Assembly: GCF_016735115.1 (NCBI RefSeq)
Contig: NZ_JAERQJ010000001.1
Span: 310,001-374,000, forward strand
Source: Aquimarina mytili
GTDB taxonomy: Bacteria > Bacteroidota > Bacteroidia > Flavobacteriales > Flavobacteriaceae
Direction: 5' to 3'
DNA length: 64,000 nt
Both the position numbers and the translations under genes were made by a program. Positions 1 through 64,000 of this stretch are shown one piece after another. A model generated the notes under the pieces. That model made no database searches. It worked only from the letters and a program-made list of their open reading frames with translations, and was not told the origin of the DNA. Within the stretch, counting starts at the first letter, position 1; each line of letters opens with the position of its first letter.

Positions 1-3
1 CAA

Positions 4-1182
4 ATGAAGCCAGATCTTTTTGAAGCTCCCGATTATTATAATTTAGACGAATTACTTTCTGACGAGCATAAGCTTGTTCGTGATGCAGCCCGCAGCTGGG
101 TAAAACGTGAAGTATCTCCTATTATCGAGGAATATGCTCAACGAGCAGAATTTCCTAATCAAATTATTAAAGGTTTAGCAGAAATTGGAGCATTTGGGCC
201 GTACATTCCAGTAGAATATGGTGGAGCAGGACTTGATCAGATTAGTTATGGATTAATTATGCAGGAGATCGAGAGGGGTGATTCTGGTGTGCGATCAACC
301 TCTTCTGTACAATCTTCTTTAGTGATGTATCCTATCTGGAAATACGGTAACGAAGAACAAAGAAAAAAGTACCTCCCAAAATTAGCATCAGGTGAGTTTA
401 TGGGATGTTTTGGGCTTACCGAACCCGACCATGGCTCTAACCCAGGCGGAATGACAACCAATTTTAAAGACAAAGGCGATCACTATTTGCTTAATGGGGC
501 CAAACTTTGGATATCAAATGCTCCTTTTGCTGATATCGCCGTAGTTTGGGCAAAAAATGAAGAAGGAAGAATCCACGGACTCGTTGTAGAACGAGGCATG
601 GAAGGATTCTCAACCCCAGAAACACATAACAAATGGTCGTTGCGTGCATCTGCAACTGGAGAATTGATTTTTGATAATGTAAAAGTACCAAAAGAGAATT
701 TATTACCTAATAAAAGTGGATTAGGGGCACCGCTGGGGTGTTTAGATTCTGCTCGTTATGGTATTGCCTGGGGAGCAATTGGGGCTGCAATGGACTGCTA
801 TGATACAGCTTTGAGATATGCCAAAGAGCGCATCCAATTTGATAAACCTATCGGAGCAACACAATTACAACAAAAGAAGCTTGCCGAAATGATTACCGAA
901 ATTACCAAAGCACAATTGTTAGCATGGCGATTAGGAGTATTACGCAACGAAGGAAAAGCTACCTCTGCCCAAATTTCGATGGCAAAACGTAATAATGTTG
1001 ATATGGCGATAAAGATTGCTAGAGAAGCACGACAAATTCTAGGTGGCATGGGGATTACCGGAGAGTATAGTATTATGCGTCATATGATGAATTTAGAGAG
1101 TGTAATCACTTACGAAGGGACTCATGATATACATCTGTTGATTACGGGTATGGATATTACTGGTTTTTCAGCTTTCAAATAA
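4..1182 (+). CDS. Acyl-CoA dehydrogenase, glutaryl-CoA dehydrogenase-like
   Basis: This 392-residue soluble flavoprotein has the full acyl-CoA dehydrogenase fold: an N-terminal helical domain, a central beta domain with the FAD-contact stretch CFGLTEPDHGSNP, and a C-terminal helical domain. The motif ITYEGTHDIH places the catalytic base at Glu371. The stretches RIQFDKPIGATQLQQKKLAE and AKRNN are typical of the glutaryl-CoA dehydrogenase branch, which oxidises and decarboxylates glutaryl-CoA to crotonyl-CoA in lysine and tryptophan breakdown. Length is normal for the family. The start ATG lies three bases from the window edge, so upstream signals cannot be seen. The exact acyl-CoA substrate is inferred from motifs only. 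Confidence 0.9.
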   Translation: MKPDLFEAPDYYNLDELLSDEHKLVRDAARSWVKREVSPIIEEYAQRAEFPNQIIKGLAEIGAFGPYIPVEYGGAGLDQISYGLIMQEIERGDSGVRSTSSVQSSLVMYPIWKYGNEEQRKKYLPKLASGEFMGCFGLTEPDHGSNPGGMTTNFKDKGDHYLLNGAKLWISNAPFADIAVVWAKNEEGRIHGLVVERGMEGFSTPETHNKWSLRASATGELIFDNVKVPKENLLPNKSGLGAPLGCLDSARYGIAWGAIGAAMDCYDTALRYAKERIQFDKPIGATQLQQKKLAEMITEITKAQLLAWRLGVLRNEGKATSAQISMAKRNNVDMAIKIAREARQILGGMGITGEYSIMRHMMNLESVITYEGTHDIHLLITGMDITGFSAFK

Positions 1183-1638
1183 TATAAGAATGATAAAATA
1201 ACCTAAAGAGGGTGGTTCTGAACCACCCCTAACCAGGTTCGAAACCCCCTTTAGGGTGGTCTTTTACTTATTCGAACCAATGTAATACTGTTTATAAGAG
1301 GTTCTGAACCTTTTCTAACCGGTTGCATAAGTGATTATAATAGGTTATTTACCGTCTAAAATAGGTTTGTTACCTATTATAATAGGTTCAAAGATGATTC
1401 GAAGCGGTTTAATAAGTACTTCGAGATGGTACATAATAGGTTGGAAAGATCTCTGAACCACCAAAAAATAGTAATAAACCACCCTTTAAGGAGTAAAAAA
1501 CACAACAAAAAGGGTTTACAACCGGTTTAGAATGGTAATGATTGGGCAACCCAATACAATACGCAAAGTTTCTATTTCTATACTAAAATGTTTAACAATC
1601 GAAGAGTAATGATCTTCAATTTTCAATGAAATACAAGT
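1183..1638. repeat. Intergenic region dense in GGTT/AACC dyads
   Basis: No gene is apparent in these 456 bases. The stretch is crowded with short inverted repeats built on GGTT and AACC. GGTGGTTC-T-GAACCACC lies at 1211-1227. GGTT-CGA-AACC lies at 1236-1246. Both are enclosed by CCTAAAG (1202-1208) and CTTTAGG (1249-1255), so the RNA could fold as a three-way junction. Further right are GGTTCTGAACC, AATAGGT-TTGTT-ACCTATT and several AATAGGTT copies. This may be a decayed REP-type repeat cluster, an untranslated structured RNA or a messenger 3' end. No clear U-tract follows the first structure. Confidence 0.5.
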
Positions 1639-2319
1639 ATGAAAATATTTGGACATCGTGGGGCAGCCGGATTAATAGCAGAAAACACATTAGAATCAAT
1701 TACAGCAGCTCTTGAGCATGGTGTTGATGGTATCGAGATCGATGTACATCGATGTAAATCCGGCGAGTTAGTCGTAATTCATGATAACACGCTTCAAAGA
1801 ACAACTAATGGTCAAGGAAACGTATCAAAGTTCACCTGGTCAGACTTAAAAAAGTTTAGAACTATTGAGGGTTATATGATTCCTTTACTTGATCAAGTAT
1901 TGGATTTAATTGATGCAAAGTGTGTACTCAATATAGAATTAAAGGGAATTGGAACAGCACTGCCAACTATTGAACTTTTAGAAAAATATATTAAAAATTC
2001 TAGTTGGAAGTATGATGACTTCATAATATCCAGCTTTGATCATTCACAATTATTTCAAATAAAAAGTGTGACCTCAAAATTCAATTTAGGTGTGCTTACC
2101 GAAGAAAATAGCACACAAGTGTTGAAGATTGCCAAGGAACTTAATGCTTTTTCAGTTCATCCGCCTGTAACTACCTTGACTAAAGATGAAGTCGATCTGA
2201 TGCATCAGGAAGGATACCAGGTTTATGTATGGACAGTAAATGACAAGACACTAATCGATCAATCAAAATCATGGAATGTTGAGGGTATCATTACAGATTT
2301 TCCGAATTTAGCAAAATGA
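1639..2319 (+). CDS. Glycerophosphodiester phosphodiesterase
   Basis: A 226-residue GDPD-family TIM-barrel enzyme without a signal peptide, so probably cytoplasmic (UgpQ type). The motif HRGAAG at residues 6-11, ENT shortly after, EIDVH near residue 33 and VIHD near residue 48 supply the general acid/base histidines and the metal-binding Glu/Asp residues of the family. The C-terminus has the usual VYVWTVND strand. The family hydrolyses glycerophosphodiesters to glycerol-3-phosphate and an alcohol. The stop codon overlaps the start of the next gene (ATGA at 2316-2319), so the two are translationally coupled. Confidence 0.9.
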   Translation: MKIFGHRGAAGLIAENTLESITAALEHGVDGIEIDVHRCKSGELVVIHDNTLQRTTNGQGNVSKFTWSDLKKFRTIEGYMIPLLDQVLDLIDAKCVLNIELKGIGTALPTIELLEKYIKNSSWKYDDFIISSFDHSQLFQIKSVTSKFNLGVLTEENSTQVLKIAKELNAFSVHPPVTTLTKDEVDLMHQEGYQVYVWTVNDKTLIDQSKSWNVEGIITDFPNLAK

Positions 2320-3530
2320 ATTATGATCTAATTGTCATTGGTGGTGGAGCCGCTGGTTTTTTTACAGCAATTAATGTTGCAGAGAATAAGCCAAATTTAA
2401 AAATTGCTATTTTAGAACGAGGAAAGGAAGTCTTATCCAAAGTACGGGTTTCTGGTGGCGGTCGTTGTAATGTTACTCATGCTGAATTTATTCCTAACGA
2501 ACTAAGTAAAAATTATCCAAGAGGGGAAAAAGAGTTGAAAGGTCCATTTCATACTTTTATGACGGGAGATACTATGGAGTGGTTTGATCGTAGGGGTGTA
2601 GCACTAAAAATTGAGGAAGATGGTAGAATATTTCCGGTTTCAGACTCGTCCGAAACTATAATTGATTGTTTTTTATCAGAAACAAAAAGGCTGGGTATTG
2701 AGGTGCTTACAAATCATTCGGCTAAAAAAATTAAAATTGAGACTCAGGGGTGGGCTTTAGAAACTACTCAAGGAAATTTCACAGCCAAAAAATTGATGAT
2801 TGCCACAGGCAGTAATCCTAAGATTTGGAAATTGCTTAACGACTTAGATCATAGCACTATTAGCCCGGTACCATCATTATTTACATTTAATATTAAGGAT
2901 CCTAGAATTAAAGATTTACCTGGTGTTGTAACAAATGCTTCAGTTAAAGTTAAAAACACTAAGTTATCCAGCGAGGGACCATTATTGATTACGCATTGGG
3001 GGATGAGTGGTCCGGCGATTTTAAAGCTATCTGCTTGGGGAGCAGTAGAGCTAAATGCGTTAGAATACAATTTTGAAATTAGAGTAAATTGGCTTCAACA
3101 TTATGCAACACAAGAGATTCTTGAAGAACTTAAAGGGTTAAAAAAAGAGAATCCAAAACAACATGTTTATAAATACGCACAATTTGAACTTCCTAAGAGG
3201 CTTTGGCAAAGTTTAGTTGTTGCTTCAGGGATTAAACAAGATACGCGTTGGGCAGATCTAAACAAAGTTCAACTCAATACGTTATCAGAACAACTCACAC
3301 AAGGTGTTTTTCAAGTGCATGGGAAAAGTACTTTTAAAGAAGAATTTGTAACAGCTGGTGGGGTTAATCTTAAAGAGATTAATTTTAAAACTTTTGAAAG
3401 TAAAAAATATCAGAATTTATACTTTGCTGGAGAGGTTCTAAATATTGATGCAATTACGGGAGGTTTCAATTTTCAAAATGCATGGACTGGTGCTTATATT
3501 GCAGCAAAAGCAATAGCTTCGGGTGATTAA
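2316..3530 (+). CDS. BaiN/HI0933-family NAD(P)/FAD-dependent oxidoreductase
   Basis: This 404-residue flavoprotein starts with a Rossmann dinucleotide-binding motif (VIGGGAAGFFTAI). It carries the family signature SGGGRCNVTH near residue 50 and a C-terminal FAD-contact segment with AGEVLNIDAITGGFNFQ. Length is normal for the family. Members are widespread, and one homologue is a bile-acid reductase in gut Clostridia, but the physiological substrate in Bacteroidota is unknown. The gene overlaps the preceding phosphodiesterase by 4 bases, and a DUF1697 gene follows after 16 bases, so the three probably share a transcript. Confidence 0.88.
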   Translation: MNYDLIVIGGGAAGFFTAINVAENKPNLKIAILERGKEVLSKVRVSGGGRCNVTHAEFIPNELSKNYPRGEKELKGPFHTFMTGDTMEWFDRRGVALKIEEDGRIFPVSDSSETIIDCFLSETKRLGIEVLTNHSAKKIKIETQGWALETTQGNFTAKKLMIATGSNPKIWKLLNDLDHSTISPVPSLFTFNIKDPRIKDLPGVVTNASVKVKNTKLSSEGPLLITHWGMSGPAILKLSAWGAVELNALEYNFEIRVNWLQHYATQEILEELKGLKKENPKQHVYKYAQFELPKRLWQSLVVASGIKQDTRWADLNKVQLNTLSEQLTQGVFQVHGKSTFKEEFVTAGGVNLKEINFKTFESKKYQNLYFAGEVLNIDAITGGFNFQNAWTGAYIAAKAIASGD

Positions 3531-3546
3531 TTTAATAAAGCGATAG

Positions 3547-4101
3547 ATGAAAATATACATAGCATTATTACGTGGGATTAATGTAAGTGGTCAAAAAAAG
3601 ATTAAAATGATCGATCTTAAAGCTATGCTTGAGGGTTTAAGGCTCACTTCTGTTACTACGTATATCCAAAGTGGTAATATTGTTTTCAAAAGTGAAAAAA
3701 AGGATACTCAGATACTGTCAGATTTAATAAAAAATGGTATTTCAACACGATTTGGATTTGATGTTCCGGTATTAGTTCTTACGCCGGAAATCTTAACTAA
3801 TATCTATGAGGAAAATCCATTTTCTGATGGCCTTTTAAGTGGAGAAATCGAAGACAAAAAAATGTATTTCACATTGTTATCTAATCCTCCTGATGCCAAT
3901 GCAGTAGCAGAACTTATGGCTAAGGATTTTAAAGAAGAAAGATTTGAAATCACCAGCAAAGTGGTCTATTTTTATGCTGCTAACGGTTACGGAAAAACTA
4001 AGCTTACTAATAATTTCTTTGAGAAAAAACTAAAGTGCGACGCAACTACCAGAAACTGTAAAACAGTAATTAAATTACTGGAATTAAGTAAGTTAACATA
4101 G
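3547..4101 (+). CDS. DUF1697 family protein
   Basis: A 184-residue protein with the typical DUF1697 opening YIALLRGINVSG, the central YIQSGNIVF strand and the C-terminal stretch GYGKTKLTNNFFEKKL followed by a TRNCKTVIKL segment. It is predicted to be soluble and cytoplasmic. The family is very common in bacteria and its biochemical function has not been settled. It sits 16 bases after the BaiN-like gene and is probably the last gene of that small operon. Confidence 0.85.
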   Translation: MKIYIALLRGINVSGQKKIKMIDLKAMLEGLRLTSVTTYIQSGNIVFKSEKKDTQILSDLIKNGISTRFGFDVPVLVLTPEILTNIYEENPFSDGLLSGEIEDKKMYFTLLSNPPDANAVAELMAKDFKEERFEITSKVVYFYAANGYGKTKLTNNFFEKKLKCDATTRNCKTVIKLLELSKLT

Positions 4102-4177
4102 TAAATTGTTTGGTTAATCTAGCTATTCTTCAGAAAATTTTGTATCTTAATGGGGTTTAACTAATACCTCATTAACT

Positions 4178-4966
4178 ATGAAAAAAATTACTTTATTCCT
4201 CATTTTTGCATTTCTAAGTAATGGATTGTACCAGGCATACGCTTACAACGAAAAAGAACCTGTTAAGCAGCTATTAATGGACTATGTCAATAAAATGAAT
4301 GCATTAACACAGGGTACAAAAAAAGAAGATGTATTAGAATTATTTGACGAAAAATATAGCGGAAATACTGTTTATGTAAATTTATCCGGAACTCTGGTGC
4401 GGAAGAATTATGAAAAAAAAGATATTTCTTCTCAATTGGATGATATTATAGATGATGATAATTATGACTTTAAGTTAATTCTGGATAAAGTCGTTTTTCA
4501 GACACAAAAAGAGCGGGCAGGAATTATCTCGGCGGTTATTAATTTTGAGTCTTATATAGATAAAAAGTTAGCCGAAAAAGGAACAATGTTAATGGATGTT
4601 GTTGCTATTCAATCAAATGGAGATTGGAAAATTGTACAAAATAATATGGTAAGAGTTTCTGAAGCTAAGGATATTGGTGAGTGTGTATGTTATGTATATG
4701 AAAAAGGGTCTACCAAGTTTGTTACCGAGGTATATTTTCCATCTGGACTAGAATATAGTCAAGAGTTTGATGCCTTTCAGGTAACTACAAAGGATAATAA
4801 GCGAATTATAAAAACAGATAGTGATGAGTATTATTGGGATAGGAATACTGGAAAATTAAAATTTAAAGGAGGAGAAATTGGAAGAGGTCAAAATGCACGA
4901 AAAGCTATAGAAATAGTTCTCAAAGATCTTTATAAAGAATCTTGTGTGAATATTGTCTTTAACTAA
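4178..4966 (+). CDS. Secreted protein of unknown function, NTF2-like N-terminal half
   Basis: I do not recognise a named family with certainty. The 262-residue protein begins with a clear signal peptide (Lys-Lys, a hydrophobic core, then AYA near residue 22), so it is exported. Residues of about 27-150 alternate helices with a strand pattern that ends in NGDWKIVQN, which resembles SnoaL/NTF2-like domains. The C-terminal part is rich in charged beta-strands and has two nearby cysteines (GECVCY). A strong hairpin terminator follows, so this is the end of a transcription unit. A putative promoter with GTATCTTAA lies in the 76-base upstream gap. Confidence 0.6.
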   Translation: MKKITLFLIFAFLSNGLYQAYAYNEKEPVKQLLMDYVNKMNALTQGTKKEDVLELFDEKYSGNTVYVNLSGTLVRKNYEKKDISSQLDDIIDDDNYDFKLILDKVVFQTQKERAGIISAVINFESYIDKKLAEKGTMLMDVVAIQSNGDWKIVQNNMVRVSEAKDIGECVCYVYEKGSTKFVTEVYFPSGLEYSQEFDAFQVTTKDNKRIIKTDSDEYYWDRNTGKLKFKGGEIGRGQNARKAIEIVLKDLYKESCVNIVFN

Positions 4967-4996
4967 ATAAGGCAACTAATATAATAACATGAATTT

Positions 4997-5022
4997 ATCC
5001 CGCTACATAGCGGGATTTTTTT
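4997..5022 (+). terminator. Rho-independent terminator after the secreted protein gene
   Basis: A perfect 8-bp stem ATCCCGCT (4997-5004) and AGCGGGAT (5009-5016) closes an ACAT loop and runs straight into seven T residues on the plus strand. It lies 30 bases after the stop at 4966 and just before the convergent TetR gene, so it separates the two units. Confidence 0.9.
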
Positions 5023-5030
5023 AATCTAGA

Positions 5031-5600
5031 TTAAATAATGGTACTATCTTTTAGAAATCCTCTCCAAGAAATTTCTATGGCTTGATTGATATGTTTTTCC
5101 TGAAGATTTACGGTTTCGTTTTCATGAATTTTTACGAGAGATACTACATTTCCAAAGAACAATTCTTCCATAACCAAAGTGTTGTATGACTTAAAAATCT
5201 TTTGCCTCACACCCTCTTTAAAAAATTGTTCGATGTCATTATAATATTGTCTTGCCTGGTCTTTTAATGATTGCGGAATTTCTGGAGAACGAGCAATCTG
5301 TTCAGAAAAAATAAAAGCAATTGGATTGTTGACAAAATAATAAAACAAATTAAGCCACATCACTGTAAACTGTTTTTTAATATCATCTTCAGGAACATTT
5401 CGCATAACAACTGTACCAAAATCTTGGGTAAGCATTAAATACAACTCTGTAATGATTTCTTCTTTATTTTTAAAATGATGATATACAGTACCATTGGCCA
5501 CTCCAGATTCTTTAATAATTTGAGAAAGCGAAGTAGCTCCGATGCCCTGTTTTGTAATTAATTCTAGAGTAGTCTGTAAGACTATTGCTTTTTTACTCAT
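5031..5600 (-). CDS. TetR/AcrR family transcriptional regulator
   Basis: A 189-residue regulator with an N-terminal TetR helix-turn-helix at about residues 18-48 (GIGATSLSQII, then VANGTVYHHFKNKEE), followed by a helical ligand-binding domain. It lies 24 bases downstream of the TspO gene on the same strand and probably shares its transcript. A short dyad TTAGT-GCAGT-ACTAA at 6108-6122, just upstream of the TspO start, is a possible operator, but its arms are only 5 bp. The ligand is unknown. Confidence 0.88.
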   Translation of the reverse strand: MSKKAIVLQTTLELITKQGIGATSLSQIIKESGVANGTVYHHFKNKEEIITELYLMLTQDFGTVVMRNVPEDDIKKQFTVMWLNLFYYFVNNPIAFIFSEQIARSPEIPQSLKDQARQYYNDIEQFFKEGVRQKIFKSYNTLVMEELFFGNVVSLVKIHENETVNLQEKHINQAIEISWRGFLKDSTII

Positions 5601-5624
5601 AAAATGATATTCCTTATTCTTGGT

Positions 5625-6101
5625 TTAATTTAGTTGCCATATGCCAAAATTCAATGTAGTTGCAAAAGCAACCCAAATAATATAAGGGATAAGTAGGTAA
5701 GCGGCAGTTGCATTTACAACTTTGAACCATCTATAGGTAAACATTAAAAGGATAAATAGGGCTATAATATCCAATAACGCAATAAGCGGGTTCTGCAATC
5801 CAAAGAAAAATATGGACCACGCAGCATTGAGTAACAATTGAAACCCAAAATGATATAACGCAGTTTTTACCCATTTATGATAAAAACCTTTACTCCATAC
5901 AATACCTGCTGCAACCCCCATCATAATATATAAAATTACCCAGACTGGAGCAAAAATCCAATTTGGGGGATTAAAAGAAGGCTTGTTTAAAGTAGTATAC
6001 CAAGTATCTATAGATGACTTAGTAGCAATACTACTCAAAAATCCTATTAAAAGGCATAACAATACAGAAATACCAATACGAAATAACTTTTTTTTCATCA
6101 A
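5625..6101 (-). CDS. TspO/MBR family protein
   Basis: A 158-residue integral membrane protein with five hydrophobic segments and the TspO hallmarks: NKPSFNPPNWIFAPVWVILY near residue 38, NAAWSIFFF near residue 92 and a late WVAFATTLNFGIWQLN end. Tryptophan content is high, as expected of this tryptophan-rich sensory protein family. Members bind porphyrins and cholesterol-like ligands, and in bacteria they are linked to tetrapyrrole and stress responses. Its partner, the TetR gene 24 bases downstream, may control it. Initiation could use either of the first two Met codons. Confidence 0.9.
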   Translation of the reverse strand: MMKKKLFRIGISVLLCLLIGFLSSIATKSSIDTWYTTLNKPSFNPPNWIFAPVWVILYIMMGVAAGIVWSKGFYHKWVKTALYHFGFQLLLNAAWSIFFFGLQNPLIALLDIIALFILLMFTYRWFKVVNATAAYLLIPYIIWVAFATTLNFGIWQLN

Positions 6102-6171
6102 AATGGGTTAGTGCAGTACTAAAATAGCAATTTATTTTTACTACAATATGCATTAAATACCATACAGCATG

Positions 6172-6179
6172 TATCTTTG
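6172..6179 (+). promoter_or_regulatory. Bacteroidota -7 box for the mevalonate operon
   Basis: TATCTTTG matches the Bacteroidota -7 consensus TAnnTTTG exactly and lies 20 bases before the ATG at 6199. A dyad ATACA-GCA-TGTAT (6162-6174) overlaps its left edge. No good -33 TTG is visible. The box argues against translation from the earlier in-frame ATG at 6169. Confidence 0.6.
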
Positions 6180-6198
6180 TTCAAAATTATCTATTCTT

Positions 6199-7284
6199 AT
6201 GAAGGATTACCCTCAGTTTATGTCATCTGAATTTTTAGAACTCCCTAATGAAGGGAAGATTATATGTACTTCTCCAAGTAATATTGCTTTAGTGAAATAT
6301 TGGGGCAAAAGACCAGTACAACTTCCTGAAAATCCCTCAATCAGTTTTACACTCAACACCTGTAAAACAAGCACAAGTTTAACATATAAAAAAAGAGATG
6401 TAGTCTCAAAAGATTTTGATTTCGAATTATTATTTGAAGGAAAACCAAAACCGGATTTTAAACCTAAAATTCAAAGTTTTTTTGAAAGAATCGAAGAGTA
6501 CCTTCCTTTTTTAAAACAATATACCTTTACCATAGAAACCAGTAATACATTTCCACATAGTAGTGGGATTGCTTCTTCGGCTAGTGGCATGAGTGCACTT
6601 GCATTTTGCCTAATGCAACTGGAAAAAAAGATAAACCACGATATTGAAGATGAAGAACTTTTACAAAAGACTTCGTTTTTAGCACGTTTAGGTTCTGGAA
6701 GTGCGTGCCGAAGTATAGAAGGACCAATAACCGTATGGGGTAAACATCACGAGATAGAAAATAGTAATGATGCTTTTGCAATTAAATTTCCGCATAAAAT
6801 TCATCAAAATTTTGAAAAATATTGTGATACTATTTTGCTAATTGATAAGGGAGAAAAACAAGTAAGTAGCACTGTAGGACATGATTTAATGCATGGTCAT
6901 CCATTTGCAGAAAGAAGGTTTGAGCAAGCAGCAGAAAACCTTACCAAATTAAAACATGTGTTAATTTCTGGAGATATGGATTCTTTTATAGAAGTAGTTG
7001 AAAGCGAGGCATTAACACTTCATGCCATGATGATGACTTCATTACCTTATTTCATTCTTATGAAGCCTAATACGTTATCTGTGATCAATAAAGTATGGGG
7101 ATATCGCAAAAAAACGGGCTCTAAATTATGTTTTACACTAGATGCGGGGGCTAATGTGCATCTATTATATCCAGATTCTGAAAAAGAGGAGGTTTTAGAT
7201 TTCATTACCAGTGAGTTAGTTGCGTATTGTCAGAATGGGCAGTATATTTGCGACAAAATAGGATTGGGAGCAAAAATATTGTAA
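6199..7284 (+). CDS. mvaD: Diphosphomevalonate decarboxylase
   Basis: A GHMP-superfamily enzyme of about 361 residues that converts mevalonate diphosphate to isopentenyl diphosphate in an ATP-dependent step of the mevalonate pathway. Characteristic motifs are SPSNIALVKYWGKR near the N-terminus, HSSGIASSASG (phosphate-binding loop) and GSGSACRSIEGP, with a late LDAGANVHLL strand. I chose the ATG at 6199 because an in-frame ATG at 6169 would lie upstream of the probable promoter at 6172-6179. The ATG at 6220 is another possible start. The mevalonate kinase gene follows after 49 bases. Confidence 0.92.
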   Translation: MKDYPQFMSSEFLELPNEGKIICTSPSNIALVKYWGKRPVQLPENPSISFTLNTCKTSTSLTYKKRDVVSKDFDFELLFEGKPKPDFKPKIQSFFERIEEYLPFLKQYTFTIETSNTFPHSSGIASSASGMSALAFCLMQLEKKINHDIEDEELLQKTSFLARLGSGSACRSIEGPITVWGKHHEIENSNDAFAIKFPHKIHQNFEKYCDTILLIDKGEKQVSSTVGHDLMHGHPFAERRFEQAAENLTKLKHVLISGDMDSFIEVVESEALTLHAMMMTSLPYFILMKPNTLSVINKVWGYRKKTGSKLCFTLDAGANVHLLYPDSEKEEVLDFITSELVAYCQNGQYICDKIGLGAKIL

Positions 7285-7333
7285 CTTTATCTTACTAAGG
7301 AATACAAATTAGATATAACCTACAAGAGAAATA

Positions 7334-8269
7334 ATGAAAGGACCACTTTTTTACTCTAAAATATTATTGTTTGGAGAATATGGTATTATAAAAGATTCTA
7401 AAGGTCTTTCTATACCATATAACTTTTTTAAAGGAGCATTAAAAGTTTCTGAAACCCCAAATCAAGAAGCTATAAAATCTAATACAAACCTTAAACATTT
7501 TGCTGAATATCTTGAAGAAATCCAGAGTCAGGGAGTGGTTGCGTTTGACTTTGAAAAGTTGCATGCCGATATAAAGGCAGGGATGTATTTTGATAGTAGT
7601 ATTCCGCAAGGGTATGGAGTAGGTAGTAGTGGAGCCTTAGTTGCGGCTATTTATGATAAGTATGCCGAAGATAAGATTACGGTTTTAGAAAATCTTACTC
7701 GCGATAAATTATTGAAGCTTAAAGAAATTTTTGGCTTGATGGAATCTTTTTTCCATGGTAGTAGCTCTGGTTTAGATCCTTTAAATAGCTACCTTAGTTT
7801 ACCGATACTTATTCACTCTAAAGATAATATTGAACCTGCTGGTATTCCTTCTCAAAGTACACAGAGTAAAAAAGGAGCAGTTTTCTTATTGGATAGTGGT
7901 ATTGTAGGTGAAACTGCACCTATGGTTAGCATTTTCATGGAAAATATGAAGCAAGAAGGGTTTCGTAATATGCTCAAAAATCAATTTGTAAAATATACGG
8001 ATGCCTGTGTTGATGATTTCCTAAAAGGGGATGTCAAGTCTTTATTTCTAAATATAAAGCAGCTTTCGCATGTCGTTTTAGATAATTTTAAGCCCATGAT
8101 TCCTAAACAATTTCATAGCTTATGGAAAAATGGTATTGAAACCAATGATTACTATCTTAAATTATGTGGCTCTGGAGGAGGAGGTTATATATTAGGATTT
8201 ACACAGGATTTTGATAAAGCGCAAGCTTCACTTAAGGACTATAAACTAGAGGTTGTTTATAATTTTTAA
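7334..8269 (+). CDS. Mevalonate kinase-like GHMP kinase
   Basis: A 311-residue GHMP kinase. The first motif (YSKILLFGEYGII) matches the mevalonate kinase start, GYGVGSSGALVAAI is the ATP-phosphate loop, FFHGSSSGLDPLNSY is the substrate and catalytic-Asp region, and LCGSGGGGYILGF is motif 3. It would phosphorylate mevalonate with ATP. It lies between mvaD and a UbiA-type prenyltransferase on the same strand, which supports a role in isoprenoid precursor supply. Phosphomevalonate kinase is not recognised in the window. Confidence 0.85.
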   Translation: MKGPLFYSKILLFGEYGIIKDSKGLSIPYNFFKGALKVSETPNQEAIKSNTNLKHFAEYLEEIQSQGVVAFDFEKLHADIKAGMYFDSSIPQGYGVGSSGALVAAIYDKYAEDKITVLENLTRDKLLKLKEIFGLMESFFHGSSSGLDPLNSYLSLPILIHSKDNIEPAGIPSQSTQSKKGAVFLLDSGIVGETAPMVSIFMENMKQEGFRNMLKNQFVKYTDACVDDFLKGDVKSLFLNIKQLSHVVLDNFKPMIPKQFHSLWKNGIETNDYYLKLCGSGGGGYILGFTQDFDKAQASLKDYKLEVVYNF

Positions 8270-8278
8270 TGAGCAGCT

Positions 8279-9187
8279 ATGCTTACCAGAAAAAACAAAC
8301 TCATTCTCCTTAAACTGTTGAGTTTATTTTCTGTAGTACGTGGGTATAACATCCTTATTATAGTTCTTGCTCAATACCTTACTTCGATTTTTATTTTAGC
8401 ACCCGATGTTAGAATGCGAGATGTAATTCTTGATCCTAATTTATTTGTTATTGTATTAGCTTCAGCCGGTGTGATTGCAGCTGGGTATATAATTAATAAT
8501 TTTTATGATAGGGAGAAGGATTTAATTAACCGCCCTCAAAAAACAATGCTTGATCGTTTGGTGAGTCAGCAGACCAAACTTACGGGCTATTTTATCCTGA
8601 ATTTTTTGTCTGTAGTACTAGCCAGTTATGTGTCTTTTAGGGCTGTGCTTTTTTTCTCACTATACATTTTTGCAATATGGTTTTACTCGCATAAATTGAA
8701 AAAATATCCAATTGTAGGAAATACAGTTGCTTCAATATTAGCAATTACTCCCTTTTTTGCGGTCTTTATTTACTATAAGAACTTTGATGAGGTAATCTTT
8801 GTGCATGCTACCTTTCTATTTTTAATGCTTATGATTAGAGAGATGGTTAAAGATTTAGAAAACCTTAAAGGAGATATGGCACAAAATTATAAAACCATTC
8901 CTGTTGTGTATGGTGAATTATCTTCCAAAAAAATAATAAGCATATTAATTTTAACATCAGGAGTTCCCGTTTATCTACTATTAACAAGGTATGAAATAGG
9001 GTATATGTACCTTTATTTTTATGGATGTTTAACGTTGCTTTTTGTTTTTTTAATTGCATTATGGATTTCTAAACAAAAGATTCATTATGTGTGGTTGCAT
9101 AATATTTTAAAGTTAATCATAGCAATAGGCGCTTTTAGTATCATACTTATCGATGTCAATATGATTTTGGATCGTATTCTTTGGTAA
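8279..9187 (+). CDS. UbiA-family prenyltransferase, geranylgeranylglycerol-phosphate synthase-like
   Basis: A 302-residue polytopic membrane protein with about eight hydrophobic segments. It carries both Asp-rich motifs of UbiA enzymes: NNFYDREKDLINRP near residue 72 and VKDLENLKGD near residue 195, which bind the Mg-diphosphate of the prenyl donor. Flavobacterial homologues are usually named geranylgeranylglycerol-phosphate geranylgeranyltransferase, but the acceptor in these bacteria is uncertain. It starts 9 bases after the mevalonate kinase stop, so it uses the product line of the same operon. Confidence 0.85.
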   Translation: MLTRKNKLILLKLLSLFSVVRGYNILIIVLAQYLTSIFILAPDVRMRDVILDPNLFVIVLASAGVIAAGYIINNFYDREKDLINRPQKTMLDRLVSQQTKLTGYFILNFLSVVLASYVSFRAVLFFSLYIFAIWFYSHKLKKYPIVGNTVASILAITPFFAVFIYYKNFDEVIFVHATFLFLMLMIREMVKDLENLKGDMAQNYKTIPVVYGELSSKKIISILILTSGVPVYLLLTRYEIGYMYLYFYGCLTLLFVFLIALWISKQKIHYVWLHNILKLIIAIGAFSIILIDVNMILDRILW

Positions 9188-9190
9188 AAA

Positions 9191-9219
9191 AAGAAAGCAG
9201 CAACCTAGGTAACTGCTTT
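9191..9219 (-). terminator. Terminator for the minus-strand gene at 9245-9586
   Basis: A stem AAAGCAG (9194-9200) and CTGCTTT (9213-9219) surrounds a 12-base loop containing the palindrome CCTAGG. Read on the minus strand, the hairpin is followed by CTTTTTTT. It sits between convergent genes and fits best as the minus-strand terminator, since the plus-strand side has no U-tract. Confidence 0.7.
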
Positions 9220-9244
9220 ACTTGATAAGAATAATAAATTAGGA

Positions 9245-9586
9245 TTACGCTTCCTTGGGTTTTTTGATTTTTAGAATAAGTTTAAATATTCTGTTTTTGT
9301 TTTTTGAAGTATTGGATGCTATTTTTTTATAGTTTAATCTTGATTTCACATAATTAACTACTAATTCTTCTTTAGAATCAACGTTTAAAACCACGATTTC
9401 TCCTTTTACATTCAGAGTAAATTCAATATTGGCTTTAAGCTCTTCTTTTACTACTATTTCTGGGCTTTTTAAAAGAATAGCTACTTCGTTTCTTAGCTGT
9501 TGCTCTGAGCCAACAGGGCTGTTATTTGATGCAAATAATTGCCCGAATCCAAATACAAGTGCTAATAATACAGTGAATTTTTTCAT
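9245..9586 (-). CDS. Small exported protein of unknown function
   Basis: A 113-residue protein with a clear signal peptide (MKKF, hydrophobic core, cleavage near LFASN at about residue 20). The remainder alternates strands and helices, with LNVKGEIVVLNVD and a Lys-rich tail (ILKIKKPKEA). The strand pattern distantly recalls small TonB C-terminal-like domains of Flavobacteria, but I cannot assign a family. It is transcribed alone. A TACATTTG box on the minus strand (9637-9644) is a possible promoter -7 element. Confidence 0.65.
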   Translation of the reverse strand: MKKFTVLLALVFGFGQLFASNNSPVGSEQQLRNEVAILLKSPEIVVKEELKANIEFTLNVKGEIVVLNVDSKEELVVNYVKSRLNYKKIASNTSKNKNRIFKLILKIKKPKEA

Positions 9587-10030
9587 TTTTTTGTGTTTAA
9601 AGATTTGAGATGTTGTTTGTTTTAATTTTACAAGACAAATGTACCTTTAGAAACAAGAGTATTCGGTTTTATAGTTTTATTAGAATGTGTTGTTTCAATT
9701 ACGATTACGTTAAAATGAATGGGTTTTAACGTAAATTAAACTTTGAAGAAAAAATACTTTTCATATGTTTACTTTTCAGGAATGTATGCAGAAAAGGTAT
9801 TTGTGTAAAAGATTCTCAGATTTTAGACGCTGAGTATAGCTATTTTTCATTTTTTGAAGATGTTTTAATGTTAAGTAAAGGTTGTGTTATGGTTTTTCCA
9901 TAATGTGATATTTCGAGTTCAATAATATGAATTTCAGTATTTTACATTCTTTTTTGCTTTGTGGCGATTTTGCCGACTTTCTGATTTTTTTAATGTTTTA
10001 AATTCATACTATATACTCGATACTATTTAT
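9587..10030. other. Intergenic region between divergent genes
   Basis: No convincing gene. It contains a candidate minus-strand -7 box (9637-9644) and AT-rich sequence. The reading frame of the nitrilase extends back to a TTG at 9959, but the first ATG with family-like sequence is at 10031. Nothing else stands out. Confidence 0.4.
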
Positions 10031-10987
10031 ATGAAAGATCAATTATTGACAGTTGCATTAGCGCAAATTGCTCCGGTTTGGTTAAATAAAGTTCAAACGC
10101 TTAAAAAAATTGAAAACACAATTGAAGAAGCAGCTTTAAAGAAGGCAGAATTAATTGTTTTTGGAGAAGCACTATTGCCAGGATATCCCTTTTGGGTTGA
10201 GTTGACCAATGGGGCAAAGTTTAATAGCTCAATTCAAAAAGAGATACATGCGCATTATGCCCAAAATGCTATTGTAATTGAAAAAGGTGATCTAGATTCT
10301 GTTTGCGAACTTGCAGAAAAGCATCGTATGGCAATGTATTTGGGGATTATTGAACGACCATTAGATAGAGGAGGACATAGCTTATATGCATCCTTGGTTT
10401 ATATTAGTGAAATGGGCGAAATTAAATCTGTACACAGAAAGCTACAACCCACGTATGAAGAGCGATTGACCTGGTCCCCAGGAGATGGTAATGGGTTGTT
10501 GGTGCATCCCCTAAAGGCATTTACTGTTGGAGGTTTAAACTGCTGGGAAAATTGGATGCCTTTACCCAGAGCTGCTTTGTATGGACAGGGAGAAAATTTG
10601 CATATTTCTGTTTGGCCCGGAAGCGATTACAACACCAAGGATATTACCCGTTTTATTGCCAGAGAATCCCGTTCTTATGTGATTTCGGTATCTAGTTTAA
10701 TGAGGAAGGAAGATTTTCCGAAAGCAACGCCTCATCTCGATGAAATATTGAAAAAAGCTCCAGATATTTTGGGCAATGGTGGCTCTTGTATCGCAGGGCC
10801 AGATGGAGAATGGGTTTTAGAACCCGTTTTAAATACGGAAGGACTTTTGATCGAAACATTAGATTTTAATAGGGTATTGCAAGAACGACAAAATTTTGAT
10901 CCCGTAGGCCATTATTCAAGACCTGATGTAACTCAATTACATGTAAATCGTAAACGGCAAAGTACAGTTCGTTTTGAGAGCGAATAA
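10031..10987 (+). CDS. Nitrilase-branch carbon-nitrogen hydrolase
   Basis: A 318-residue cytoplasmic nitrilase-superfamily hydrolase. The catalytic triad is visible as Glu46 (FGEALLPGYP), Lys137 (HRKLQPTYEERLTW) and Cys171 (GGLNCWENWMP). The proline-tryptophan context around Cys171 is that of true nitrilases, which convert nitriles to carboxylic acids and ammonia, rather than of amidases. The substrate is unknown. I chose the ATG at 10031 because a possible TTG at 9959 would add 24 residues unlike family members. It is followed after 51 bases by the RluB-like gene, which has its own promoter. Confidence 0.85.
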   Translation: MKDQLLTVALAQIAPVWLNKVQTLKKIENTIEEAALKKAELIVFGEALLPGYPFWVELTNGAKFNSSIQKEIHAHYAQNAIVIEKGDLDSVCELAEKHRMAMYLGIIERPLDRGGHSLYASLVYISEMGEIKSVHRKLQPTYEERLTWSPGDGNGLLVHPLKAFTVGGLNCWENWMPLPRAALYGQGENLHISVWPGSDYNTKDITRFIARESRSYVISVSSLMRKEDFPKATPHLDEILKKAPDILGNGGSCIAGPDGEWVLEPVLNTEGLLIETLDFNRVLQERQNFDPVGHYSRPDVTQLHVNRKRQSTVRFESE

Positions 10988-10993
10988 TTAGTG

Positions 10994-11023
10994 TTGTACC
11001 TACGAAGTAATCAACTATCTTTG
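10994..11023 (+). promoter_or_regulatory. Bacteroidota promoter of the pseudouridine synthase gene
   Basis: TTG at 10994-10996 and TATCTTTG at 11016-11023 are separated by 19 bases, which matches the Bacteroidota -33/-7 layout. The -7 box lies 15 bases before the ATG at 11039, leaving a very short leader. Confidence 0.75.
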
Positions 11024-11038
11024 CACAAAATTTAAGAT

Positions 11039-11866
11039 ATGAGTCGTGGAGATAATTCCCGTGGAGGAAAAAGAAGTGGAAAATCAAGAGAAAAGTCTTT
11101 TGGTCGAAGTAATGCCCCTATCAAGAAGACGGCAAAGTCACCAAAAAAGATATCTGATTCTGATGAGATAAGGCTCAATAAATTTGTGGCTAATTCTGGT
11201 GTTTGTTCAAGAAGAGAAGCAGATTTGTACATCCAAACGGGTAGTGTATGGGTAAATGGGAAACCAGTAACCGAAATGGGTTACAAAGTAAAACTAACAG
11301 ATGAAGTAAAATTTGATGGTCGACTCATTACACCCGAGAAAAAAGAATATATTTTACTTAATAAACCTAAAGGTTTTGTTACTACGACAAGCCCAGAAAA
11401 GACCAAAACCGTGATGCATTTGGTAGCTAATGCTTCTAAAGCAAGATTAAAACCAGTAGGAAGATTAGAGCGCAATACAACAGGTTTGTTGCTTTTTACA
11501 AATGACGTAGATTTAGAAAAGAAACTCACACATCATAAAAGTGGTGTGCGTAAAATTTTTCATGTTGAATTAGATCGTAATTTAAAGTTCGAAGATCTTG
11601 AAAAAATCCAGAATGGAGTTAAGCTTCAGGAAGGGTTTATCCAAGTAGACGAGATTTCGTATATCGAAGGAGCCTCTAAAAATGAAATAGGAGTGCAGCT
11701 TCAGTCTTCAAAAAATAATATTATAACGAAACTTTTTGAACACCTTAATTATAGCGTGATCAAATTAGATCGAGTAATTTTTGGGGGATTAACTAAAAAG
11801 GATTTGCCTAGAGGACATTGGCGAAAACTTACAGAGCAGGAGGTGATTAATTTAAAAATGATGTAG
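11039..11866 (+). CDS. RsuA/RluB family pseudouridine synthase
   Basis: A 275-residue RNA-modifying enzyme. Residues 1-45 form a Lys/Arg/Ser-rich basic tail common in flavobacterial homologues. Then comes an S4 RNA-binding domain (IRLNKFVANSGVCSRREAD) and the catalytic domain with GRLERNTTGLLLFTND, which contains the catalytic Asp of the GRLDxxTxGLL motif replaced here by GRLERNTTGLL. The usual motif has Asp (GRLDR or GRLDK); Glu-Arg is seen in some Bacteroidota proteins, so the catalytic residue deserves a check. It overlaps the convergent mannosyltransferase gene by 20 bases. Confidence 0.88.
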   Translation: MSRGDNSRGGKRSGKSREKSFGRSNAPIKKTAKSPKKISDSDEIRLNKFVANSGVCSRREADLYIQTGSVWVNGKPVTEMGYKVKLTDEVKFDGRLITPEKKEYILLNKPKGFVTTTSPEKTKTVMHLVANASKARLKPVGRLERNTTGLLLFTNDVDLEKKLTHHKSGVRKIFHVELDRNLKFEDLEKIQNGVKLQEGFIQVDEISYIEGASKNEIGVQLQSSKNNIITKLFEHLNYSVIKLDRVIFGGLTKKDLPRGHWRKLTEQEVINLKMM

Positions 11867-13223
11867 TAGGAACTGATTTGGAAACCTTTGAGTTTTTATA
11901 AATTTCCCACCCTAAAACACTAAATACGATACCATATTCTAATCCAACCATCCAGAGATTTTCTTTGAAATCTGGATGAATATAGGCCGTATAGCTCAAG
12001 ATAATCACAAAAGACCATATCATAGGAAATTTATATCTGGTAAATACACATAGTGATAACGGTACGGCGATGTACCATGGATGTACAGTAGTAGACAAGA
12101 AGTAATAGGTACAAATACCTAAAACCATAGCTGTGATTAACTGTACGGTCGTTTTGTTTTGTCTAAAGAACGTTAGTCCAAGAAGTATAGTGATGGTAAC
12201 CAGGGGTAAAATCTTACCCGCAGTTTCAATAACATTCCATCCAACGATTTGATACCCAATCCAACGAATAATAAAGAAAATACTGGCGTTAAATTCAAAA
12301 TTCTGAAACCACAGCGTAATTGTTCTTTTAAAATTATGAAAGAATTCTCCCGAGAGGAATGGAGCAAAAGTCAGAAATACCGTAATAATAACAATACCGT
12401 AGAACATCATTAATTTTGGTAAGCTTCTTTTTTCACCCATAACAAACTTCTGGAAAAACAAGGGTAAGAATAATAACGGAATAAGTTTTACAGAAACCGA
12501 AAGTGCCAAAACAATAGCAGTCCAATACCAATATCCTTTTTGTAAAAGATATAGGGACCAGATGATAAAAAATACCATTACAGCTTCAAAATGGAGGTTG
12601 CCAGTGAGTTCTATTATAATAAAAGGATTCAGGATGTACCAAAAGATGTTTTTTACAGGAAGCTTAAGAGCTTCTAGTAACTTTTTTCCATAGAAAAAAG
12701 TACCAATATCAGCTAAAATGATAAGGACTCTAAATACCATTGCAGATCCTAAAATGCTTTTGCTTGCAAACAAAGCTGCAATAAAATAGCATAGTTGACT
12801 TATTGGAGGATAATTGGTGTAGTGGCTTCCATTTAATTGCCCCATACCATTATATAATTCCTGAGCTTGAGCAATAGGGGTATTGCCTTGTGCTACCCAT
12901 ACTTCTGGTAACGACAAATAAGGATTAAATCCTTCCAAAAGCATACGTCCATCCCATATAAATCGATAAAAATCTTGTGATAGGTTAGGGATTGCAAATA
13001 AGAATACAATTCGAAATAATAAAGCAGCAATGGCCAAAAGTTTCCAGTTGTCTGCGTTTTCTTGAATGATTTTATATGCGATAATAAATAAACCTGCCCA
13101 TAAGGTGATCATCTTAATAAAATCGGTGCGTTCTAACTGAAAAGCAAAGCTCCAATAAAAGAGTATACCAAGAAGGAGTAGTAATATGGAAAACCGGTTA
13201 TTTTTCCATACCTGTAACATCAT
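11847..13223 (-). CDS. Multi-spanning GT87-like mannosyltransferase
   Basis: A 458-residue integral membrane protein with about ten hydrophobic spans. An extracytoplasmic loop after the first spans contains the acidic motif FYRFIWDGRMLLEGFNPY, typical of GT-C glycosyltransferases that use polyprenol-phosphate sugars. Homologues are annotated as polyprenol-phosphate-mannose-dependent mannosyltransferases. It is the last gene of a four-gene operon with a DPM1-like enzyme that could make its donor. Its start shares a base with the stop of the gene upstream, and its 3' end overlaps the RluB-like gene tail to tail. Confidence 0.75.
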   Translation of the reverse strand: MMLQVWKNNRFSILLLLLGILFYWSFAFQLERTDFIKMITLWAGLFIIAYKIIQENADNWKLLAIAALLFRIVFLFAIPNLSQDFYRFIWDGRMLLEGFNPYLSLPEVWVAQGNTPIAQAQELYNGMGQLNGSHYTNYPPISQLCYFIAALFASKSILGSAMVFRVLIILADIGTFFYGKKLLEALKLPVKNIFWYILNPFIIIELTGNLHFEAVMVFFIIWSLYLLQKGYWYWTAIVLALSVSVKLIPLLFLPLFFQKFVMGEKRSLPKLMMFYGIVIITVFLTFAPFLSGEFFHNFKRTITLWFQNFEFNASIFFIIRWIGYQIVGWNVIETAGKILPLVTITILLGLTFFRQNKTTVQLITAMVLGICTYYFLSTTVHPWYIAVPLSLCVFTRYKFPMIWSFVIILSYTAYIHPDFKENLWMVGLEYGIVFSVLGWEIYKNSKVSKSVPTTSFLN

Positions 13224-14695
13224 TATATTTTGGAAGTAACAGATTTAAGAAAAACGAACCCAAACCCTAAGAATAACATAATATGAAATAGGAACAACCC
13301 AAAGTCTTGTAATTTGAATGCGCTATATAAAGCAAAACCAAAATATCCCATTAATAGAGCTTCAATAATAGTATTTCCTGAGATGTTTTTGCTTACATAT
13401 TTATTGCCTTTCCAGGAGTCTTTTAAGGTATTTATATTAAATTTAGGAGTACGAACAAATTCGCTTTTCTTACCAAAATGGCCTTCAAGTACCGCCATAG
13501 AATTATGTACAGAGAATCCCATTGCAATTGAAAAAAATGTAAAGAACATTTTAATATACTCCATAAAGTTCCAGAATCCCTTACCGTGTATTTTTTTAAA
13601 CGTATGCCAATAACAAAAGAAAAAGATAACAGTACTTAATGCAAAAAATGCTATAACGTTAAAATACCAGCTAAACATTGGATTACTGTTCTTAATGTAC
13701 ATAACTGGTACACTTAGTACAGCAACTAACAATACTAATAAGAACATACTACTATTCAATAAGTGAAAGAAGCTATGAAACTTTGTTTTAAAAGGTACAG
13801 ATTTGTCTTTAAGTAGTTTCCAGTACAGTTTCTGGAAATTTTCGGCAGCACCCTTATTCCATCTAAATTGTTGTGATCTTGCGGCACTTATTACTACAGG
13901 TAGCTCTGCAGGGGTTTCGACCTCTTCAAGGTATTTGAATTTCCACTTCTTAAGTTGTGCACGGTAGCTAAGGTCTAGATCTTCGGTTAGCGTATCTCCT
14001 TGCCAGTTTCCAGCATCTTCGATACATGTTTTTCTCCAAACACCGGCGGTACCGTTAAAATTAATGAAATGATCTTTATAATTACGACCCACTTGTTCCA
14101 TGGTAAAATGGAAATCCAGAGCAAATGCCTGAATTTTGGTTAGCATAGAATAATCTCTATTGATATGGCCCCATCGCGTTTGTACAACTCCTATGTTCTC
14201 ATCTTTGAAATAAGGAATGGTTTGTAGTAACCACTTTTTACCGGGAAGAAAATCTGCATCAAAAATGGCTACGTATTCTCCTTTGGCTATTTTTAACCCT
14301 TCTTTTAAGGCTCCAGCTTTAAAACCAGTACGATCTTCTCGACGTATATGTTTAATATCTAAACCTGTTTTTTGAAGTTTTTCGATATGAGCAGCTGTAC
14401 TAATTACAGATTCATCTGTAGAATCATCTAAGACTTGTATTTCTAACTTGTCTTTAGGGTATTCTAGTTCTGCAATGTTGTCGAGTAAACGATCCATTAC
14501 ATATAGTTCATTAAATACGGGTAACTGGATCGTTACTTGTGGAATCTCTACTTGTTTAGAAAAATCAAAAGTGGGTGAATTGTCAGGTTGCTTTCGGGCT
14601 TTCAGGTAATTAACAAGCAGATTCAGTTGAGCCAGACTATACATAAATATGATTAGTAGGGCTAATGTGTAGGTTATGATGATAGCAATATCCAT
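13223..14695 (-). CDS. Processive GT2 glycosyltransferase, cellulose-synthase-like
   Basis: A 490-residue membrane glycosyltransferase. After an N-terminal span, a GT-A domain has QVLDDSTDES, IFDADFLPG (the DxD metal site), TEDLDLSYR (catalytic base region) and QQFRWNKGA (the QxxRW motif of processive enzymes). Four or five membrane spans follow. This layout resembles glucomannan or cellulose synthase-like enzymes that polymerise and export a beta-glycan. It overlaps both neighbours by one base, so the three transferases are translationally coupled and probably build one glycan. Confidence 0.82.
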   Translation of the reverse strand: MDIAIIITYTLALLIIFMYSLAQLNLLVNYLKARKQPDNSPTFDFSKQVEIPQVTIQLPVFNELYVMDRLLDNIAELEYPKDKLEIQVLDDSTDESVISTAAHIEKLQKTGLDIKHIRREDRTGFKAGALKEGLKIAKGEYVAIFDADFLPGKKWLLQTIPYFKDENIGVVQTRWGHINRDYSMLTKIQAFALDFHFTMEQVGRNYKDHFINFNGTAGVWRKTCIEDAGNWQGDTLTEDLDLSYRAQLKKWKFKYLEEVETPAELPVVISAARSQQFRWNKGAAENFQKLYWKLLKDKSVPFKTKFHSFFHLLNSSMFLLVLLVAVLSVPVMYIKNSNPMFSWYFNVIAFFALSTVIFFFCYWHTFKKIHGKGFWNFMEYIKMFFTFFSIAMGFSVHNSMAVLEGHFGKKSEFVRTPKFNINTLKDSWKGNKYVSKNISGNTIIEALLMGYFGFALYSAFKLQDFGLFLFHIMLFLGFGFVFLKSVTSKI

Positions 14696-15387
14696 TATGA
14701 AAAGCTATATTTAAAAATCCAACTTAAAATCTTAATGCCTGCAAATATAGCACCTTTTATGGTTCCTGAAACTTTTGAGACGCCAATTCTCTTTTTGTAA
14801 TGCACAGGTACTTCGGTATAACTATAACGTTTCCTTAACACTTTTAACTGCATTTCTACAGTCCAACCATAGGTTTTATCGACCATTCCCAAGGATAGGA
14901 GCTTATCATATTTAATCGCTCTAAAGGGACCTAAATCTGTAAATTTAGCACCAAAAAAAAGTTTCATTAGGTTGGTGGCTAGCCAATTTCCAAAAATTTG
15001 AGGAAATGTCATAGAACCAGGTTCTCTAAGTCGCTTTACCCTAGATCCTATTACAAGATCAGTACCATTATTTATGATTGGGTTGACAATATGGGTAAGT
15101 TCTGAAGGATAGTCGCTATAGTCACCATCCAGAAATACAATGATATCCGGCTTAACGTCTTTAGAAGCAATATAATCCATACCTTTTAGACATGCATAAC
15201 CATACCCTTTTTGCTTTTCTTGCAATACAGTTGCTCCTGCCTGTCTTGCAACATCCTCTGTATTATCCGTAGAATTATTACTCACGACTATAATTTCAGA
15301 AACTGCGTCAGGAATTTCTTTAATGACATGAGCTATAGATTCTTCTTCATTAAAAGCAGGTATGATAACGTTTATGATTGGAGGCAT
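14695..15387 (-). CDS. DPM1-like GT2 glycosyltransferase
   Basis: A 230-residue soluble or peripheral GT2 enzyme: IIPAFNEEESI at residues 8-18, VVSNNSTDNT, VFLDGDYSDYPSE (DxD site) and TDLGPFRAI. This is the dolichol/polyprenol-phosphate mannose (or glucose) synthase pattern. It would transfer a hexose from a nucleotide sugar to a polyprenyl phosphate, providing the donor for the GT-C enzyme encoded two genes on. Its start codon directly follows the stop of the upstream MORN-like gene. Confidence 0.85.
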   Translation of the reverse strand: MPPIINVIIPAFNEEESIAHVIKEIPDAVSEIIVVSNNSTDNTEDVARQAGATVLQEKQKGYGYACLKGMDYIASKDVKPDIIVFLDGDYSDYPSELTHIVNPIINNGTDLVIGSRVKRLREPGSMTFPQIFGNWLATNLMKLFFGAKFTDLGPFRAIKYDKLLSLGMVDKTYGWTVEMQLKVLRKRYSYTEVPVHYKKRIGVSKVSGTIKGAIFAGIKILSWIFKYSFS

Positions 15388-15870
15388 TTATAAGGAAGCA
15401 TTAGGGTTGTCTCTTTTAAAACTGAAGATGTCGGTCCATTCACCGGTTTTTTGATTATTGATATATCGTTCTGCTTTAAAAAGCTTATTGTTTTTATACA
15501 AAAGACAATACCCTTCTTTTTTATTGTTTTGATATTGATACTTTCGTGTTATTCCTGTCGCAATATCGTAAATAATCCACCATTTTTCGGCTTTATCATT
15601 TATAAAATGCCCTTCTTTAAGTAATTTTCCTTTTTCAGAATAGAAATACCAGTATCCATTCTTTTTATTATTCTTAAAATGTCCTTCGTGCGATATAGTA
15701 CCATTGGTATGATAGAAATGCCAAAAGTCAACTTTAGTTTCTCCAGTTTTCCAACCTTCTGCTTTTAGTACATTATTTGGATAATACTCATAATGATATT
15801 TTTTTTGAGATAAGATCGGATTAGTTGAAAATACTAATATCAGAATTAGAATAGATAATTTTTGGATCAT
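15388..15870 (-). CDS. Exported MORN-type repeat protein
   Basis: A 160-residue protein with a signal peptide (hydrophobic residues 6-20). At least four tandem units of about 22-23 residues follow the MORN/YwqK pattern, for example YYPNNVLKAEGWKTGE, HTNGTISHEGHFKNNKKNGY and SEKGKLLKEGHFINDKAE. Such repeats form beta-hairpin sheets. The role is unknown. It is the first gene of the glycosyltransferase operon, with no gap to the next gene. Confidence 0.75.
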   Translation of the reverse strand: MIQKLSILILILVFSTNPILSQKKYHYEYYPNNVLKAEGWKTGETKVDFWHFYHTNGTISHEGHFKNNKKNGYWYFYSEKGKLLKEGHFINDKAEKWWIIYDIATGITRKYQYQNNKKEGYCLLYKNNKLFKAERYINNQKTGEWTDIFSFKRDNPNASL

Positions 15871-16207
15871 GGTAATTGATTTGTATGCTGCTTTAGACGA
15901 ACAATAGTATTCAAACTAACATTTTTTACTCGATAATAGAGATTTAAATGCTCCTAGGCTTACCTCGAAATCAAAATTATTTTCCAGCTAATGTCTTGCG
16001 GACTTGCCCCGAGGTAGTTTACTATAAAAAATCATATTATGTTGTACGATCAACTTCAATAGGTTTTTTAAAGCAATTTCCCGAGTAAAATTGGCTCCGT
16101 AGTGCTTGGAGAAGGATTTTCCCGGGTAAAATTGGCTTCGCAGTGCTTTAAGAAGGATTTTCCTCGGGAAAATTAAATTCTTTGGTTCTTTTTAGATAAA
16201 AACAGGA
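15871..16207. repeat. Intergenic region with two 41-bp direct repeats
   Basis: No gene is seen. Two near-identical 41-base units start at 16077 and 16118, sharing TTTCCCG, GTAAAATTGGCT and AGTGCTT, then AGAAGGAT. A shortened third start (TTTTCCTCGGGAAAATT) follows at 16159-16175 and is itself nearly palindromic. Further left, TACCTCG (15961-15967) and CGAGGTA (16010-16016) form a distant inverted pair. The stretch looks like a decaying repeat element between two minus-strand units. Confidence 0.6.
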
Positions 16208-17806
16208 TTATTTTTTATTCACATAATCCATAAGGTCTACATCATTTCCTAATAAAATTTCATTAGAACTTATTCTTCCGTCTAGTTTATCATTTTCTAA
16301 TTTAAGCACGCCTCTTGGGCATACTGCAGAACAAATACCGCAACCTACACAACTTGATCGAACTATATTTTCGCCTTTCTGTGCATAAGCACGAACATCG
16401 ATTCCCATTTCACAATAGGTAGAGCAGTTACCGCATGAGATACATTGCCCCCCGTTGGTGGTGATTCTAAATTTTGAAAATAATCGCTGTTGAAAACCAA
16501 GGATAGCGGCCATAGGGCAACCAAAACGGCACCATGCTCTGTTTCCTAGAATTGGATAAAAACCAGTACCGATTACTCCAGAAAATATAGATCCAATGGC
16601 AAATCCATAAGAAGATCGAAGAGTTTCGGCCTTTAGAAAGAATATTTTACCGGTATCACCAAAAACATGTATGCCTATTAATAAAGCAATAACAACAAAA
16701 TATCCAACAGCTCCGTATTTGGCATCTTTACCTAATTCTTTTCTTTTAAAAATCATAACACCTGCAAAAATGAAAGTAAGAAAACCGGCTACACTCATCA
16801 AAAATACATCTTTGGTAAGCCAATATTTATTGGGATCATATCCCAGATAGGTATATACTACTGCGGTTGTCATTACAACTGCAAAAACCAGCACGGTATG
16901 GATCAGCCAACGCTCAAGTCTCCAGGCACTTAGTTTTTTGCTTGATAATTGTCGGAATGAGTCTCCTGCAGTTTCGGCTAAACCTCCACAACCACAAACC
17001 CAAGAGCAGTACCATCGTTTTCCAAATTTATAGGTTAGAATAGGGGTGATAATAAAAATTGAAGCTACTCCAAAAATCAATAAAGCTAACCCGATATTGC
17101 CGGCATTGATAAATTCATCAATTCTATATTGTTCAAAATTGTAATAATTAAGAGGCCAAACATTTTTCAAATCATAATAGGGTAATTTGAATGTGTCAGA
17201 ATTTAATCTGGCCATAAATTCTGGGATAAGAAATGCAAATCCCAATTGAAAAAACATAACAGAAACCGTTCGTATCTGTTGGTATCTATTATGTCTATAT
17301 TTTAAAATAAATTTATATCCAAATGCGATTATGGCAATCGTATATAATGTTCCATATACAAACCATTGACTAGCAGGATTACCACTTAGCAACCTACTCA
17401 AAGGATCAAAAAGTGCGACTAAGCCTGTGTTAGCTTCTCCATTGGTTCCTAAACCTAATAGATCGGCATAAAAGTACAAGACTATATAGAATGCAGTTAG
17501 TCCAACCCCGGTAAGCCATCCTAAGACTCCACGAGATGATATAGATTTAAACCAAACCTGATCATTTTTAATCCCTTCATGTTTTGTAAGGTAGGCATCA
17601 TTGGCATATAGAATTGTACCAACAGTGATTAATCCCAGGGATATAGTTAAAAATGCTCCTTGATTAGGTAAGTTGGTATTAAAAAGTGCCAAAGCCAATA
17701 TAAAAAGGCCAATAAAACCAATAGCCAACGCTATTTTTTGTTTTGTCGAAATCCCGTTGGCATCAGGACTGGCTAGAGACATGCTATGATTTAATTTATT
17801 GCTCAT
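16208..17806 (-). CDS. Membrane polyferredoxin (NapH/NosR/CcoG-like)
   Basis: A 532-residue protein with about ten membrane spans. Paired cysteine clusters lie at the membrane edge (WYCSWVCGCGG and AWCRFGCPM, the CxxxC pattern of NapH/NosR). A C-terminal domain binds two [4Fe-4S] clusters (CISCGNCSTYCEMG and CVGCGICSAVCPRG). These proteins carry electrons across or along the membrane. The gene lies 61 bases after the FAD oxidoreductase gene on the same strand, which suggests that it passes electrons to or from that enzyme. The terminal acceptor is not evident. Confidence 0.85.
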   Translation of the reverse strand: MSNKLNHSMSLASPDANGISTKQKIALAIGFIGLFILALALFNTNLPNQGAFLTISLGLITVGTILYANDAYLTKHEGIKNDQVWFKSISSRGVLGWLTGVGLTAFYIVLYFYADLLGLGTNGEANTGLVALFDPLSRLLSGNPASQWFVYGTLYTIAIIAFGYKFILKYRHNRYQQIRTVSVMFFQLGFAFLIPEFMARLNSDTFKLPYYDLKNVWPLNYYNFEQYRIDEFINAGNIGLALLIFGVASIFIITPILTYKFGKRWYCSWVCGCGGLAETAGDSFRQLSSKKLSAWRLERWLIHTVLVFAVVMTTAVVYTYLGYDPNKYWLTKDVFLMSVAGFLTFIFAGVMIFKRKELGKDAKYGAVGYFVVIALLIGIHVFGDTGKIFFLKAETLRSSYGFAIGSIFSGVIGTGFYPILGNRAWCRFGCPMAAILGFQQRLFSKFRITTNGGQCISCGNCSTYCEMGIDVRAYAQKGENIVRSSCVGCGICSAVCPRGVLKLENDKLDGRISSNEILLGNDVDLMDYVNKK

Positions 17807-17830
17807 TATTTTATCTTTTTTTCAGACTTT

Positions 17831-17848
17831 ATAGGTTTTAAAACCTAT
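17831..17848. promoter_or_regulatory. Perfect 18-bp palindrome between redox genes
   Basis: ATAGGTTTTAAAACCTAT reads identically on both strands and lies in the 61-base gap between the FAD oxidoreductase and polyferredoxin genes. No U-tract follows on the minus strand, so it is not a standard terminator. It could be an operator, an mRNA-processing hairpin or a relic of the AATAGGTT-type repeats seen near position 1340. Confidence 0.5.
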
Positions 17849-17867
17849 TATGCCTAAGTATTATATT

Positions 17868-19169
17868 TTATGCAGTTTGAAGTTGTGATTTTTTATAAGC
17901 AGAAAGGATTTCTGCTTCATGAGTTTTATAGAACTCAGGGTCAAAATTTGCTTCAGGAAGATGTTCCATTACAAAATCAACATCTCTTTTTTCGGTAAGC
18001 CATCGGTCAAAGACTTCATGCCTCATTCTAATTCCGAAAGTATTGATCCCTAAAAACTCATTGGTGTCTTTATGATAAGAAACAGTTATGCATTTGGTAT
18101 CATCTTGGTGTATCCAATGAAATTGTTGTTCATATTCTTTAGGTTGACCAAATACCCAACCATAGGTTTGATATTCGATATCCATAAATTTTGCACTATT
18201 AAACCAATGACCAGGTTTATATTCGGTTTTATTTCCGCAGATAGTTTGTGCTATAGTTTCGCCCATCATACGGCCGGTATACCAAACAGCTTCAATTGGT
18301 CTGCGGTTGCCTATGGCTTCATGTTGTTCTGCACAATCACCTATGGCATAAATATTAGAAATATTGGTTTCTAAAAACCTATTTACTTTTACTCCTCTAC
18401 CTAATTCGATACCCGAGTCTTTTAAGAAATCAACATTCGGTGATACGCCAGGAGTTAATCCTACAACATTGCAATCTATAACTTCTCCCGTCTCTTGCAC
18501 CACTACAGCTTTGGCTTGTCCATTTTCATCTGCAATAATTTCTTTTAAGTTTACTCCTAACCTTAGGTCGATATGATGATTATTGATATGTCTATTAATC
18601 ATCCCGCTTTCACCAGCAGGTAGTACGGCGTTCCAGAAGCTTTCTTCGCGAACCAAAAATGTAACCGGAATATTTCTAGAGTGTAACATTTCGACAAGCT
18701 CTATGCCTATTAACCCTCCCCCAACAACAACAGCACGCTTACATACTTCGTTATTAGGAGCAAATTTTTCTAAATTCTCCAGATCTTGCTTATGATACAT
18801 CCCCATAACGCCATCCAGATCCTGGCCGGGCCATCCAAATTTATTGGGTTTAGAACCAACGGCTATGATAAGCTTGTCATAGTTTAATATTTCTCCGTCT
18901 GAAAAAATAATTCTATTGGCTTCATGATTTACTTTGGATACAAAACCTTTTTTGAGCTCGATTTTATTTTTTTTCCAAAACCAATTTTCGTAAGGCTGCG
19001 TATGTTCAAATTTCATATGCCCCATATATACATACATAAGAGCAGTACGAGAAAAGAAGTAATCGGTTTCGGCAGAAACGATAGTGATTCTTTTGTCAGA
19101 CATTTTTCGGATATGTCTTGCAGCAGTTACCCCTGAAATTCCATTTCCGATAATTACAATATGTTCCAT
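17868..19169 (-). CDS. NAD(P)/FAD-dependent oxidoreductase
   Basis: A 433-residue pyridine-nucleotide disulfide-type flavoprotein. An N-terminal FAD Rossmann motif (IVIIGNGISGVTAA), a central NAD(P) motif (AVVVGGGLIGIELVE) and a late FAD-contact IYAIGDCAE are all present. The arrangement matches rubredoxin, ferredoxin or nitrite reductase-type NADH oxidoreductases. No redox-active CxxxxC pair is visible. It is the first gene of a pair with the membrane polyferredoxin, so a shared electron-transfer task is likely. Confidence 0.85.
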   Translation of the reverse strand: MEHIVIIGNGISGVTAARHIRKMSDKRITIVSAETDYFFSRTALMYVYMGHMKFEHTQPYENWFWKKNKIELKKGFVSKVNHEANRIIFSDGEILNYDKLIIAVGSKPNKFGWPGQDLDGVMGMYHKQDLENLEKFAPNNEVCKRAVVVGGGLIGIELVEMLHSRNIPVTFLVREESFWNAVLPAGESGMINRHINNHHIDLRLGVNLKEIIADENGQAKAVVVQETGEVIDCNVVGLTPGVSPNVDFLKDSGIELGRGVKVNRFLETNISNIYAIGDCAEQHEAIGNRRPIEAVWYTGRMMGETIAQTICGNKTEYKPGHWFNSAKFMDIEYQTYGWVFGQPKEYEQQFHWIHQDDTKCITVSYHKDTNEFLGINTFGIRMRHEVFDRWLTEKRDVDFVMEHLPEANFDPEFYKTHEAEILSAYKKSQLQTA

Positions 19170-19480
19170 AAAGATGAGTATTGATTGTCAATATTTACTT
19201 AGAAGTGATCACTTCGGACATTAAGTCGATTATAAATATAAGAACTTAAGCGATTGGTTTAATTTAGAATGAATCTAAAAACAGTACAAACCTGTAAGGA
19301 AATGATTTGGGTTGCGAACGTGTTCTACTCTTCTTGTTTGAAGTACAGAAAAATAAAAATTGTTTGTAAGTTGCTGATTTACCGTTCGACTGAATGCCCA
19401 TTACCGAGGTAGATTTTAACAATTTCAAAAAAATAAACACGTTGAATTCAGCTTCTAAAAGAGCTGTAAAATGGTAAACT
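19170..19480. other. Intergenic region between divergent genes
   Basis: These 311 bases should hold promoters for the leftward redox pair and the rightward DUF547 operon. I could not identify an exact TAnnTTTG box in a convincing position. A short GACCTACCTCGG-like motif (ACCGAGGTAG near 19401) recalls the CGAGGTA arm at 16010. No gene is supported. Confidence 0.35.
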
Positions 19481-20191
19481 ATGAAAAAGATAACAATCGT
19501 CTTAATACTGCTTTTGACTCAGATAAGTTTCGCTCAGAGTACTGCTGATTTTTTTACAAAAGCGGATGCGTTCTTTAAAACGTATGTTTCTAATGGGAAA
19601 GTAAAGTACAGTGCTATTAAAAAGAATCCAGCTACATTACATGAGTTATTAGATATGGCCTCAAAAATTAAAGTAACACAAAGTAAAACGAATACATTTC
19701 AGGCGTTTTATATTAATGCTTATAATTTGGCAGTAATCAAAGGTGTTGTAGACAAATACCCAATTAAATCACCATTAAATGTTAAAGGCTTTTTTGATAA
19801 AACTACATATGACATAGGAGGAAAAGCGACAACACTTAATGATTTAGAAAACAAAATACTACGTAAAAATTTTCCAAGTGAAGCCCGTTTTCATTTTGTA
19901 TTGGTATGTGCAGGATTAGGATGTCCTCCAATTATTGCTGAGGCATATCAACCTTCGACATTAAAGAATCAATTACAACGTCAAACCGTAAAAGCTCTTA
20001 ACAATCCTAATTTTATTAAGGTTAAAGGAAAGAAGGTGCAACTATCTCAAATTTTTGAATGGTATAAAGTCGATTTTACACGTAATGGATCAGAGGTCGA
20101 TTATGTAAATAAATTCAGGAAAGAAAAAATACCTTCAGATGCGAAAGTATCATATTACTCTTATGACTGGAGCCTAAATCAAATCAAATAA
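19481..20191 (+). CDS. DUF547 family exported protein
   Basis: A 236-residue protein with a signal peptide (cleavage near ISFAQS). The DUF547 core is clear: FYINAYNLAVIKGVV, then FHFVLVCAGLGCPP with both conserved cysteines, followed by the SQIFEWYKVDF region. The fold is a cysteine-peptidase or transglutaminase-like relative, but its activity has not been established. It is the most divergent of four DUF547 proteins in the window and heads an envelope-protein operon. Confidence 0.85.
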   Translation: MKKITIVLILLLTQISFAQSTADFFTKADAFFKTYVSNGKVKYSAIKKNPATLHELLDMASKIKVTQSKTNTFQAFYINAYNLAVIKGVVDKYPIKSPLNVKGFFDKTTYDIGGKATTLNDLENKILRKNFPSEARFHFVLVCAGLGCPPIIAEAYQPSTLKNQLQRQTVKALNNPNFIKVKGKKVQLSQIFEWYKVDFTRNGSEVDYVNKFRKEKIPSDAKVSYYSYDWSLNQIK

Positions 20192-20277
20192 TTTTCAATA
20201 TTAACAATTAACTACTATATAAGTCTTCTTCAAAGGGAAACTTTAATAGAATACTTATGCAATTAAAAATCACAAAA

Positions 20278-21153
20278 ATGGAAACCAAAAAAATAATAGT
20301 AACAGTAATAAGTCTTTTTGTTTTAGTAATCGGATTTGCACAGGAGCAAGAAGAAAGTCAAGGGTCAGTAATCCAAACACTAACACCTTCCAAATTAATT
20401 GGTAAAGGGCAATATGATATCAAGTGGTTCAATAATCTATATACACAAACTGAAAGTACATTTAGTGACGGAGACGAACCTAGACAAACTTTTTTTACAT
20501 CTACACTCGAGGCATACACAGGAGTTGGGGCTAACAAACGATGGAACCTGGGAGTTATTTTAGAATTTAGATCCAATGTAATAGCCGATAGAAGTGCATT
20601 GGATGTCTTTTCATTTGATGGAGAAAGTGGTACTGCTCGTTCTGGGTTTACATCATTTGCTCCTTCTGTAAAGTTTGTACCTCTTAAAAGCGTAAACAAT
20701 TTCTCTGTTCAGAGTTCTTTTTTCATTCCATTAGTAGATAACGAATCTGAAAATGGTGTTTTCCTGGATCAAGATGGGTATATCTGGCAAAATAGATTTT
20801 TCTATGATCACACATTTCCGGGGAATAAATTTCAAATTTTTGGAGAACTCAATTCTGAATTAAATTTTGGAGAAGAAGAAGATAGTTTTGCAAATAATAG
20901 TCTTAGGCTTACTCCTGGAATATTTTTCAGCTATTTTCCGAGTTCTAAATTTACTGTATTAGCGTTGGCGCAACATTCAGAATTAATAGATTTAGGGAAT
21001 GATTTCGACCAAAGTTTCACAGCATTAGGTGGAGGAGCAAAATACCAATTAACCGATGAACTTAATATAGAAGCATTATATACAAACTTTGTAGATGGAG
21101 ATAATACTGGATTAGGAGAAACATTTAATATAGGATTAAGAGCCGTATTCTAA
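20278..21153 (+). CDS. Outer-membrane beta-barrel protein, transporter-like
   Basis: A protein of about 291 residues with a signal peptide (VISLFVLVIGFAQEQ). The mature part consists of amphipathic strands with aromatic ends and finishes in a Phe (FNIGLRAVF), as outer-membrane barrels do. It resembles phenol-degradation MetA-like or generic transporter barrels of Bacteroidota. I chose the ATG at 20278 (METKK) because an upstream in-frame ATG at 20257 would add seven residues ahead of an already good signal peptide. It lies between the DUF547 and GH113-like genes. Confidence 0.7.
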   Translation: METKKIIVTVISLFVLVIGFAQEQEESQGSVIQTLTPSKLIGKGQYDIKWFNNLYTQTESTFSDGDEPRQTFFTSTLEAYTGVGANKRWNLGVILEFRSNVIADRSALDVFSFDGESGTARSGFTSFAPSVKFVPLKSVNNFSVQSSFFIPLVDNESENGVFLDQDGYIWQNRFFYDHTFPGNKFQIFGELNSELNFGEEEDSFANNSLRLTPGIFFSYFPSSKFTVLALAQHSELIDLGNDFDQSFTALGGGAKYQLTDELNIEALYTNFVDGDNTGLGETFNIGLRAVF

Positions 21154-21185
21154 TAAAGTTGTATTTTCAGCAGTAAAAAATAAAA

Positions 21186-22187
21186 ATGAAGAAGTTCTTT
21201 TTACTGCTAATCTTTGCAATTTTTTCTTCCAGTTGTAGTGGACAAAAATCTAAAATTAATGGAATTAGTTTTGTAGGTTCTCCCAGAGAAATCAAAGCAA
21301 AAACAATACAGCCAGTAGTAGACCTAAATGCCAATTGGGCAGCTGTAATGCCTTTCGGATTTTTAAAAAACCTTGAGAGCCCAACCGTAGTTTTTAATAT
21401 CGAAAGACAATGGTGGGGCGAACGAAGAGATGGAGCAAAAAGAACCATCGAGTTATTAAATGAAAGAAAGATACAGGTAATGTTAAAGCCTCAAATTTGG
21501 GTTTGGCAAGGAGAATTTACAGGTAATATCAAAATGAATTCTGAAGAACAATGGAAAGAACTAGAAAGATCATACAAAGAGTTTATACTATTATATGCGC
21601 AATTAGCCGAAGAGATGAAGGTGCCTATTCTTTGCATCGGTACCGAGCTGCATACGTTTGTGCAAACAAGACCAACATATTGGAACGAGCTCATCAAGGA
21701 AATAAGAACCATATATAATGGAAAACTAACATATGCCGAAAACTGGGATCAATTTGATAAAGCACCATTTTGGAATCAACTAGATTATATTGGGATTGAT
21801 GCTTATTTTCCAGTTTCAGAGCAACAAACCCCAACCGTAGAAGAGTTACAACAAGGTTGGCAGCAACATAAAAACAACATTATTGCATTGCATACCAGAA
21901 TAAAGAAACCCATTTTGTTTACAGAGTATGGGTATCGAAGTATACACTATACCGGTAAAGAACCGTGGGATTCTGGCAGAGCCAATGGTAATGTTGATCT
22001 AAAAGCGCAAGAAAATGCATTAACCGCTTTATATCGAGAATTTTGGCAAGAGCCTTGGTTTGCAGGTGGATTTCTTTGGAAATGGTTTCATAACCATAAT
22101 GAAGTAGGAGGAAAAGATAATAATAGGTTTACGATACAAAATAAGCCTTCTGAAGAATTAATAAAAGAATTTTATTCAACACAATAA
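21186..22187 (+). CDS. GH113-like glycoside hydrolase lipoprotein
   Basis: A 333-residue lipoprotein (lipobox region SSSCSG, Cys at about residue 18). The TIM-barrel pattern of GH113 beta-mannanase-like enzymes is visible: LKPQIWVWQGEF, CIGTELHTF with a putative acid/base Glu, LDYIGIDAYFP, LFTEYGYRS with a putative nucleophile Glu, and GGFLWKWF. Many Bacteroidota homologues are annotated as glycosidase-like. The substrate is unknown. Its stop overlaps the start of the Omp85-like gene (TAATG), so the two are coupled. Confidence 0.78.
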   Translation: MKKFFLLLIFAIFSSSCSGQKSKINGISFVGSPREIKAKTIQPVVDLNANWAAVMPFGFLKNLESPTVVFNIERQWWGERRDGAKRTIELLNERKIQVMLKPQIWVWQGEFTGNIKMNSEEQWKELERSYKEFILLYAQLAEEMKVPILCIGTELHTFVQTRPTYWNELIKEIRTIYNGKLTYAENWDQFDKAPFWNQLDYIGIDAYFPVSEQQTPTVEELQQGWQQHKNNIIALHTRIKKPILFTEYGYRSIHYTGKEPWDSGRANGNVDLKAQENALTALYREFWQEPWFAGGFLWKWFHNHNEVGGKDNNRFTIQNKPSEELIKEFYSTQ

Positions 22188-23443
22188 TGAAAACGACGCT
22201 TACTTTTATTATCCTACTCATAACCAGTATAACTCTAGCCCAAGATAATGTCATTACAGACATTGTTGTGCAAGGAAATAACAAAACCAAAACTTCAGCT
22301 TTAATTAAGCTTACAAGCATTAAAAAAGGCGAAGTACTAGACTCACTACTCATCGAAAAAGATGTCAAAAGACTTAAAAGATTACCGTCGGTTGCCCATG
22401 CTTATTATCAGGTACATGAAAAAGAAGACGGTTATGAAGTAATATATGGGGTTGAAGAGAATTTTACCATTATTCCTTCCGCCAATGTATACACCACTAA
22501 CGATGATGAGTTCGCATTTAGAGTCGGACTTTATGAGTTTAATTTATTAGGAAGAAACATTACTATTGGAGGGATCTATCAAAATGATATTTACCCGTCA
22601 TATATGGGAAACATACGAGCTCCTTTTTTGTTTGGAAAAAGAGCAGGGTTAGCCCTTAATTATAGCAACATCACTACTGAAGAACCCGTATTTCTTGAAA
22701 ATGGAACGGCCGATTATAAATATAACAATACCTCATACGAAATATTAGGATTATACCAGTTTAATCTTCAAAATAGAATCGAATTAGGAGTCAATTACTT
22801 TAATGAAGATTATGAATACAAAGAAGGAGTAACAGATCCTAATGTTCCCCAGGATTTTGATGTAAACAAACTACTATATAAACTCATTTATGAGTATAAC
22901 AACCTAAATTATGACTATCAGTATGTTTCTGGATTTCGAAGTATCCTCAATGCTCAATATGTAATTAGCACAGAGGATGTATTACCCGACTTTTTTATCT
23001 GGTGGAACGACTTTTTGTATTATCATAGAGTGGGTAAAAAAGGAAACTGGGCCTCGCGACTGCGATTTGGACTAGCAAGTAATGATGAGTCTCCTTTTGC
23101 TCCCTTTGCAGTAGACAATAACCTAAACATAAGAGGTGTAGGTAACGTGATTGACCGCGGTACGGGAGTAATTGTACTTAATACTGAATATCGGCATACC
23201 TTGTACGAAAAAGATTGGTTTGTATTGCAGAGCAATGTCTTTGTAGATGGGGGTAGCTGGCGCAATCCCGGTGGTGATTTTGACGACTTTGGCGATTCAC
23301 AAAACTTTAGACTCTATCCTGGTGTAGGACTGCGCTTTATGCACAAAAAGATCTTTAATGCCATTTTTAGAATCGACTACGGCTATGGCGTTACCGAAGA
23401 TGCTACCAATGGTTTTGTATTTGGTATTGGGCAGTATTTTTAG
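22187..23443 (+). CDS. Omp85/BamA-TamA-like outer-membrane protein
   Basis: A 418-residue protein with a signal peptide (ITSITLAQDN), a single POTRA-like domain at about residues 20-90 (ITDIVVQGNNKTKTSALIKL) and a 16-strand-type beta-barrel. The C-terminal region has VFVDGGSW and ends GFVFGIGQYF with a terminal Phe, as in surface antigen D15 proteins. Such proteins insert or translocate outer-membrane proteins. Having only one POTRA makes it unlikely to be BamA itself. It is coupled to the GH113-like lipoprotein. Confidence 0.82.
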   Translation: MKTTLTFIILLITSITLAQDNVITDIVVQGNNKTKTSALIKLTSIKKGEVLDSLLIEKDVKRLKRLPSVAHAYYQVHEKEDGYEVIYGVEENFTIIPSANVYTTNDDEFAFRVGLYEFNLLGRNITIGGIYQNDIYPSYMGNIRAPFLFGKRAGLALNYSNITTEEPVFLENGTADYKYNNTSYEILGLYQFNLQNRIELGVNYFNEDYEYKEGVTDPNVPQDFDVNKLLYKLIYEYNNLNYDYQYVSGFRSILNAQYVISTEDVLPDFFIWWNDFLYYHRVGKKGNWASRLRFGLASNDESPFAPFAVDNNLNIRGVGNVIDRGTGVIVLNTEYRHTLYEKDWFVLQSNVFVDGGSWRNPGGDFDDFGDSQNFRLYPGVGLRFMHKKIFNAIFRIDYGYGVTEDATNGFVFGIGQYF

Positions 23444-23782
23444 CAATTAAATAATTGTTAACTGCATTCAAAATGAATGGTCTTTTATAACTGTATTTTC
23501 AATAATTAAGGTATGTAATTACCTTAGAGTGATTATATAAATAGGTTGTGATATTCAAATATTTCTTACTCTTCCTCTATTTCAACCCTATCAGTTGTAT
23601 AGTAATTCATTAAAACAACTAAAAGAATAAAGCCAACCAATCTAGAATATTAAAATATTAGGCATACTACTAAAACAGAATCGAGTTTTGTAACTTTAGA
23701 ATCGTAGATAAACCAAAAGCTAGCGAAAATGACCCCACCATTTTTAAAGCATTAGATTGTTAGTGGTTATTCAAAAAAGTAA
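23444..23782. other. Intergenic region
   Basis: No gene is visible in 339 bases. A small dyad TAAGGTA-TGTAAT-TACCTTA lies at 23507-23526 and could mark the end of the Omp85 transcript, although no U-tract follows. A TTTTG-TAACTTTAG stretch near 23684-23700 is a near-match to the promoter of the DUF1349 gene. Confidence 0.35.
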
Positions 23783-24373
23783 ATGATGAAAAAGATGCAA
23801 TGGTTTAATGAACCTGATACATGGAAAATAATTAATGACTCCTCACTGTCTATGTATGTAACGCCGAACACAGATTTTTGGAGAAAAACCCATTATGGTT
23901 TTACGGTAGATGATGGGCCTTTTTATTATTCTAATGTGGGTGGGGAATTCGAATTAAATGTAAAAATAACAGGTTCATACAAAACTAGGTTCGATCAAAT
24001 GGGAGTAATGATAAGGGTAAATGAAAAAATCTGGATTAAAACCGGGGTAGAATATGTCAACCAAAAAATCAATTTAAGCGCAGTTGTTACTCATCAAAAT
24101 AGTGATTGGAGTATGGTTGAATTAAACCAGAAACCAGTTTCTGTTTGGCTTAAGATCACACGACGATTGGATGCTGTAGAAATAAAATACTCTTTAGATA
24201 ATGCAGACTTCACGTTAATGATGCTTGCGTATTTTCCGGATAATATACCCGTAATGGTAGGATTGACTGCTGCTTCTCCCGATGGTAATGGATTTGATGC
24301 GTTGTTTGAAGATTATACGATTAAACACCTTCCGGATAAACGAAGAAGTGAATGGTTAAAACAAAATAAATGA
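23783..24373 (+). CDS. DUF1349 family protein
   Basis: A 196-residue soluble protein with the DUF1349 lectin-like jelly-roll pattern: WFNEPDTWKI at the start, TDFWRKTHYGFTVDDGPFYY, DQMGVMIRVNEKIWIKTGVE, and VMVGLTAASPDGNGFDALFEDY at the end. The family is related to concanavalin-type folds and is usually annotated as regulation of enolase or unknown. No signal peptide is present. Monocistronic by spacing. Confidence 0.8.
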   Translation: MMKKMQWFNEPDTWKIINDSSLSMYVTPNTDFWRKTHYGFTVDDGPFYYSNVGGEFELNVKITGSYKTRFDQMGVMIRVNEKIWIKTGVEYVNQKINLSAVVTHQNSDWSMVELNQKPVSVWLKITRRLDAVEIKYSLDNADFTLMMLAYFPDNIPVMVGLTAASPDGNGFDALFEDYTIKHLPDKRRSEWLKQNK

Positions 24374-24448
24374 AAGGAGAAAATCGATCTATACTATTTT
24401 TTAAATGGTCATGCTTTATTAATTCTTGATACAATATCTTAAAACCAA

Positions 24449-25225
24449 ATGAAAGGAATAACTCTTCAGGGAATACAGTTTGATGAAAAATCATCATATC
24501 AAAAAGGCCCTAAACTGGCCCCACCACTCATTAGAGAAGCCCTACATTCGGGTTCATTAAATCTATTTACCGAAAGTGGAGTTTCTATAGAAAATAATGG
24601 TATTGAAGACAAAGGTGATTTTGAGATTTCAGACTATTTTGATATCCATGAAATTACGCAAAGACATCTCGATTCTGGGAATAAAATTTTCACACTAGGT
24701 GGCGATCATTCTATTACATTTCCAATTATAAAAGCTCATAGCCAAAAATATTCCAAACTTGATATTCTTCAAATAGATGCACATCCTGATTTATACGACA
24801 TTCTAGATGGTGATAAGTATTCTCATGCCTGTCCGTTTGCAAGAATTATGGAAAATGGTTTGGCAAATAGACTTGTTCAAGTAGGAATTAGAACGCTAAA
24901 TACACACCAGGCGCAACAGGCAGAAAAATATAATGTAGAACTCCATCAAATGAAGGATTTTGATCCATCAATGAAGCTTACATTTGAAAACCCATTATAT
25001 ATTTCTTTAGATATGGATGGTTTTGATCCGGCATATGCACCCGGAGTATCACATCACGAACCTGGAGGCTTAACGTCACGAGAGGTTATTAAGTTGATTC
25101 AGAATATAGATGCAGAAGTGATAGGAGCAGATATTGTAGAATACAACCCTAAAAGAGATTTTCAAAACATGACTGCTTTTTTAGCAGCAAAAATGATAAA
25201 AGAGATTTTAGCCATAATGATTTGA
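24449..25225 (+). CDS. Ureohydrolase (agmatinase/arginase family)
   Basis: A 258-residue manganese-dependent ureohydrolase. The metal ligands are conserved: GGDHSI, DAHPDLYD (DxHxD) and SLDMDGFDPAYAPG (DxD). The family hydrolyses the guanidinium group of agmatine, arginine, guanidinobutyrate or formimidoylglutamate. The exact substrate cannot be read from these motifs, although agmatinase is the usual annotation for proteins of this length. No coregulated polyamine genes are adjacent. Confidence 0.85.
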   Translation: MKGITLQGIQFDEKSSYQKGPKLAPPLIREALHSGSLNLFTESGVSIENNGIEDKGDFEISDYFDIHEITQRHLDSGNKIFTLGGDHSITFPIIKAHSQKYSKLDILQIDAHPDLYDILDGDKYSHACPFARIMENGLANRLVQVGIRTLNTHQAQQAEKYNVELHQMKDFDPSMKLTFENPLYISLDMDGFDPAYAPGVSHHEPGGLTSREVIKLIQNIDAEVIGADIVEYNPKRDFQNMTAFLAAKMIKEILAIMI

Positions 25226-25317
25226 AATAGTAATAGATTTTTTATTCAGAAGGTATTTATTAAATTAGGAGTATAAATCATACCATAAATCAATAGTCGT
25301 AGGCAATACAGAAAATC

Positions 25318-25824
25318 GTGATAAAAAAATTCGAAACAGAAACAGAAGGTGTATTGGTATTAGTATCAAAAAAGGGGTTGCAAAATTATTATGAAAAAAA
25401 TGACTTTGATTATAGTTACCCAGAAGGGATTTTATCTTTAGTAAATACAGGAATTGTACTTCCAATAACTACCGAAAGTACCGATCTAATAAACGTTAAC
25501 ATTCGTTTTGAAGAAGGTGGTGATATTGATGGAATACAATTTGGACAATGCAAGTTGTTTTTAGAAGAAGAAGATACCCTTCAAATCTTAAATCATGCTG
25601 ATTTTACTATGATTTGTGATTACAATAAAGGAGATATCGATAAGTACGAGTTTTATTATGACCAACAATTTGTAAATGATTTGAAAAAAGGGTGGTATTT
25701 GGTCACCTTATTTGGTAAAATAATTGAAGATGGAGATAATAAACAAATAGAAATTATCTTTGATTTGATATGGTTAGCTGAAGAACCATTTTTTATACAA
25801 CACAGTGATGTGTATGTTGTTTAA
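25318..25824 (+). CDS. Protein of unknown function
   Basis: I do not recognise this 168-residue acidic soluble protein. It starts at a GTG and has no signal peptide or membrane segment. It alternates short strands (ILSLVNTGIVLPI, DGIQFGQCKLFL, WYLVTLFGKII) and ends in hydrophobic residues. The size, acidity and Trp/Tyr content recall small immunity-type proteins, but no toxin gene is next to it. Codon use fits the neighbours. Confidence 0.6.
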   Translation: MIKKFETETEGVLVLVSKKGLQNYYEKNDFDYSYPEGILSLVNTGIVLPITTESTDLINVNIRFEEGGDIDGIQFGQCKLFLEEEDTLQILNHADFTMICDYNKGDIDKYEFYYDQQFVNDLKKGWYLVTLFGKIIEDGDNKQIEIIFDLIWLAEEPFFIQHSDVYVV

Positions 25825-26118
25825 AGGAATCAAATTGTAAATTTCTAATAAACACAAAATTCCAAATTAGAATTCTCATTCAATGAAGGTGAAAGAATAT
25901 ATTTAAGAATTAATACCTCTTGCCGATGATTAGCCGTAAACCGAAATACAAAGAAAAAAAATAAGCGCCCCCATAATATAAGATTTAACAACAAGCAAAA
26001 ATGCCATTTAATACGCAAAAAATACACTTCACTAACTGAAACAGCGTGTTACCTCATTCTGTATTTGGTATCAGCTATTTGATTTATAGGTTTACAGTGT
26101 AATCTAAAAAACGACACT

Positions 26119-26799
26119 ATGAACAATCAATTCAGCTTACAGATCAACGCACCATGTACAGAAAATTTTGATACCTTTTCTTCTACGCAACAAGGAGGGT
26201 TTTGTGATTCGTGTAAAAAAGAAGTAATCGACTTTACAAGGATGAACACTCAAGAAATCGTTCACTACTTTCAAGCGAATACAACACAAAATACATGTGG
26301 AAGATTTAAAACCCATCAATTAAAAACGTACGATCATCCTATTCAAAAGAGGAGTAAACTTAGTTTTATTAGTGGTATAGGGTTAGCATTTATTGCTCTT
26401 TTTTCTTTTGGCAAAATACAAGGACAAGAGATAAAAAATCAAACCAATACATCAGATCAAAATACAGCCAAGCTTCAGGATACGACAAGCCAAAAAAATA
26501 TTACAGTCAAAGGTACAGTGACCGATGATGGAGGCCCATTACCTGGTGCCAATGTTATATTAGAAGGTACAACTTTGGGAGTAAGTACCGATTTTGATGG
26601 TCACTTCGAATTTCCTGAAAAACTTAAGAAAGGAGATGTTTTAGTAGTAAGTTATATTGGCTTTAACTCAAAAAGAATAGTGGTCCAAAATGAAAATTCG
26701 GCGCAAAGCATATCCATGAAAGTCAACTTAAAAATGGATTCATGCGTACTTATGGGAAAAGTAGCAGTCAATAAGGTATATAATTCAAAAAGAAATTAA
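26119..26799 (+). CDS. Carboxypeptidase-regulatory-like protein with N-terminal Cys motif
   Basis: A 226-residue Bacteroidota-type protein. The N-terminus has a cysteine module (APCTENF, FCDSCKKEV and NTCGRF at residues 12-60) that probably binds metal. A membrane segment at about residues 78-95 follows, then an external CarboxypepD_reg-like beta-sandwich (TVKGTVTDDGGPLPGANVIL and STDFDGHFEF). The layout is typical of proteins that place a CNA/Cpd domain outside the cytoplasmic membrane. Three bases separate it from the transglutaminase-like gene. Confidence 0.75.
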   Translation: MNNQFSLQINAPCTENFDTFSSTQQGGFCDSCKKEVIDFTRMNTQEIVHYFQANTTQNTCGRFKTHQLKTYDHPIQKRSKLSFISGIGLAFIALFSFGKIQGQEIKNQTNTSDQNTAKLQDTTSQKNITVKGTVTDDGGPLPGANVILEGTTLGVSTDFDGHFEFPEKLKKGDVLVVSYIGFNSKRIVVQNENSAQSISMKVNLKMDSCVLMGKVAVNKVYNSKRN

Positions 26800-26802
26800 T
26801 CT

Positions 26803-27843
26803 ATGCGCATCTTTATACAAATCAATATCTACCTGTTGTTGATTGCATGTTTTAGCAATTGCTTACATGCCCAGGTTTCTGATTTTAAATCTACCGACTT
26901 TACAAGAGCAGATAATATTGCCCGGCTGTATAAAGATGCTCCTATAAACAATCTTCCGGTATTGGCATATCAACTCACCCATGATTTACCAACCCAGGTA
27001 GAAAAATTCAGGGCTATCTATATTTGGGTGTGTAATAATATTAAAGGAGATAATGCCCAGCACAATACCGTTAGCCGCACCCGTAAAAAGCTAAAAAAAG
27101 ATAGTCTTGCATTACTCAAATGGAATAATGTATATAAAAAAATAGCGTTCAAAAAGTTGTTAAAACACAAAAAAACCATGTGTACCGGGTATGCCTATTT
27201 AATTAAAGAATTATGCTATCTGGCTAATATAGAATCTGTAATTGTAGATGGTTACGGAAGATCGGTAGATGCCAATGTCAAAGAGCTTGAAATAGCCAAT
27301 CACTCCTGGAATGCGGTACGATTAAATAACAAGTGGTACTTATGTGATGCAACCTGGTCTAGTGGTTATATGGATCAAAGTAATGTATTTATAAAAGAAT
27401 ATAATAATGGGTACTTCTTAACAGATCCCGTTTTATTTGGAAAAAATCACTTCCCTTTAGAACAAAAATGGGCATTACAAGAAAAGCTAACTCCAGATGT
27501 ATTTGTTACTGCTCCATTGGTATATGGAAAAGCGTTTAAACACAAAATTCAACCACTTCGTCCACAAAAGATGAATACCGTGATTCATAAACAAGATGAA
27601 GTGACCTTTAGTTTTAAAACGACTAGAAAAATTGAAGATAAAAATATTTCACTGATACATTATTTTGCCAGTAAAGAAAGAACACTAGACATTTATAATG
27701 TTCAAAACGAGGACGGCATCATTTCATTTAATTATCGATTTAAGAACAAAGGCATTTATGATACACATTTAAAAATCAATGATGATATTGTGGCTACCTA
27801 TACGGTAACAGTAACAAAAAATGAAAAAAGATCTCGGTCATAA
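26803..27843 (+). CDS. Transglutaminase-like exported protein
   Basis: A 346-residue protein with a signal peptide (cleavage near LHAQ). The transglutaminase-like core has the complete Cys127 (KKTMCTGYAYL), His167 (ANHSWNAV) and Asp182 (LCDATWSSGY) triad. The C-terminal third is a beta-rich domain. The family includes proteases and cross-linkers acting on proteins or peptides in the envelope. It is coupled to the regulatory-domain gene in front, which probably acts with it. Confidence 0.85.
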   Translation: MRIFIQINIYLLLIACFSNCLHAQVSDFKSTDFTRADNIARLYKDAPINNLPVLAYQLTHDLPTQVEKFRAIYIWVCNNIKGDNAQHNTVSRTRKKLKKDSLALLKWNNVYKKIAFKKLLKHKKTMCTGYAYLIKELCYLANIESVIVDGYGRSVDANVKELEIANHSWNAVRLNNKWYLCDATWSSGYMDQSNVFIKEYNNGYFLTDPVLFGKNHFPLEQKWALQEKLTPDVFVTAPLVYGKAFKHKIQPLRPQKMNTVIHKQDEVTFSFKTTRKIEDKNISLIHYFASKERTLDIYNVQNEDGIISFNYRFKNKGIYDTHLKINDDIVATYTVTVTKNEKRSRS

Positions 27844-28063
27844 CTCAGAATACAGTTTATAATCGAAAACACAGAAACCATTTCTATACTTTTAATTCTG
27901 GAGGATTTTTAGTTATTTTAGGAGTATTAAATAATGGTAAGTTTAATACACAAAATGAATGCTCATAAATAGTATGTTGAGGTAACTATGTAACTATGTT
28001 TTGCTTAATACAAAAATCGAATTCATTGAATATTAATAAGCTAGAATTTTTCTTTGTTTTTAA

Positions 28064-28615
28064 ATGAGAGAAATAGAAAAAATATGGTTAGAAACGGGCT
28101 ATAAGTGTTTTGCTCATGAAGGCCCTAAAGGACTTAAAATAGAAAGATTATCTAAAAAAGTTGGAAAGAACAAGTCTTCATTTTACCATTTATTTGCTGA
28201 TTTAGAAGTTTTTACTGAAAGCTTGTTGGAATTTCATTTAAAACGAGCAAAAAATATTTCTGCAAAAGAATCAAATACAAAGACCGAAGAAGAATTAATA
28301 TCCATTATTATCGAACATAAAATTGACTTACTCTTTAATCGTCAATTAAGAATTCACAGAGACAATACAGCTTTTAAAAAATGTTTAGCTCAAATAAATC
28401 AATTCTCAATTCAAGGATTGTTACCTGTATGGAAAAATATAATTTCTTTGTCAGGAAATAGTCCACTAGCTAAAATGGTATTGCACCTTAGTTTGGAAAA
28501 TTTTTACCTTCAAATTACATATGAGACTTTAAACCGTGATTGGTTAAAAGAATATTTTGCCAATATTCGGGAAATGGTACTTCTTTTCCAAAAATCAAAA
28601 AAGGAATTAAATTAG
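28064..28615 (+). CDS. TetR family regulator of the adjacent metallo-hydrolase gene
   Basis: A 183-residue TetR-type protein. The N-terminal helix-turn-helix (HEGPKGLKIERLSKKVG, then NKSSFYHLFADLEVF) is at residues 15-48. The helical C-terminal domain has no assigned ligand. Its stop lies within a perfect inverted repeat, TTAGACGGAACCGTCTAA (28612-28629), which is a very good TetR operator in front of the MBL-fold gene 61 bases downstream. I infer that it represses that gene. Confidence 0.85.
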   Translation: MREIEKIWLETGYKCFAHEGPKGLKIERLSKKVGKNKSSFYHLFADLEVFTESLLEFHLKRAKNISAKESNTKTEEELISIIIEHKIDLLFNRQLRIHRDNTAFKKCLAQINQFSIQGLLPVWKNIISLSGNSPLAKMVLHLSLENFYLQITYETLNRDWLKEYFANIREMVLLFQKSKKELN

Positions 28616-28629
28616 ACGGAACCGTCTAA
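28612..28629. promoter_or_regulatory. Probable TetR operator
   Basis: TTAGACGG and CCGTCTAA form an exact 8-bp inverted repeat with an AA centre. It overlaps the tetR stop and lies a few bases ahead of a promoter (TTTG at 28632-28635 and TAATTTTG at 28650-28657), the usual place for a TetR-family repressor to block the polymerase. Confidence 0.75.
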
Positions 28630-28631
28630 AG

Positions 28632-28657
28632 TTTGACATTTGTGATATTTAATTTTG
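28632..28657 (+). promoter_or_regulatory. Promoter of the metallo-hydrolase gene
   Basis: TAATTTTG at 28650-28657 matches TAnnTTTG, and TTTG at 28632-28635 is a plausible -33 element, though the 14-base spacing is shorter than usual. The -7 box lies 19 bases before the ATG at 28677. Confidence 0.6.
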
Positions 28658-28676
28658 TGAAAATACTTCATTACAA

Positions 28677-29471
28677 ATGCAGACAAACAGATTACATTTT
28701 TTAATACTCTGCTTGGCTTTATTAATTAATCAAGGTTGTGCCATGGTAAAAGTAAAAATAAGTGAAAAAATAAATCCAATACCTCAAAAAGTAACTATTA
28801 GAGAAAACATAACTTTAACAACTTGGGGGGCAATCAAAGTGAACAAATCACACTTTTTCCCTTCGAGTTTTCAGCTGAAAATTGATGATAAGATAATTTA
28901 CATCGACCCTGTAAGGGTTGGAAAAATTGAACAAGCTGATTATATTTTAATAACTCATGCTCATCCAGACCATTTCTCTGTAAAGGATATTAATAATCTT
29001 TTAAAAAACGAAACAAAGATTATTTGCTCAAAAGGAGTTTCAAAAAAATTGAGACATATCAAAAACAAAATCCAAGTTGTAAAGCCTAATCAAAAATTAC
29101 AATTTGAAGAGTTTAGCATCGAGCCAACTTTTGCGTATAATACGAAATCAGTTTTTTTATGGATTAAAGCTCATCCTAAATCGAAAGAAAATGTGGGCTA
29201 TGTCATTACATTAAAAAATGGTTTAAAAATTTACCATGCAGGAGATACAGACTACATTTCTGAAATGGAAGAACTAATGGATATTAATGTTGCTTTGGTT
29301 CCAATAGGAGGGGACAACTTAACGATGAATGAAGGGGAGGCTGCCAAGATTATAAATAAAATTGGACCCGAAATTGTTATTCCAATGCATTACGAAATAA
29401 AAAACAGTGAAGAATTGAACCGGTTTGAAACTTTGATAAACAGTACAACCAAAGTAATTAAATTAAACTAG
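28677..29471 (+). CDS. MBL-fold metallo-hydrolase lipoprotein, UlaG-like
   Basis: A 264-residue protein with a lipoprotein signal (LLINQGCAMV, Cys at about residue 21). The metallo-beta-lactamase metal site is visible (THAHPDHFS), along with GDTDYI and a late PMHYE. This pattern belongs to UlaG/RomA-like phosphodiesterase or lactonase relatives. The substrate is unknown. Its promoter carries the TetR operator described at 28612-28629, so expression is probably induced by the ligand of that regulator. Confidence 0.85.
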   Translation: MQTNRLHFLILCLALLINQGCAMVKVKISEKINPIPQKVTIRENITLTTWGAIKVNKSHFFPSSFQLKIDDKIIYIDPVRVGKIEQADYILITHAHPDHFSVKDINNLLKNETKIICSKGVSKKLRHIKNKIQVVKPNQKLQFEEFSIEPTFAYNTKSVFLWIKAHPKSKENVGYVITLKNGLKIYHAGDTDYISEMEELMDINVALVPIGGDNLTMNEGEAAKIINKIGPEIVIPMHYEIKNSEELNRFETLINSTTKVIKLN

Positions 29472-29498
29472 AAAGCCCATTAAGAATACATAGAACAT

Positions 29499-30566
29499 AT
29501 GACACTTCAAGATTTAGGATATAATGATTACTTCGAAAAATTAAGAATAGATAATAATCTTGAGGACTTTGAAATTGGACGCGTAATAGCAGAACATAAG
29601 GGAAGATATATTGTAAAGAATGAAAAAGGTGAATTTGAAGCAGAGATTACCGGAAACTTAAGATTTTCTGCCAAAAGCCGTGAAGATTTTCCAACTGTTG
29701 GAGATTGGGTTTCTTTACTAAATTATGAAACAGATTTTGTTATTATTCATAGTATTTTATCCAGATTATCAATTCTTTCAAGACAAGCCGTTAACAAGTT
29801 TGGTGAGCTGCAAATAATTGCTAGCAATATTGATTACGGGTTAATTGTGCAATCGGTAAATAGGGATTTTAATATTAACCGATTAGAACGATATTTGACC
29901 CTTTGCTTCGCTTCTAAGATTGAGCCTATAATTGTTATAACCAAAACTGACTTAATAGACGAGCATAACTTGAATGATTTACTCAACAAAATAAAAACCA
30001 GAGTTAAAAAGATTCCTGTTGTTCATGTAAGTAATGAAACAAAGGTAGGAATGGGCGAATTGAAAAAACTTCTTTATAAAGGTAAAACATATTGCCTTCT
30101 TGGCTCATCAGGTGTAGGAAAATCATCTCTTATCAACAGCTTGACTGGAGAAAATCGAATGAAAACTGCCTCCATTAGTGAAGGTATTGATAGAGGTAAA
30201 CACGTCACAACACATCGTGAATTAATTCCGATAATAAATGGTGCAATACTCATTGACAATCCAGGAATGCGAGAAGTTGGTATCACAGGCAGTTCAGACG
30301 GACTAGAAAGTACATTTGAAAAAATATACGACTTGATACAACATTGTAAGTTTTCGGATTGTACACACACCTCAGAACGTAATTGTGCAATTCAATTAGC
30401 TATAGAAAAAGGACAAATAGACAAATCTCATTTCGAAAACTATTTGAAAATGGAACGAGAAAAAGAACACTATGAATCAACTGTGGTTGAAAAACGTAGG
30501 AAGGACAAAGATTTCGGAAAAATGATAAAACACTATAAGAAAACAAGAAAATCAAATAAGTACTAA
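29499..30566 (+). CDS. rsgA: Ribosome small subunit-dependent GTPase A
   Basis: A 355-residue circularly permuted GTPase that matures the 30S subunit. An N-terminal OB-fold (residues 20-80) is followed by the GTPase motifs in permuted order: ITKTD (G4), GSSGVGKSSLINS (G1) and DNPGMRE (G3). The Zn-binding CKFSDCTHTSERNC lies near residue 288, and a basic C-terminal tail follows. All motifs are intact. It lies 27 bases after the metallo-hydrolase gene, so the two may be co-transcribed, an odd pairing for a ribosome factor. Confidence 0.92.
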   Translation: MTLQDLGYNDYFEKLRIDNNLEDFEIGRVIAEHKGRYIVKNEKGEFEAEITGNLRFSAKSREDFPTVGDWVSLLNYETDFVIIHSILSRLSILSRQAVNKFGELQIIASNIDYGLIVQSVNRDFNINRLERYLTLCFASKIEPIIVITKTDLIDEHNLNDLLNKIKTRVKKIPVVHVSNETKVGMGELKKLLYKGKTYCLLGSSGVGKSSLINSLTGENRMKTASISEGIDRGKHVTTHRELIPIINGAILIDNPGMREVGITGSSDGLESTFEKIYDLIQHCKFSDCTHTSERNCAIQLAIEKGQIDKSHFENYLKMEREKEHYESTVVEKRRKDKDFGKMIKHYKKTRKSNKY

Positions 30567-30698
30567 GCACAACAACATGTAAAAAATAGTGGTTTGGGCG
30601 TGAAACCTGAGCTGTTTTCCTTTTTAATTAAGTATCTTGTTTTCTGAAAGCTTAGTACATAACATCCGTTACTTTTATACACAAGACCATTACGATAA

Positions 30699-31181
30699 AT
30701 GAATACCTTAATCAATCACATTATAGAACAACTCCTCGAAATTCAGAATGGAAAAATATGGATAGGAAGTTCTTATGAAAGTAAATTACGTAGCATTGAT
30801 GATAATCTTGTTTTTGTAAGACCCACTAAAGATTTACACAGTATTGCCGAGATCATTTCGCACCTTACCTTATGGAGAAACGAAGCCATTTTAAAAATTA
30901 AAACAGGCGCAGGAAGTAAAACTGATGATTGTGAAGAAAACTGGCTTACAAATGAAAAATTGAAAGAAAAAGGTTGGGCCAGGATAAAATCAGAATATGA
31001 TCATACGTTAACCGAGTTAATTGCATTACTCAAAGAAAAGGATGATTCGTTTTTAAAAGAAGAATACTATGATACCGACTTTAAGGGGGATTACGAATAT
31101 AGATTCTTATTGCATGGCATGCTTCATCATGATATTTACCATTTAGGCCAATTGGGACTGATCATAAAACATTTGAAATAA
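30699..31181 (+). CDS. DinB family protein
   Basis: A 160-residue four-helix DinB/YfiT-like protein. Its likely metal-binding histidines are H50 region (EIISHLTLW) and the late LHGMLHHDIYHLGQLG, giving the three-His pattern of the family. Members act as thiol transferases or metal-dependent hydrolases, often in stress responses. The specific substrate is unknown. The 42-bp tandem repeat array begins about 50 bases after its stop. Confidence 0.82.
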   Translation: MNTLINHIIEQLLEIQNGKIWIGSSYESKLRSIDDNLVFVRPTKDLHSIAEIISHLTLWRNEAILKIKTGAGSKTDDCEENWLTNEKLKEKGWARIKSEYDHTLTELIALLKEKDDSFLKEEYYDTDFKGDYEYRFLLHGMLHHDIYHLGQLGLIIKHLK

Positions 31182-31230
31182 AAGCGTCATCTGCACCTCT
31201 GCAACAGATAGTAGTATACTATGCAATTAT

Positions 31231-31398
31231 CTCTCGCCATTGGCAGGAGTTGCTTATATGGCATACTAAGACCTCTCGCCATTGACAGGAGTTATTCTTA
31301 TAATATACAACGATCTCTCGTCATTGGCAGGAGCTATTTGTATAGTATACAACGAGCTCTCGTCACTGGCAGGAGTTATTTACATGTCTGATAATTAG
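31231..31398. repeat. Four-copy 42-bp tandem repeat with a dyad core
   Basis: CTCTCG starts at 31231, 31273, 31315 and 31357, an exact 42-base spacing. Each unit opens with a version of CTCTCGCCATTGGCAGGAG, whose two halves pair (GCCA with TGGC, CTC with GAG), so each unit can fold as a short hairpin. The remaining bases are AT-rich, with TATAGTATAC-like stretches. A more degenerate fifth unit may precede at 31189. Copy-to-copy changes mostly keep the pairing. The region lies between DinB and the DUF6261 gene. It is not a CRISPR array because the units are contiguous and lack unique spacers. Confidence 0.8.
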
Positions 31399-31460
31399 CA
31401 TTTTATAAAAAAGGGGTTTAATCCCCCCAAGCACCTATTTTTATTCGCAGATCTACACAA

Positions 31461-31468
31461 TATATTTG
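31461..31468 (+). promoter_or_regulatory. -7 box of the DUF6261 gene
   Basis: TATATTTG matches the TAnnTTTG consensus and lies 27 bases before the ATG at 31496. No clear -33 TTG is visible at the usual distance. Confidence 0.5.
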
Positions 31469-31495
31469 CCCTTCACAAACTTTTAAAACTCACAT

Positions 31496-32239
31496 ATGTT
31501 ATCACCAACTAATGTAATTAGGCTAAGCAAAGAAGAGGTTATCGAATACCTGAGAAGCACCAAAGATATCTGCCTGCAAAACCACCCCAAAGCATTACAA
31601 ATCAAAACCCAAGTGGCCGATCTTACCAAAGCAGTAGAACAACTAGATGATGCTTTGATCTATGACCGTAAAAGTGATTTTACAAAAGTCTTAGAAGAAC
31701 TAGATGAGCAACGAGACAATGCTATCACCGGGATGCGATACGGATTTTTAATGAATACGTATCATAACGATATAACAAAAAAAATAGCAGGACAAGCATT
31801 ACTAGATCATATGGATACCTATGGTAACCGTATTGCAAGACTTAATTATGAAGCCGAAAGCACCGTGTTGCTTAATATCATTGAAGATTATGAAACCCAA
31901 CCCAAGCTTGTAGAAGCACTTACTACTGTAGAAATGGCCGATTGGGCCACAATTCTAAAAAATACCAATAAGGCATTTAGAACCAAATATCAGGAGCGTA
32001 TCACCATAGAGAGTGCTGCAGAAAAGCTATCCTTTACGGCTATTAAACCACAGGCACTAGTGGTATACGAAAAACTATATAAACGTATTGAAGCACTTAC
32101 CGAGTTAGATGAAAATAATACATATACTACATTGAATAACGAACTAAAAACGCTGGCCAAACGATATCAGCAAATCATCAATACACGATTTGCTAACAAT
32201 CAAGAGGGCGAGCAAGAAAATAATACAATGCTTAATTAA
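31496..32239 (+). CDS. DUF6261-like helical protein
   Basis: A 247-residue soluble protein that is almost wholly helical, with a pattern of charged heptads. I recognise the DUF6261 style (for example LIYDRKSDF, DEQRDNAITGMRYGF, HMDTYGNRIARLNYEAES, VYEKLYKRIEAL) but no function is known. The family is confined to Bacteroidota and is usually found as many scattered copies. A hairpin terminator follows. Confidence 0.65.
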   Translation: MLSPTNVIRLSKEEVIEYLRSTKDICLQNHPKALQIKTQVADLTKAVEQLDDALIYDRKSDFTKVLEELDEQRDNAITGMRYGFLMNTYHNDITKKIAGQALLDHMDTYGNRIARLNYEAESTVLLNIIEDYETQPKLVEALTTVEMADWATILKNTNKAFRTKYQERITIESAAEKLSFTAIKPQALVVYEKLYKRIEALTELDENNTYTTLNNELKTLAKRYQQIINTRFANNQEGEQENNTMLN

Positions 32240-32263
32240 AAATTTTCTAGTGTCAAATGTGTG

Positions 32264-32298
32264 ATCCGTCTGGTTTTTTATGATCAGACGGATTTTTT
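32264..32298 (+). terminator. Rho-independent terminator after the DUF6261-like gene
   Basis: ATCCGTCTG (32264-32272) pairs with CAGACGGAT (32285-32293), a 9-bp perfect stem, followed by a run of six T residues. It closes the transcription unit 25 bases after the stop. Confidence 0.85.
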
Positions 32299-32373
32299 GT
32301 TGTTCGCATTCTCTTCTCTTCTTAAAAAGGAGTCTTGCCCATCCCTATAATATTTTTAAGATTTTGAATGCTA

Positions 32374-32403
32374 CAGATTTATAAATATCAGGTTGTATTT
32401 TTG
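32374..32403 (+). promoter_or_regulatory. Promoter of the small lipoprotein gene
   Basis: TTG at 32374-32376 and TATTTTTG at 32396-32403 are 19 bases apart, a good Bacteroidota promoter. A GTG reading-frame start at 32403 would sit inside the -7 box, so translation must begin later, at the ATG at 32505. Confidence 0.65.
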
Positions 32404-32504
32404 TGATTACATTTCTAAAATATACTTCTACGATTCAAAATTCGTTATATTTAGAGGTATTCAAAGTTCTGAATACAATATTAACTTCACATAAAAATCA
32501 ATTC

Positions 32505-32852
32505 ATGAAAAAAATTTTAGCATTAATGGCTATAGCGTCAGTTACATTGGCATGTAGCTCTAATGGTATCACAGGAGAGTATAGTTGCGAAAGACCCAAC
32601 GGTAAGTTTGGTTCTACCTTGCGATTCAAAAAAGGAGGCAAGATGTTTTTAGATCTCGTAACTCAAGAATTAGCAGAGCGATCTCCAGATACACAAAAGT
32701 ATCTTAACGTAGCTGGTGAATACGAAATCATAGATGATATGATTGTGATTAAGTATCATAACGGATTTCAAACACATACACTAAACAAAATTGGGGATAA
32801 ACTAACTTCTAATACAGATATCTTTACACTTTGTACTTGTATATCAAAATAG
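32505..32852 (+). CDS. Small lipoprotein of unknown function
   Basis: A 115-residue lipoprotein: MKKILAL, a hydrophobic core and the lipobox SVTLACSS, with Cys at about residue 17. The mature part (GITGEYSC, GSTLRFKKGGKMFLD, GEYEIIDDMIVIKY) looks like a small lipocalin or DUF-type beta-barrel. Start chosen at 32505 because the promoter lies at 32374-32403. No family assigned with confidence. Confidence 0.7.
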   Translation: MKKILALMAIASVTLACSSNGITGEYSCERPNGKFGSTLRFKKGGKMFLDLVTQELAERSPDTQKYLNVAGEYEIIDDMIVIKYHNGFQTHTLNKIGDKLTSNTDIFTLCTCISK

Positions 32853-32874
32853 TAAAGTAAAAAATACTTTCTGT

Positions 32875-33564
32875 ATGGGTAAAAAACCAATCGAAGATAA
32901 TACGGGCTATATTTTAAACAACCTGGATATTGGTTGGTTAAAGAAGAGAGTGGGAAATATTGATGTCATATGCCCGTGTTGTCTTGATAAAAAGGATAGT
33001 AGAGACACTCCTTTATTTGATAACTTCCTCAATCTTTTGAAACATGGATATATACATAAAGAATTAAAAACTCTTGAAAGTATAGCTAACGAATTGCTCG
33101 ATTATATTAATAAGCAATCAAAAGCTAATACATTAAAAAAAGACCAAATCATGTATCATACTCGTCTATGGGCATGCAACCAATGTGTTATAAACAAAAA
33201 AGCATTGTTTGCGGATATATCTAAGCAACAGTCATCTTTTGAAGGCCCATGTATGATGTATGTAGATATAAACTTAAATTGTAAATATTGCAATGTTCCA
33301 TTCTGCTTTACAGCCAGAGAACAGCAATATTGGTATGAAGAACTTAGCTTAAGACTAGAGTCTAAGGCAACTAGATGTTCTGAATGCCGAAAAAAGAAAG
33401 ATGTTCAAAAACGATTAATGAAACTTCTGGCTAAAAACACAGAATTTAGTGCCGAAGAATTAGAAGAATTGATTGAATGTTATACGATTATTGGATCTCA
33501 TAAAAAAATAAAAGAATTTAAGGGAAGACTCCGGAACATAAAAAATAATAAAAGAAAATCTTGA
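32875..33564 (+). CDS. Zinc-ribbon protein (zf-trcl type)
   Basis: A 229-residue soluble protein with several CxxC pairs: CPCC near residue 35, CNQC near residue 103, and a probable zinc-ribbon near residues 140-180 (CKYCNVPFCFTAREQQYWY, then RCSECRKKK). That last part matches the probable zinc-ribbon family that has a FTAxEQxFY motif. It may bind RNA, but nothing around it says so. The tail is strongly basic (RLRNIKNNKRKS). Confidence 0.65.
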   Translation: MGKKPIEDNTGYILNNLDIGWLKKRVGNIDVICPCCLDKKDSRDTPLFDNFLNLLKHGYIHKELKTLESIANELLDYINKQSKANTLKKDQIMYHTRLWACNQCVINKKALFADISKQQSSFEGPCMMYVDINLNCKYCNVPFCFTAREQQYWYEELSLRLESKATRCSECRKKKDVQKRLMKLLAKNTEFSAEELEELIECYTIIGSHKKIKEFKGRLRNIKNNKRKS

Positions 33565-33910
33565 CCTTGTAAAATACATCGGGATTATAGAACCAACACG
33601 AGTTCATGAATTTAGAAAAGAGGGCAAATTTAATTCAAGCCTGAGCATACTGTGATGCCAATCATAAAATATGGATTGGTACCCAAGTATAGAAATAGAA
33701 TAAGTTTTTTCAATACGATGAAATAGTTATCTACATAAAATAAAACGATCTCTTACTGTTGACTAGAATTCTTTTTCTTTTGTCAAAGTTATAGGATCAA
33801 TTTATCTAAAAACTTTAAATATAAAACATAAAGAACATTATAATTATTAGGTAACATTATAGCCTGTTGCTACATTAAGTAAACAAAATGACAACTAAAA
33901 TTATAAGACT
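33565..33910. other. Intergenic region, AT-rich
   Basis: No supported gene in 346 bases. Around 33743-33785 the sequence CGATCTCT followed by an ACTGTTGACTAGAATT stretch weakly resembles one unit of the 42-bp repeat at 31231-31398 and could be a degenerate solitary copy. Nothing else stands out. Confidence 0.3.
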
Positions 33911-34363
33911 ATGGGACTATTCAGCTTTTTATTCGGAAAAAAGAAAATGACATTAGAACAGGCCAATCAAAAAAATCAAGAGTACGTTGCTCAAAATCCT
34001 GAGCCTAAAAATGATGAAAATGCAATGATGAGACAAGCATCAATTATGCTTACAAGTGGAAAGTTTGAAGAAGCTATAGAACTTTATAAAAAACTTGCAG
34101 AAAATTATCCTGAAAACAAGGGGTTGTATCTGAGTCAGGTTGGAGCAGCTTGGTATTTTTTGAATGATTTTCAAAAAGCAATACAGTATTATAAAGAAGC
34201 TAGAGAAAATGGAGCAAATGAAAGTATGATGGATGACAATATTTGGGAAGCTTCCGAAGCTATATATAAAAACAATAACGATAAAAATGCTATAGAAAAA
34301 TACCTAGAGTATTATCCTGATGGAAGTTATGTTAAGAAAGCAAAAAAAATACTTTCTAATTAA
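33911..34363 (+). CDS. Tetratricopeptide repeat protein
   Basis: A 150-residue protein with two to three TPR-like helical hairpins: AMMRQASIMLTSGKFEEAIELYKKLAENYP, then a second unit with FLNDFQKAIQYYKEA. No signal peptide is apparent, though the first residues (MGLFSFLFGKKK) form a short amphipathic end that could touch the membrane. Likely a protein-interaction scaffold, partners unknown. Confidence 0.75.
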   Translation: MGLFSFLFGKKKMTLEQANQKNQEYVAQNPEPKNDENAMMRQASIMLTSGKFEEAIELYKKLAENYPENKGLYLSQVGAAWYFLNDFQKAIQYYKEARENGANESMMDDNIWEASEAIYKNNNDKNAIEKYLEYYPDGSYVKKAKKILSN

Positions 34364-34600
34364 ATTCTAAAAAGGAAAATTATACTTACAAAAGCCTTAA
34401 TACTTATCAAAGTGCTATCTACATATGTAAATAGTTATGATTTCAAAATGAAATTTAAAGAAAAAACATTGACGACAATACCTGTGGGGTTGTTTTAAAA
34501 GATATTCACCTTAGCTTAGATACTCGAATCTTTTAGGTGTAAAGATTTAGTTCTGCGTATAGTTATTTCTGTTGAGGTTCTATTTTTAATTCATTGATAC

Positions 34601-35302
34601 ATGAAAACACAAACAAAAATAAATATAGCTATAGGGGTTGTCGCAACAATACTTTTGTTTGTGTTTATGACTTATAAACAGGTAGAAAAAGGAAAGCATA
34701 AAAAGCTGGAGATTGAAGCACTGTTTAGTATCTGTTATGAATTAAATCGTAACCTTGTCGATTTAAATTCTGAATTGTCTAGTGATATGAAATCTCTAAA
34801 ATCATATAAAAAAATTGATAGTATATTTAAACTTGATCTTGCATATAGAGATGAATTAAAATATGATTTCTACTTAGTTATTCAGGATTATGGAAGCTAT
34901 TTTGATATAGAAACCCAAGGGATTTCGAGAGTAAATGTAATCAAAGATGATACACTTGGTGTAAATATAAGAGAGCTATATAAGTATGATTTACGATCGC
35001 TTCCTATCATACGTTATTCTGATCTTGATATAGATATAAGGGAGTATTATCAAAATCATTTCAAAATTTTTGAAAATAAACAGGAGGGAGATGTATCTCT
35101 TAGAAATAGGAATAAGCTCCCTTCTAAGGGTTATAAGCCTAATGATTTTGAAAGATTAAAAAATGACCCTCATTATCGATCTATTTTAGACAAACTTCTA
35201 AAAAGAAGAAACCATAAAATAAATATGTACAAGCAAACTATTCATAAAGTAGAAAAAACCATGAGGAGAATAGAAAATTATACAGGAATAGTATGCATCT
35301 AG
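34601..35302 (+). CDS. Single-pass membrane protein of unknown function
   Basis: A 233-residue protein with one N-terminal membrane span (residues 8-25, INIAIGVVATILLFVFMTY) that leaves the remainder outside the cytoplasm. The rest is highly charged and helical, and ends with a Lys/Arg-rich helix. I do not recognise a family. It has no close neighbour on the same strand. Confidence 0.6.
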   Translation: MKTQTKINIAIGVVATILLFVFMTYKQVEKGKHKKLEIEALFSICYELNRNLVDLNSELSSDMKSLKSYKKIDSIFKLDLAYRDELKYDFYLVIQDYGSYFDIETQGISRVNVIKDDTLGVNIRELYKYDLRSLPIIRYSDLDIDIREYYQNHFKIFENKQEGDVSLRNRNKLPSKGYKPNDFERLKNDPHYRSILDKLLKRRNHKINMYKQTIHKVEKTMRRIENYTGIVCI

Positions 35303-35337
35303 TAAGTAGAAACAAAATAGTTCTAAGAAAAGCAGAT

Positions 35338-36096
35338 TTAATTCACCACCTTTTCTTTATAATACCGATACAAATCTTCAGAAGAGGCACCCATCCATCT
35401 GCGCATATGGATATTTAAAAAATGATATTGTAGTCTCCAGACACCAATTTCTCGATATCGTCTCGCCGAAGTGATTACATACTTGGGAATAATCACAAAC
35501 TGATTAATAGCAAATAGGCGATCAACCAAATCATTGTCTTCATATACAATATAAGATTCATCATAACCATTTACTTCTTCAAATAATTGTTTAGTAATAA
35601 ACTGACTTTGATCCCCACCGCGACAGCGTTTGCTTTCAAATTGGGTTAACCATCCTAAAAAACGTAACCATATATGATTGGAATCAAACTTCATTCTAAA
35701 ACATCCTGCGTTATTTCCTTTTTTAACCTCTTCGATAACATCCTGGTCAAAATATAACGGAGGAAAAGAGTCTGCATGAAGAAAATATAGAATATCTCCT
35801 TTGGCAGTTTTGCCCCCAGCGTTTAATTGAACCGCTCTTCCTTTTTTTGAAGAAATACATTTAATCTCAACATCATAGTTTTTTGACACTTGTTCTACAA
35901 CAGCTATAGAAGTATCAATACTTCCTCCATCAACTACAATAATTTCTTGAAGATTGGCATTATCTTTTGTGTTGTTTATTAAGTGAGAAAGCAGCTGACC
36001 AATGGTAGCTGCTTCGTTAAGTATAGGTATGATAATTGATATTTTCAATTTTGGGATATTACAATTAGGCTTTAAATTTACTGATTTAAGTAGCAA
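35338..36096 (-). CDS. TIGR04283-type arsenosugar-associated glycosyltransferase
   Basis: A 252-residue GT2 transferase: ISIIIPILNEAATIGQLL, VVDGGSIDTS, AVQLNAGGKTAKGDILYFLHAD (the DxD-like HAD) and CRGGDQSQFI. The pattern matches the rSAM/selenodomain-associated transferase 2 family (TIGR04283), usually found in arsenosugar biosynthesis loci with TIGR04282 partners. In this window the TIGR04282 partner, ArsS and ArsM are 6-11 kb to the right. Here it is the last gene after DUF547 genes, 20 bases downstream of the nearest one. The sugar and acceptor are unknown. Confidence 0.78.
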   Translation of the reverse strand: MLLKSVNLKPNCNIPKLKISIIIPILNEAATIGQLLSHLINNTKDNANLQEIIVVDGGSIDTSIAVVEQVSKNYDVEIKCISSKKGRAVQLNAGGKTAKGDILYFLHADSFPPLYFDQDVIEEVKKGNNAGCFRMKFDSNHIWLRFLGWLTQFESKRCRGGDQSQFITKQLFEEVNGYDESYIVYEDNDLVDRLFAINQFVIIPKYVITSARRYREIGVWRLQYHFLNIHMRRWMGASSEDLYRYYKEKVVN

Positions 36097-36116
36097 TCGT
36101 ATCCTTTTTTTGTTCT

Positions 36117-36863
36117 TTAATCTAATACAAATGCTGGAGTAACTACAGTTTGTTCATTAAGATTCCAATCATAATCTTTATACCCTTTTTTAGGTTGATT
36201 TGTAATTTTTACTTCAGCGTATCGATTAATGAAGTCTTTTACATCACCACCATTAACTTTAAAATCTTTTTTATACCAACTAAATATTTTTGATACACTT
36301 ACTTCGGTATTTGTTATGGTGTTACGAGTAGGATCATTTATAAATTTACCCGTTTGTTGATCTAATGCAGTATGTAAATTATCTGCTGTATAGGCTCTGT
36401 TCCATACCACCGGACAAGAAATCGAAGCACAGTTAATGGCAAAATGAATTCTTGGATCTCCAAATTTTCTCAAGATCTTATGCTCTAACTCTCCTAGACT
36501 ATGCCATACTCCATCAATTTTGAAGAATTTTTTACCCCATGGATCTTCGAGATCTTTAATGCTTTTTAAAGGGTAGCTGTCTATAATAAGTTTTATCGTA
36601 TACGCATTATAGGCGTTAATCCAGTATGCTAATTTTTCTTCTCTACTCCAATTTTCTTTTGGTGGATTTTCAGAAAGTTGTCTAAAGTAGCGATACAGTT
36701 GAGAGCTATCTCTCATAAATCCATCATAGTCTACTTTTCCGTCTTCAGATACATTTAATAGTAGTGCCTGATCCCAAACACTATGGTCAAAATTATTTTG
36801 GGCTTGAAGTTGATTTAAAAATAATACGCTAAAAAGAATGAGTATAAGTCTTGGAGCTTTCAT
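36117..36863 (-). CDS. DUF547 family exported protein, copy A
   Basis: A protein of about 248 residues with a signal peptide (LILFSVLFLNQLQAQ). The core has YWINAYNAYTIKLII, DPRIHFAINCAS and CASISCPVV with both conserved cysteines, then KIFSWYKKDF. I chose the ATG at 36863 because it gives a clean signal peptide; a longer in-frame ATG at 36932 would add a polar, Asn-rich head. It is about 60% identical by eye to copy C (39064-39786). The TIGR04283 transferase gene follows after 20 bases. Confidence 0.85.
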   Translation of the reverse strand: MKAPRLILILFSVLFLNQLQAQNNFDHSVWDQALLLNVSEDGKVDYDGFMRDSSQLYRYFRQLSENPPKENWSREEKLAYWINAYNAYTIKLIIDSYPLKSIKDLEDPWGKKFFKIDGVWHSLGELEHKILRKFGDPRIHFAINCASISCPVVWNRAYTADNLHTALDQQTGKFINDPTRNTITNTEVSVSKIFSWYKKDFKVNGGDVKDFINRYAEVKITNQPKKGYKDYDWNLNEQTVVTPAFVLD

Positions 36864-37208
36864 AGTTATATTTTTTGAATGGTTATTATTTGATTTATGA
36901 TTGTATTCTAAATTTGAGTATTTAGTTGGCAATCAAGAAATGACCTTACAAGATTTAGCACATAAATTTTAGAGAAGAAGTATACCTATTCACTTAAATA
37001 GAAGTTGGTATTTTAAAATAAAACTTTGTTAAATAGCTGCAAAACAAGGAGTTGTGGTTGTTTTTAAGGTAGGCGTTAAACCGAAATTTTAATAATAAGT
37101 TGGCTGTGTATTTACAAAAAAATTAACAATCTTTAAAAGATGATTTCCCTGACTTTTTGAAGAAAAATGTCTTAGCACGTAATTTTTTGAAGCGTATTAT
37201 GCAATACA

Positions 37209-38108
37209 TTATTGGTTTAAATTCCAATCGTATGTCTTGAAATTCTTTTTAGCATTTTTGTTGATCTTAATGTTGGAATACGAGTTTAAAAAGTCAATAA
37301 GTGATCCTTCTTTTTTGAAATCTTTGGCAAACCAAGAGAATATTTTTGAGATTTCAATCTTTTCTGAGGTAATGGTGTTTCTTTTAGAATCGTTTATAAA
37401 TGCAATAGTCAGTTTTTCTAGTTCTTGGTCTACAGTATTGGCAGTAAATGCTTTATTAAGTAAAGGAGGGCAAGAAATTGAGGCGCAATTAATACCAAAA
37501 TGAATCCTTGGATCTTCCATTTTTCTTAGAATCCTGTGTTCTACATCATTTAGAGTATACCATTTTGTTCCTAGTTTGAAAAATCTCAAATCCCATGGAT
37601 CTTTAATATCTTTAATACTTTTTATAGGATAGTTGTCAATAATCAATTTTACAGTAAAGGCGTTATAAACATTCATCCAGTAAGCAAGTTTATCATTTTT
37701 GGATGCAGTTTGATCAGGCATGTTTTGTTCTAATATTTTGAGATAGGATGTAAATAATGCTCGATCTTTTTTAAAACCTGCATAGTTTACAGATCCGTCT
37801 TGAGATACGTATTTGGCTAACAAAGTATTCCAGAGTTGATGGTTTATCGTTTTTGAAACTGCTTTAGGTTTTTCTATTACCGTTTTGGGTTTTTCAATAA
37901 TAGAATCTTTCTTTTGAGAAACGATATCTTCTTTGATTTCAATTTCTGGAGCTTTTTCTTCAATTGGGATCTCAATTTTCGGAGTATCCTTTTTTGGTTC
38001 TTGGATACTATTTTTTGAAGGGGTATCAGGAGTATTTTGCACAACTTGTTTGCTTCCGCCACAGGCAAAAAATAAAAAGGCCGATAGTATGATAAGTAGG
38101 TTTTTCAT
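37209..38108 (-). CDS. DUF547 family lipoprotein, copy B
   Basis: A 299-residue lipoprotein (FLFFACGGS, Cys at residue 16). Between the lipid anchor and the DUF547 domain is a flexible Pro/Lys/Glu-rich linker of about 75 residues (such as PKKDTPKIEI), which would hold the domain off the membrane. The DUF547 core is complete: YWMNVYNAFTVKLII, HFGINCASISCPPLL and FSWFAKDF. It starts 9 bases after the hydroxylase stop, so the two are co-translated. Confidence 0.85.
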   Translation of the reverse strand: MKNLLIILSAFLFFACGGSKQVVQNTPDTPSKNSIQEPKKDTPKIEIPIEEKAPEIEIKEDIVSQKKDSIIEKPKTVIEKPKAVSKTINHQLWNTLLAKYVSQDGSVNYAGFKKDRALFTSYLKILEQNMPDQTASKNDKLAYWMNVYNAFTVKLIIDNYPIKSIKDIKDPWDLRFFKLGTKWYTLNDVEHRILRKMEDPRIHFGINCASISCPPLLNKAFTANTVDQELEKLTIAFINDSKRNTITSEKIEISKIFSWFAKDFKKEGSLIDFLNSYSNIKINKNAKKNFKTYDWNLNQ

Positions 38109-38117
38109 TCTGGATAC

Positions 38118-39005
38118 TTACTTTTTTAGTTTGATAGGGTATATTTCTTGTTGGATAAAATCTTGAGGAAAATCTTCATCGCCTTCAAACCCAAGTTCTA
38201 TATCCCGACCATCTTTTGGAATATGATTAGTTTTAAAAATATAATCCCATATACTTAACGTAAGACCAAAATTCGCGCCATATTTTTTGTGATCAGGCAA
38301 ATCCTTGGCATGATGCCAAATATGCATCTTGGGGTTGTTGAATATATACTTCAGAACTCCGTAATCCCAACCCAGATTTGCATGGTTTAAATGCCCCACA
38401 GCTAGAGCAAAGAAATGTATAATAGCCACGTCTTGCGCATCAAATCCACCAATAACTGCAATTGGGATGTACAATAGGGATTTATATACCACAGGTTCCA
38501 TCCAATGATATCGCAGATGTGCTGCAAACCCCATCTCTTTTACAGAATGATGTACTTTATGAAAATTCCACAAGAAAGGAATTCGATGCAACAACCGATG
38601 CGTGTTCCATTGTGTAAAGTCACTTACTAGAAAAAAGATAATAAGTCCCAAGGCTTTTGGTAGGGCATCTATATCAAAAACTTGAAAACTTGAGATCGAT
38701 AACCCGATAACGTTTAGAATATCATTAAAAAAAGCTGCAGCAGTATTAGATAACGCTATTAGTACGATTAGGTTAAGGAGAAAGAAATTAAAGAACATAT
38801 AAAATACATCCAGCCAGAAATCTTTCCTGAATTTTGATTGATCTTTTCTCCAGGGGAATGCAATTTCGAGCATCCACACTAAAAAAGAAACGATTATTAA
38901 ACCGTAGAAATAGTTATCCCAATTATTTTGGAATAAAATTTCGGTTTCAAGATAATTCCAATATCCCGAATACGATTTTTTTATAATTTCTATATATTTC
39001 TCCAC
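38118..39005 (-). CDS. Membrane di-iron hydroxylase (sterol desaturase/fatty acid hydroxylase family)
   Basis: A 295-residue polytopic membrane protein with the histidine clusters of the family: THRLLH (His136 and His140), HKVHH (His149, 152, 153) and HIWHH (His228, 231, 232). These bind two irons for hydroxylation or desaturation of lipids or sterol-like substrates. The start is a GTG at 39005, preceded by a strong hairpin (39015-39042) on the same strand. It sits among DUF547 genes, and I infer a lipid-modifying role there. Confidence 0.85.
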   Translation of the reverse strand: MEKYIEIIKKSYSGYWNYLETEILFQNNWDNYFYGLIIVSFLVWMLEIAFPWRKDQSKFRKDFWLDVFYMFFNFFLLNLIVLIALSNTAAAFFNDILNVIGLSISSFQVFDIDALPKALGLIIFFLVSDFTQWNTHRLLHRIPFLWNFHKVHHSVKEMGFAAHLRYHWMEPVVYKSLLYIPIAVIGGFDAQDVAIIHFFALAVGHLNHANLGWDYGVLKYIFNNPKMHIWHHAKDLPDHKKYGANFGLTLSIWDYIFKTNHIPKDGRDIELGFEGDEDFPQDFIQQEIYPIKLKK

Positions 39006-39009
39006 GTAG

Positions 39010-39042
39010 TAAAAATAACGATAAGATTGTTCTTATCGTTAT
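39010..39042 (-). terminator. Terminator or attenuator just before the hydroxylase start
   Basis: ATAACGATAAGA (39015-39026) pairs perfectly with TCTTATCGTTAT (39031-39042), a 12-bp stem with a TTGT loop. On the minus strand it is followed by TTTTT. It lies between the DUF547 copy C stop and the GTG of the hydroxylase, about 10 bases from that start. So downstream expression needs read-through, another promoter, or regulated anti-termination. Confidence 0.8.
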
Positions 39043-39063
39043 AATTTTTAAAATCTAGGTATA

Positions 39064-39786
39064 CTATTGCTCATTTAGAGACCAATCGTATTCTTTGTAT
39101 CCTTTTTTAGGTATTTTTTTGATTTTGACTTCAGAATATTGATTAATAAATGCTGCAACATCACCTTTATTAAAATCATTTTTGTACCATTCAAATATTT
39201 GTGAGACGTTAATTTTGTTTTCGGTAATTATATTTTTTGAAGGATCATTAATAAAATCTCTTGTACACTTTTCTAAGGCTTCTTCTATATTCTCGGCTGT
39301 ATAAGCCCTGTTCATAAGCTTTGGAGAAGATTTAGAGGCGCAATTAATTAAAAAATGAACTCTTGGGTCTCCCATTTTTCTCAAGATTTGATGCTCGATA
39401 TCATCAAGGCTGTACCGTTTATCTTTAATTCTAAAGAATTTTTGATTCCAGGGATCATGAAGTTCATTAATGTTTTTTACAGGATAATTATCGATAATCA
39501 TTTTTATGGCAATAGCATTATATGCGTTTGCCCAATACGCTAAGATTTCTTCTTTTGACCATTGATCAGTAGGTGGATTTTCTGATAATGATCTAAAATA
39601 TTTATAAAATAAGGAACTATCTTTCATAACTCCTTCATAATTGACTTCCCCATCATCAGAAACATTAAGTATAAGAATCTGATCCCACACAGAGTGATCT
39701 ACAATACCTTGAGCAGTACTTTTAATATAAAATAAAGTAAGTAATAGCAAGGGTAATATGAGTTTGCATTTTTTTAAAACTACCAT
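39064..39786 (-). CDS. DUF547 family exported protein, copy C, with Cys-to-Ser change
   Basis: A protein of about 240 residues with a signal peptide (LPLLLLTLFYIKSTAQ). The core is otherwise like copy A (YWANAYNAIAIKMII, HFLINCAS) but where the others read SISCP this one reads SKSSP, so Ser154 replaces the second conserved cysteine while Cys149 stays. If that cysteine is catalytic, this copy may be inactive or act as a partner. I prefer the ATG at 39786 to the one at 39798. A terminator-like hairpin follows. Confidence 0.82.
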   Translation of the reverse strand: MVVLKKCKLILPLLLLTLFYIKSTAQGIVDHSVWDQILILNVSDDGEVNYEGVMKDSSLFYKYFRSLSENPPTDQWSKEEILAYWANAYNAIAIKMIIDNYPVKNINELHDPWNQKFFRIKDKRYSLDDIEHQILRKMGDPRVHFLINCASKSSPKLMNRAYTAENIEEALEKCTRDFINDPSKNIITENKINVSQIFEWYKNDFNKGDVAAFINQYSEVKIKKIPKKGYKEYDWSLNEQ

Positions 39787-40015
39787 TTGATATCTCAATT
39801 TTGTGGTTATTCAATGATGTTAAAAGTAATAATTTTCCGGTTTTTTTACTTGTAAAACAGTTAAAACAACCGATAAAACACAAATTTTATGGTTAAACCG
39901 TAGAATTTTTAATCATAATTCATTTCTGATTATTAGGTATTTGATAGGTATAATCGCATTTTTTGATTGTGCAATATGCTAGGATTATGTATCATTGCAA
40001 TCGAACTATTTGATT

Positions 40016-41230
40016 ATGATTAGTACAGAATTAAAATTACCGTGTGGTGTTAGGTTAAAAAACAGACTGGTTAAGTCTGCTATGACAGAGCGTATTAGCA
40101 ATAAAAATTTTGAACCTACAAAAGGGCATGAGCGATTATATAAAGATTGGTCTGATACCGGAGCAGGTTTATTAATTACAGGAAATGTAGTTATAGATCA
40201 TAAGCATTTAGAATCTGCAGGCAACGTCTGTTTTGATGAAACAATGTTGCCAAAGATTAGCTCATGGGCAGAGGCTTCAAAATCAAATGGCAATCAGGTG
40301 TGGGTTCAGATTTCACATTCAGGTAGGCAAGCAAATAAGTTTAGTACGAGTCGTCCATTAGCCCCATCTGAGGTGCAATTAAAGAAAATGGGTCTTTTTG
40401 GAAAACCAAAGGCTATGACCGAAGAAGATATTCAGGAAGTGATTAAGGGTTTTGTACGTACAGCTAAACTTGCTAAAGAAGGTGGTTTTACGGGGGTGCA
40501 AATTCATGCGGCACATGGATATTTGTTAAGTCAGTTTTTATCTCCAAACACTAATTTAAGAACGGACCAATGGGGTGGAAATATAGAAAACCGTAGTCGT
40601 TTATTGCTAACAATTATTAAAGAAGTAAGAAAAGAAGTTGGGCCAGAGTTTCCTATTGCAGTAAAGTTAAATTCTGCCGATTTTCAACGAGGCGGATTTA
40701 CAGAAGAAGAATCATTGGAGGTTGTAAAGATGTTGGATAAAGAAAGTATAGACTTGCTGGAAATTTCAGGAGGAACATATGAAAAACTGGCTTTCTTTAT
40801 TATGAATGAGGAAGGAGCAGAGATAAAAGAAAGCACCAAAAGAAGAGAGGCTTATTTCATTGATTTTGCAAAGAAAATAAGAACAATAAGTAAGATGCCT
40901 TTAATGATAACAGGTGGTTTCAGGTCTTATGATTTTTGTAATGAAGTTTTAGAGAACGGCGAGGTAGATCTTATAGGAATGGGGCGCCCTTTTATAACGA
41001 ACAAAGATGATATTTCCGCATTTTTGAAAGGTGAAGTTCCAAATTTGGAGAACCTTGTATTACGAACCGGAATAAAGCAATTTGAAGATTCTGCTGAAGG
41101 AGGTTTTTACGCTAGACAATTAATTCGTTTTTCTAAAGGAAAGAAACTAAAAGTTAATATGAGTCCATTATGGTGTTCAATGTTTTTAGTGATCTATGAA
41201 TTTAGAAAGGCAATGGCCAAGAAATTTTAG
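40016..41230 (+). CDS. Old Yellow Enzyme family NADH:flavin oxidoreductase
   Basis: A protein of about 404 residues with the FMN-binding TIM-barrel of Old Yellow Enzyme relatives: RLKNRLVKSAMTER near the start, QISHSGRQ, GFTGVQIHAAHGYLLSQF with the conserved His pair, SPNTNLRTDQWGG, and LMITGGFRS followed by DLIGMGRPF. The C-terminal extension lacks the iron-sulfur motif of 2,4-dienoyl-CoA reductases. These enzymes reduce activated alkenes. It is read away from the DUF547 block, 229 bases from copy C, and its substrate is unknown. Confidence 0.85.
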   Translation: MISTELKLPCGVRLKNRLVKSAMTERISNKNFEPTKGHERLYKDWSDTGAGLLITGNVVIDHKHLESAGNVCFDETMLPKISSWAEASKSNGNQVWVQISHSGRQANKFSTSRPLAPSEVQLKKMGLFGKPKAMTEEDIQEVIKGFVRTAKLAKEGGFTGVQIHAAHGYLLSQFLSPNTNLRTDQWGGNIENRSRLLLTIIKEVRKEVGPEFPIAVKLNSADFQRGGFTEEESLEVVKMLDKESIDLLEISGGTYEKLAFFIMNEEGAEIKESTKRREAYFIDFAKKIRTISKMPLMITGGFRSYDFCNEVLENGEVDLIGMGRPFITNKDDISAFLKGEVPNLENLVLRTGIKQFEDSAEGGFYARQLIRFSKGKKLKVNMSPLWCSMFLVIYEFRKAMAKKF

Positions 41231-41362
41231 AAACCATCTTTTATTCATTTGTTAAATCCTGAATTTAAAAAATCACCTCTTAAAAACGATATGTTATTTA
41301 TTCTGATAGCTGCTCAAGGTGCTTACTAATTAAAAGCGTCTCAAATTTATTTCGATAACCTG

Positions 41363-42478
41363 CTATGCTATATTTTTAAGTAATAGAAATAATAGCATGC
41401 TAATAATAGCCGCAATAGGCAATGTAAGTACCCAGGACAATAATATCTTAGAAATCATTTTAGGGTTTGCTTTTTTAGTAACGGTTCCAATTCCAAAAAT
41501 AGAACCTACGGATACATGTGTGGTTGAAACTGGTAAACCGTGAATACTTGCCGTGGTCACTAATAAACCTGTGATCATGTTTGCTGTAAATCCTTGTCCA
41601 GAGTTCATAGGAGTTATTTTCTTACTGATTATAACCCCTACTTTTTTGGCATTCATAAGTCCTCCTAATGCCATAGTAATGGCAACGGCGATCATTCCCC
41701 ATTGTATATCCAGTGTATTAATGATTAGTAATAACCCTACAATTTTTGGTGTATCATTAAGGCCTCTGGCAAAACTAACTATCCCAGCACTTAGAAAATG
41801 TAAGTTGTCTAATATTTTCTGAGAAGAAATGCCAAATAGTTTTCCACCATATGTTTCAACTATAGCAGGTTTTATTGATGTGGATACCTTGGTCGTGGTA
41901 TTTGCAGTCATTGTATGTGCAGAAACAGTTAACGAATCTACCTTCTGTTCTTCTTTAATATAAATACCGCTATTTTTAGTGATCTTCAGTTTTTTCCTGA
42001 TATATCTAAATATTATATAGGCTATTAAACTTAGTACGGCAGCCATTAACGGACTTACAATAAGCGGTATTAAAAATGTTTTACCAAGTTTTATGAAGTT
42101 AAATTCGGTACCAATAGCCATAACTCCTGCTCCAAAAAGTGAACCAACCAAACTATGGGTTGTAGATATTGGCATACCAACTCTTGTTGCAATAAAGACC
42201 GTTATTGCAGCTCCCAGAGCAATCGAGATGGCAAAAACCGGCATTGCAATTAACTCGTTTGGGACTAATCCTTTTCCTGAGAAATTTTTAACCAACTCTT
42301 CGGCTAAAAAGATAGCAGCAATAGAACCAGAAAATGTTGTTATGGTTGCCCAGTGTATTGCTTTTTTATAATCGGTGGTACCACTTCCGAAAAGAGTAGC
42401 GACACCTTTAAAATTATCATTCGCGCCATTACTATAGGCCAAAAAACAAGCAGCAATAAAAAGAAGAACCAAAATCAT
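41363..42478 (-). CDS. PiT-type inorganic phosphate transporter
   Basis: A protein of about 371 residues with ten or more membrane spans. Both PiT signature repeats are seen: ACFLAYSNGANDNFKGVATL at the start and SFARGLNDTPKI in the middle, with GMPISTTHSLVGS and GLPVSTTHVSVGS. PiT carriers import phosphate and also arsenate, so the position next to arsenosugar genes is suggestive. I chose the ATG at 42478 because an earlier in-frame ATG at 42688 would cross a terminator and overlap the methyltransferase gene. Confidence 0.85.
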   Translation of the reverse strand: MILVLLFIAACFLAYSNGANDNFKGVATLFGSGTTDYKKAIHWATITTFSGSIAAIFLAEELVKNFSGKGLVPNELIAMPVFAISIALGAAITVFIATRVGMPISTTHSLVGSLFGAGVMAIGTEFNFIKLGKTFLIPLIVSPLMAAVLSLIAYIIFRYIRKKLKITKNSGIYIKEEQKVDSLTVSAHTMTANTTTKVSTSIKPAIVETYGGKLFGISSQKILDNLHFLSAGIVSFARGLNDTPKIVGLLLIINTLDIQWGMIAVAITMALGGLMNAKKVGVIISKKITPMNSGQGFTANMITGLLVTTASIHGLPVSTTHVSVGSIFGIGTVTKKANPKMISKILLSWVLTLPIAAIISMLLFLLLKNIA

Positions 42479-42560
42479 AAGTTTATTGAAATTAAAATAC
42501 TTATGATTTGACGTTTTATATGAGTTTGCCTTACAGAATAGTTGAATTATGATATGCTGA

Positions 42561-42598
42561 AGTAAAAAAGTCGAAAACAAAATACTGTTTTCGACTTT
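42561..42598 (-). terminator. Strong terminator after the arsenosugar operon
   Basis: AAAGTCGAAAACA (42567-42579) pairs with TGTTTTCGACTTT (42586-42598), a 13-bp perfect stem with an AAATAC loop. On the minus strand the hairpin is followed by TTTTTT. It lies 35 bases beyond the methyltransferase stop and separates it from the phosphate transporter gene. Confidence 0.9.
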
Positions 42599-42632
42599 GG
42601 GGATATTATAGTTAGTTAGTAAGTAATTGTTT

Positions 42633-43601
42633 TTAACAACAGCCTCCACCATCATAATGATAGGTCGATTCGCTAATAAATATATCATCCCTTCCTAAAT
42701 CAGCTAATGCACCGGCAGTTTTATCACAAACTGCAATAGGTTGATTTTTCAGTAAAACATGCCCTTTTTTATCATCAAAATAATCTTCGTCACCAAAATA
42801 AATAGCCGCTTTACCAGTAAAAATACATGGACCATCTTTTGGCATAGGGTCTTTAATAGCTGCAACTTCGATAGATTCAATATAGATTAACTCATCGGTA
42901 TCATAATTCTTTGGATCAAGAATTCGGTATGGTTTGCGCGCTCTAATTTCAATAGTACCAAAACCGACATCGGTTAATGCTTTTACATATTCTGCAATAG
43001 GTAAACTACCACTAAGACATAAAGCTCTTAAACGTTCATCATTTCGCAGATTGTCATTCATTGGCTGCTCACATGTTGGATCACTCATTACTAATCTACC
43101 ATGTGGTTTTAGCACTCGGTACATTTCTTCAATCGCTTTTCTTAAATCATCAGCTTTAAAAATATTGAAAAGGCAGTTTTGAGCGGCGACATCTATACTA
43201 TTGTCGTCAACAGGAAGATGTAATGCATCTCCATATCGTAAATCAACAAAATCACTCTTAAACCAATCATTTTGAGCCTCTGCTTCTTTAAAATTTTTAC
43301 GAGAGGCATCCAACATTTCTTGTACCACATCAATACCAATAACACCATTTTTTTGGCGAGAGAAATAAGAGAATTGCAATAATTCCATTCCTCCACCAAC
43401 GCCAACGTACAAAATTTTAGGATTATTCGTTAAATCTCTGGCATTTACCGTGCTACCACATCCATAGTTCATTTCCTGCATAATTTTAGGAATTTTGAGA
43501 CCTGGTAGTTCCCATATTGGATTCGTAGTACAGCATAAACCTACATCTGGAGTTAATGCTGCTTCTTTATACACATCGTGAGTAGTATCTAAATAGCTCA
43601 T
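42633..43601 (-). CDS. arsM: ArsM-type arsenite methyltransferase of arsenosugar pathway
   Basis: A 322-residue SAM-dependent methyltransferase. The SAM site is ILYVGVGGGMELLQF near residue 63. Cysteines typical of arsenic methylases are present as C23-C24, C48, C143 (AAQNCLFN) and C195 (ALCLSG). The extended C-terminus ends in GGGCC. Proteins of this form with ArsS neighbours are annotated as arsenosugar biosynthesis arsenite methyltransferase, making methylated arsenicals such as dimethylarsinous acid. Last gene of the operon, with a strong terminator after it. Confidence 0.85.
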   Translation of the reverse strand: MSYLDTTHDVYKEAALTPDVGLCCTTNPIWELPGLKIPKIMQEMNYGCGSTVNARDLTNNPKILYVGVGGGMELLQFSYFSRQKNGVIGIDVVQEMLDASRKNFKEAEAQNDWFKSDFVDLRYGDALHLPVDDNSIDVAAQNCLFNIFKADDLRKAIEEMYRVLKPHGRLVMSDPTCEQPMNDNLRNDERLRALCLSGSLPIAEYVKALTDVGFGTIEIRARKPYRILDPKNYDTDELIYIESIEVAAIKDPMPKDGPCIFTGKAAIYFGDEDYFDDKKGHVLLKNQPIAVCDKTAGALADLGRDDIFISESTYHYDGGGCC

Positions 43602-43700
43602 AAATTGATTTTAATCTTTCCTTTAAAGTGGAAATATAAGGTATTATTGGGTTATAAATAGTATAGTCGAGAAGTAAAGGGATACCTTTCAAAATTTGTT

Positions 43701-44513
43701 TTAAAGGAATTGTATAACTTCTTTGAATAGCGTAATCATATCGGGCTCAGCTTTTCCGGCCAGAGCAATAATCTCGTCTATGTCTATTGGTTTTAAGTTG
43801 TCAGGATCACATTCGTCTGTAAGAACGGATACTGCCGCTACCGGAAGATCAAGATGGTTGGCTACAATAACTTCGGGTACTGTGCTCATCCCAACGGCAT
43901 CTGCACCAATAGTTTTGAGATAACGATATTCTGCTCTGGTTTCTAATTGAGGTCCTAATACCGAGGCATAGACCCCTTTGTGCAGATTAATACTTTTTTC
44001 TTTAGCTATAGTTTCAAGTTTTTCATTAATACTTTGATCATAAGGAGCACTCATATCTGTAAAACGAGTACCTAATTGCTCTACACCTTTAAAAGCTAAC
44101 GGAGAACCTCCTTGAAGATTAATATGATCATCGATAAGCATTAGTTCGCCCTTTTTGAAGTTTAAATTTACTGCTCCTGATGCATTAGAAACCAATAATG
44201 TTTTGATTCCGAGTTTATGCATGATTCGCACGGGATAGGTAACATCTTGTAGAGAGTATCCTTCATATAGATGAAAACGTCCTTGCATCACTACAACAGT
44301 TTTGCCTTCAAGTTTTCCGTAAATTAGTTTTCCTTTATGAAACTCCACAGTTGCTGTCGGAAAATTAGGGATATGATTATAACTTATTTCTTTGATGATC
44401 TCAATTTCGCTAATTAATTGCCCTAATCCGGTACCAAGTATAATTCCTATTTCTGGATTTTCAAATCCTTTTTCCTGAAGGAATTCTGTTGTTTCTTCAA
44501 TGTATTTGATCAT
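43701..44513 (-). CDS. Purine nucleoside phosphorylase
   Basis: A 270-residue PNP of the trimeric family: GIILGTGLGQL, HKGKLIYGKLEGK, YPVRIMHKLG, VSNASGAVNLNFKKGELM and VGMSTVPEVIVA are all typical. It phosphorolyses purine nucleosides to base and ribose-1-phosphate. Its place between the TIGR04282 transferase (8 bases) and ArsM suggests a pathway role, perhaps removing adenine from the adenosylated dimethylarsenical made by ArsS. That role is my inference. Confidence 0.88.
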   Translation of the reverse strand: MIKYIEETTEFLQEKGFENPEIGIILGTGLGQLISEIEIIKEISYNHIPNFPTATVEFHKGKLIYGKLEGKTVVVMQGRFHLYEGYSLQDVTYPVRIMHKLGIKTLLVSNASGAVNLNFKKGELMLIDDHINLQGGSPLAFKGVEQLGTRFTDMSAPYDQSINEKLETIAKEKSINLHKGVYASVLGPQLETRAEYRYLKTIGADAVGMSTVPEVIVANHLDLPVAAVSVLTDECDPDNLKPIDIDEIIALAGKAEPDMITLFKEVIQFL

Positions 44514-44521
44514 GTTGTTTG

Positions 44522-45127
44522 TTATCTTAAAAATTTTTGAAAAGCATCGATGTCTTTGATGTCTTCATAATAATCAACATCATTGCGCTCTTCTAATAGT
44601 TTAACATTGTTGTTTTGCAAATCTTTTAATGTATCCTGAAGCACTGTTTCTGTACCCCAGTTTTTACGCTTAAAAACTTGTGAATTTAAGGATTTCATTC
44701 CAAATAAGTAATATCCTCCATCTTCAGCCGGACCTATCACATAGTCTTGAGATTCTAAAGCGGTAAAAGCATGTTCTATATCTTTTTGTTCCAAATCATA
44801 CATATCACTACCAATAATAATAATATTTTGATATCCTTTAGAAAATCCCTCTGTAAATGCATGTTCCATACGCAAACCTAAATCATCTCCATATTGCTGT
44901 TTTTTATCATATAGATTGGGATCCCATATATCATTTTCTCTTACTTTGATAGAGTAATGAACCTCTTTAGATACAGTAAGATTTTTGGTAATTGCCACTG
45001 TATGATCTAATAAGAACTTATAAATATCTAATGCAGCCTGATCTCCAATTGAGGCAGCAAGGCGTGTTTTGCATTTACCCAATTCTGGATTTCGGGTAAA
45101 TATCATGAGTAATTTTCTTTGCTTCAA
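44522..45127 (-). CDS. TIGR04282-type arsenosugar-associated glycosyltransferase
   Basis: A protein of about 201 residues with the pattern of the rSAM/selenodomain-associated transferase 1 family: LMIFTRNPELGKCKTRLAA (nucleotide binding), IIIGSDMYDL and AEDGGYYLFGM. I place the start at a TTG at 45127, because TTGA overlaps the stop of the rhodanese gene exactly as ATGA pairs do, and the resulting MKQRKLLMIFTRN head fits the family. An ATG at 45169 would give a longer overlap of 46 bases. Substrate unknown. Confidence 0.8.
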   Translation of the reverse strand: MKQRKLLMIFTRNPELGKCKTRLAASIGDQAALDIYKFLLDHTVAITKNLTVSKEVHYSIKVRENDIWDPNLYDKKQQYGDDLGLRMEHAFTEGFSKGYQNIIIIGSDMYDLEQKDIEHAFTALESQDYVIGPAEDGGYYLFGMKSLNSQVFKRKNWGTETVLQDTLKDLQNNNVKLLEERNDVDYYEDIKDIDAFQKFLR

Positions 45128-45621
45128 TTTGAATATACTTTTTTTCCCTTTTGTAACCATTTTGCCCATTGCTTAGAGCATGCATGAACATTTTCGGTGA
45201 TTTCTCCTTTCGAATTTACAACAGTATAGTTTTTATTTTTCCATTCAAAAATACCGCCATAAAGATTATAAACATTTATGTAACCTGCCTTTTTAAGTTT
45301 TTCAGAAATATCTTCAGATCGAACACCTAGGCTGCAGTAAACTACAATGGTATCACTTTTTGGAATATTATGTTTGTTGATAGATTTTATTTTAAAATGA
45401 GTATAGCCTACAAATTTTGCATTTTTGATGTGACTTACTTCATATTCGTTTTTTTCTCTGGCGTCAAGAAGAACAACATTATTTTCTACGTTTTTCAATT
45501 CATCAACATATATATAAGGAATACTCTCATTATTATATTGTTTCAATACTTCATCAAGTGAGTTTTGTGCAATACTATAATGAGCAACGAGTAGAAATAT
45601 GTATACTATTTTGAATTTCAT
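45124..45621 (-). CDS. Exported rhodanese-like protein
   Basis: A 165-residue protein with a signal peptide (IFLLVAHYSIAQN). The rhodanese domain has VVLLDAREKNEYEVSHI and the active loop YCSLGVRS with Cys96 and Arg101. Rhodaneses move sulfur or act as thiol-dependent reductases, and in arsenic loci relatives can reduce arsenate. It directly follows arsS and overlaps the transferase gene, so it is part of the operon. Its role in this pathway is not established. Confidence 0.83.
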   Translation of the reverse strand: MKFKIVYIFLLVAHYSIAQNSLDEVLKQYNNESIPYIYVDELKNVENNVVLLDAREKNEYEVSHIKNAKFVGYTHFKIKSINKHNIPKSDTIVVYCSLGVRSEDISEKLKKAGYINVYNLYGGIFEWKNKNYTVVNSKGEITENVHACSKQWAKWLQKGKKVYSN

Positions 45622-46689
45622 TTATGCCACGGTTCCCTGACAGCTGCTTCCTGCACCGGCAGTACAGCCATAGCAATGCTGTGAGATCACTATATTTCTA
45701 TTTTGAAGTAATTCTTCGTTATATTCGCTTATATGTTTCACTTTGCTGGCTACTTTAAGACCGAGCATCTGATTAAAATCACAATCATATAACCATCCAT
45801 CCCAACTTACAGAAATAGTATTGGTGCACATAACATTGGCAACCGCAGAAGGATTATAAGCATCTACTAAGGCGTACATGTAATCTTCGTAATTATCTGA
45901 AGCTATTAAATAATCTAAAAATCTACTTATAGGTAAATTTGTGATTGCAAAAAGGTTATGAAACTGAATATTGAAATCTTCGAGTAATGCCTTTTTAAAA
46001 TCTTTTTCCATGGCAGCTTGATCTCCAGGTAAAAAGGCTCCGGATGGATTATATACCAAATCTAAGCTAAGATCACTATCAGGCATACCATATCCTCTTG
46101 CATTAAGTTCTTGTAAAGCTTTGATTGATTTGTCAAAAACACCATCACCACGTTGTTTATCTGTTTTTCCACGGGTCCAGTGTGGCATAGAGGATACTAC
46201 ATGTACATTATGTTTTTTGAAAAAATCCGGAAGATCATAATACTTTTTATTTGCCCTGATAATTGTAAGATTACTTCTAACAATAAAATCTTTGATTCCG
46301 GCTTTGCTTGCTTCTTCTACAAACCATCTAAAATTTGGATTCATCTCTGGGGCACCTCCTGTTAAGTCTAAAGTATGTGCTCCTGTTTTTTTAATAACTT
46401 CAAGACACTGTTGCATGGTCTCTTTCGTCATAATTTCTTTGCGATCAGGTCCGGCATCAACATGACAATGTTCGCATACCTGATTACACATATAGCCCAC
46501 ATTAATTTGAAGAATTTCGAGTTTATTTGGGCGCAATGGCGAGTGACCAATTTCGGCTATTTTATCTGCAAATTTTGGTAATTCACCATTTGCAAAAATT
46601 CCATTATTTAAAATCTCCAACTGCCTATTAGCATCTGCTAATTGGTTATTGCGTTTATGAAGAGATTGTTTTGTTTTAGCTTCAGACAT
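45622..46689 (-). CDS. arsS: ArsS radical SAM enzyme of arsenosugar biosynthesis
   Basis: A 355-residue radical SAM protein. The [4Fe-4S] cluster motif CNQVCEHC gives Cys68, Cys72 and Cys75. A Cys-rich C-terminal end (HCYGCTAGAGSSCQG, Cys339, 342 and 350) matches the radical SAM/Cys-rich family named ArsS. In cyanobacteria the ArsM/ArsS pair links dimethylarsenic to 5'-deoxyadenosine, the first committed step to arsenosugars. Its neighbours here are the rhodanese (no gap) and an AhpD-like protein (104 bases before). Confidence 0.88.
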   Translation of the reverse strand: MSEAKTKQSLHKRNNQLADANRQLEILNNGIFANGELPKFADKIAEIGHSPLRPNKLEILQINVGYMCNQVCEHCHVDAGPDRKEIMTKETMQQCLEVIKKTGAHTLDLTGGAPEMNPNFRWFVEEASKAGIKDFIVRSNLTIIRANKKYYDLPDFFKKHNVHVVSSMPHWTRGKTDKQRGDGVFDKSIKALQELNARGYGMPDSDLSLDLVYNPSGAFLPGDQAAMEKDFKKALLEDFNIQFHNLFAITNLPISRFLDYLIASDNYEDYMYALVDAYNPSAVANVMCTNTISVSWDGWLYDCDFNQMLGLKVASKVKHISEYNEELLQNRNIVISQHCYGCTAGAGSSCQGTVA

Positions 46690-46793
46690 CTTCTGTTCTT
46701 AGATTATTTTATGTTTTGGAATATAGTCAAAACGAATTATTTGTCTTTATTAACAAACAATAAGGAGCTTTAGCAAATGACTAAAGAGTTTCC

Positions 46794-47129
46794 TTACATT
46801 TCCAATTTATTCACCTTATTCATCATCATAACTCCGTGCACTAATGTAGCGCCACTTTTGATTGCAGCTCCTACATGAACAGCTTCCATCATTTCTTCTT
46901 TGGTTACTCCTCTTTGTAAAGAGTCTTTTGTATAGGCATCTATACAATAAGGACATTGTTCGGTATGTGCAACCGCCAAAGCAATTAAAGATTTTTCACG
47001 GGCGGTTAATGCACCTTCTTCAAATACTTTTCCATAATAATCAAAGAATTTTGTGCCTAATTCTTCACTCCATTCGGTGATTTTTCCAAATTTTCTTAGA
47101 TCGGCAGGGTCATAATATGTTTTTGACAT
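46794..47129 (-). CDS. AhpD-like, arsenosugar biosynthesis-associated protein
   Basis: A 111-residue carboxymuconolactone decarboxylase/AhpD-fold protein with the redox pair CPYC (Cys59 and Cys62) and the ITEWSEELGTKFFDYYGKV start typical of the arsenosugar-associated branch. It may reduce disulfides or arsenical intermediates. It is the first gene of the operon. A short imperfect hairpin (46762-46795) follows its stop and may reduce or process transcription into arsS. Confidence 0.8.
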   Translation of the reverse strand: MSKTYYDPADLRKFGKITEWSEELGTKFFDYYGKVFEEGALTAREKSLIALAVAHTEQCPYCIDAYTKDSLQRGVTKEEMMEAVHVGAAIKSGATLVHGVMMMNKVNKLEM

Positions 47130-47362
47130 GTTTCTGTATTTTTTTTTTAGTTACAGACATACTTATATATGTCGAGATTAAGGTATCAATACTTACACTA
47201 AAAACTATTTTCATTACTTAAAAATGGATTTGAGTTTTTAATATCTAGGTGAAATATAAGACAAAGTACAATTATTGAGATTTTTTTATCAATTTTTTAT
47301 CAATTAAATCACTTGTATTGTACTTTTAGACTGATATATGAAATTTCACAAATCTTCCACAT

Positions 47363-49717
47363 ATGAAAACTCAGAAAAATTTTCAGCAAAAACGACGTTT
47401 TGGTAAAAATTCGATAATACAAACGCTTGCATTTTTTTGGATTGCATTTTTATTTAATTCGGGGAATTTGTTTCCTCAGAATTCAGTAACTTCTAGTATA
47501 TCAGGAACTATAAAGAGTGATATGATAGAAAAAAAAATAGATTCTCTCTTGTCTTTGATGACACTTAAAGAGAAAATAGGGCAGCTTGTTTTGTATAGCG
47601 GAAGTTGGGATGTTACGGGGCCGCCATCTGATGTAGGAAATAAAGAAAAATATGAGAAACTTAAAAATGGCGAAGTAGGAGCGATGCTTAATGTAGTGTC
47701 TGTAGCCGGAACTACAGAGTTGCAAAAGACAGTAATTGAGAATTCTCGTTTAAAAATCCCACTGCTTTTTGGTTATGATGTCATTCATGGTTTTAAAACA
47801 ATTTTTCCTGTGCCTTTGGCAGAAAGTGCAAGTTGGGATCTTGAGGCAATAAGAAAATCATCTTCTATTGCAGCTAAAGAAGCTACGGCTTCAGGGATTA
47901 ATTGGGCTTATGGTCCAATGGTTGATATTTCAAGAGATGCACGATGGGGTAGAGTTATGGAAGGTGCAGGAGAAGATCCCTTTTTAGGATCAAAAATAGC
48001 AGTAGCAAGGATTCAGGGATTTCAAGGAGACGATCTTTCTAAAAATTCTACCTTAGCCGCATGTGCAAAGCATTTTGCAGCATACGGATTTGCAGAAGGT
48101 GGAAGAGATTATAATACAGTTAGTGTAGGTGAGTTTGAACTTCATAACACGATTTTGCCACCATTTAAAGCAGCAGCAAAAGCTGGAGTTGCAACAATGA
48201 TGAATGCTTTTAATGAAATTGATGGGATACCCGCTACTGGCCATAAAGAACTGCAAAGAGACATTTTAAAAGAATCTTGGGATTGGGATGGGTTTATCGT
48301 TTCAGACTGGGCATCAATTGCAGAAATGATACCTCATGGATATGCAAAAGATGAAGTTCATGCCGCCGAACGTGCAATACTAGCTGGTAGTGATATGGAT
48401 ATGGAAGGGAGGGCATACGAAAAAGGATTAGAACAGTTGGTTAAAGAAGGGAAAGTTGATGAGAAATTAATAGAAGATGCCGCTAGACGTATTCTAAGAG
48501 TAAAGTATCAATTAGGACTATTTGATGATCCTTATAAGTATTGTGATAAAGAACGCGAAAAAAATGATATTTATACCAAAGAGAATTTAGAGGCTTCTAG
48601 AGATGTAGCCAAGAAATCTATTGTGTTGCTTAAGAATGATAATGAGATACTACCTCTTAAAAAAGATATAAAGAGTATTGCTGTTATAGGGGCTTTGGCA
48701 AATGATAAAGATTCTCCTATTGGTAGCTGGAGAGGTATGGCTACGGCAAACTCTGCCGTTTCACTTCTAGAAGGCATTAAGGCAGCTGTAAGTAAAACGG
48801 TAAAGGTTTCATATGCCAAAGGAGTTAAGATTGGAGTAGGGGAACGAAGTTTTATTAAAGAATTAGACGTAAATCGAGAGGATTTAACAGGGATTTCTGA
48901 AGCGGTAAGTATTGCAAAAGAAGCCGAAGTGGTTGTTTTGGCAATAGGAGAAGAAGCTTTTCAATCAGGAGAAGGCAGAAGCCAGGTAAGCATAACACTT
49001 ACTGCGCCTCAACAAAAACTTTTTGAAGCGGTTTGGGCCGCAAATAAAAATATTGTTGCCGTTTTAATGAATGGCCGTCCTTTGGCAATAAGTAATATAG
49101 CAAAAAAAACCCCAGCTATACTTGAAACTTGGCATTTGGGATCAGAATCGGGCAATGCAATTGCTGATGTGTTGTTTGGAGACTATAACCCTTCTGGTAA
49201 ACTACCGGTTTCATTCCCACGCAATGTTGGCCAAATGCCTCTTTATTACAATATTAAAAATACCGGAAGACCTACTAATAAAAATGACATGGTATTTTGG
49301 TCACATTATACTGATGAGCAAAATGAAGCTCTATTCCCATTTGGGTTTGGGTTGAGTTATACTACTTTCGAGTACAAAAACTTAGAATTAGATGTTTCTT
49401 CTTTTACATCAGGTGGTGCAATTACAGTTTCGGTCACATTAGCCAATACAGGAAAAAGAAAGGGTAAAGAGGTTGTGCAGTTATATATTAGGGATATTAT
49501 TGGTAGTATAACCCGTCCTGTAAAAGAGTTAAAAGGTTTTGAGCTTGTAGAACTTGACGCAGGTAAAAGTAAAACAGTGTCGTTTACAATTAATGAAGAA
49601 ACAATTCAGTTTTATACGGCTAATAAAAAGTGGGAAGCCGAACCAGGACAATTTAAAGTCTTTGTGGGGGGGAGTTCCAAAACTACGCTAGAAGCTGATT
49701 TTTCTTTTAAAAAATAA
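47363..49717 (+). CDS. GH3 beta-glucosidase, exported
   Basis: A 784-residue GH3 enzyme of BglX type. The signal segment (LAFFWIAFLFNSGNLF) lies at residues 22-37. The catalytic barrel has YGPMVDISRDARWGR, KHFAAYG and the nucleophile Asp315 (GFIVSDWAS). The C-terminal half has the second GH3 domain (VLAIGEEAFQSGEG) and a fibronectin-III-like end. It removes terminal beta-linked glucose (or xylose) in the periplasm. An operator-like site lies inside its first 25 codons. LacI and GH13/SusCD genes follow. Confidence 0.92.
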   Translation: MKTQKNFQQKRRFGKNSIIQTLAFFWIAFLFNSGNLFPQNSVTSSISGTIKSDMIEKKIDSLLSLMTLKEKIGQLVLYSGSWDVTGPPSDVGNKEKYEKLKNGEVGAMLNVVSVAGTTELQKTVIENSRLKIPLLFGYDVIHGFKTIFPVPLAESASWDLEAIRKSSSIAAKEATASGINWAYGPMVDISRDARWGRVMEGAGEDPFLGSKIAVARIQGFQGDDLSKNSTLAACAKHFAAYGFAEGGRDYNTVSVGEFELHNTILPPFKAAAKAGVATMMNAFNEIDGIPATGHKELQRDILKESWDWDGFIVSDWASIAEMIPHGYAKDEVHAAERAILAGSDMDMEGRAYEKGLEQLVKEGKVDEKLIEDAARRILRVKYQLGLFDDPYKYCDKEREKNDIYTKENLEASRDVAKKSIVLLKNDNEILPLKKDIKSIAVIGALANDKDSPIGSWRGMATANSAVSLLEGIKAAVSKTVKVSYAKGVKIGVGERSFIKELDVNREDLTGISEAVSIAKEAEVVVLAIGEEAFQSGEGRSQVSITLTAPQQKLFEAVWAANKNIVAVLMNGRPLAISNIAKKTPAILETWHLGSESGNAIADVLFGDYNPSGKLPVSFPRNVGQMPLYYNIKNTGRPTNKNDMVFWSHYTDEQNEALFPFGFGLSYTTFEYKNLELDVSSFTSGGAITVSVTLANTGKRKGKEVVQLYIRDIIGSITRPVKELKGFELVELDAGKSKTVSFTINEETIQFYTANKKWEAEPGQFKVFVGGSSKTTLEADFSFKK
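47414..47434. promoter_or_regulatory. Operator-like site inside the GH3 gene
   Basis: The 21 bases here match the site at 52016-52036 at all but one position (CAAACGCTTG versus CAAACGTTTG in the core, with flanking AATA and CATTT the same). It lies about 50 bases after the GH3 ATG, in codons 18-24. It may act as a roadblock operator, or the true transcription start may be different. Confidence 0.45.
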
Positions 49718-49885
49718 ACCTCCTTATATAGGCGATTGCATCTCAATACATGTTGTTTGTCGTTATAAGTATACAAAGTGTAGTCTTAATCGGTCATAGA
49801 TTCAGAAAAAAGCTTACTTTAGACTCCAAAGAAGTTTTATCAATATTCTTTTAGTCTTAAATATGAAAATGCCAAAATTGAGGTT

Positions 49886-50923
49886 ATGAGGAAAAAAGTT
49901 ACCCTTAAACAGCTTGCAAAAGAATTGAATTTATCAATCTCTACCGTTTCAAAATCATTAAAAAATGATCCGGAAATTAGTGATAAAACCATTAATAGGG
50001 TTCATGAATTGGCTAATTTTTATAATTACAAACCTAATGCATTAGCTGTAAGCTTAAAGAGCAATAAGACTAAAACTATTGGGATTATTTTGCCAGAAAT
50101 TCTTAATCATTTCTTTGCTAAGGCTTTGTTTGGTATAGAAAAGGAAGCCTCAAAGAGCGGGTACAAAATTGTTACGTGTATTACCAACGAGTCTTATCAG
50201 AAAGAAGTAGAATATGTAGAAATGCTAAATTATAGTAGTGTTGATGGTTTTATAGTAGCGTTAAGTCAGGAAACTCAAGTGCTTAATAAATTTGATCATT
50301 ATCAGGTTTTAAAAAGAGATAATGTACCAGTTGTAATGTTTGATCGTGTTAGTGATGAAATTGATTGTGATAAGGTAATTGTAGATGATAAAGTTGCTTC
50401 AAAAAATGCTATTCAGTATCTTATTGATACAGGATGCAAAAAGATTGCAGTGATAACAACAATAAGCGACTTAAGTGTTGCTAAATTGCGTTTAGAAGGT
50501 GCTAGAGAAGTTGTTAATGAAAATGACCAGGTTTCCTTAATAGAATTAGCTGTGAAGGATACTATAATAGAATTGTCTGTAGATGATGCTAATAATGTTG
50601 AAAAAGAAATAGAAGAGTTTTTAAAGAATAATGATATAGATGCAGTTCTTGGTTTGGATGAAACCGCCGCAGCCATTACTATAAATATGTCTCATAAGTT
50701 GGGGTATAAAATTCCGAAGGATATCTCGGTAATTGGATTTACAGATGGTTTATTATCAAAACATTCGTATCCAAAATTAACAACAGTGTCACAACATGCC
50801 GAAGAATTAGGAGCTAAAGCTGCTCAAATTTTATTAAATCAATTGGATCATTTTGTTGAAAACTATAAAACAAAAACAGAAGTGGTTAAGACATCTTTAA
50901 TCCAAAGAGATTCAACCAATTAA
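49886..50923 (+). CDS. LacI family transcriptional regulator 1
   Basis: A 345-residue LacI-type protein: an N-terminal helix-turn-helix (TLKQLAKELNLSISTVSKSL) and the hinge region, then a periplasmic-binding-protein-like sensor domain (IGIILPEILNHFFAKALFGI, VPVVMFDRVSDEI). It lies 169 bases after GH3 on the same strand and runs tail to tail with the second LacI gene, 10 bases apart. It probably controls local glycan genes, effector unknown. Confidence 0.88.
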   Translation: MRKKVTLKQLAKELNLSISTVSKSLKNDPEISDKTINRVHELANFYNYKPNALAVSLKSNKTKTIGIILPEILNHFFAKALFGIEKEASKSGYKIVTCITNESYQKEVEYVEMLNYSSVDGFIVALSQETQVLNKFDHYQVLKRDNVPVVMFDRVSDEIDCDKVIVDDKVASKNAIQYLIDTGCKKIAVITTISDLSVAKLRLEGAREVVNENDQVSLIELAVKDTIIELSVDDANNVEKEIEEFLKNNDIDAVLGLDETAAAITINMSHKLGYKIPKDISVIGFTDGLLSKHSYPKLTTVSQHAEELGAKAAQILLNQLDHFVENYKTKTEVVKTSLIQRDSTN

Positions 50924-50933
50924 ATGTATGCAA

Positions 50934-51962
50934 TCAGGTACTATCTCTTAACACTAACTCAGTGTTTAACTTAATTACTTTTTTTAAGTGCGTTTCATTT
51001 TGCTCATTAAATTGTTCAATTAATAATTCTGCTGCTTTTTGTCCCATAGCATAAGTTGGTTGGGCTATGCAGGTCATTGATGGAACATAAACCTCTCCTA
51101 AACCTAAATCTCCAAAACCAATCACAGAAACTTCTTCAGGGATCTTATAGCCCGATTTTAAAAGAGTTTTCATGGAAAGTAAACCATAATTGTCAGTACA
51201 AGTGAAAACGGCATCAGGCTTTATGGGTATATTTTTGAAAAAATTCTGTATTTCGGCATCTTCAAATTCTCGATCAAGAGATTCGCAATGAAGTATTAAC
51301 TCTTCTCTGATTGGAATATTATATTTTTTCATGGCATCCAAATAGCCTTTGTATCGATCTTGAAAAACCTTTTTTTCTATAATACCACCAATAAATGCAA
51401 TATTTTTCTTTCCCTTTTTTATTAGAAATTCGACACCATTAAATGAAGCTTTATCATCATCTATCAATACATGATCTGCACCTTGAACTTCTTCTCTGAT
51501 GTTGTCAAATAACACAACGGGGATTCCTTTTTTAATAACACTTCTAATATGTGCGAACATTTCTGTTTCATGAGTTGGTGATAAAATAATACCATCAACT
51601 AAACCACGCTCAAAAGCAATAAGATTATCCCTTTCAAATTCAAACGAGTTTCTGGAAGAACTAATAAGAATTTTATAATTATGCTCCCTGGCATAATCAT
51701 CAATACCCCTACAAACTTCTATAAAAAATGGTTCATCGTATCTGGGAATAATAACCCCAATAATATTAGTCTTTCCTGAGCTTAGGCTTTTGGCTATTTG
51801 GTTAGGCATATATCCCATTGATTGTGCCATTTTAAAAACCTTTTCTCTGGTGCTAATCTTTACCCGGGGGTTTTTGTCTAAAGCTCTTGAGACTGTCGCA
51901 ATAGAAATGTTGAGCTTTCTGGCGATATCTTCAAGTTTTATCCTTCTTTTTTTTACAGGCAT
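50934..51962 (-). CDS. LacI family transcriptional regulator 2
   Basis: A 342-residue LacI-type regulator with helix-turn-helix KLEDIARKLNISIATVSRAL and a sensor domain (IGVIIPRYDEPFFIEVCRGI, IAFIGGIIEKKVF). It is divergent from the GH13 gene, and the shared 345-base region holds a symmetrical CAAACGTTTG operator 60 bases from its start. This arrangement is common for maltose or alpha-glucan regulators of Bacteroidota. I infer it controls itself and the GH13/SusCD genes. Confidence 0.88.
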   Translation of the reverse strand: MPVKKRRIKLEDIARKLNISIATVSRALDKNPRVKISTREKVFKMAQSMGYMPNQIAKSLSSGKTNIIGVIIPRYDEPFFIEVCRGIDDYAREHNYKILISSSRNSFEFERDNLIAFERGLVDGIILSPTHETEMFAHIRSVIKKGIPVVLFDNIREEVQGADHVLIDDDKASFNGVEFLIKKGKKNIAFIGGIIEKKVFQDRYKGYLDAMKKYNIPIREELILHCESLDREFEDAEIQNFFKNIPIKPDAVFTCTDNYGLLSMKTLLKSGYKIPEEVSVIGFGDLGLGEVYVPSMTCIAQPTYAMGQKAAELLIEQFNEQNETHLKKVIKLNTELVLRDST

Positions 51963-52021
51963 TTACAATTACGTTAAAAAATTATTATTAAAACATCATT
52001 TTTGTTAAAAATATAATAATA

Positions 52022-52031
52022 CAAACGTTTG
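52022..52031. promoter_or_regulatory. LacI-type operator CAAACGTTTG
   Basis: A perfect 10-bp palindrome with the central CpG characteristic of LacI/GalR-family sites. It lies 60 bases upstream of the LacI 2 start (minus strand). The 21 bases around it recur with one change inside the GH3 gene. Confidence 0.65.
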
Positions 52032-52209
52032 CATTTATTAAAATGGGAGTATTGCTTTATAATTCTATGAATAGTTTAGTAATTTGTAATAGTCATAATT
52101 GATTTTTGAACAATTAATAAATTACCTACTTACAAATTAAGATTCTTGTAATATCCTCCCCAAAAGACACTTGCGTTCAAATGATTATATGACCACGTTA
52201 ATCAATGGA

Positions 52210-52245
52210 CAAATAATGTTTAACTATAAATATAAACATTATTTG
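52210..52245. promoter_or_regulatory. 13-bp inverted repeat upstream of GH13
   Basis: CAAATAATGTTTA and TAAACATTATTTG are exact inverted copies separated by 10 bases. On DNA the half-sites are about two helical turns apart, as many dimeric regulators need. As RNA it would be a stable hairpin in a leader. It is followed by TTTGAAATG. The factor that would bind is unknown. Confidence 0.55.
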
Positions 52246-52307
52246 AAATGCAGTAAGGAGATTAAATATAAATTAATTTAACTTTTAAAGATTTAAACCT
52301 GAATTGC

Positions 52308-53966
52308 ATGGAGCTGCCTTGGTTCAAAAAAGGAACTATTTATCAGATATACCCTAGAAGTTTTAATGATAGTAATGATGATGGCATAGGGGATTTGAGA
52401 GGAATTATTGAAAAATTGGATTATCTCCAGAGTCTTAATGTGGACATACTGTGGTTAAGCCCAATTTTTAGTTCACCAAATGATGATAATGGATATGATA
52501 TAAGCGATTATTGTGCAATAATGCCAGAGTTTGGTACTATGAAGGATTTTGAAGAACTACTTCAAAAAACTCATGATAATGGCATGAAGCTGATACTAGA
52601 CTTAGTTGCAAATCATTGTTCTGATGAGCATATATGGTTTGAAGAGGCAAAAAAATCAAAGGATAATCCATATAGAGATTACTTTCATTGGGAAAAACCT
52701 TCTGAAGGAGGAGGCCCTCCCAATAACTGGAAATCTTTTTTCGGAGGAAGTGCTTGGGAGTATGATTCGGCTTCCGGAGAATATTATCTGCATCTTTTTA
52801 CAAGAAAGCAACCAGATCTTAATTGGGAAAACCCAAAAGTAAGAGAAGAGATATATAATGCCATGAGGTTTTGGCTGGATAAAGGAGTAGATGGATTTAG
52901 AATGGATGTTATCCCTTTAATTTCAAAACGAGAGGGATACCCAAATGCTCCAAATGTTGGTTTTAGAAAAATTATTGAAGATGTATATGCTAATGGGCCA
53001 CGACTTCATGAATTTTTAAAAGAGATGAACGAAAAAGTAATTAGCCATTATGACGCTTTTTCTTTAGCCGAAGGGGTCGGAATTAATCATGAAAATGCAA
53101 GCTTATATATAGACTATGATCGTAAAGAACTCGATATGTTATATCATTTTGATATTCTAGAATGCACAATTGTTAATGGAAAGTTTGAAGAAGCTTCTTC
53201 ATTCGATTTAACAAACATGAAAGGCATTTTTAAGAGATGGAGAGATGCAGTACATAAAAAAGGATGGTTAGCTAATGCTATGGGAAATCATGATTTTGCG
53301 CGAATGGTATCTAGATTTGGAAATGATACGGAATATTGGTCAAAATCGGCAAAAATGCTGCTTATCATGCAGGCAACTCAAAATGGAACATTAAATATTT
53401 ATCAAGGAGACGAGATTGGGATGACCAATGTTGCTTTAGACTCTATCGATGAGGTAAGAGATGTACAGTCTTTAAATTTTTATAAAGAAAATACAGAAAC
53501 CAAAAGATACTCAAATGAGTTAGCATTGCAAATGATTAATAAAGAAGGTCGGGATAATGCTCGAACACCAATGCAATGGAATGACGAAATAAATGGAGGC
53601 TTTTCTAAGGCATATCCATGGTTAAAAGTTAATCCTAATTACAAAGAAATCAACATTGCAAAGCAGGAAAATGATTCAGATTCGGTATTGAATTTTTATA
53701 GAAATCTACTAAAAATAAGAAAGCAGCATGATGTTTTTGTATACGGTGATTTTGAAGAGTTAGAGTTTAATAATCCAGACCTGTATATATACAAAAAAAT
53801 GTATGGTACTAAAAAAATTATAGTGCTGTTAAATTTCAGTACCACAACTCATGTAGCAAATTTAAATGAAGAGGTTAAGGAGTTGATCAATAATTATGAT
53901 GATTTAATACTCAAGAAAGGATTTATTGAGCTAATGCCTTATCAAGGAGTGGTTTTAGAATTATAA
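52308..53966 (+). CDS. GH13 alpha-glucosidase (oligo-1,6-glucosidase type), cytoplasmic
   Basis: A 552-residue GH13 enzyme without a signal peptide. The conserved regions are intact: LILDLVANHCSDEH (region I), GFRMDVIP with nucleophile Asp200 (region II), SLAEGV with acid/base Glu255 (region III) and NAMGNHDF with Asp329 (region IV). Size and motifs fit alpha-glucosidase or oligo-1,6-glucosidase acting on imported malto- or isomalto-oligosaccharides. The gene is separated from SusC by 288 bases. Confidence 0.92.
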   Translation: MELPWFKKGTIYQIYPRSFNDSNDDGIGDLRGIIEKLDYLQSLNVDILWLSPIFSSPNDDNGYDISDYCAIMPEFGTMKDFEELLQKTHDNGMKLILDLVANHCSDEHIWFEEAKKSKDNPYRDYFHWEKPSEGGGPPNNWKSFFGGSAWEYDSASGEYYLHLFTRKQPDLNWENPKVREEIYNAMRFWLDKGVDGFRMDVIPLISKREGYPNAPNVGFRKIIEDVYANGPRLHEFLKEMNEKVISHYDAFSLAEGVGINHENASLYIDYDRKELDMLYHFDILECTIVNGKFEEASSFDLTNMKGIFKRWRDAVHKKGWLANAMGNHDFARMVSRFGNDTEYWSKSAKMLLIMQATQNGTLNIYQGDEIGMTNVALDSIDEVRDVQSLNFYKENTETKRYSNELALQMINKEGRDNARTPMQWNDEINGGFSKAYPWLKVNPNYKEINIAKQENDSDSVLNFYRNLLKIRKQHDVFVYGDFEELEFNNPDLYIYKKMYGTKKIIVLLNFSTTTHVANLNEEVKELINNYDDLILKKGFIELMPYQGVVLEL

Positions 53967-54254
53967 ATGAAATATAAATATGATTTACTGTAGAAAGTGA
54001 AATTAGTTTTTGTTTGTTAGCAGGGGGGCTTTTATAATAAAAAAACTTCCCTAAGGTGTAACAATTGGGGCATCTATTTTTTTTGTAACTTTTAGTTTTG
54101 AAATATTGGTTTATAGTTACAGAATTAGTCAAATGTGGTAAAAGACGTAGATGTCCCATTGTTACTAACAAATGAATTATACTTTCTTATTGTAAAAAGC
54201 GATAAAAAAAACGTAAACAACAAAACAATTCAAATTTAAACCAAACACTATATT

Positions 54255-57200
54255 ATGAAATGTATGATACTTAAAAAACTCATATTCTTACTGATATTTT
54301 TATCGGGGAGTATGATGTTTGCACAAATTTCGGTTTCAGGGGTGATTTCAGATGCCGGGGGGCCGATTCCTGGAGTAAATGTTCTCGTAAGAGGAACAAG
54401 TAATGGGGCAGTTTCTGACTTTGATGGAAACTATACAATCAATAATGTAGCCGAAGACGCCATTCTAGTGTTTAGCTTTGTTGGTTTTAAAGCTCAGGAA
54501 GTCCCAGTAAATGGTCAAACTACTATTAACGTAACTATGCAAGAAGATGCTGCAGAACTTGAAGCTGTAGTCGTAATTGGTTATGGGACACAATCGGTTA
54601 AAGATGCAACTGGAGCCGTGGCCGTGGTAAGTTCTGAAGATTTTAACCAAGGAGTCATTGCATCTCCAGAACAATTGATCCAAGGTAAAACAGCTGGTGT
54701 ACAGATCACCCAGGCGAGTGGTGAACCAGGATCCGGGGTTGCATTAAGAATTCGGGGAACCAGTTCGGTGAGATCTAACAATAATCCTTTATTTGTGGTT
54801 GATGGAATACCTCTTGCTGGTGACGAGACAGGGGCTAGCGGTAGCAATATAGGAGTTGGGTCAAGTGCATCAAGAAACCCATTAAATTTTATTAGCCCAA
54901 ATGATATAGAAAGTGTAAGTATCCTAAAGGATGCATCAGCAACCGCAATTTATGGATCTAGAGGTGCAAACGGGGTTGTAATTATTACCACAAAAAGTGG
55001 GAGAGGTTCTGGTAAACCGCAATTTGAATTTTCTTCTACTCTTAGTATTGCTTCACCAGCAGAAGAATTTGATTTATTAGACAGAAATCAGTATTTGTCT
55101 GCTATCGAATCTTTTGGGGGTGATGTAGCTGGACAAGACTTTGGAAATGACACAGATTGGCAAGATGTGATTACCAGAAGAGCAGCCTCACAAAACCAAA
55201 ATCTATCGTATGCTCAAAGCTATAAAGGTGGTAACCTAAGGGCTTCGGTTGGTTATGGTAAACAGTTTGGGGTAGTTGAAAAAAGTTCACTAGAAAGAAT
55301 AACAGGACGACTAAATATTACACATCGTTTTCTTGACGAAAAATTAAAAGTAAATGTACAAGGAACACTCTCAAGAGTAAATGATGAAGCACCTCCGATT
55401 GGTGCAGATGCTGGATTTCAGGGAGATTTATTAGGAGCAGCGTATATTGCAAACCCAACATGGCCGGCAGATCCTAGTTTTAATCCAGGAGGGTCATTTG
55501 TTAATCCTCTTAACTTATTACGAAATAGTCAGTCCGAAACCAATACGAATAGAATTTTGGTTAATGGATCTGTAGAATATGAAATCATAGAAGGGCTATC
55601 CGCCAAACTTAATTTAGGATATGATGATTCAGAATCTACAAGAGGTAGCGCTATATCTGGTAATGTTACAGGTTTACAAAACGGAACACCTGGTAATGGT
55701 AGGGCAACAGTAGATGATATTGATGTTACGAATCAGCTACTAGAATTTACAGTAAATTACGAAAAAGAATTTGAGAATTCTAAGTTTTCGGTACTTGCAG
55801 GATATTCATTTCAGGATTTTGCTAGATCGGGAAGAAATGTGGGTGGTTTCGGTTTTTCGACCACTGATTTAAATCAAATGATTAGTGGCTTAGAAGCCTC
55901 TGCAGATGCTATAGAAGCAAGTATTGATGGTCCGTATCAACAATATGTTGTCTCTGATAGAATTAGAGATGGTAGCGGAACCATTGCAGGAGCATTTATT
56001 AATAGAATTGTTCCAGTTGTACAAGGTAGAGTTGCTTTTTCTCCCCCAACTACTGGGCGGGCGGCTAGATCGATCACAGGAAATACCTTTGATTTTACAG
56101 ATGAGTTGCAATCTTACTTCTTAAGAGCAAATTATTCAATAGCGGATAAATATATTCTGACAGCTACAGTAAGAGCAGATGGTTCTTCTAGATTTGGTGA
56201 AAATAATAAATATGGATATTTCCCGTCTGGAGCATTTGCATGGAAAATAGATCAAGAGGATTTTGCACCAGATGCATTCTCTACACTTAAATTAAGAGTT
56301 GGTTATGGTATTACAGGTAACCAGGATGGGTTAGGCTTTGGTAATTTTGTTCGCCGTGAACGATTTTTTGTTCCCGTTCCTTGGATAGAAAATGGAGGAG
56401 AAGTTGTTGTTCCTGGAACCCAAGATGTATCCTTTGAAAATAATGATTTGAAATGGGAAGAGACCTCTCAATTAAATTTTGGTATTGACTTTGGGTTTAT
56501 GAATGATCGTCTTAGTGGTAGTTTGGATCTATATAGAAAAGATACTCAAGATCTTTTATTACAAGTGTTTTCTGCACAACCAGCTGCACAACCTTTTACC
56601 TTTGAAAATGTTGATGGTAGCGTGATTAATCAAGGAGTTGAGTTTGCCATAAACTATGATATTATCCAGCAAGAAGAAATGAATTGGAATTTTGGATTTA
56701 ATATTGCTTATAATAAAAATGAGCTTCAGGATTTTGAAGGTGCATTTGATGCGGGTACCATATTTGGTCAAGGGCTTACCGGTGCCTTCGCTCAACGTTT
56801 AGTTGAAGGAGAGCCTTTATTCTCTTATTTCCTTAGAGAATTTCAAGGTTTTGATGAAAATGGCCTTGCTATTACTGCAAATAATGATTTACAGGTTTTA
56901 GTGGGTAAAAGCGCCTTACCAGATTTTAATGTAGGGATTTCTTCAAGTTTTAATTATAAGAATTGGGATGCTTCTGTTTTCTTTGCTGGTCAATTTGGTC
57001 ATTATATATATAATAATACTCAAAATGCCTTTTTTACAGCAGGTAGTATAGCAGGAGGGCGTAATGTAACAACAGATGTGATTGGTAATGGAGAAGCAGG
57101 AACAAATGCAGCAGATGTATCAACACGATTTTTAGAAAAAGGAGATTTTTTAAGATTACAAAATGCCAGTATTGGATTTAATTGGCCATTATCGGGTGAT

Positions 57201-57404
57201 GGTGTATTTAAATCGTTACGACTTTCTGTTACCGGTCAGAATTTATTTGTAATTACCGATTATAGTGGTTTAGACCCAGAGGTAAGTACAACCCCTACCG
57301 CAGGGAGTAATAACCTTTTAAACAATCTCCCAACAGCAGGAATAGATTATACAGCCTTTCCAAGACCAAGAACATATACGTTTGGATTAAACGCTTCATT
57401 TTAA
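54255..57404 (+). CDS. SusC/RagA-family TonB-linked outer-membrane protein
   Basis: A 1049-residue TonB-dependent transporter. A signal peptide is followed by a CarboxypepD_reg-like domain (GVISDAGGPIPGVNVL, SDFDGNYTI), then the plug (VVVIGYGTQSVKDATGAVAV, DASATAIYGSRGANGVVI) and a 22-strand-type barrel that ends TYTFGLNASF with a terminal Phe. It imports oligosaccharides with SusD. Its 3' end is 12 bases from SusD. Codon use and length are normal for the family. Confidence 0.95.
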   Translation: MKCMILKKLIFLLIFLSGSMMFAQISVSGVISDAGGPIPGVNVLVRGTSNGAVSDFDGNYTINNVAEDAILVFSFVGFKAQEVPVNGQTTINVTMQEDAAELEAVVVIGYGTQSVKDATGAVAVVSSEDFNQGVIASPEQLIQGKTAGVQITQASGEPGSGVALRIRGTSSVRSNNNPLFVVDGIPLAGDETGASGSNIGVGSSASRNPLNFISPNDIESVSILKDASATAIYGSRGANGVVIITTKSGRGSGKPQFEFSSTLSIASPAEEFDLLDRNQYLSAIESFGGDVAGQDFGNDTDWQDVITRRAASQNQNLSYAQSYKGGNLRASVGYGKQFGVVEKSSLERITGRLNITHRFLDEKLKVNVQGTLSRVNDEAPPIGADAGFQGDLLGAAYIANPTWPADPSFNPGGSFVNPLNLLRNSQSETNTNRILVNGSVEYEIIEGLSAKLNLGYDDSESTRGSAISGNVTGLQNGTPGNGRATVDDIDVTNQLLEFTVNYEKEFENSKFSVLAGYSFQDFARSGRNVGGFGFSTTDLNQMISGLEASADAIEASIDGPYQQYVVSDRIRDGSGTIAGAFINRIVPVVQGRVAFSPPTTGRAARSITGNTFDFTDELQSYFLRANYSIADKYILTATVRADGSSRFGENNKYGYFPSGAFAWKIDQEDFAPDAFSTLKLRVGYGITGNQDGLGFGNFVRRERFFVPVPWIENGGEVVVPGTQDVSFENNDLKWEETSQLNFGIDFGFMNDRLSGSLDLYRKDTQDLLLQVFSAQPAAQPFTFENVDGSVINQGVEFAINYDIIQQEEMNWNFGFNIAYNKNELQDFEGAFDAGTIFGQGLTGAFAQRLVEGEPLFSYFLREFQGFDENGLAITANNDLQVLVGKSALPDFNVGISSSFNYKNWDASVFFAGQFGHYIYNNTQNAFFTAGSIAGGRNVTTDVIGNGEAGTNAADVSTRFLEKGDFLRLQNASIGFNWPLSGDGVFKSLRLSVTGQNLFVITDYSGLDPEVSTTPTAGSNNLLNNLPTAGIDYTAFPRPRTYTFGLNASF

Positions 57405-57416
57405 AAAATTAGAATT

Positions 57417-58958
57417 ATGAAAAGAGAACATTTTAAATCAAGTTTGTTGATCATGCTGTCAATGTTACTTGTGGTTTCATGTACCGATTTAGAGATTGAA
57501 GAATCTGATTCTTTGATTGCCGATTCTGAGACCGAATTTACAGGAATTGAAGAACCTGGACCATTTATTGATAATTTATATTCTGCAGATCTAAAGGGAA
57601 TTGTAGAAAATCAACAAGATCTATATGCTTTAAACGAGGTTACTACCGATGAATTGTTAGTGCCAACAAGAGGAACCGATTGGGGAGATAATGGGATATG
57701 GCGAAAATTGCATGAGCATACTTGGGATGCACAACATCCTTATGTACTGAACAATTGGAATAATTTGAATCAATTGGTTTTTAGAGCAAGCCAGGTTATT
57801 GATGATCGTACCACAAATGCAAGTGCGACTCAAAAAGCAGATGCTCGTTTTGTAAGGGCATATGCGATGTTTTGGGTGATGGATATGTATGGACAAGCTC
57901 CGTTTAGAACTCCTGGAGATGGACCAAATATCGACCCTATGGTAATGACCAGACCAGAAGCATTTGAGTTTATTTTAGATGATTTAAATACAGCGTTACC
58001 TGACTTGCCTGCAAGGGGACCAAGTGATGAAAATTTGAGACCCTCAAAAGCAGCAGTGAATTTTTTATTGGCTAAGCTATACTTGAACAAACATATCTAT
58101 TTAGGGTCAGGAACCCCAGCTGCAGCAGATATGACCAAAGTTGTTGAATTGGTAGATGCTATTACAGCAGATGGATATGCTTTAGAGTCAGGATATTTCA
58201 ACATATTTAGATCTGATGTGGATACAGAAACTATCTTTTTTACAATATCTAGTGTGGGTAACAGAATGTGGAATGGATTACACTATAACCAAAACTCACC
58301 TGGTAATGGAGGAGGAGGATGGAACGGATGGTCTACTTTAGCTGAGTTTTATGATTTATTCGAAGGTGATCCTAATACCAATGTGCCAGGCAGTGGCCAG
58401 GAAGAGCGAAGAGGTTTTGTACCAACAGATGGATCAAATTTGGGTATAGGTTTTGGGTTTTTGATAGGACAACAGTATGATGCTAATGGAAATCCTTTAA
58501 CCGATAGACCTGGAAATCCGTTAATATTTGAAAAAGAGCTTCCTACTTTAGCAGGAAATAACGAACGAACAGGAATTCGTACTATAAAGTATCACCCTGA
58601 GAATGGAGAATTTGAAGGGCATCAAATCATATTTAGATATGCAGATGCACATTTAATGAAAGCCGAAGCTATCCTTAGAGGCGGAACATCAGGAGATGCT
58701 ACTTTAGCTCTGGTAAATGATTTACGAACTATACGTAATGCCACACCTCTTGCTGCTGTTACAGAACAAGACCTAATAGATGAAAGAGGTAGAGAATTGT
58801 ATAAAGAATTCTGGAGGCGAAACGATTTAATTCGATTTGGAAAGTTTGCAGATGCATGGGCCTTGAAAATTAATACTGATGATTTCAGAGTATTATTTCC
58901 TGTTCCTGCTACAGCTTTATTAACAAATCCGAATTTAACACAAAATCCTGGTTATTAA
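57417..58958 (+). CDS. SusD/RagB-family glycan-binding lipoprotein
   Basis: A 513-residue lipoprotein (MLLVVSCTD, Cys at about residue 22). Typical SusD features include the TPR-like helical core (RFVRAYAMFWVMDMYGQ, LAKLYLNKHIYLG) and the C-terminal helical end (DLIDERGRELYKEFWRRNDLIRFG, and LFPVPATALLTNPNL). It caps SusC on the cell surface and delivers glycans. A terminator-like hairpin follows its stop. Confidence 0.95.
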   Translation: MKREHFKSSLLIMLSMLLVVSCTDLEIEESDSLIADSETEFTGIEEPGPFIDNLYSADLKGIVENQQDLYALNEVTTDELLVPTRGTDWGDNGIWRKLHEHTWDAQHPYVLNNWNNLNQLVFRASQVIDDRTTNASATQKADARFVRAYAMFWVMDMYGQAPFRTPGDGPNIDPMVMTRPEAFEFILDDLNTALPDLPARGPSDENLRPSKAAVNFLLAKLYLNKHIYLGSGTPAAADMTKVVELVDAITADGYALESGYFNIFRSDVDTETIFFTISSVGNRMWNGLHYNQNSPGNGGGGWNGWSTLAEFYDLFEGDPNTNVPGSGQEERRGFVPTDGSNLGIGFGFLIGQQYDANGNPLTDRPGNPLIFEKELPTLAGNNERTGIRTIKYHPENGEFEGHQIIFRYADAHLMKAEAILRGGTSGDATLALVNDLRTIRNATPLAAVTEQDLIDERGRELYKEFWRRNDLIRFGKFADAWALKINTDDFRVLFPVPATALLTNPNLTQNPGY

Positions 58959-58991
58959 TATGTAAGCCCAATTTTAAAAGTGTTGAAAACT

Positions 58992-59016
58992 GAGCCCTTC
59001 TATTTTGAAGGGCTCT
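58992..59016 (+). terminator. Terminator between susD and the VCBS genes
   Basis: GAGCCCTTC (58992-59000) pairs with GAAGGGCTC (59007-59015), a 9-bp perfect stem with a TATTTT loop, followed by TTTATT. It lies 33 bases after the susD stop and may end or lower transcription into the next genes. Confidence 0.8.
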
Positions 59017-59068
59017 TTATTAATCAAATCATCAGTAAGTACACCATCTTTAAGAAAAATAATTTGAA

Positions 59069-62000
59069 TTGAAAATATATTGTAAATACATAGTTATTTA
59101 TACAATGACCTTTGTCTTTTTTACTTCTTGTAAAAATGAGGGAAAATCAAATCTCTTCTCTTTAATATCAAGCAATCGTACTGGGGTTTCATTTAGTAAT
59201 GAACTAAAAGATACACCAGAACTTAATATTCTTAGGTATCTTTATTTTTATAATGGAGCCGGAGTAGGTATTGGAGATTTTAATAATGATGAATTAGAGG
59301 ATTTATATTTCGTTTCTAATCAAGGCGAAAACAAATTGTATATAAATCGGGAAAATCTACAATTCGAAGAAGTAAGATCAGAAGTGCTTAAGGATAATGA
59401 TGGTTGGTCTACAGGAGTTACGATAGTCGATATAAATAATGATGGATTACAAGACATTTATGTTTGTAAAGTTTCTAATTACAGAGGTTTAGAAGGGAAA
59501 AATAAATTATTCGTAAATCAAGGAGTAGATCAGAATGGGATTCCTACATTTAAAGAAGACGCCTCAACTTATAATTTAGATATATCAAGCTTTTCTACAC
59601 AAGCGGCTTTTTTTGATTATGATCTTGATGGAGATTTAGACATGTATCTACTAAACCATTCTGTACATCCGAATAGAACTTATGGAAGAGGGACTAAACG
59701 AAAACAGATAGATTCATTATCCGGAGATAAACTTTATAAAAATACTAAAGGGAGCTATAAAGACGTATCTTCACAAGCTGGTATTTTTCAAGGTGCCATA
59801 GGATATGGATTAGGTATTGCTACGAGCGATGTGAATAACGATGGCTATCCTGATATTTATGTTACGAATGATTTTTTTGAAAATGATTATTTATATATCA
59901 ATCAAAAGAATGGAACTTTTAAAGAAGTAATTTCTTCTAAACAAAGCAATATTCAGCATACATCACACTTTTCAATGGGAGTCGATATTGCCGACATCAA
60001 TAATGATGGCTTGACGGATATTTTATCACTGGATATGCTTCCTGATGATATTGAAACGTATAAATCTTCAGGAACCGAATATGGATATTCAATTTATAAT
60101 CAATATCTAAAAAACGGATACCAACCTCAATACATGCAAAACGCATTACAAATAAATCAAGAAGGTGTTAATTTTAGCGAAATGGCCTTTTTCTCAGGCA
60201 TTGCAGCTACAGAGTGGAGTTGGGCACCTCTAATGGCAGATTATGATAATGATGGATATAAAGATATTTTCATTTCAAATGGGATAAAAGGAGCAACAAA
60301 TGATATGGATTTTATAAGTTTTATTGCAAACGATAACATCCAAAAAAGAATCGAAAAAGGAATGACAAAAGAAGACTTGGCCTTAATCCATGAGTTACCC
60401 AATAAAAAAACAAAAAATTACTTTTTTCGAAATAACAAAAATCTAACTTTCGAGAATGTGTCTGATACATGGTTAGAAAACAAACCATCCTATAGCAATG
60501 GAGCAGTGTATGCTGATTTGGATAATGATGGAGACCTAGATATTGTTACGAATAACATTGATGAAAAGGCTTTTATATATGAAAACAAATTAGATCAACG
60601 CTCGGGAAGTAACAACTATATAAAAATAAAACTAAAAGGCACTAAAAGTAATCCAGATGCTATAGGAACCAAAATAGCTGTCCATACTAAAAATAAATCT
60701 CAAATATCCGAAGTTTTTAGAACTAAGGGGTATTTGTCTTCAGTATCTTCTGTCATCCATTTTGGATTAGGTAATGAAACAAAAATAGATTCTATAAAAG
60801 TGTATTGGCCCGATGGATTAGTATCTTTAAAAAAGGAAATTGAAGCTAATCAAATCCTGTTTTACAAAAAAGAAAACACAAAGGTTGACTCTACCATCCA
60901 GTCTGAACCCATTAGATTATTGAAAAAGGATACCATAAATGTAGATTATAAACATCAAGATTATGAGTCTAAGGATTTTAGTATTGAACCATTAGCTCCT
61001 TATGCTAATTCTAATGAAGGGCCGCATATTACAGTTACAGATGTCAATAATGACGGATTAGACGATATTTTTGTGCCTGGAGGGAGACATAAGGCCGCAA
61101 TGTTGTTTATGCAACAAACTGATGGTCGTTTTGTAAGTGCTTTGCAACCAGATTTTGAAATAGATAAACGTTTAGAAGATATTGATCAATGTTTCTTAGA
61201 TGTAGATGGAGATAGTGACATGGATTTGATTACTATTTATGGTGGAAATGAGATGTATTCAGATTATCAAAGTGCTCCAGGATTATTTATTAATGATCAA
61301 GGGCTTTTTAAGAAAAAACACAATGCTTTTCCAGAAACTGTTATCAATGCTTCAGTTGTAGTTTCTGCAGATATTGATAACGATGGAGATCTAGATGTAT
61401 TTGTTGGAAGCAATTGCGAGCCCAGTAAGTATGGAATTACACCAAAAAACTACCTTTTTAGTAATGATGGTAGTGGCAATTTTAGCGAAATAGCTTCAAC
61501 TTCAACAACAGAACTTCATACTATAGGACAGGTTTATGATGCCACATTTATTGATATCAATCATGATACATTTGTAGATTTAGTGATCGCAGGTCATTAT
61601 ATGCCCATTACAATATTGTTAAATGACGGTAAAGGTAATTTCAAAAAAGATAATAATTCAACTCTAAAAAGTACACATGGTTGGTGGAATTCTATCGCTG
61701 TTCATGATATGGATAAAGATGGTGACCTGGATATAATTGCTGGTAACTGGGGATTAAATAGTAGGCTAACGGCTTCAGAAAAAGAACCCATCAAATTATA
61801 CCTTAGTGATTTTGATGATAATGGTAAAATAGACCCTATTGTAACTTATTTTTATAAGGGAAAACAAACTCCAATCGCAACAAAAGATGAATTGGTAAAA
61901 CAAATACCCCAGTTAAATAAAAAATATTTGTCGTATACAATGTTTGCAAAAGCAGATTTCAAAGACTACTTCTCTAAAACTAAAATTAATAATTCAGAGG

Positions 62001-62383
62001 TGAAAGAAGTATATATACTAAGCACAACGTACTTTGAAAACCAAGGAGATCTTAGTTTTATCGCTCATAAATTACCCTTAGAAACACAGGTTTCTTCCGT
62101 TCATGATATCCTGATAAATGATATTAATAATGATCTATATCCTGATATTGTTATGGCTGGTAATACCTATGAAATCAGTACTCAGTTAAGTAGATTAGAC
62201 GCTTCATACGGCGTAGTATTGCTAAATGATCAAAAAGGAGGTTTTTATACCGGTAAGAACAAAGATTTTCATATAAAAGGAGCCGTGAGATCTATAAAAG
62301 AAATCAAAATAAAAGATTCAACATATTTATTGTTTGGAATTAATAATGACAGCCTTCAGGTAGTTAAAAAAATAAAAAAGTAA
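59069..62383 (+). CDS. VCBS-repeat / ASPIC-UnbV lipoprotein, copy 1
   Basis: A 1104-residue surface lipoprotein (TSCKNEG, Cys at about residue 21). Many FG-GAP/VCBS calcium-binding blades are present (GVGIGDFNNDELEDLYF, IVDINNDGLQDIYV, DLDGDLDMY), suggesting a beta-propeller. An ASPIC/UnbV-like part follows near residue 530 (IHFGLGNETKIDSIKVYWPDG). The start is a TTG at 59069; an ATG at 59105 would leave too short a signal peptide. Function in the SusCD locus is unknown. It lies 1 base from the second copy. Confidence 0.85.
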   Translation: MKIYCKYIVIYTMTFVFFTSCKNEGKSNLFSLISSNRTGVSFSNELKDTPELNILRYLYFYNGAGVGIGDFNNDELEDLYFVSNQGENKLYINRENLQFEEVRSEVLKDNDGWSTGVTIVDINNDGLQDIYVCKVSNYRGLEGKNKLFVNQGVDQNGIPTFKEDASTYNLDISSFSTQAAFFDYDLDGDLDMYLLNHSVHPNRTYGRGTKRKQIDSLSGDKLYKNTKGSYKDVSSQAGIFQGAIGYGLGIATSDVNNDGYPDIYVTNDFFENDYLYINQKNGTFKEVISSKQSNIQHTSHFSMGVDIADINNDGLTDILSLDMLPDDIETYKSSGTEYGYSIYNQYLKNGYQPQYMQNALQINQEGVNFSEMAFFSGIAATEWSWAPLMADYDNDGYKDIFISNGIKGATNDMDFISFIANDNIQKRIEKGMTKEDLALIHELPNKKTKNYFFRNNKNLTFENVSDTWLENKPSYSNGAVYADLDNDGDLDIVTNNIDEKAFIYENKLDQRSGSNNYIKIKLKGTKSNPDAIGTKIAVHTKNKSQISEVFRTKGYLSSVSSVIHFGLGNETKIDSIKVYWPDGLVSLKKEIEANQILFYKKENTKVDSTIQSEPIRLLKKDTINVDYKHQDYESKDFSIEPLAPYANSNEGPHITVTDVNNDGLDDIFVPGGRHKAAMLFMQQTDGRFVSALQPDFEIDKRLEDIDQCFLDVDGDSDMDLITIYGGNEMYSDYQSAPGLFINDQGLFKKKHNAFPETVINASVVVSADIDNDGDLDVFVGSNCEPSKYGITPKNYLFSNDGSGNFSEIASTSTTELHTIGQVYDATFIDINHDTFVDLVIAGHYMPITILLNDGKGNFKKDNNSTLKSTHGWWNSIAVHDMDKDGDLDIIAGNWGLNSRLTASEKEPIKLYLSDFDDNGKIDPIVTYFYKGKQTPIATKDELVKQIPQLNKKYLSYTMFAKADFKDYFSKTKINNSEVKEVYILSTTYFENQGDLSFIAHKLPLETQVSSVHDILINDINNDLYPDIVMAGNTYEISTQLSRLDASYGVVLLNDQKGGFYTGKNKDFHIKGAVRSIKEIKIKDSTYLLFGINNDSLQVVKKIKK

Positions 62384-62384
62384 T

Positions 62385-64000
62385 ATGTATAAACTTATTT
62401 ATAGTTGCCTTGTCTTAGTAATAGTTATCTCTTGCAATAAAAAGCAAGCCCAAGAAGAAAACATAGAGCAAAATGAAACATTGTTCACCAAACTATCTTC
62501 TGAAACTACCAATATTGATTTTATCAATCAGGTAAATAATGAGAAAGATTTTAACATTTTTACCTATCGAAATTTTTATAACGGTGGTGGAGTGGCCATA
62601 GGCGATATTAATAATGATGGATTGCCAGATGTGTACCTTACAGCAAATCAAAAACAAAATAAGCTATACCTCAATAAAGGTAATTTTAAGTTTGAAGATA
62701 TTTCTAAATCTTCAAAAACTACAGGAAAAAATGCTTGGTCTACTGGTGTAGTGATGGTTGATATTAATGCAGATGGATTATTAGATATTTACGTGTGTAA
62801 CGCGGGAAATGTAAAAGGCGATGATCAAAAAAATGAATTGTTTATTAATAATGGTCCTTCGAAAGACTCAGGAATCATAACTTTTACCGAAAAAGCAGCC
62901 GAGTACAACCTTGCCGATAGTGGGTTTACAACACATGCTGCTTTTTTTGACTATGATGCCGATGGAGATCTTGATGTATATTTACTTAACAATAGTTTTA
63001 TACCTGTAAGCAGTCTTGGATATGTAAATAAACGAAACCTTAGGGCCAAAGATTGGAAGATTCCCGATATCTTAAAAGGTGGGGGAGATAAACTACTTAG
63101 AAATGATAATGGAGTATTCAAAGATGTAAGTGAGGCTGCAGGAATTTATGGTAGTCTAATTGGTTTTGGATTGGGGGTTACTATAGGAGATGTCAATCAA
63201 GATCTACTTCCTGATATTTATGTGTCTAATGATTTTTATGAGAGAGATTACTTATATATCAATAAAGGCGATGGAACCTTTTCTGAAGAAATCAAAAACT
63301 GGATGCAACATTTAAGTATCTCTTCGATGGGTGCAGATATGGCAGATATCAATAATGATGGTCTTCCAGAGATTTTTGTTACCGATATGTTACCCGAAGA
63401 TGATCAAAGACTGAAAGAAACAAGTTCTTTTGAAAGTTATGATGTATACAGGTTAAAGAAAAGCAGAGATTTTTATAATCAGTATATGCAAAATTCTTTA
63501 CAACTTCATAATGGTGATAATTCTTTTTCTGAAATCGCTTTCTATGGTGGAGTTGCAAAAACAGATTGGAGCTGGGGAGCCCTTTTGTTTGATATGGATA
63601 ATGATGGGTATAGAGATATCTATGTTAGTAATGGAATTTATCATGATCTGACTAACCAGGATTTTATGAATTTCTTTGCCAATGATATTATTCAAAAAAT
63701 GGTTTTAACAGGAAAAAAAGAAGAAGTTGATTCAATTATAAGTAAAATGCCTTCTACCCCTGTTTCTAATTATGCATTCAAGAATAATCAGGACCTCACT
63801 TTTCATAATGTAACCAAAGATTGGGGGTTTAACGAACCTACATTTTCTAACGGATCGGCATATGGAGACTTGGATAATGATGGAGATTTGGATCTGATTG
63901 TGAATAATTTTAATATGCCAGTTTCGATCTATAAGAATAATAGCGAAAAGGAGCAAAATAATTACCTGAAAGTACAGCTTAAAGGCTCTGATAAGAATGT
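62385..64000 (+). CDS. VCBS-repeat / ASPIC-UnbV lipoprotein, copy 2, cut by the window end
   Basis: An open frame runs from the ATG at 62385 to the window edge, 538 codons so far, without a stop. It begins with a lipoprotein signal (LVIVISCNKKQ, Cys at residue 17). The visible part repeats the calcium-binding pattern of copy 1 (GGVAIGDINNDGLPDVYL, VDINADGLLDIYV, DYDADGDLDVYL, DLDNDGDLDLIV). It is a tandem paralogue, one base after the first, and its ASPIC/UnbV end must lie outside the window. Confidence 0.9.
   Translation, partial: MYKLIYSCLVLVIVISCNKKQAQEENIEQNETLFTKLSSETTNIDFINQVNNEKDFNIFTYRNFYNGGGVAIGDINNDGLPDVYLTANQKQNKLYLNKGNFKFEDISKSSKTTGKNAWSTGVVMVDINADGLLDIYVCNAGNVKGDDQKNELFINNGPSKDSGIITFTEKAAEYNLADSGFTTHAAFFDYDADGDLDVYLLNNSFIPVSSLGYVNKRNLRAKDWKIPDILKGGGDKLLRNDNGVFKDVSEAAGIYGSLIGFGLGVTIGDVNQDLLPDIYVSNDFYERDYLYINKGDGTFSEEIKNWMQHLSISSMGADMADINNDGLPEIFVTDMLPEDDQRLKETSSFESYDVYRLKKSRDFYNQYMQNSLQLHNGDNSFSEIAFYGGVAKTDWSWGALLFDMDNDGYRDIYVSNGIYHDLTNQDFMNFFANDIIQKMVLTGKKEEVDSIISKMPSTPVSNYAFKNNQDLTFHNVTKDWGFNEPTFSNGSAYGDLDNDGDLDLIVNNFNMPVSIYKNNSEKEQNNYLKVQLKGSDKN

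What the first reader, a model, noticed from the sequence alone, without database searches (positions are those of the whole stretch)
42633..47129. A compact arsenosugar biosynthesis operon with a built-in purine nucleoside phosphorylase
Six minus-strand genes in a row encode an AhpD-like protein, ArsS (radical SAM, CNQVCEHC), a rhodanese, a TIGR04282 transferase, a PNP and an ArsM-type methylase, ended by a 13-bp-stem terminator. ArsM and ArsS are known to make the adenosyl-dimethylarsenical precursor of arsenosugars. Removal of adenine from it is an undefined step. The PNP, embedded between two pathway genes, is a natural candidate for it, giving a 5-dimethylarsinoyl ribose-1-phosphate that a transferase could use. 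No ArsR or arsenic efflux pump is visible, so this is biosynthetic rather than classic resistance.
Basis: partly seen in the sequence, partly recalled or inferred. Interest (0 to 1): 0.85.

Follow-up and report, generated by a model that had tools for sequence, protein, structure and literature searches.

The report
Arsenosugar operon with embedded nucleoside phosphorylase
A probably marine bacterium's gene cluster for making arsenic-containing sugars carries its own nucleoside-splitting enzyme, from a branch that mostly travels with these genes and has an altered active site, so it may well do the unassigned step of cutting adenine off the arsenic compound; no experiment has tested this.

Summary
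In detail: minus-strand genes at 42633-47129 encode TIGR04169, ArsS, a rhodanese, TIGR04282, a purine nucleoside phosphorylase (PNP) and arsenosugar-type ArsM, then a strong terminator. The cluster is longer than reported: TIGR04283, a second transferase that NCBI assigns to this pathway, lies at 35338-36096. NCBI gives the PNP no such name. The genome also has DeoD. The PNP is in the operon in 20 of 20 fetched same-genus loci. In other genera of the family, 17 of 17 sampled arsS+ genomes carry this PNP type, against 1 of 23 without arsS. In a tree, ars-linked PNPs form one group (100/98, with two unlinked rows), apart from PNPs beside lpxK. The 5'-OH-binding His257 is Ile/Val/Leu in 97 of 97 ars-linked rows, as in MTAP; His in 20 of 20 of the lpxK group. 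Limits: PNPs without ars neighbours often share that pocket; 0 of 63 arsS loci fetched outside the family have a PNP nearby; two genomes carry the PNP module without ArsS or ArsM. Most likely role: phosphorolysis of 5'-dimethylarsino-adenosine. No activity was shown.

The parts
46794..47129 (-). AhpD-like protein, TIGR04169 arsenosugar biosynthesis-associated peroxidase-like
   Evidence: 193 bits, cut-off 120
45622..46689 (-). ArsS, radical SAM, TIGR04167 (C-x3-C-x2-C present)
   Evidence: 441 bits, cut-off 300; sequence
45124..45621 (-). Rhodanese-domain protein, NF045521 'rhoda_near_glyco'; N-terminus looks like a signal peptide (by eye)
   Evidence: 207 bits, cut-off 145
44522..45169 (-). 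TIGR04282 transferase (DUF2064, CofC-like); ORF start overlaps the rhodanese, true start may be internal
   Evidence: 218 bits, cut-off 134; CofC TIGR03552 E 1.5e-6, below its cut-off; only PDB match at E<=1 is 3cgx
43701..44513 (-). Trimeric-type purine nucleoside phosphorylase of the ars-linked group; Asp at human N243, Ile at human H257, Leu at human F200, Glu at human E201
42633..43601 (-). Arsenosugar-type ArsM methyltransferase, NF038099
   Evidence: 578 bits, cut-off 400
42567..42598 (-). Rho-independent terminator, 14-pair stem, 4-nt loop, T-rich tail
41363..42478 (-). Pit/PHO4-family phosphate (possibly arsenate) transporter just past the terminator; start at 42478 is my reading, the mechanical ORF extends to 42688
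   Evidence: PF01384 217 bits; PHO4 also beside ArsM in some relatives
39064..39798 (-). DUF547 protein, recurrent neighbour of the cluster
   Evidence: DUF547 in 35 of 80 named arsS loci
38118..39005 (-). FA_hydroxylase (OlsE-like, below that model's cut-off), recurrent neighbour
   Evidence: in 19 of 80 named loci
37209..38108 (-). DUF547 protein
36117..36932 (-). DUF547 protein
35338..36096 (-). TIGR04283 family GT2 arsenosugar biosynthesis glycosyltransferase
   Evidence: 227.5 bits, cut-off 182; similar proteins in 24 of 80 named loci

Best explanation
The PNP is a pathway-dedicated phosphorylase for 5'-modified adenosines. ArsM methylates arsenite and ArsS adds the 5'-deoxyadenosyl group to arsenic (known from the literature; that the acceptor is dimethylarsinous acid is recalled). 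The PNP then cleaves the N-glycosidic bond with phosphate, giving adenine and 5-deoxy-5-dimethylarsinoyl-alpha-D-ribose 1-phosphate. TIGR04282, a CofC-like relative, may turn this into a nucleotide-activated arsenoribose, and TIGR04283, a GT2-family and so presumably inverting transferase, may move it to a glycerol-type acceptor. Two inversions, at the PNP and at the GT2 step, would return the beta-riboside found in natural arsenosugars. Shown here: gene content, linkage, separate grouping in a tree, active-site substitutions. Inferred: every reaction after ArsS.
For: Linkage: PNP in the operon in 20 of 20 same-genus loci fetched (of 32 same-genus genomes besides the own, all with arsS). Of 17 arsS+ genomes of other genera in the family, 11 have it within 8 kb of arsS, 2 just beyond (about 8.2 kb) beside TIGR04282 and ArsM, and 4 in a separate rhodanese-TIGR04282-PNP operon, 3 of those 4 with ArsM. 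In 80 named arsS loci, 50 hold a PNP. TIGR04282 lies just upstream in 68 of 81 PNP-bearing loci. Co-occurrence in the family: this PNP type in 17 of 17 arsS+ and 1 of 23 arsS- genomes; inside one genus 3 of 3 against 0 of 20 (Fisher 2e-10 and 6e-4, not corrected for relatedness). Tree: 46 ars-linked rows plus 2 others form one side at 100/98, 16 lpxK-linked rows another at 100/98. Active site: human H257 is I/V/L in 97 of 97 ars-linked rows (89 distinct) and H in 20 of 20 rows of the lpxK group; human MTAP has V there. N243 is D as in MTAP. Literature passages: PNP's 5'-OH is hydrogen-bonded to His257 (PMC12648331); N243D calf and human PNP gain activity on adenosine (PMC6274182); a hydrophobic ribose site explains MTAP's acceptance of 5'-substituted nucleosides (PMC5147791). 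Catalytic motifs are kept.
Against: No activity data. The hydrophobic residue at 257 is not specific: 47 of 50 'other' Bacteroidota PNPs, with no ars gene found within 1.5 kb, have it too, including 24 of 27 rows from arsS- genomes. Asp243 is shared by the lpxK-linked group. TIGR01700, a model named for inosine/guanosine specificity, is just passed (296.1 against 293.35). 0 of 63 arsS loci fetched outside the family carry a PNP within 8 kb (5 of the 63 are under 16 kb). 30 of 80 named loci show no PNP (some are cut by contig ends). G424 has ArsS but no such PNP, only two MTA/SAH nucleosidases and an AMP nucleosidase. G235 and G099 have the rhodanese-TIGR04282-PNP-DUF547 module (TIGR04283-like too in G235) with no ArsS above cut-off and no ArsM; both are counted among the 97 ars-linked rows. 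G357 has ArsS and the PNP but no ArsM. Two of the ars-side rows in the tree (G199, G103) have no ArsS, ArsM, TIGR04282 or rhodanese neighbour in 16 kb.
Confidence: 0.6

Rival explanations
1. The PNP clears 5'-deoxyadenosine or methylthioadenosine, including 5'-dAdo released by uncoupled ArsS turnover, and is linked to arsS only as a by-product remover.
For: Asp243 plus a hydrophobic 257 fits any 5'-modified adenosine; similar PNPs occur in arsS- genomes (24 of 27 rows). The genome shows no separate MTAP or MTAN (3 PF01048 proteins). MtnP cleaves 5'-dAdo in Synechococcus elongatus (passages, PMC8102628).
Against: In the family the type is almost absent without arsS (1 of 23), although those genomes should also run radical SAM enzymes (not counted); it is coupled to TIGR04282 (68 of 81).
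Confidence: 0.2
2. The rhodanese-TIGR04282-PNP-DUF547-TIGR04283 module makes an arsenic-free riboside or lipid from a 5'-modified adenosine and only sometimes takes the arsenical.
For: G235 and G099 carry the module (TIGR04283-like only in G235) without ArsS above cut-off or ArsM; the module lies away from arsS in G044, G187, G287 and G357.
Against: NCBIfam assigns TIGR04282 and TIGR04283 to arsenosugar biosynthesis; the PNP module without arsS is rare in the family (1 of 23).
Confidence: 0.1
3. It is an ordinary purine-salvage PNP that happens to sit in the operon.
For: General PNP models are passed; catalytic motifs and Glu201 are kept.
Against: Separate group in the tree, no His257, DeoD in the same genome, and an lpxK-linked PNP coexisting in 3 of 3 arsS+ genomes of genus g21.
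Confidence: 0.07
4. The PNP helps reduce arsenate to arsenite by arsenolysis (ribose-1-arsenate route), feeding ArsM.
For: Mammalian PNP reduces arsenate in vitro (passage, PMC12608789).
Against: It does not explain the altered 5' site or the tie to TIGR04282.
Confidence: 0.03

Closest known systems
Arsenosugar biosynthesis genes ArsM (NF038099), ArsS (TIGR04167), TIGR04169, TIGR04282, TIGR04283
   Same: All five are present above curated cut-offs in this window.
   Different: None of the NCBIfam models that the PNP matched names this pathway; here the PNP is embedded between TIGR04282 and ArsM.
Trimeric purine nucleoside phosphorylase (human PNP type, NF006054)
   Same: Family score, phosphate-site motif, Glu201, Met219, Ser220.
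   Different: N243 to D, H257 to I, F200 to L; separate group from lpxK-linked PNPs.
5'-Methylthioadenosine phosphorylase (MTAP)
   Same: Asp at the 243 position and a hydrophobic residue at the 257 position.
   Different: Below the MTAP model cut-off (100 against 275); keeps Glu where MTAP has Ser.
Solved PNPs 4lna and 4m1e (Spirosoma linguale and Planctopirus limnophila; organism names recalled)
   Same: First and fourth of the solved matches (E 5.7e-90 and 1.7e-76); also a TD-x-C motif and Leu at the 257 position (read by eye from the alignment).
   Different: Their ars context was not examined.

Membership tests
Arsenosugar biosynthesis cluster | Arsenosugar-type ArsM (NF038099) | tested here: met
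   578 bits, cut-off 400
Arsenosugar biosynthesis cluster | ArsS (TIGR04167) with radical SAM motif | tested here: met
   441 bits, cut-off 300; CNQVCEHC
Arsenosugar biosynthesis cluster | TIGR04282 and TIGR04283 glycosyltransferase-like proteins | tested here: met
   218/134 and 227.5/182 bits
Arsenosugar biosynthesis cluster | Strain makes arsenosugars | not testable with these tools
   needs HPLC-ICP-MS
Trimeric PNP, 6-oxopurine nucleoside specific | Family score | tested here: met
   NF006054 341/218; TIGR01700 296.1/293.35
Trimeric PNP, 6-oxopurine nucleoside specific | Asn243 (base recognition) | tested here: not met
   Asp in the window PNP; also Asp in the lpxK and other groups, so not peculiar to the ars group
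Trimeric PNP, 6-oxopurine nucleoside specific | His257 (5'-OH binding) | tested here: not met
   Ile in the window PNP; I/V/L in 97 of 97 ars-linked rows
MTAP | TIGR01694 cut-off | tested here: not met
   100.1 against 274.85
MTAP | Hydrophobic 5' site and Asp in base site | tested here: met
   Ile at 257, Asp at 243 positions; only these two positions were compared for this
Phosphorylase of the ArsS product | Activity on 5'-deoxy-5'-dimethylarsinoyl-adenosine | not testable with these tools
   enzyme assay needed
TIGR04282 as nucleotidyltransferase | CofC-like sequence and fold | tested here: inconclusive
   weak CofC match E 1.5e-6; invariant G-x2-K-x-R-L in 25 sequences; no structure result

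The most novel reading that the evidence does not exclude
A branch of PNPs in Flavobacteriaceae and a few relatives is a dedicated arsenonucleoside phosphorylase. It releases adenine from the ArsS product and makes an arsenoribose 1-phosphate, which TIGR04282 activates with a nucleotide and TIGR04283 transfers with inversion. Arsenosugars would then be made through a nucleotide-activated arsenoribose, not by hydrolysis with a nucleosidase.
Probability: 0.42. Interest if true: 0.8.

Novelty: new variant of a known kind. Interest (0 to 1): 0.6.

Why it matters
Arsenosugars are major organic arsenic compounds in seaweed and marine algae. My searches turned up no assigned enzyme for the step after ArsS; one review proposes an 'adenosyl nucleosidase' for a related algal arsenolipid (passage, PMC10456119). 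A specific gene with a predicted substrate and product makes the step directly testable, and points to Flavobacteriaceae as possible arsenosugar makers beside algae and cyanobacteria.

Tried and rejected
Search with TIGR04345 was a wrong accession (ovoA C-terminus); ignored. 'Only housekeeping PNP' was rejected. 'PNP and arsS linked throughout the phylum' was rejected by 0 of 63 loci. Asp243 as a signature of the ars group was rejected: the lpxK and other groups have it too. His257 loss as unique to the ars group was rejected: 47 of 50 'other' rows also lack His. Another PF01048-type enzyme beside arsS outside the family: queries with MTAN, AMP nucleosidase, uridine phosphorylase, DeoD and both PNP types found none in the 63 loci at E<=1e-3; nucleosidases of other folds were not sought. 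The paper searches named under Why it matters cover one open-licence library; I saw their listings and, for nine papers, passages. Cheng 2021 is known here only as cited in PMC12159101; Xue 2019 only from memory; neither appeared in the listings.

How rows were chosen and dropped: 'ars-linked' means that a relative of ArsS, ArsM, TIGR04282, rhodanese or AhpD was found in the fetched stretch, so G235 and G099 are inside it. L228 (truncated PNP) and L296 (broken PNP frame) were left out of residue counts and tree. L312 and L313 (lpxK-linked but outside the lpxK group; V and L at 257) and L309, L311, L315 (outside the 'other' group; all hydrophobic at 257) were left out of the group counts. The 97 ars-linked rows hold 8 duplicates (89 distinct). 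The 84 tree rows were thinned by similarity plus a hand-kept list. Of 156 arsS-bearing genomes, loci of 78 were fetched (17 in the family, 61 outside, one of these with two loci), plus G044, giving 80 loci; outside the family the choice was by hand for spread. Of 32 same-genus genomes 20 were fetched. One search covered a hand-picked 78 genomes.
Full report
OBSERVATION. Five pass specific NCBIfam models: TIGR04169, TIGR04167 (ArsS), NF045521 (rhodanese), TIGR04282 and NF038099 (arsenosugar ArsM); the sixth passes general PNP models. The genes are closely spaced and end in a 14-pair hairpin with a T-rich tail at 42567-42598. Downstream, on the same strand, lie a PHO4/Pit transporter, three DUF547 proteins, a fatty-acid-hydroxylase-family protein and, at 35338-36096, a TIGR04283 arsenosugar glycosyltransferase above cut-off. 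One gene on the plus strand (39995-41230, old-yellow-enzyme-like) interrupts them. So the window probably holds a cluster of about 12 kb.

ONLY COPY? The genome has three PF01048 proteins: this PNP, a DeoD-type PNP (next to what looks by eye like a deoC gene) and a uridine-phosphorylase-like protein below that model's cut-off.

CONSERVATION WITH arsS. All 33 genomes of the genus searched (own included) have ArsS above cut-off. The genus is probably Aquimarina: one same-genus contig matches in length a record titled Aquimarina sp.; this is an inference. Of 32 same-genus genomes 20 loci were fetched, and 20 of 20 have the PNP in the operon. In a sample of 395 genomes of the phylum, 156 have ArsS. 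In the window's family that sample has, besides the own genome, 17 arsS+ and 23 arsS- genomes. All 17 carry a PNP of the ars type: 11 within 8 kb of arsS, 2 just beyond at about 8.2 kb beside TIGR04282 and ArsM, and 4 (G183, G187, G287, G357) in a separate rhodanese-TIGR04282-PNP operon, with ArsM in G183, G187 and G287 but not G357. Among the 23 without arsS only G235 has it; 11 have an lpxK-linked PNP and 11 no match. In genus g21, 3 of 3 arsS+ genomes have the ars-type PNP as a second PNP and 0 of 20 arsS- genomes have it. Fisher tests (2e-10; 6e-4) ignore relatedness. Of 80 named ArsS loci from many genera, 50 hold a PNP, 69 a TIGR04282-like protein (some of these only the distant paralogue), 43 the rhodanese, 41 ArsM, 35 DUF547, 24 a TIGR04283-like protein, 19 the fatty-acid hydroxylase and 7 Pit; some of these loci are cut by contig ends. 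Against this, 0 of 63 loci fetched outside the family have a PNP within 8 kb, although a few named loci outside the family do (Fulvivirga, a Bacteroidia MAG).

PHYLOGENY. An 84-row tree (IQ-TREE, LG+C20+F+G4) puts 46 ars-linked PNPs plus two others on one side of a 100/98 branch, 16 lpxK-linked PNPs on one side of a 100/98 branch, and 17 other Bacteroidota PNPs on one side of a 100/100 branch. The two extra rows (G199, G103) have no ars genes within 16 kb. Two lpxK-linked rows and one other row fall outside their groups.

ACTIVE SITE. Using human numbering, the 5'-OH-binding His257 is Ile, Val or Leu in 97 of 97 ars-linked rows, His in 20 of 20 rows of the lpxK group, and hydrophobic in 47 of 50 other rows. 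Split by genome, those other rows are hydrophobic in 23 of 23 from arsS+ and 24 of 27 from arsS- genomes. Human MTAP has Val at this position. Asn243 is Asp in all three groups, as in MTAP. Glu201, Met219, Ser220 and the phosphate-site GRFH are kept (GRFH in 96 of 97 ars-linked rows). From passages read: the 5'-OH is bonded to His257 in PNP (PMC12648331), N243D PNP gains adenosine activity (PMC6274182), and a hydrophobic ribose pocket without hydrogen-bond partners explains MTAP's use of 5'-substituted nucleosides (PMC5147791). The PNP therefore looks built for an adenine nucleoside without a normal 5'-OH. The ArsS product is one, but so are 5'-dAdo and MTA, and PNPs of arsS- genomes share the pocket. 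The pocket supports 'acts on a 5'-modified adenosine'; only the gene linkage points to arsenic.

MECHANISM. ArsS adenosylates arsenic (cited in PMC12159101, passages). Natural arsenosugars are 5-dimethylarsinoyl-beta-D-ribofuranosides (PMC10456119, passages). PNP chemistry gives an alpha ribose 1-phosphate (established for the family). TIGR04282 matches the CofC guanylyltransferase model weakly, its one solved relative found is called a putative nucleotide-diphospho-sugar transferase, and 25 aligned members share an invariant G-x2-K-x-R-L. GT2 enzymes invert (established, recalled). A PNP, nucleotidyltransferase, inverting GT2 chain would yield the beta-riboside. This chain is inference; the structure job that might have tested TIGR04282 could not be used.

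COUNTER-CASES. G235 and G099 have the rhodanese-TIGR04282-PNP-DUF547 module but no ArsS above cut-off and no ArsM; G357 has ArsS and PNP but no ArsM. G424 has ArsS and no such PNP but two MTA/SAH nucleosidases, so if depurination occurs there another enzyme must do it. In the 63 loci outside the family no PF01048-type protein was found beside arsS. These keep the rivals alive.

VERDICT. A real, conserved and partly known cluster; the PNP is an unassigned and well-supported candidate for the depurination step. I give 0.6 that it does this reaction and 0.42 for the full activated-arsenoribose route.

Noticed in passing
window 35338-39798: TIGR04283 transferase, three DUF547 proteins and an OlsE-like fatty-acid hydroxylase; DUF547 is in 35, the hydroxylase in 19 of 80 named arsS loci, hinting at an arsenolipid or membrane step.
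   Followed up: partly
window 11847-20191: Group with two GT2 transferases, a membrane protein with weak mannosyltransferase matches, a NapH-like ferredoxin protein, a CoA-disulfide-reductase-like flavoprotein and a DUF547 protein; proteins that look similar by eye to the flavoprotein and to one GT2 recur near arsS in phylum loci (L144, L155-L157; L144, L145, L162, L164-L166).
   Followed up: no
window 41363-42478: Pit/PHO4 transporter directly after the ArsM terminator; the same pair occurs in some relatives and may import arsenate.
   Followed up: partly
L340 (G235) and L345 (G099): Rhodanese-TIGR04282-PNP-DUF547 module in genomes without ArsS above cut-off or ArsM.
   Followed up: partly
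L181-L184, L186, L187, L189, L195: A second, distant TIGR04282-like (DUF2064-like) paralogue sits between ArsS and the rhodanese in these same-genus loci but not in the window.
   Followed up: no
window 47363-53966: GH3-like glycosidase, two LacI-type regulators and an alpha-amylase-family-like protein upstream of the operon; looks like an unrelated sugar-use locus (read by eye from sequence, no family search).
   Followed up: no
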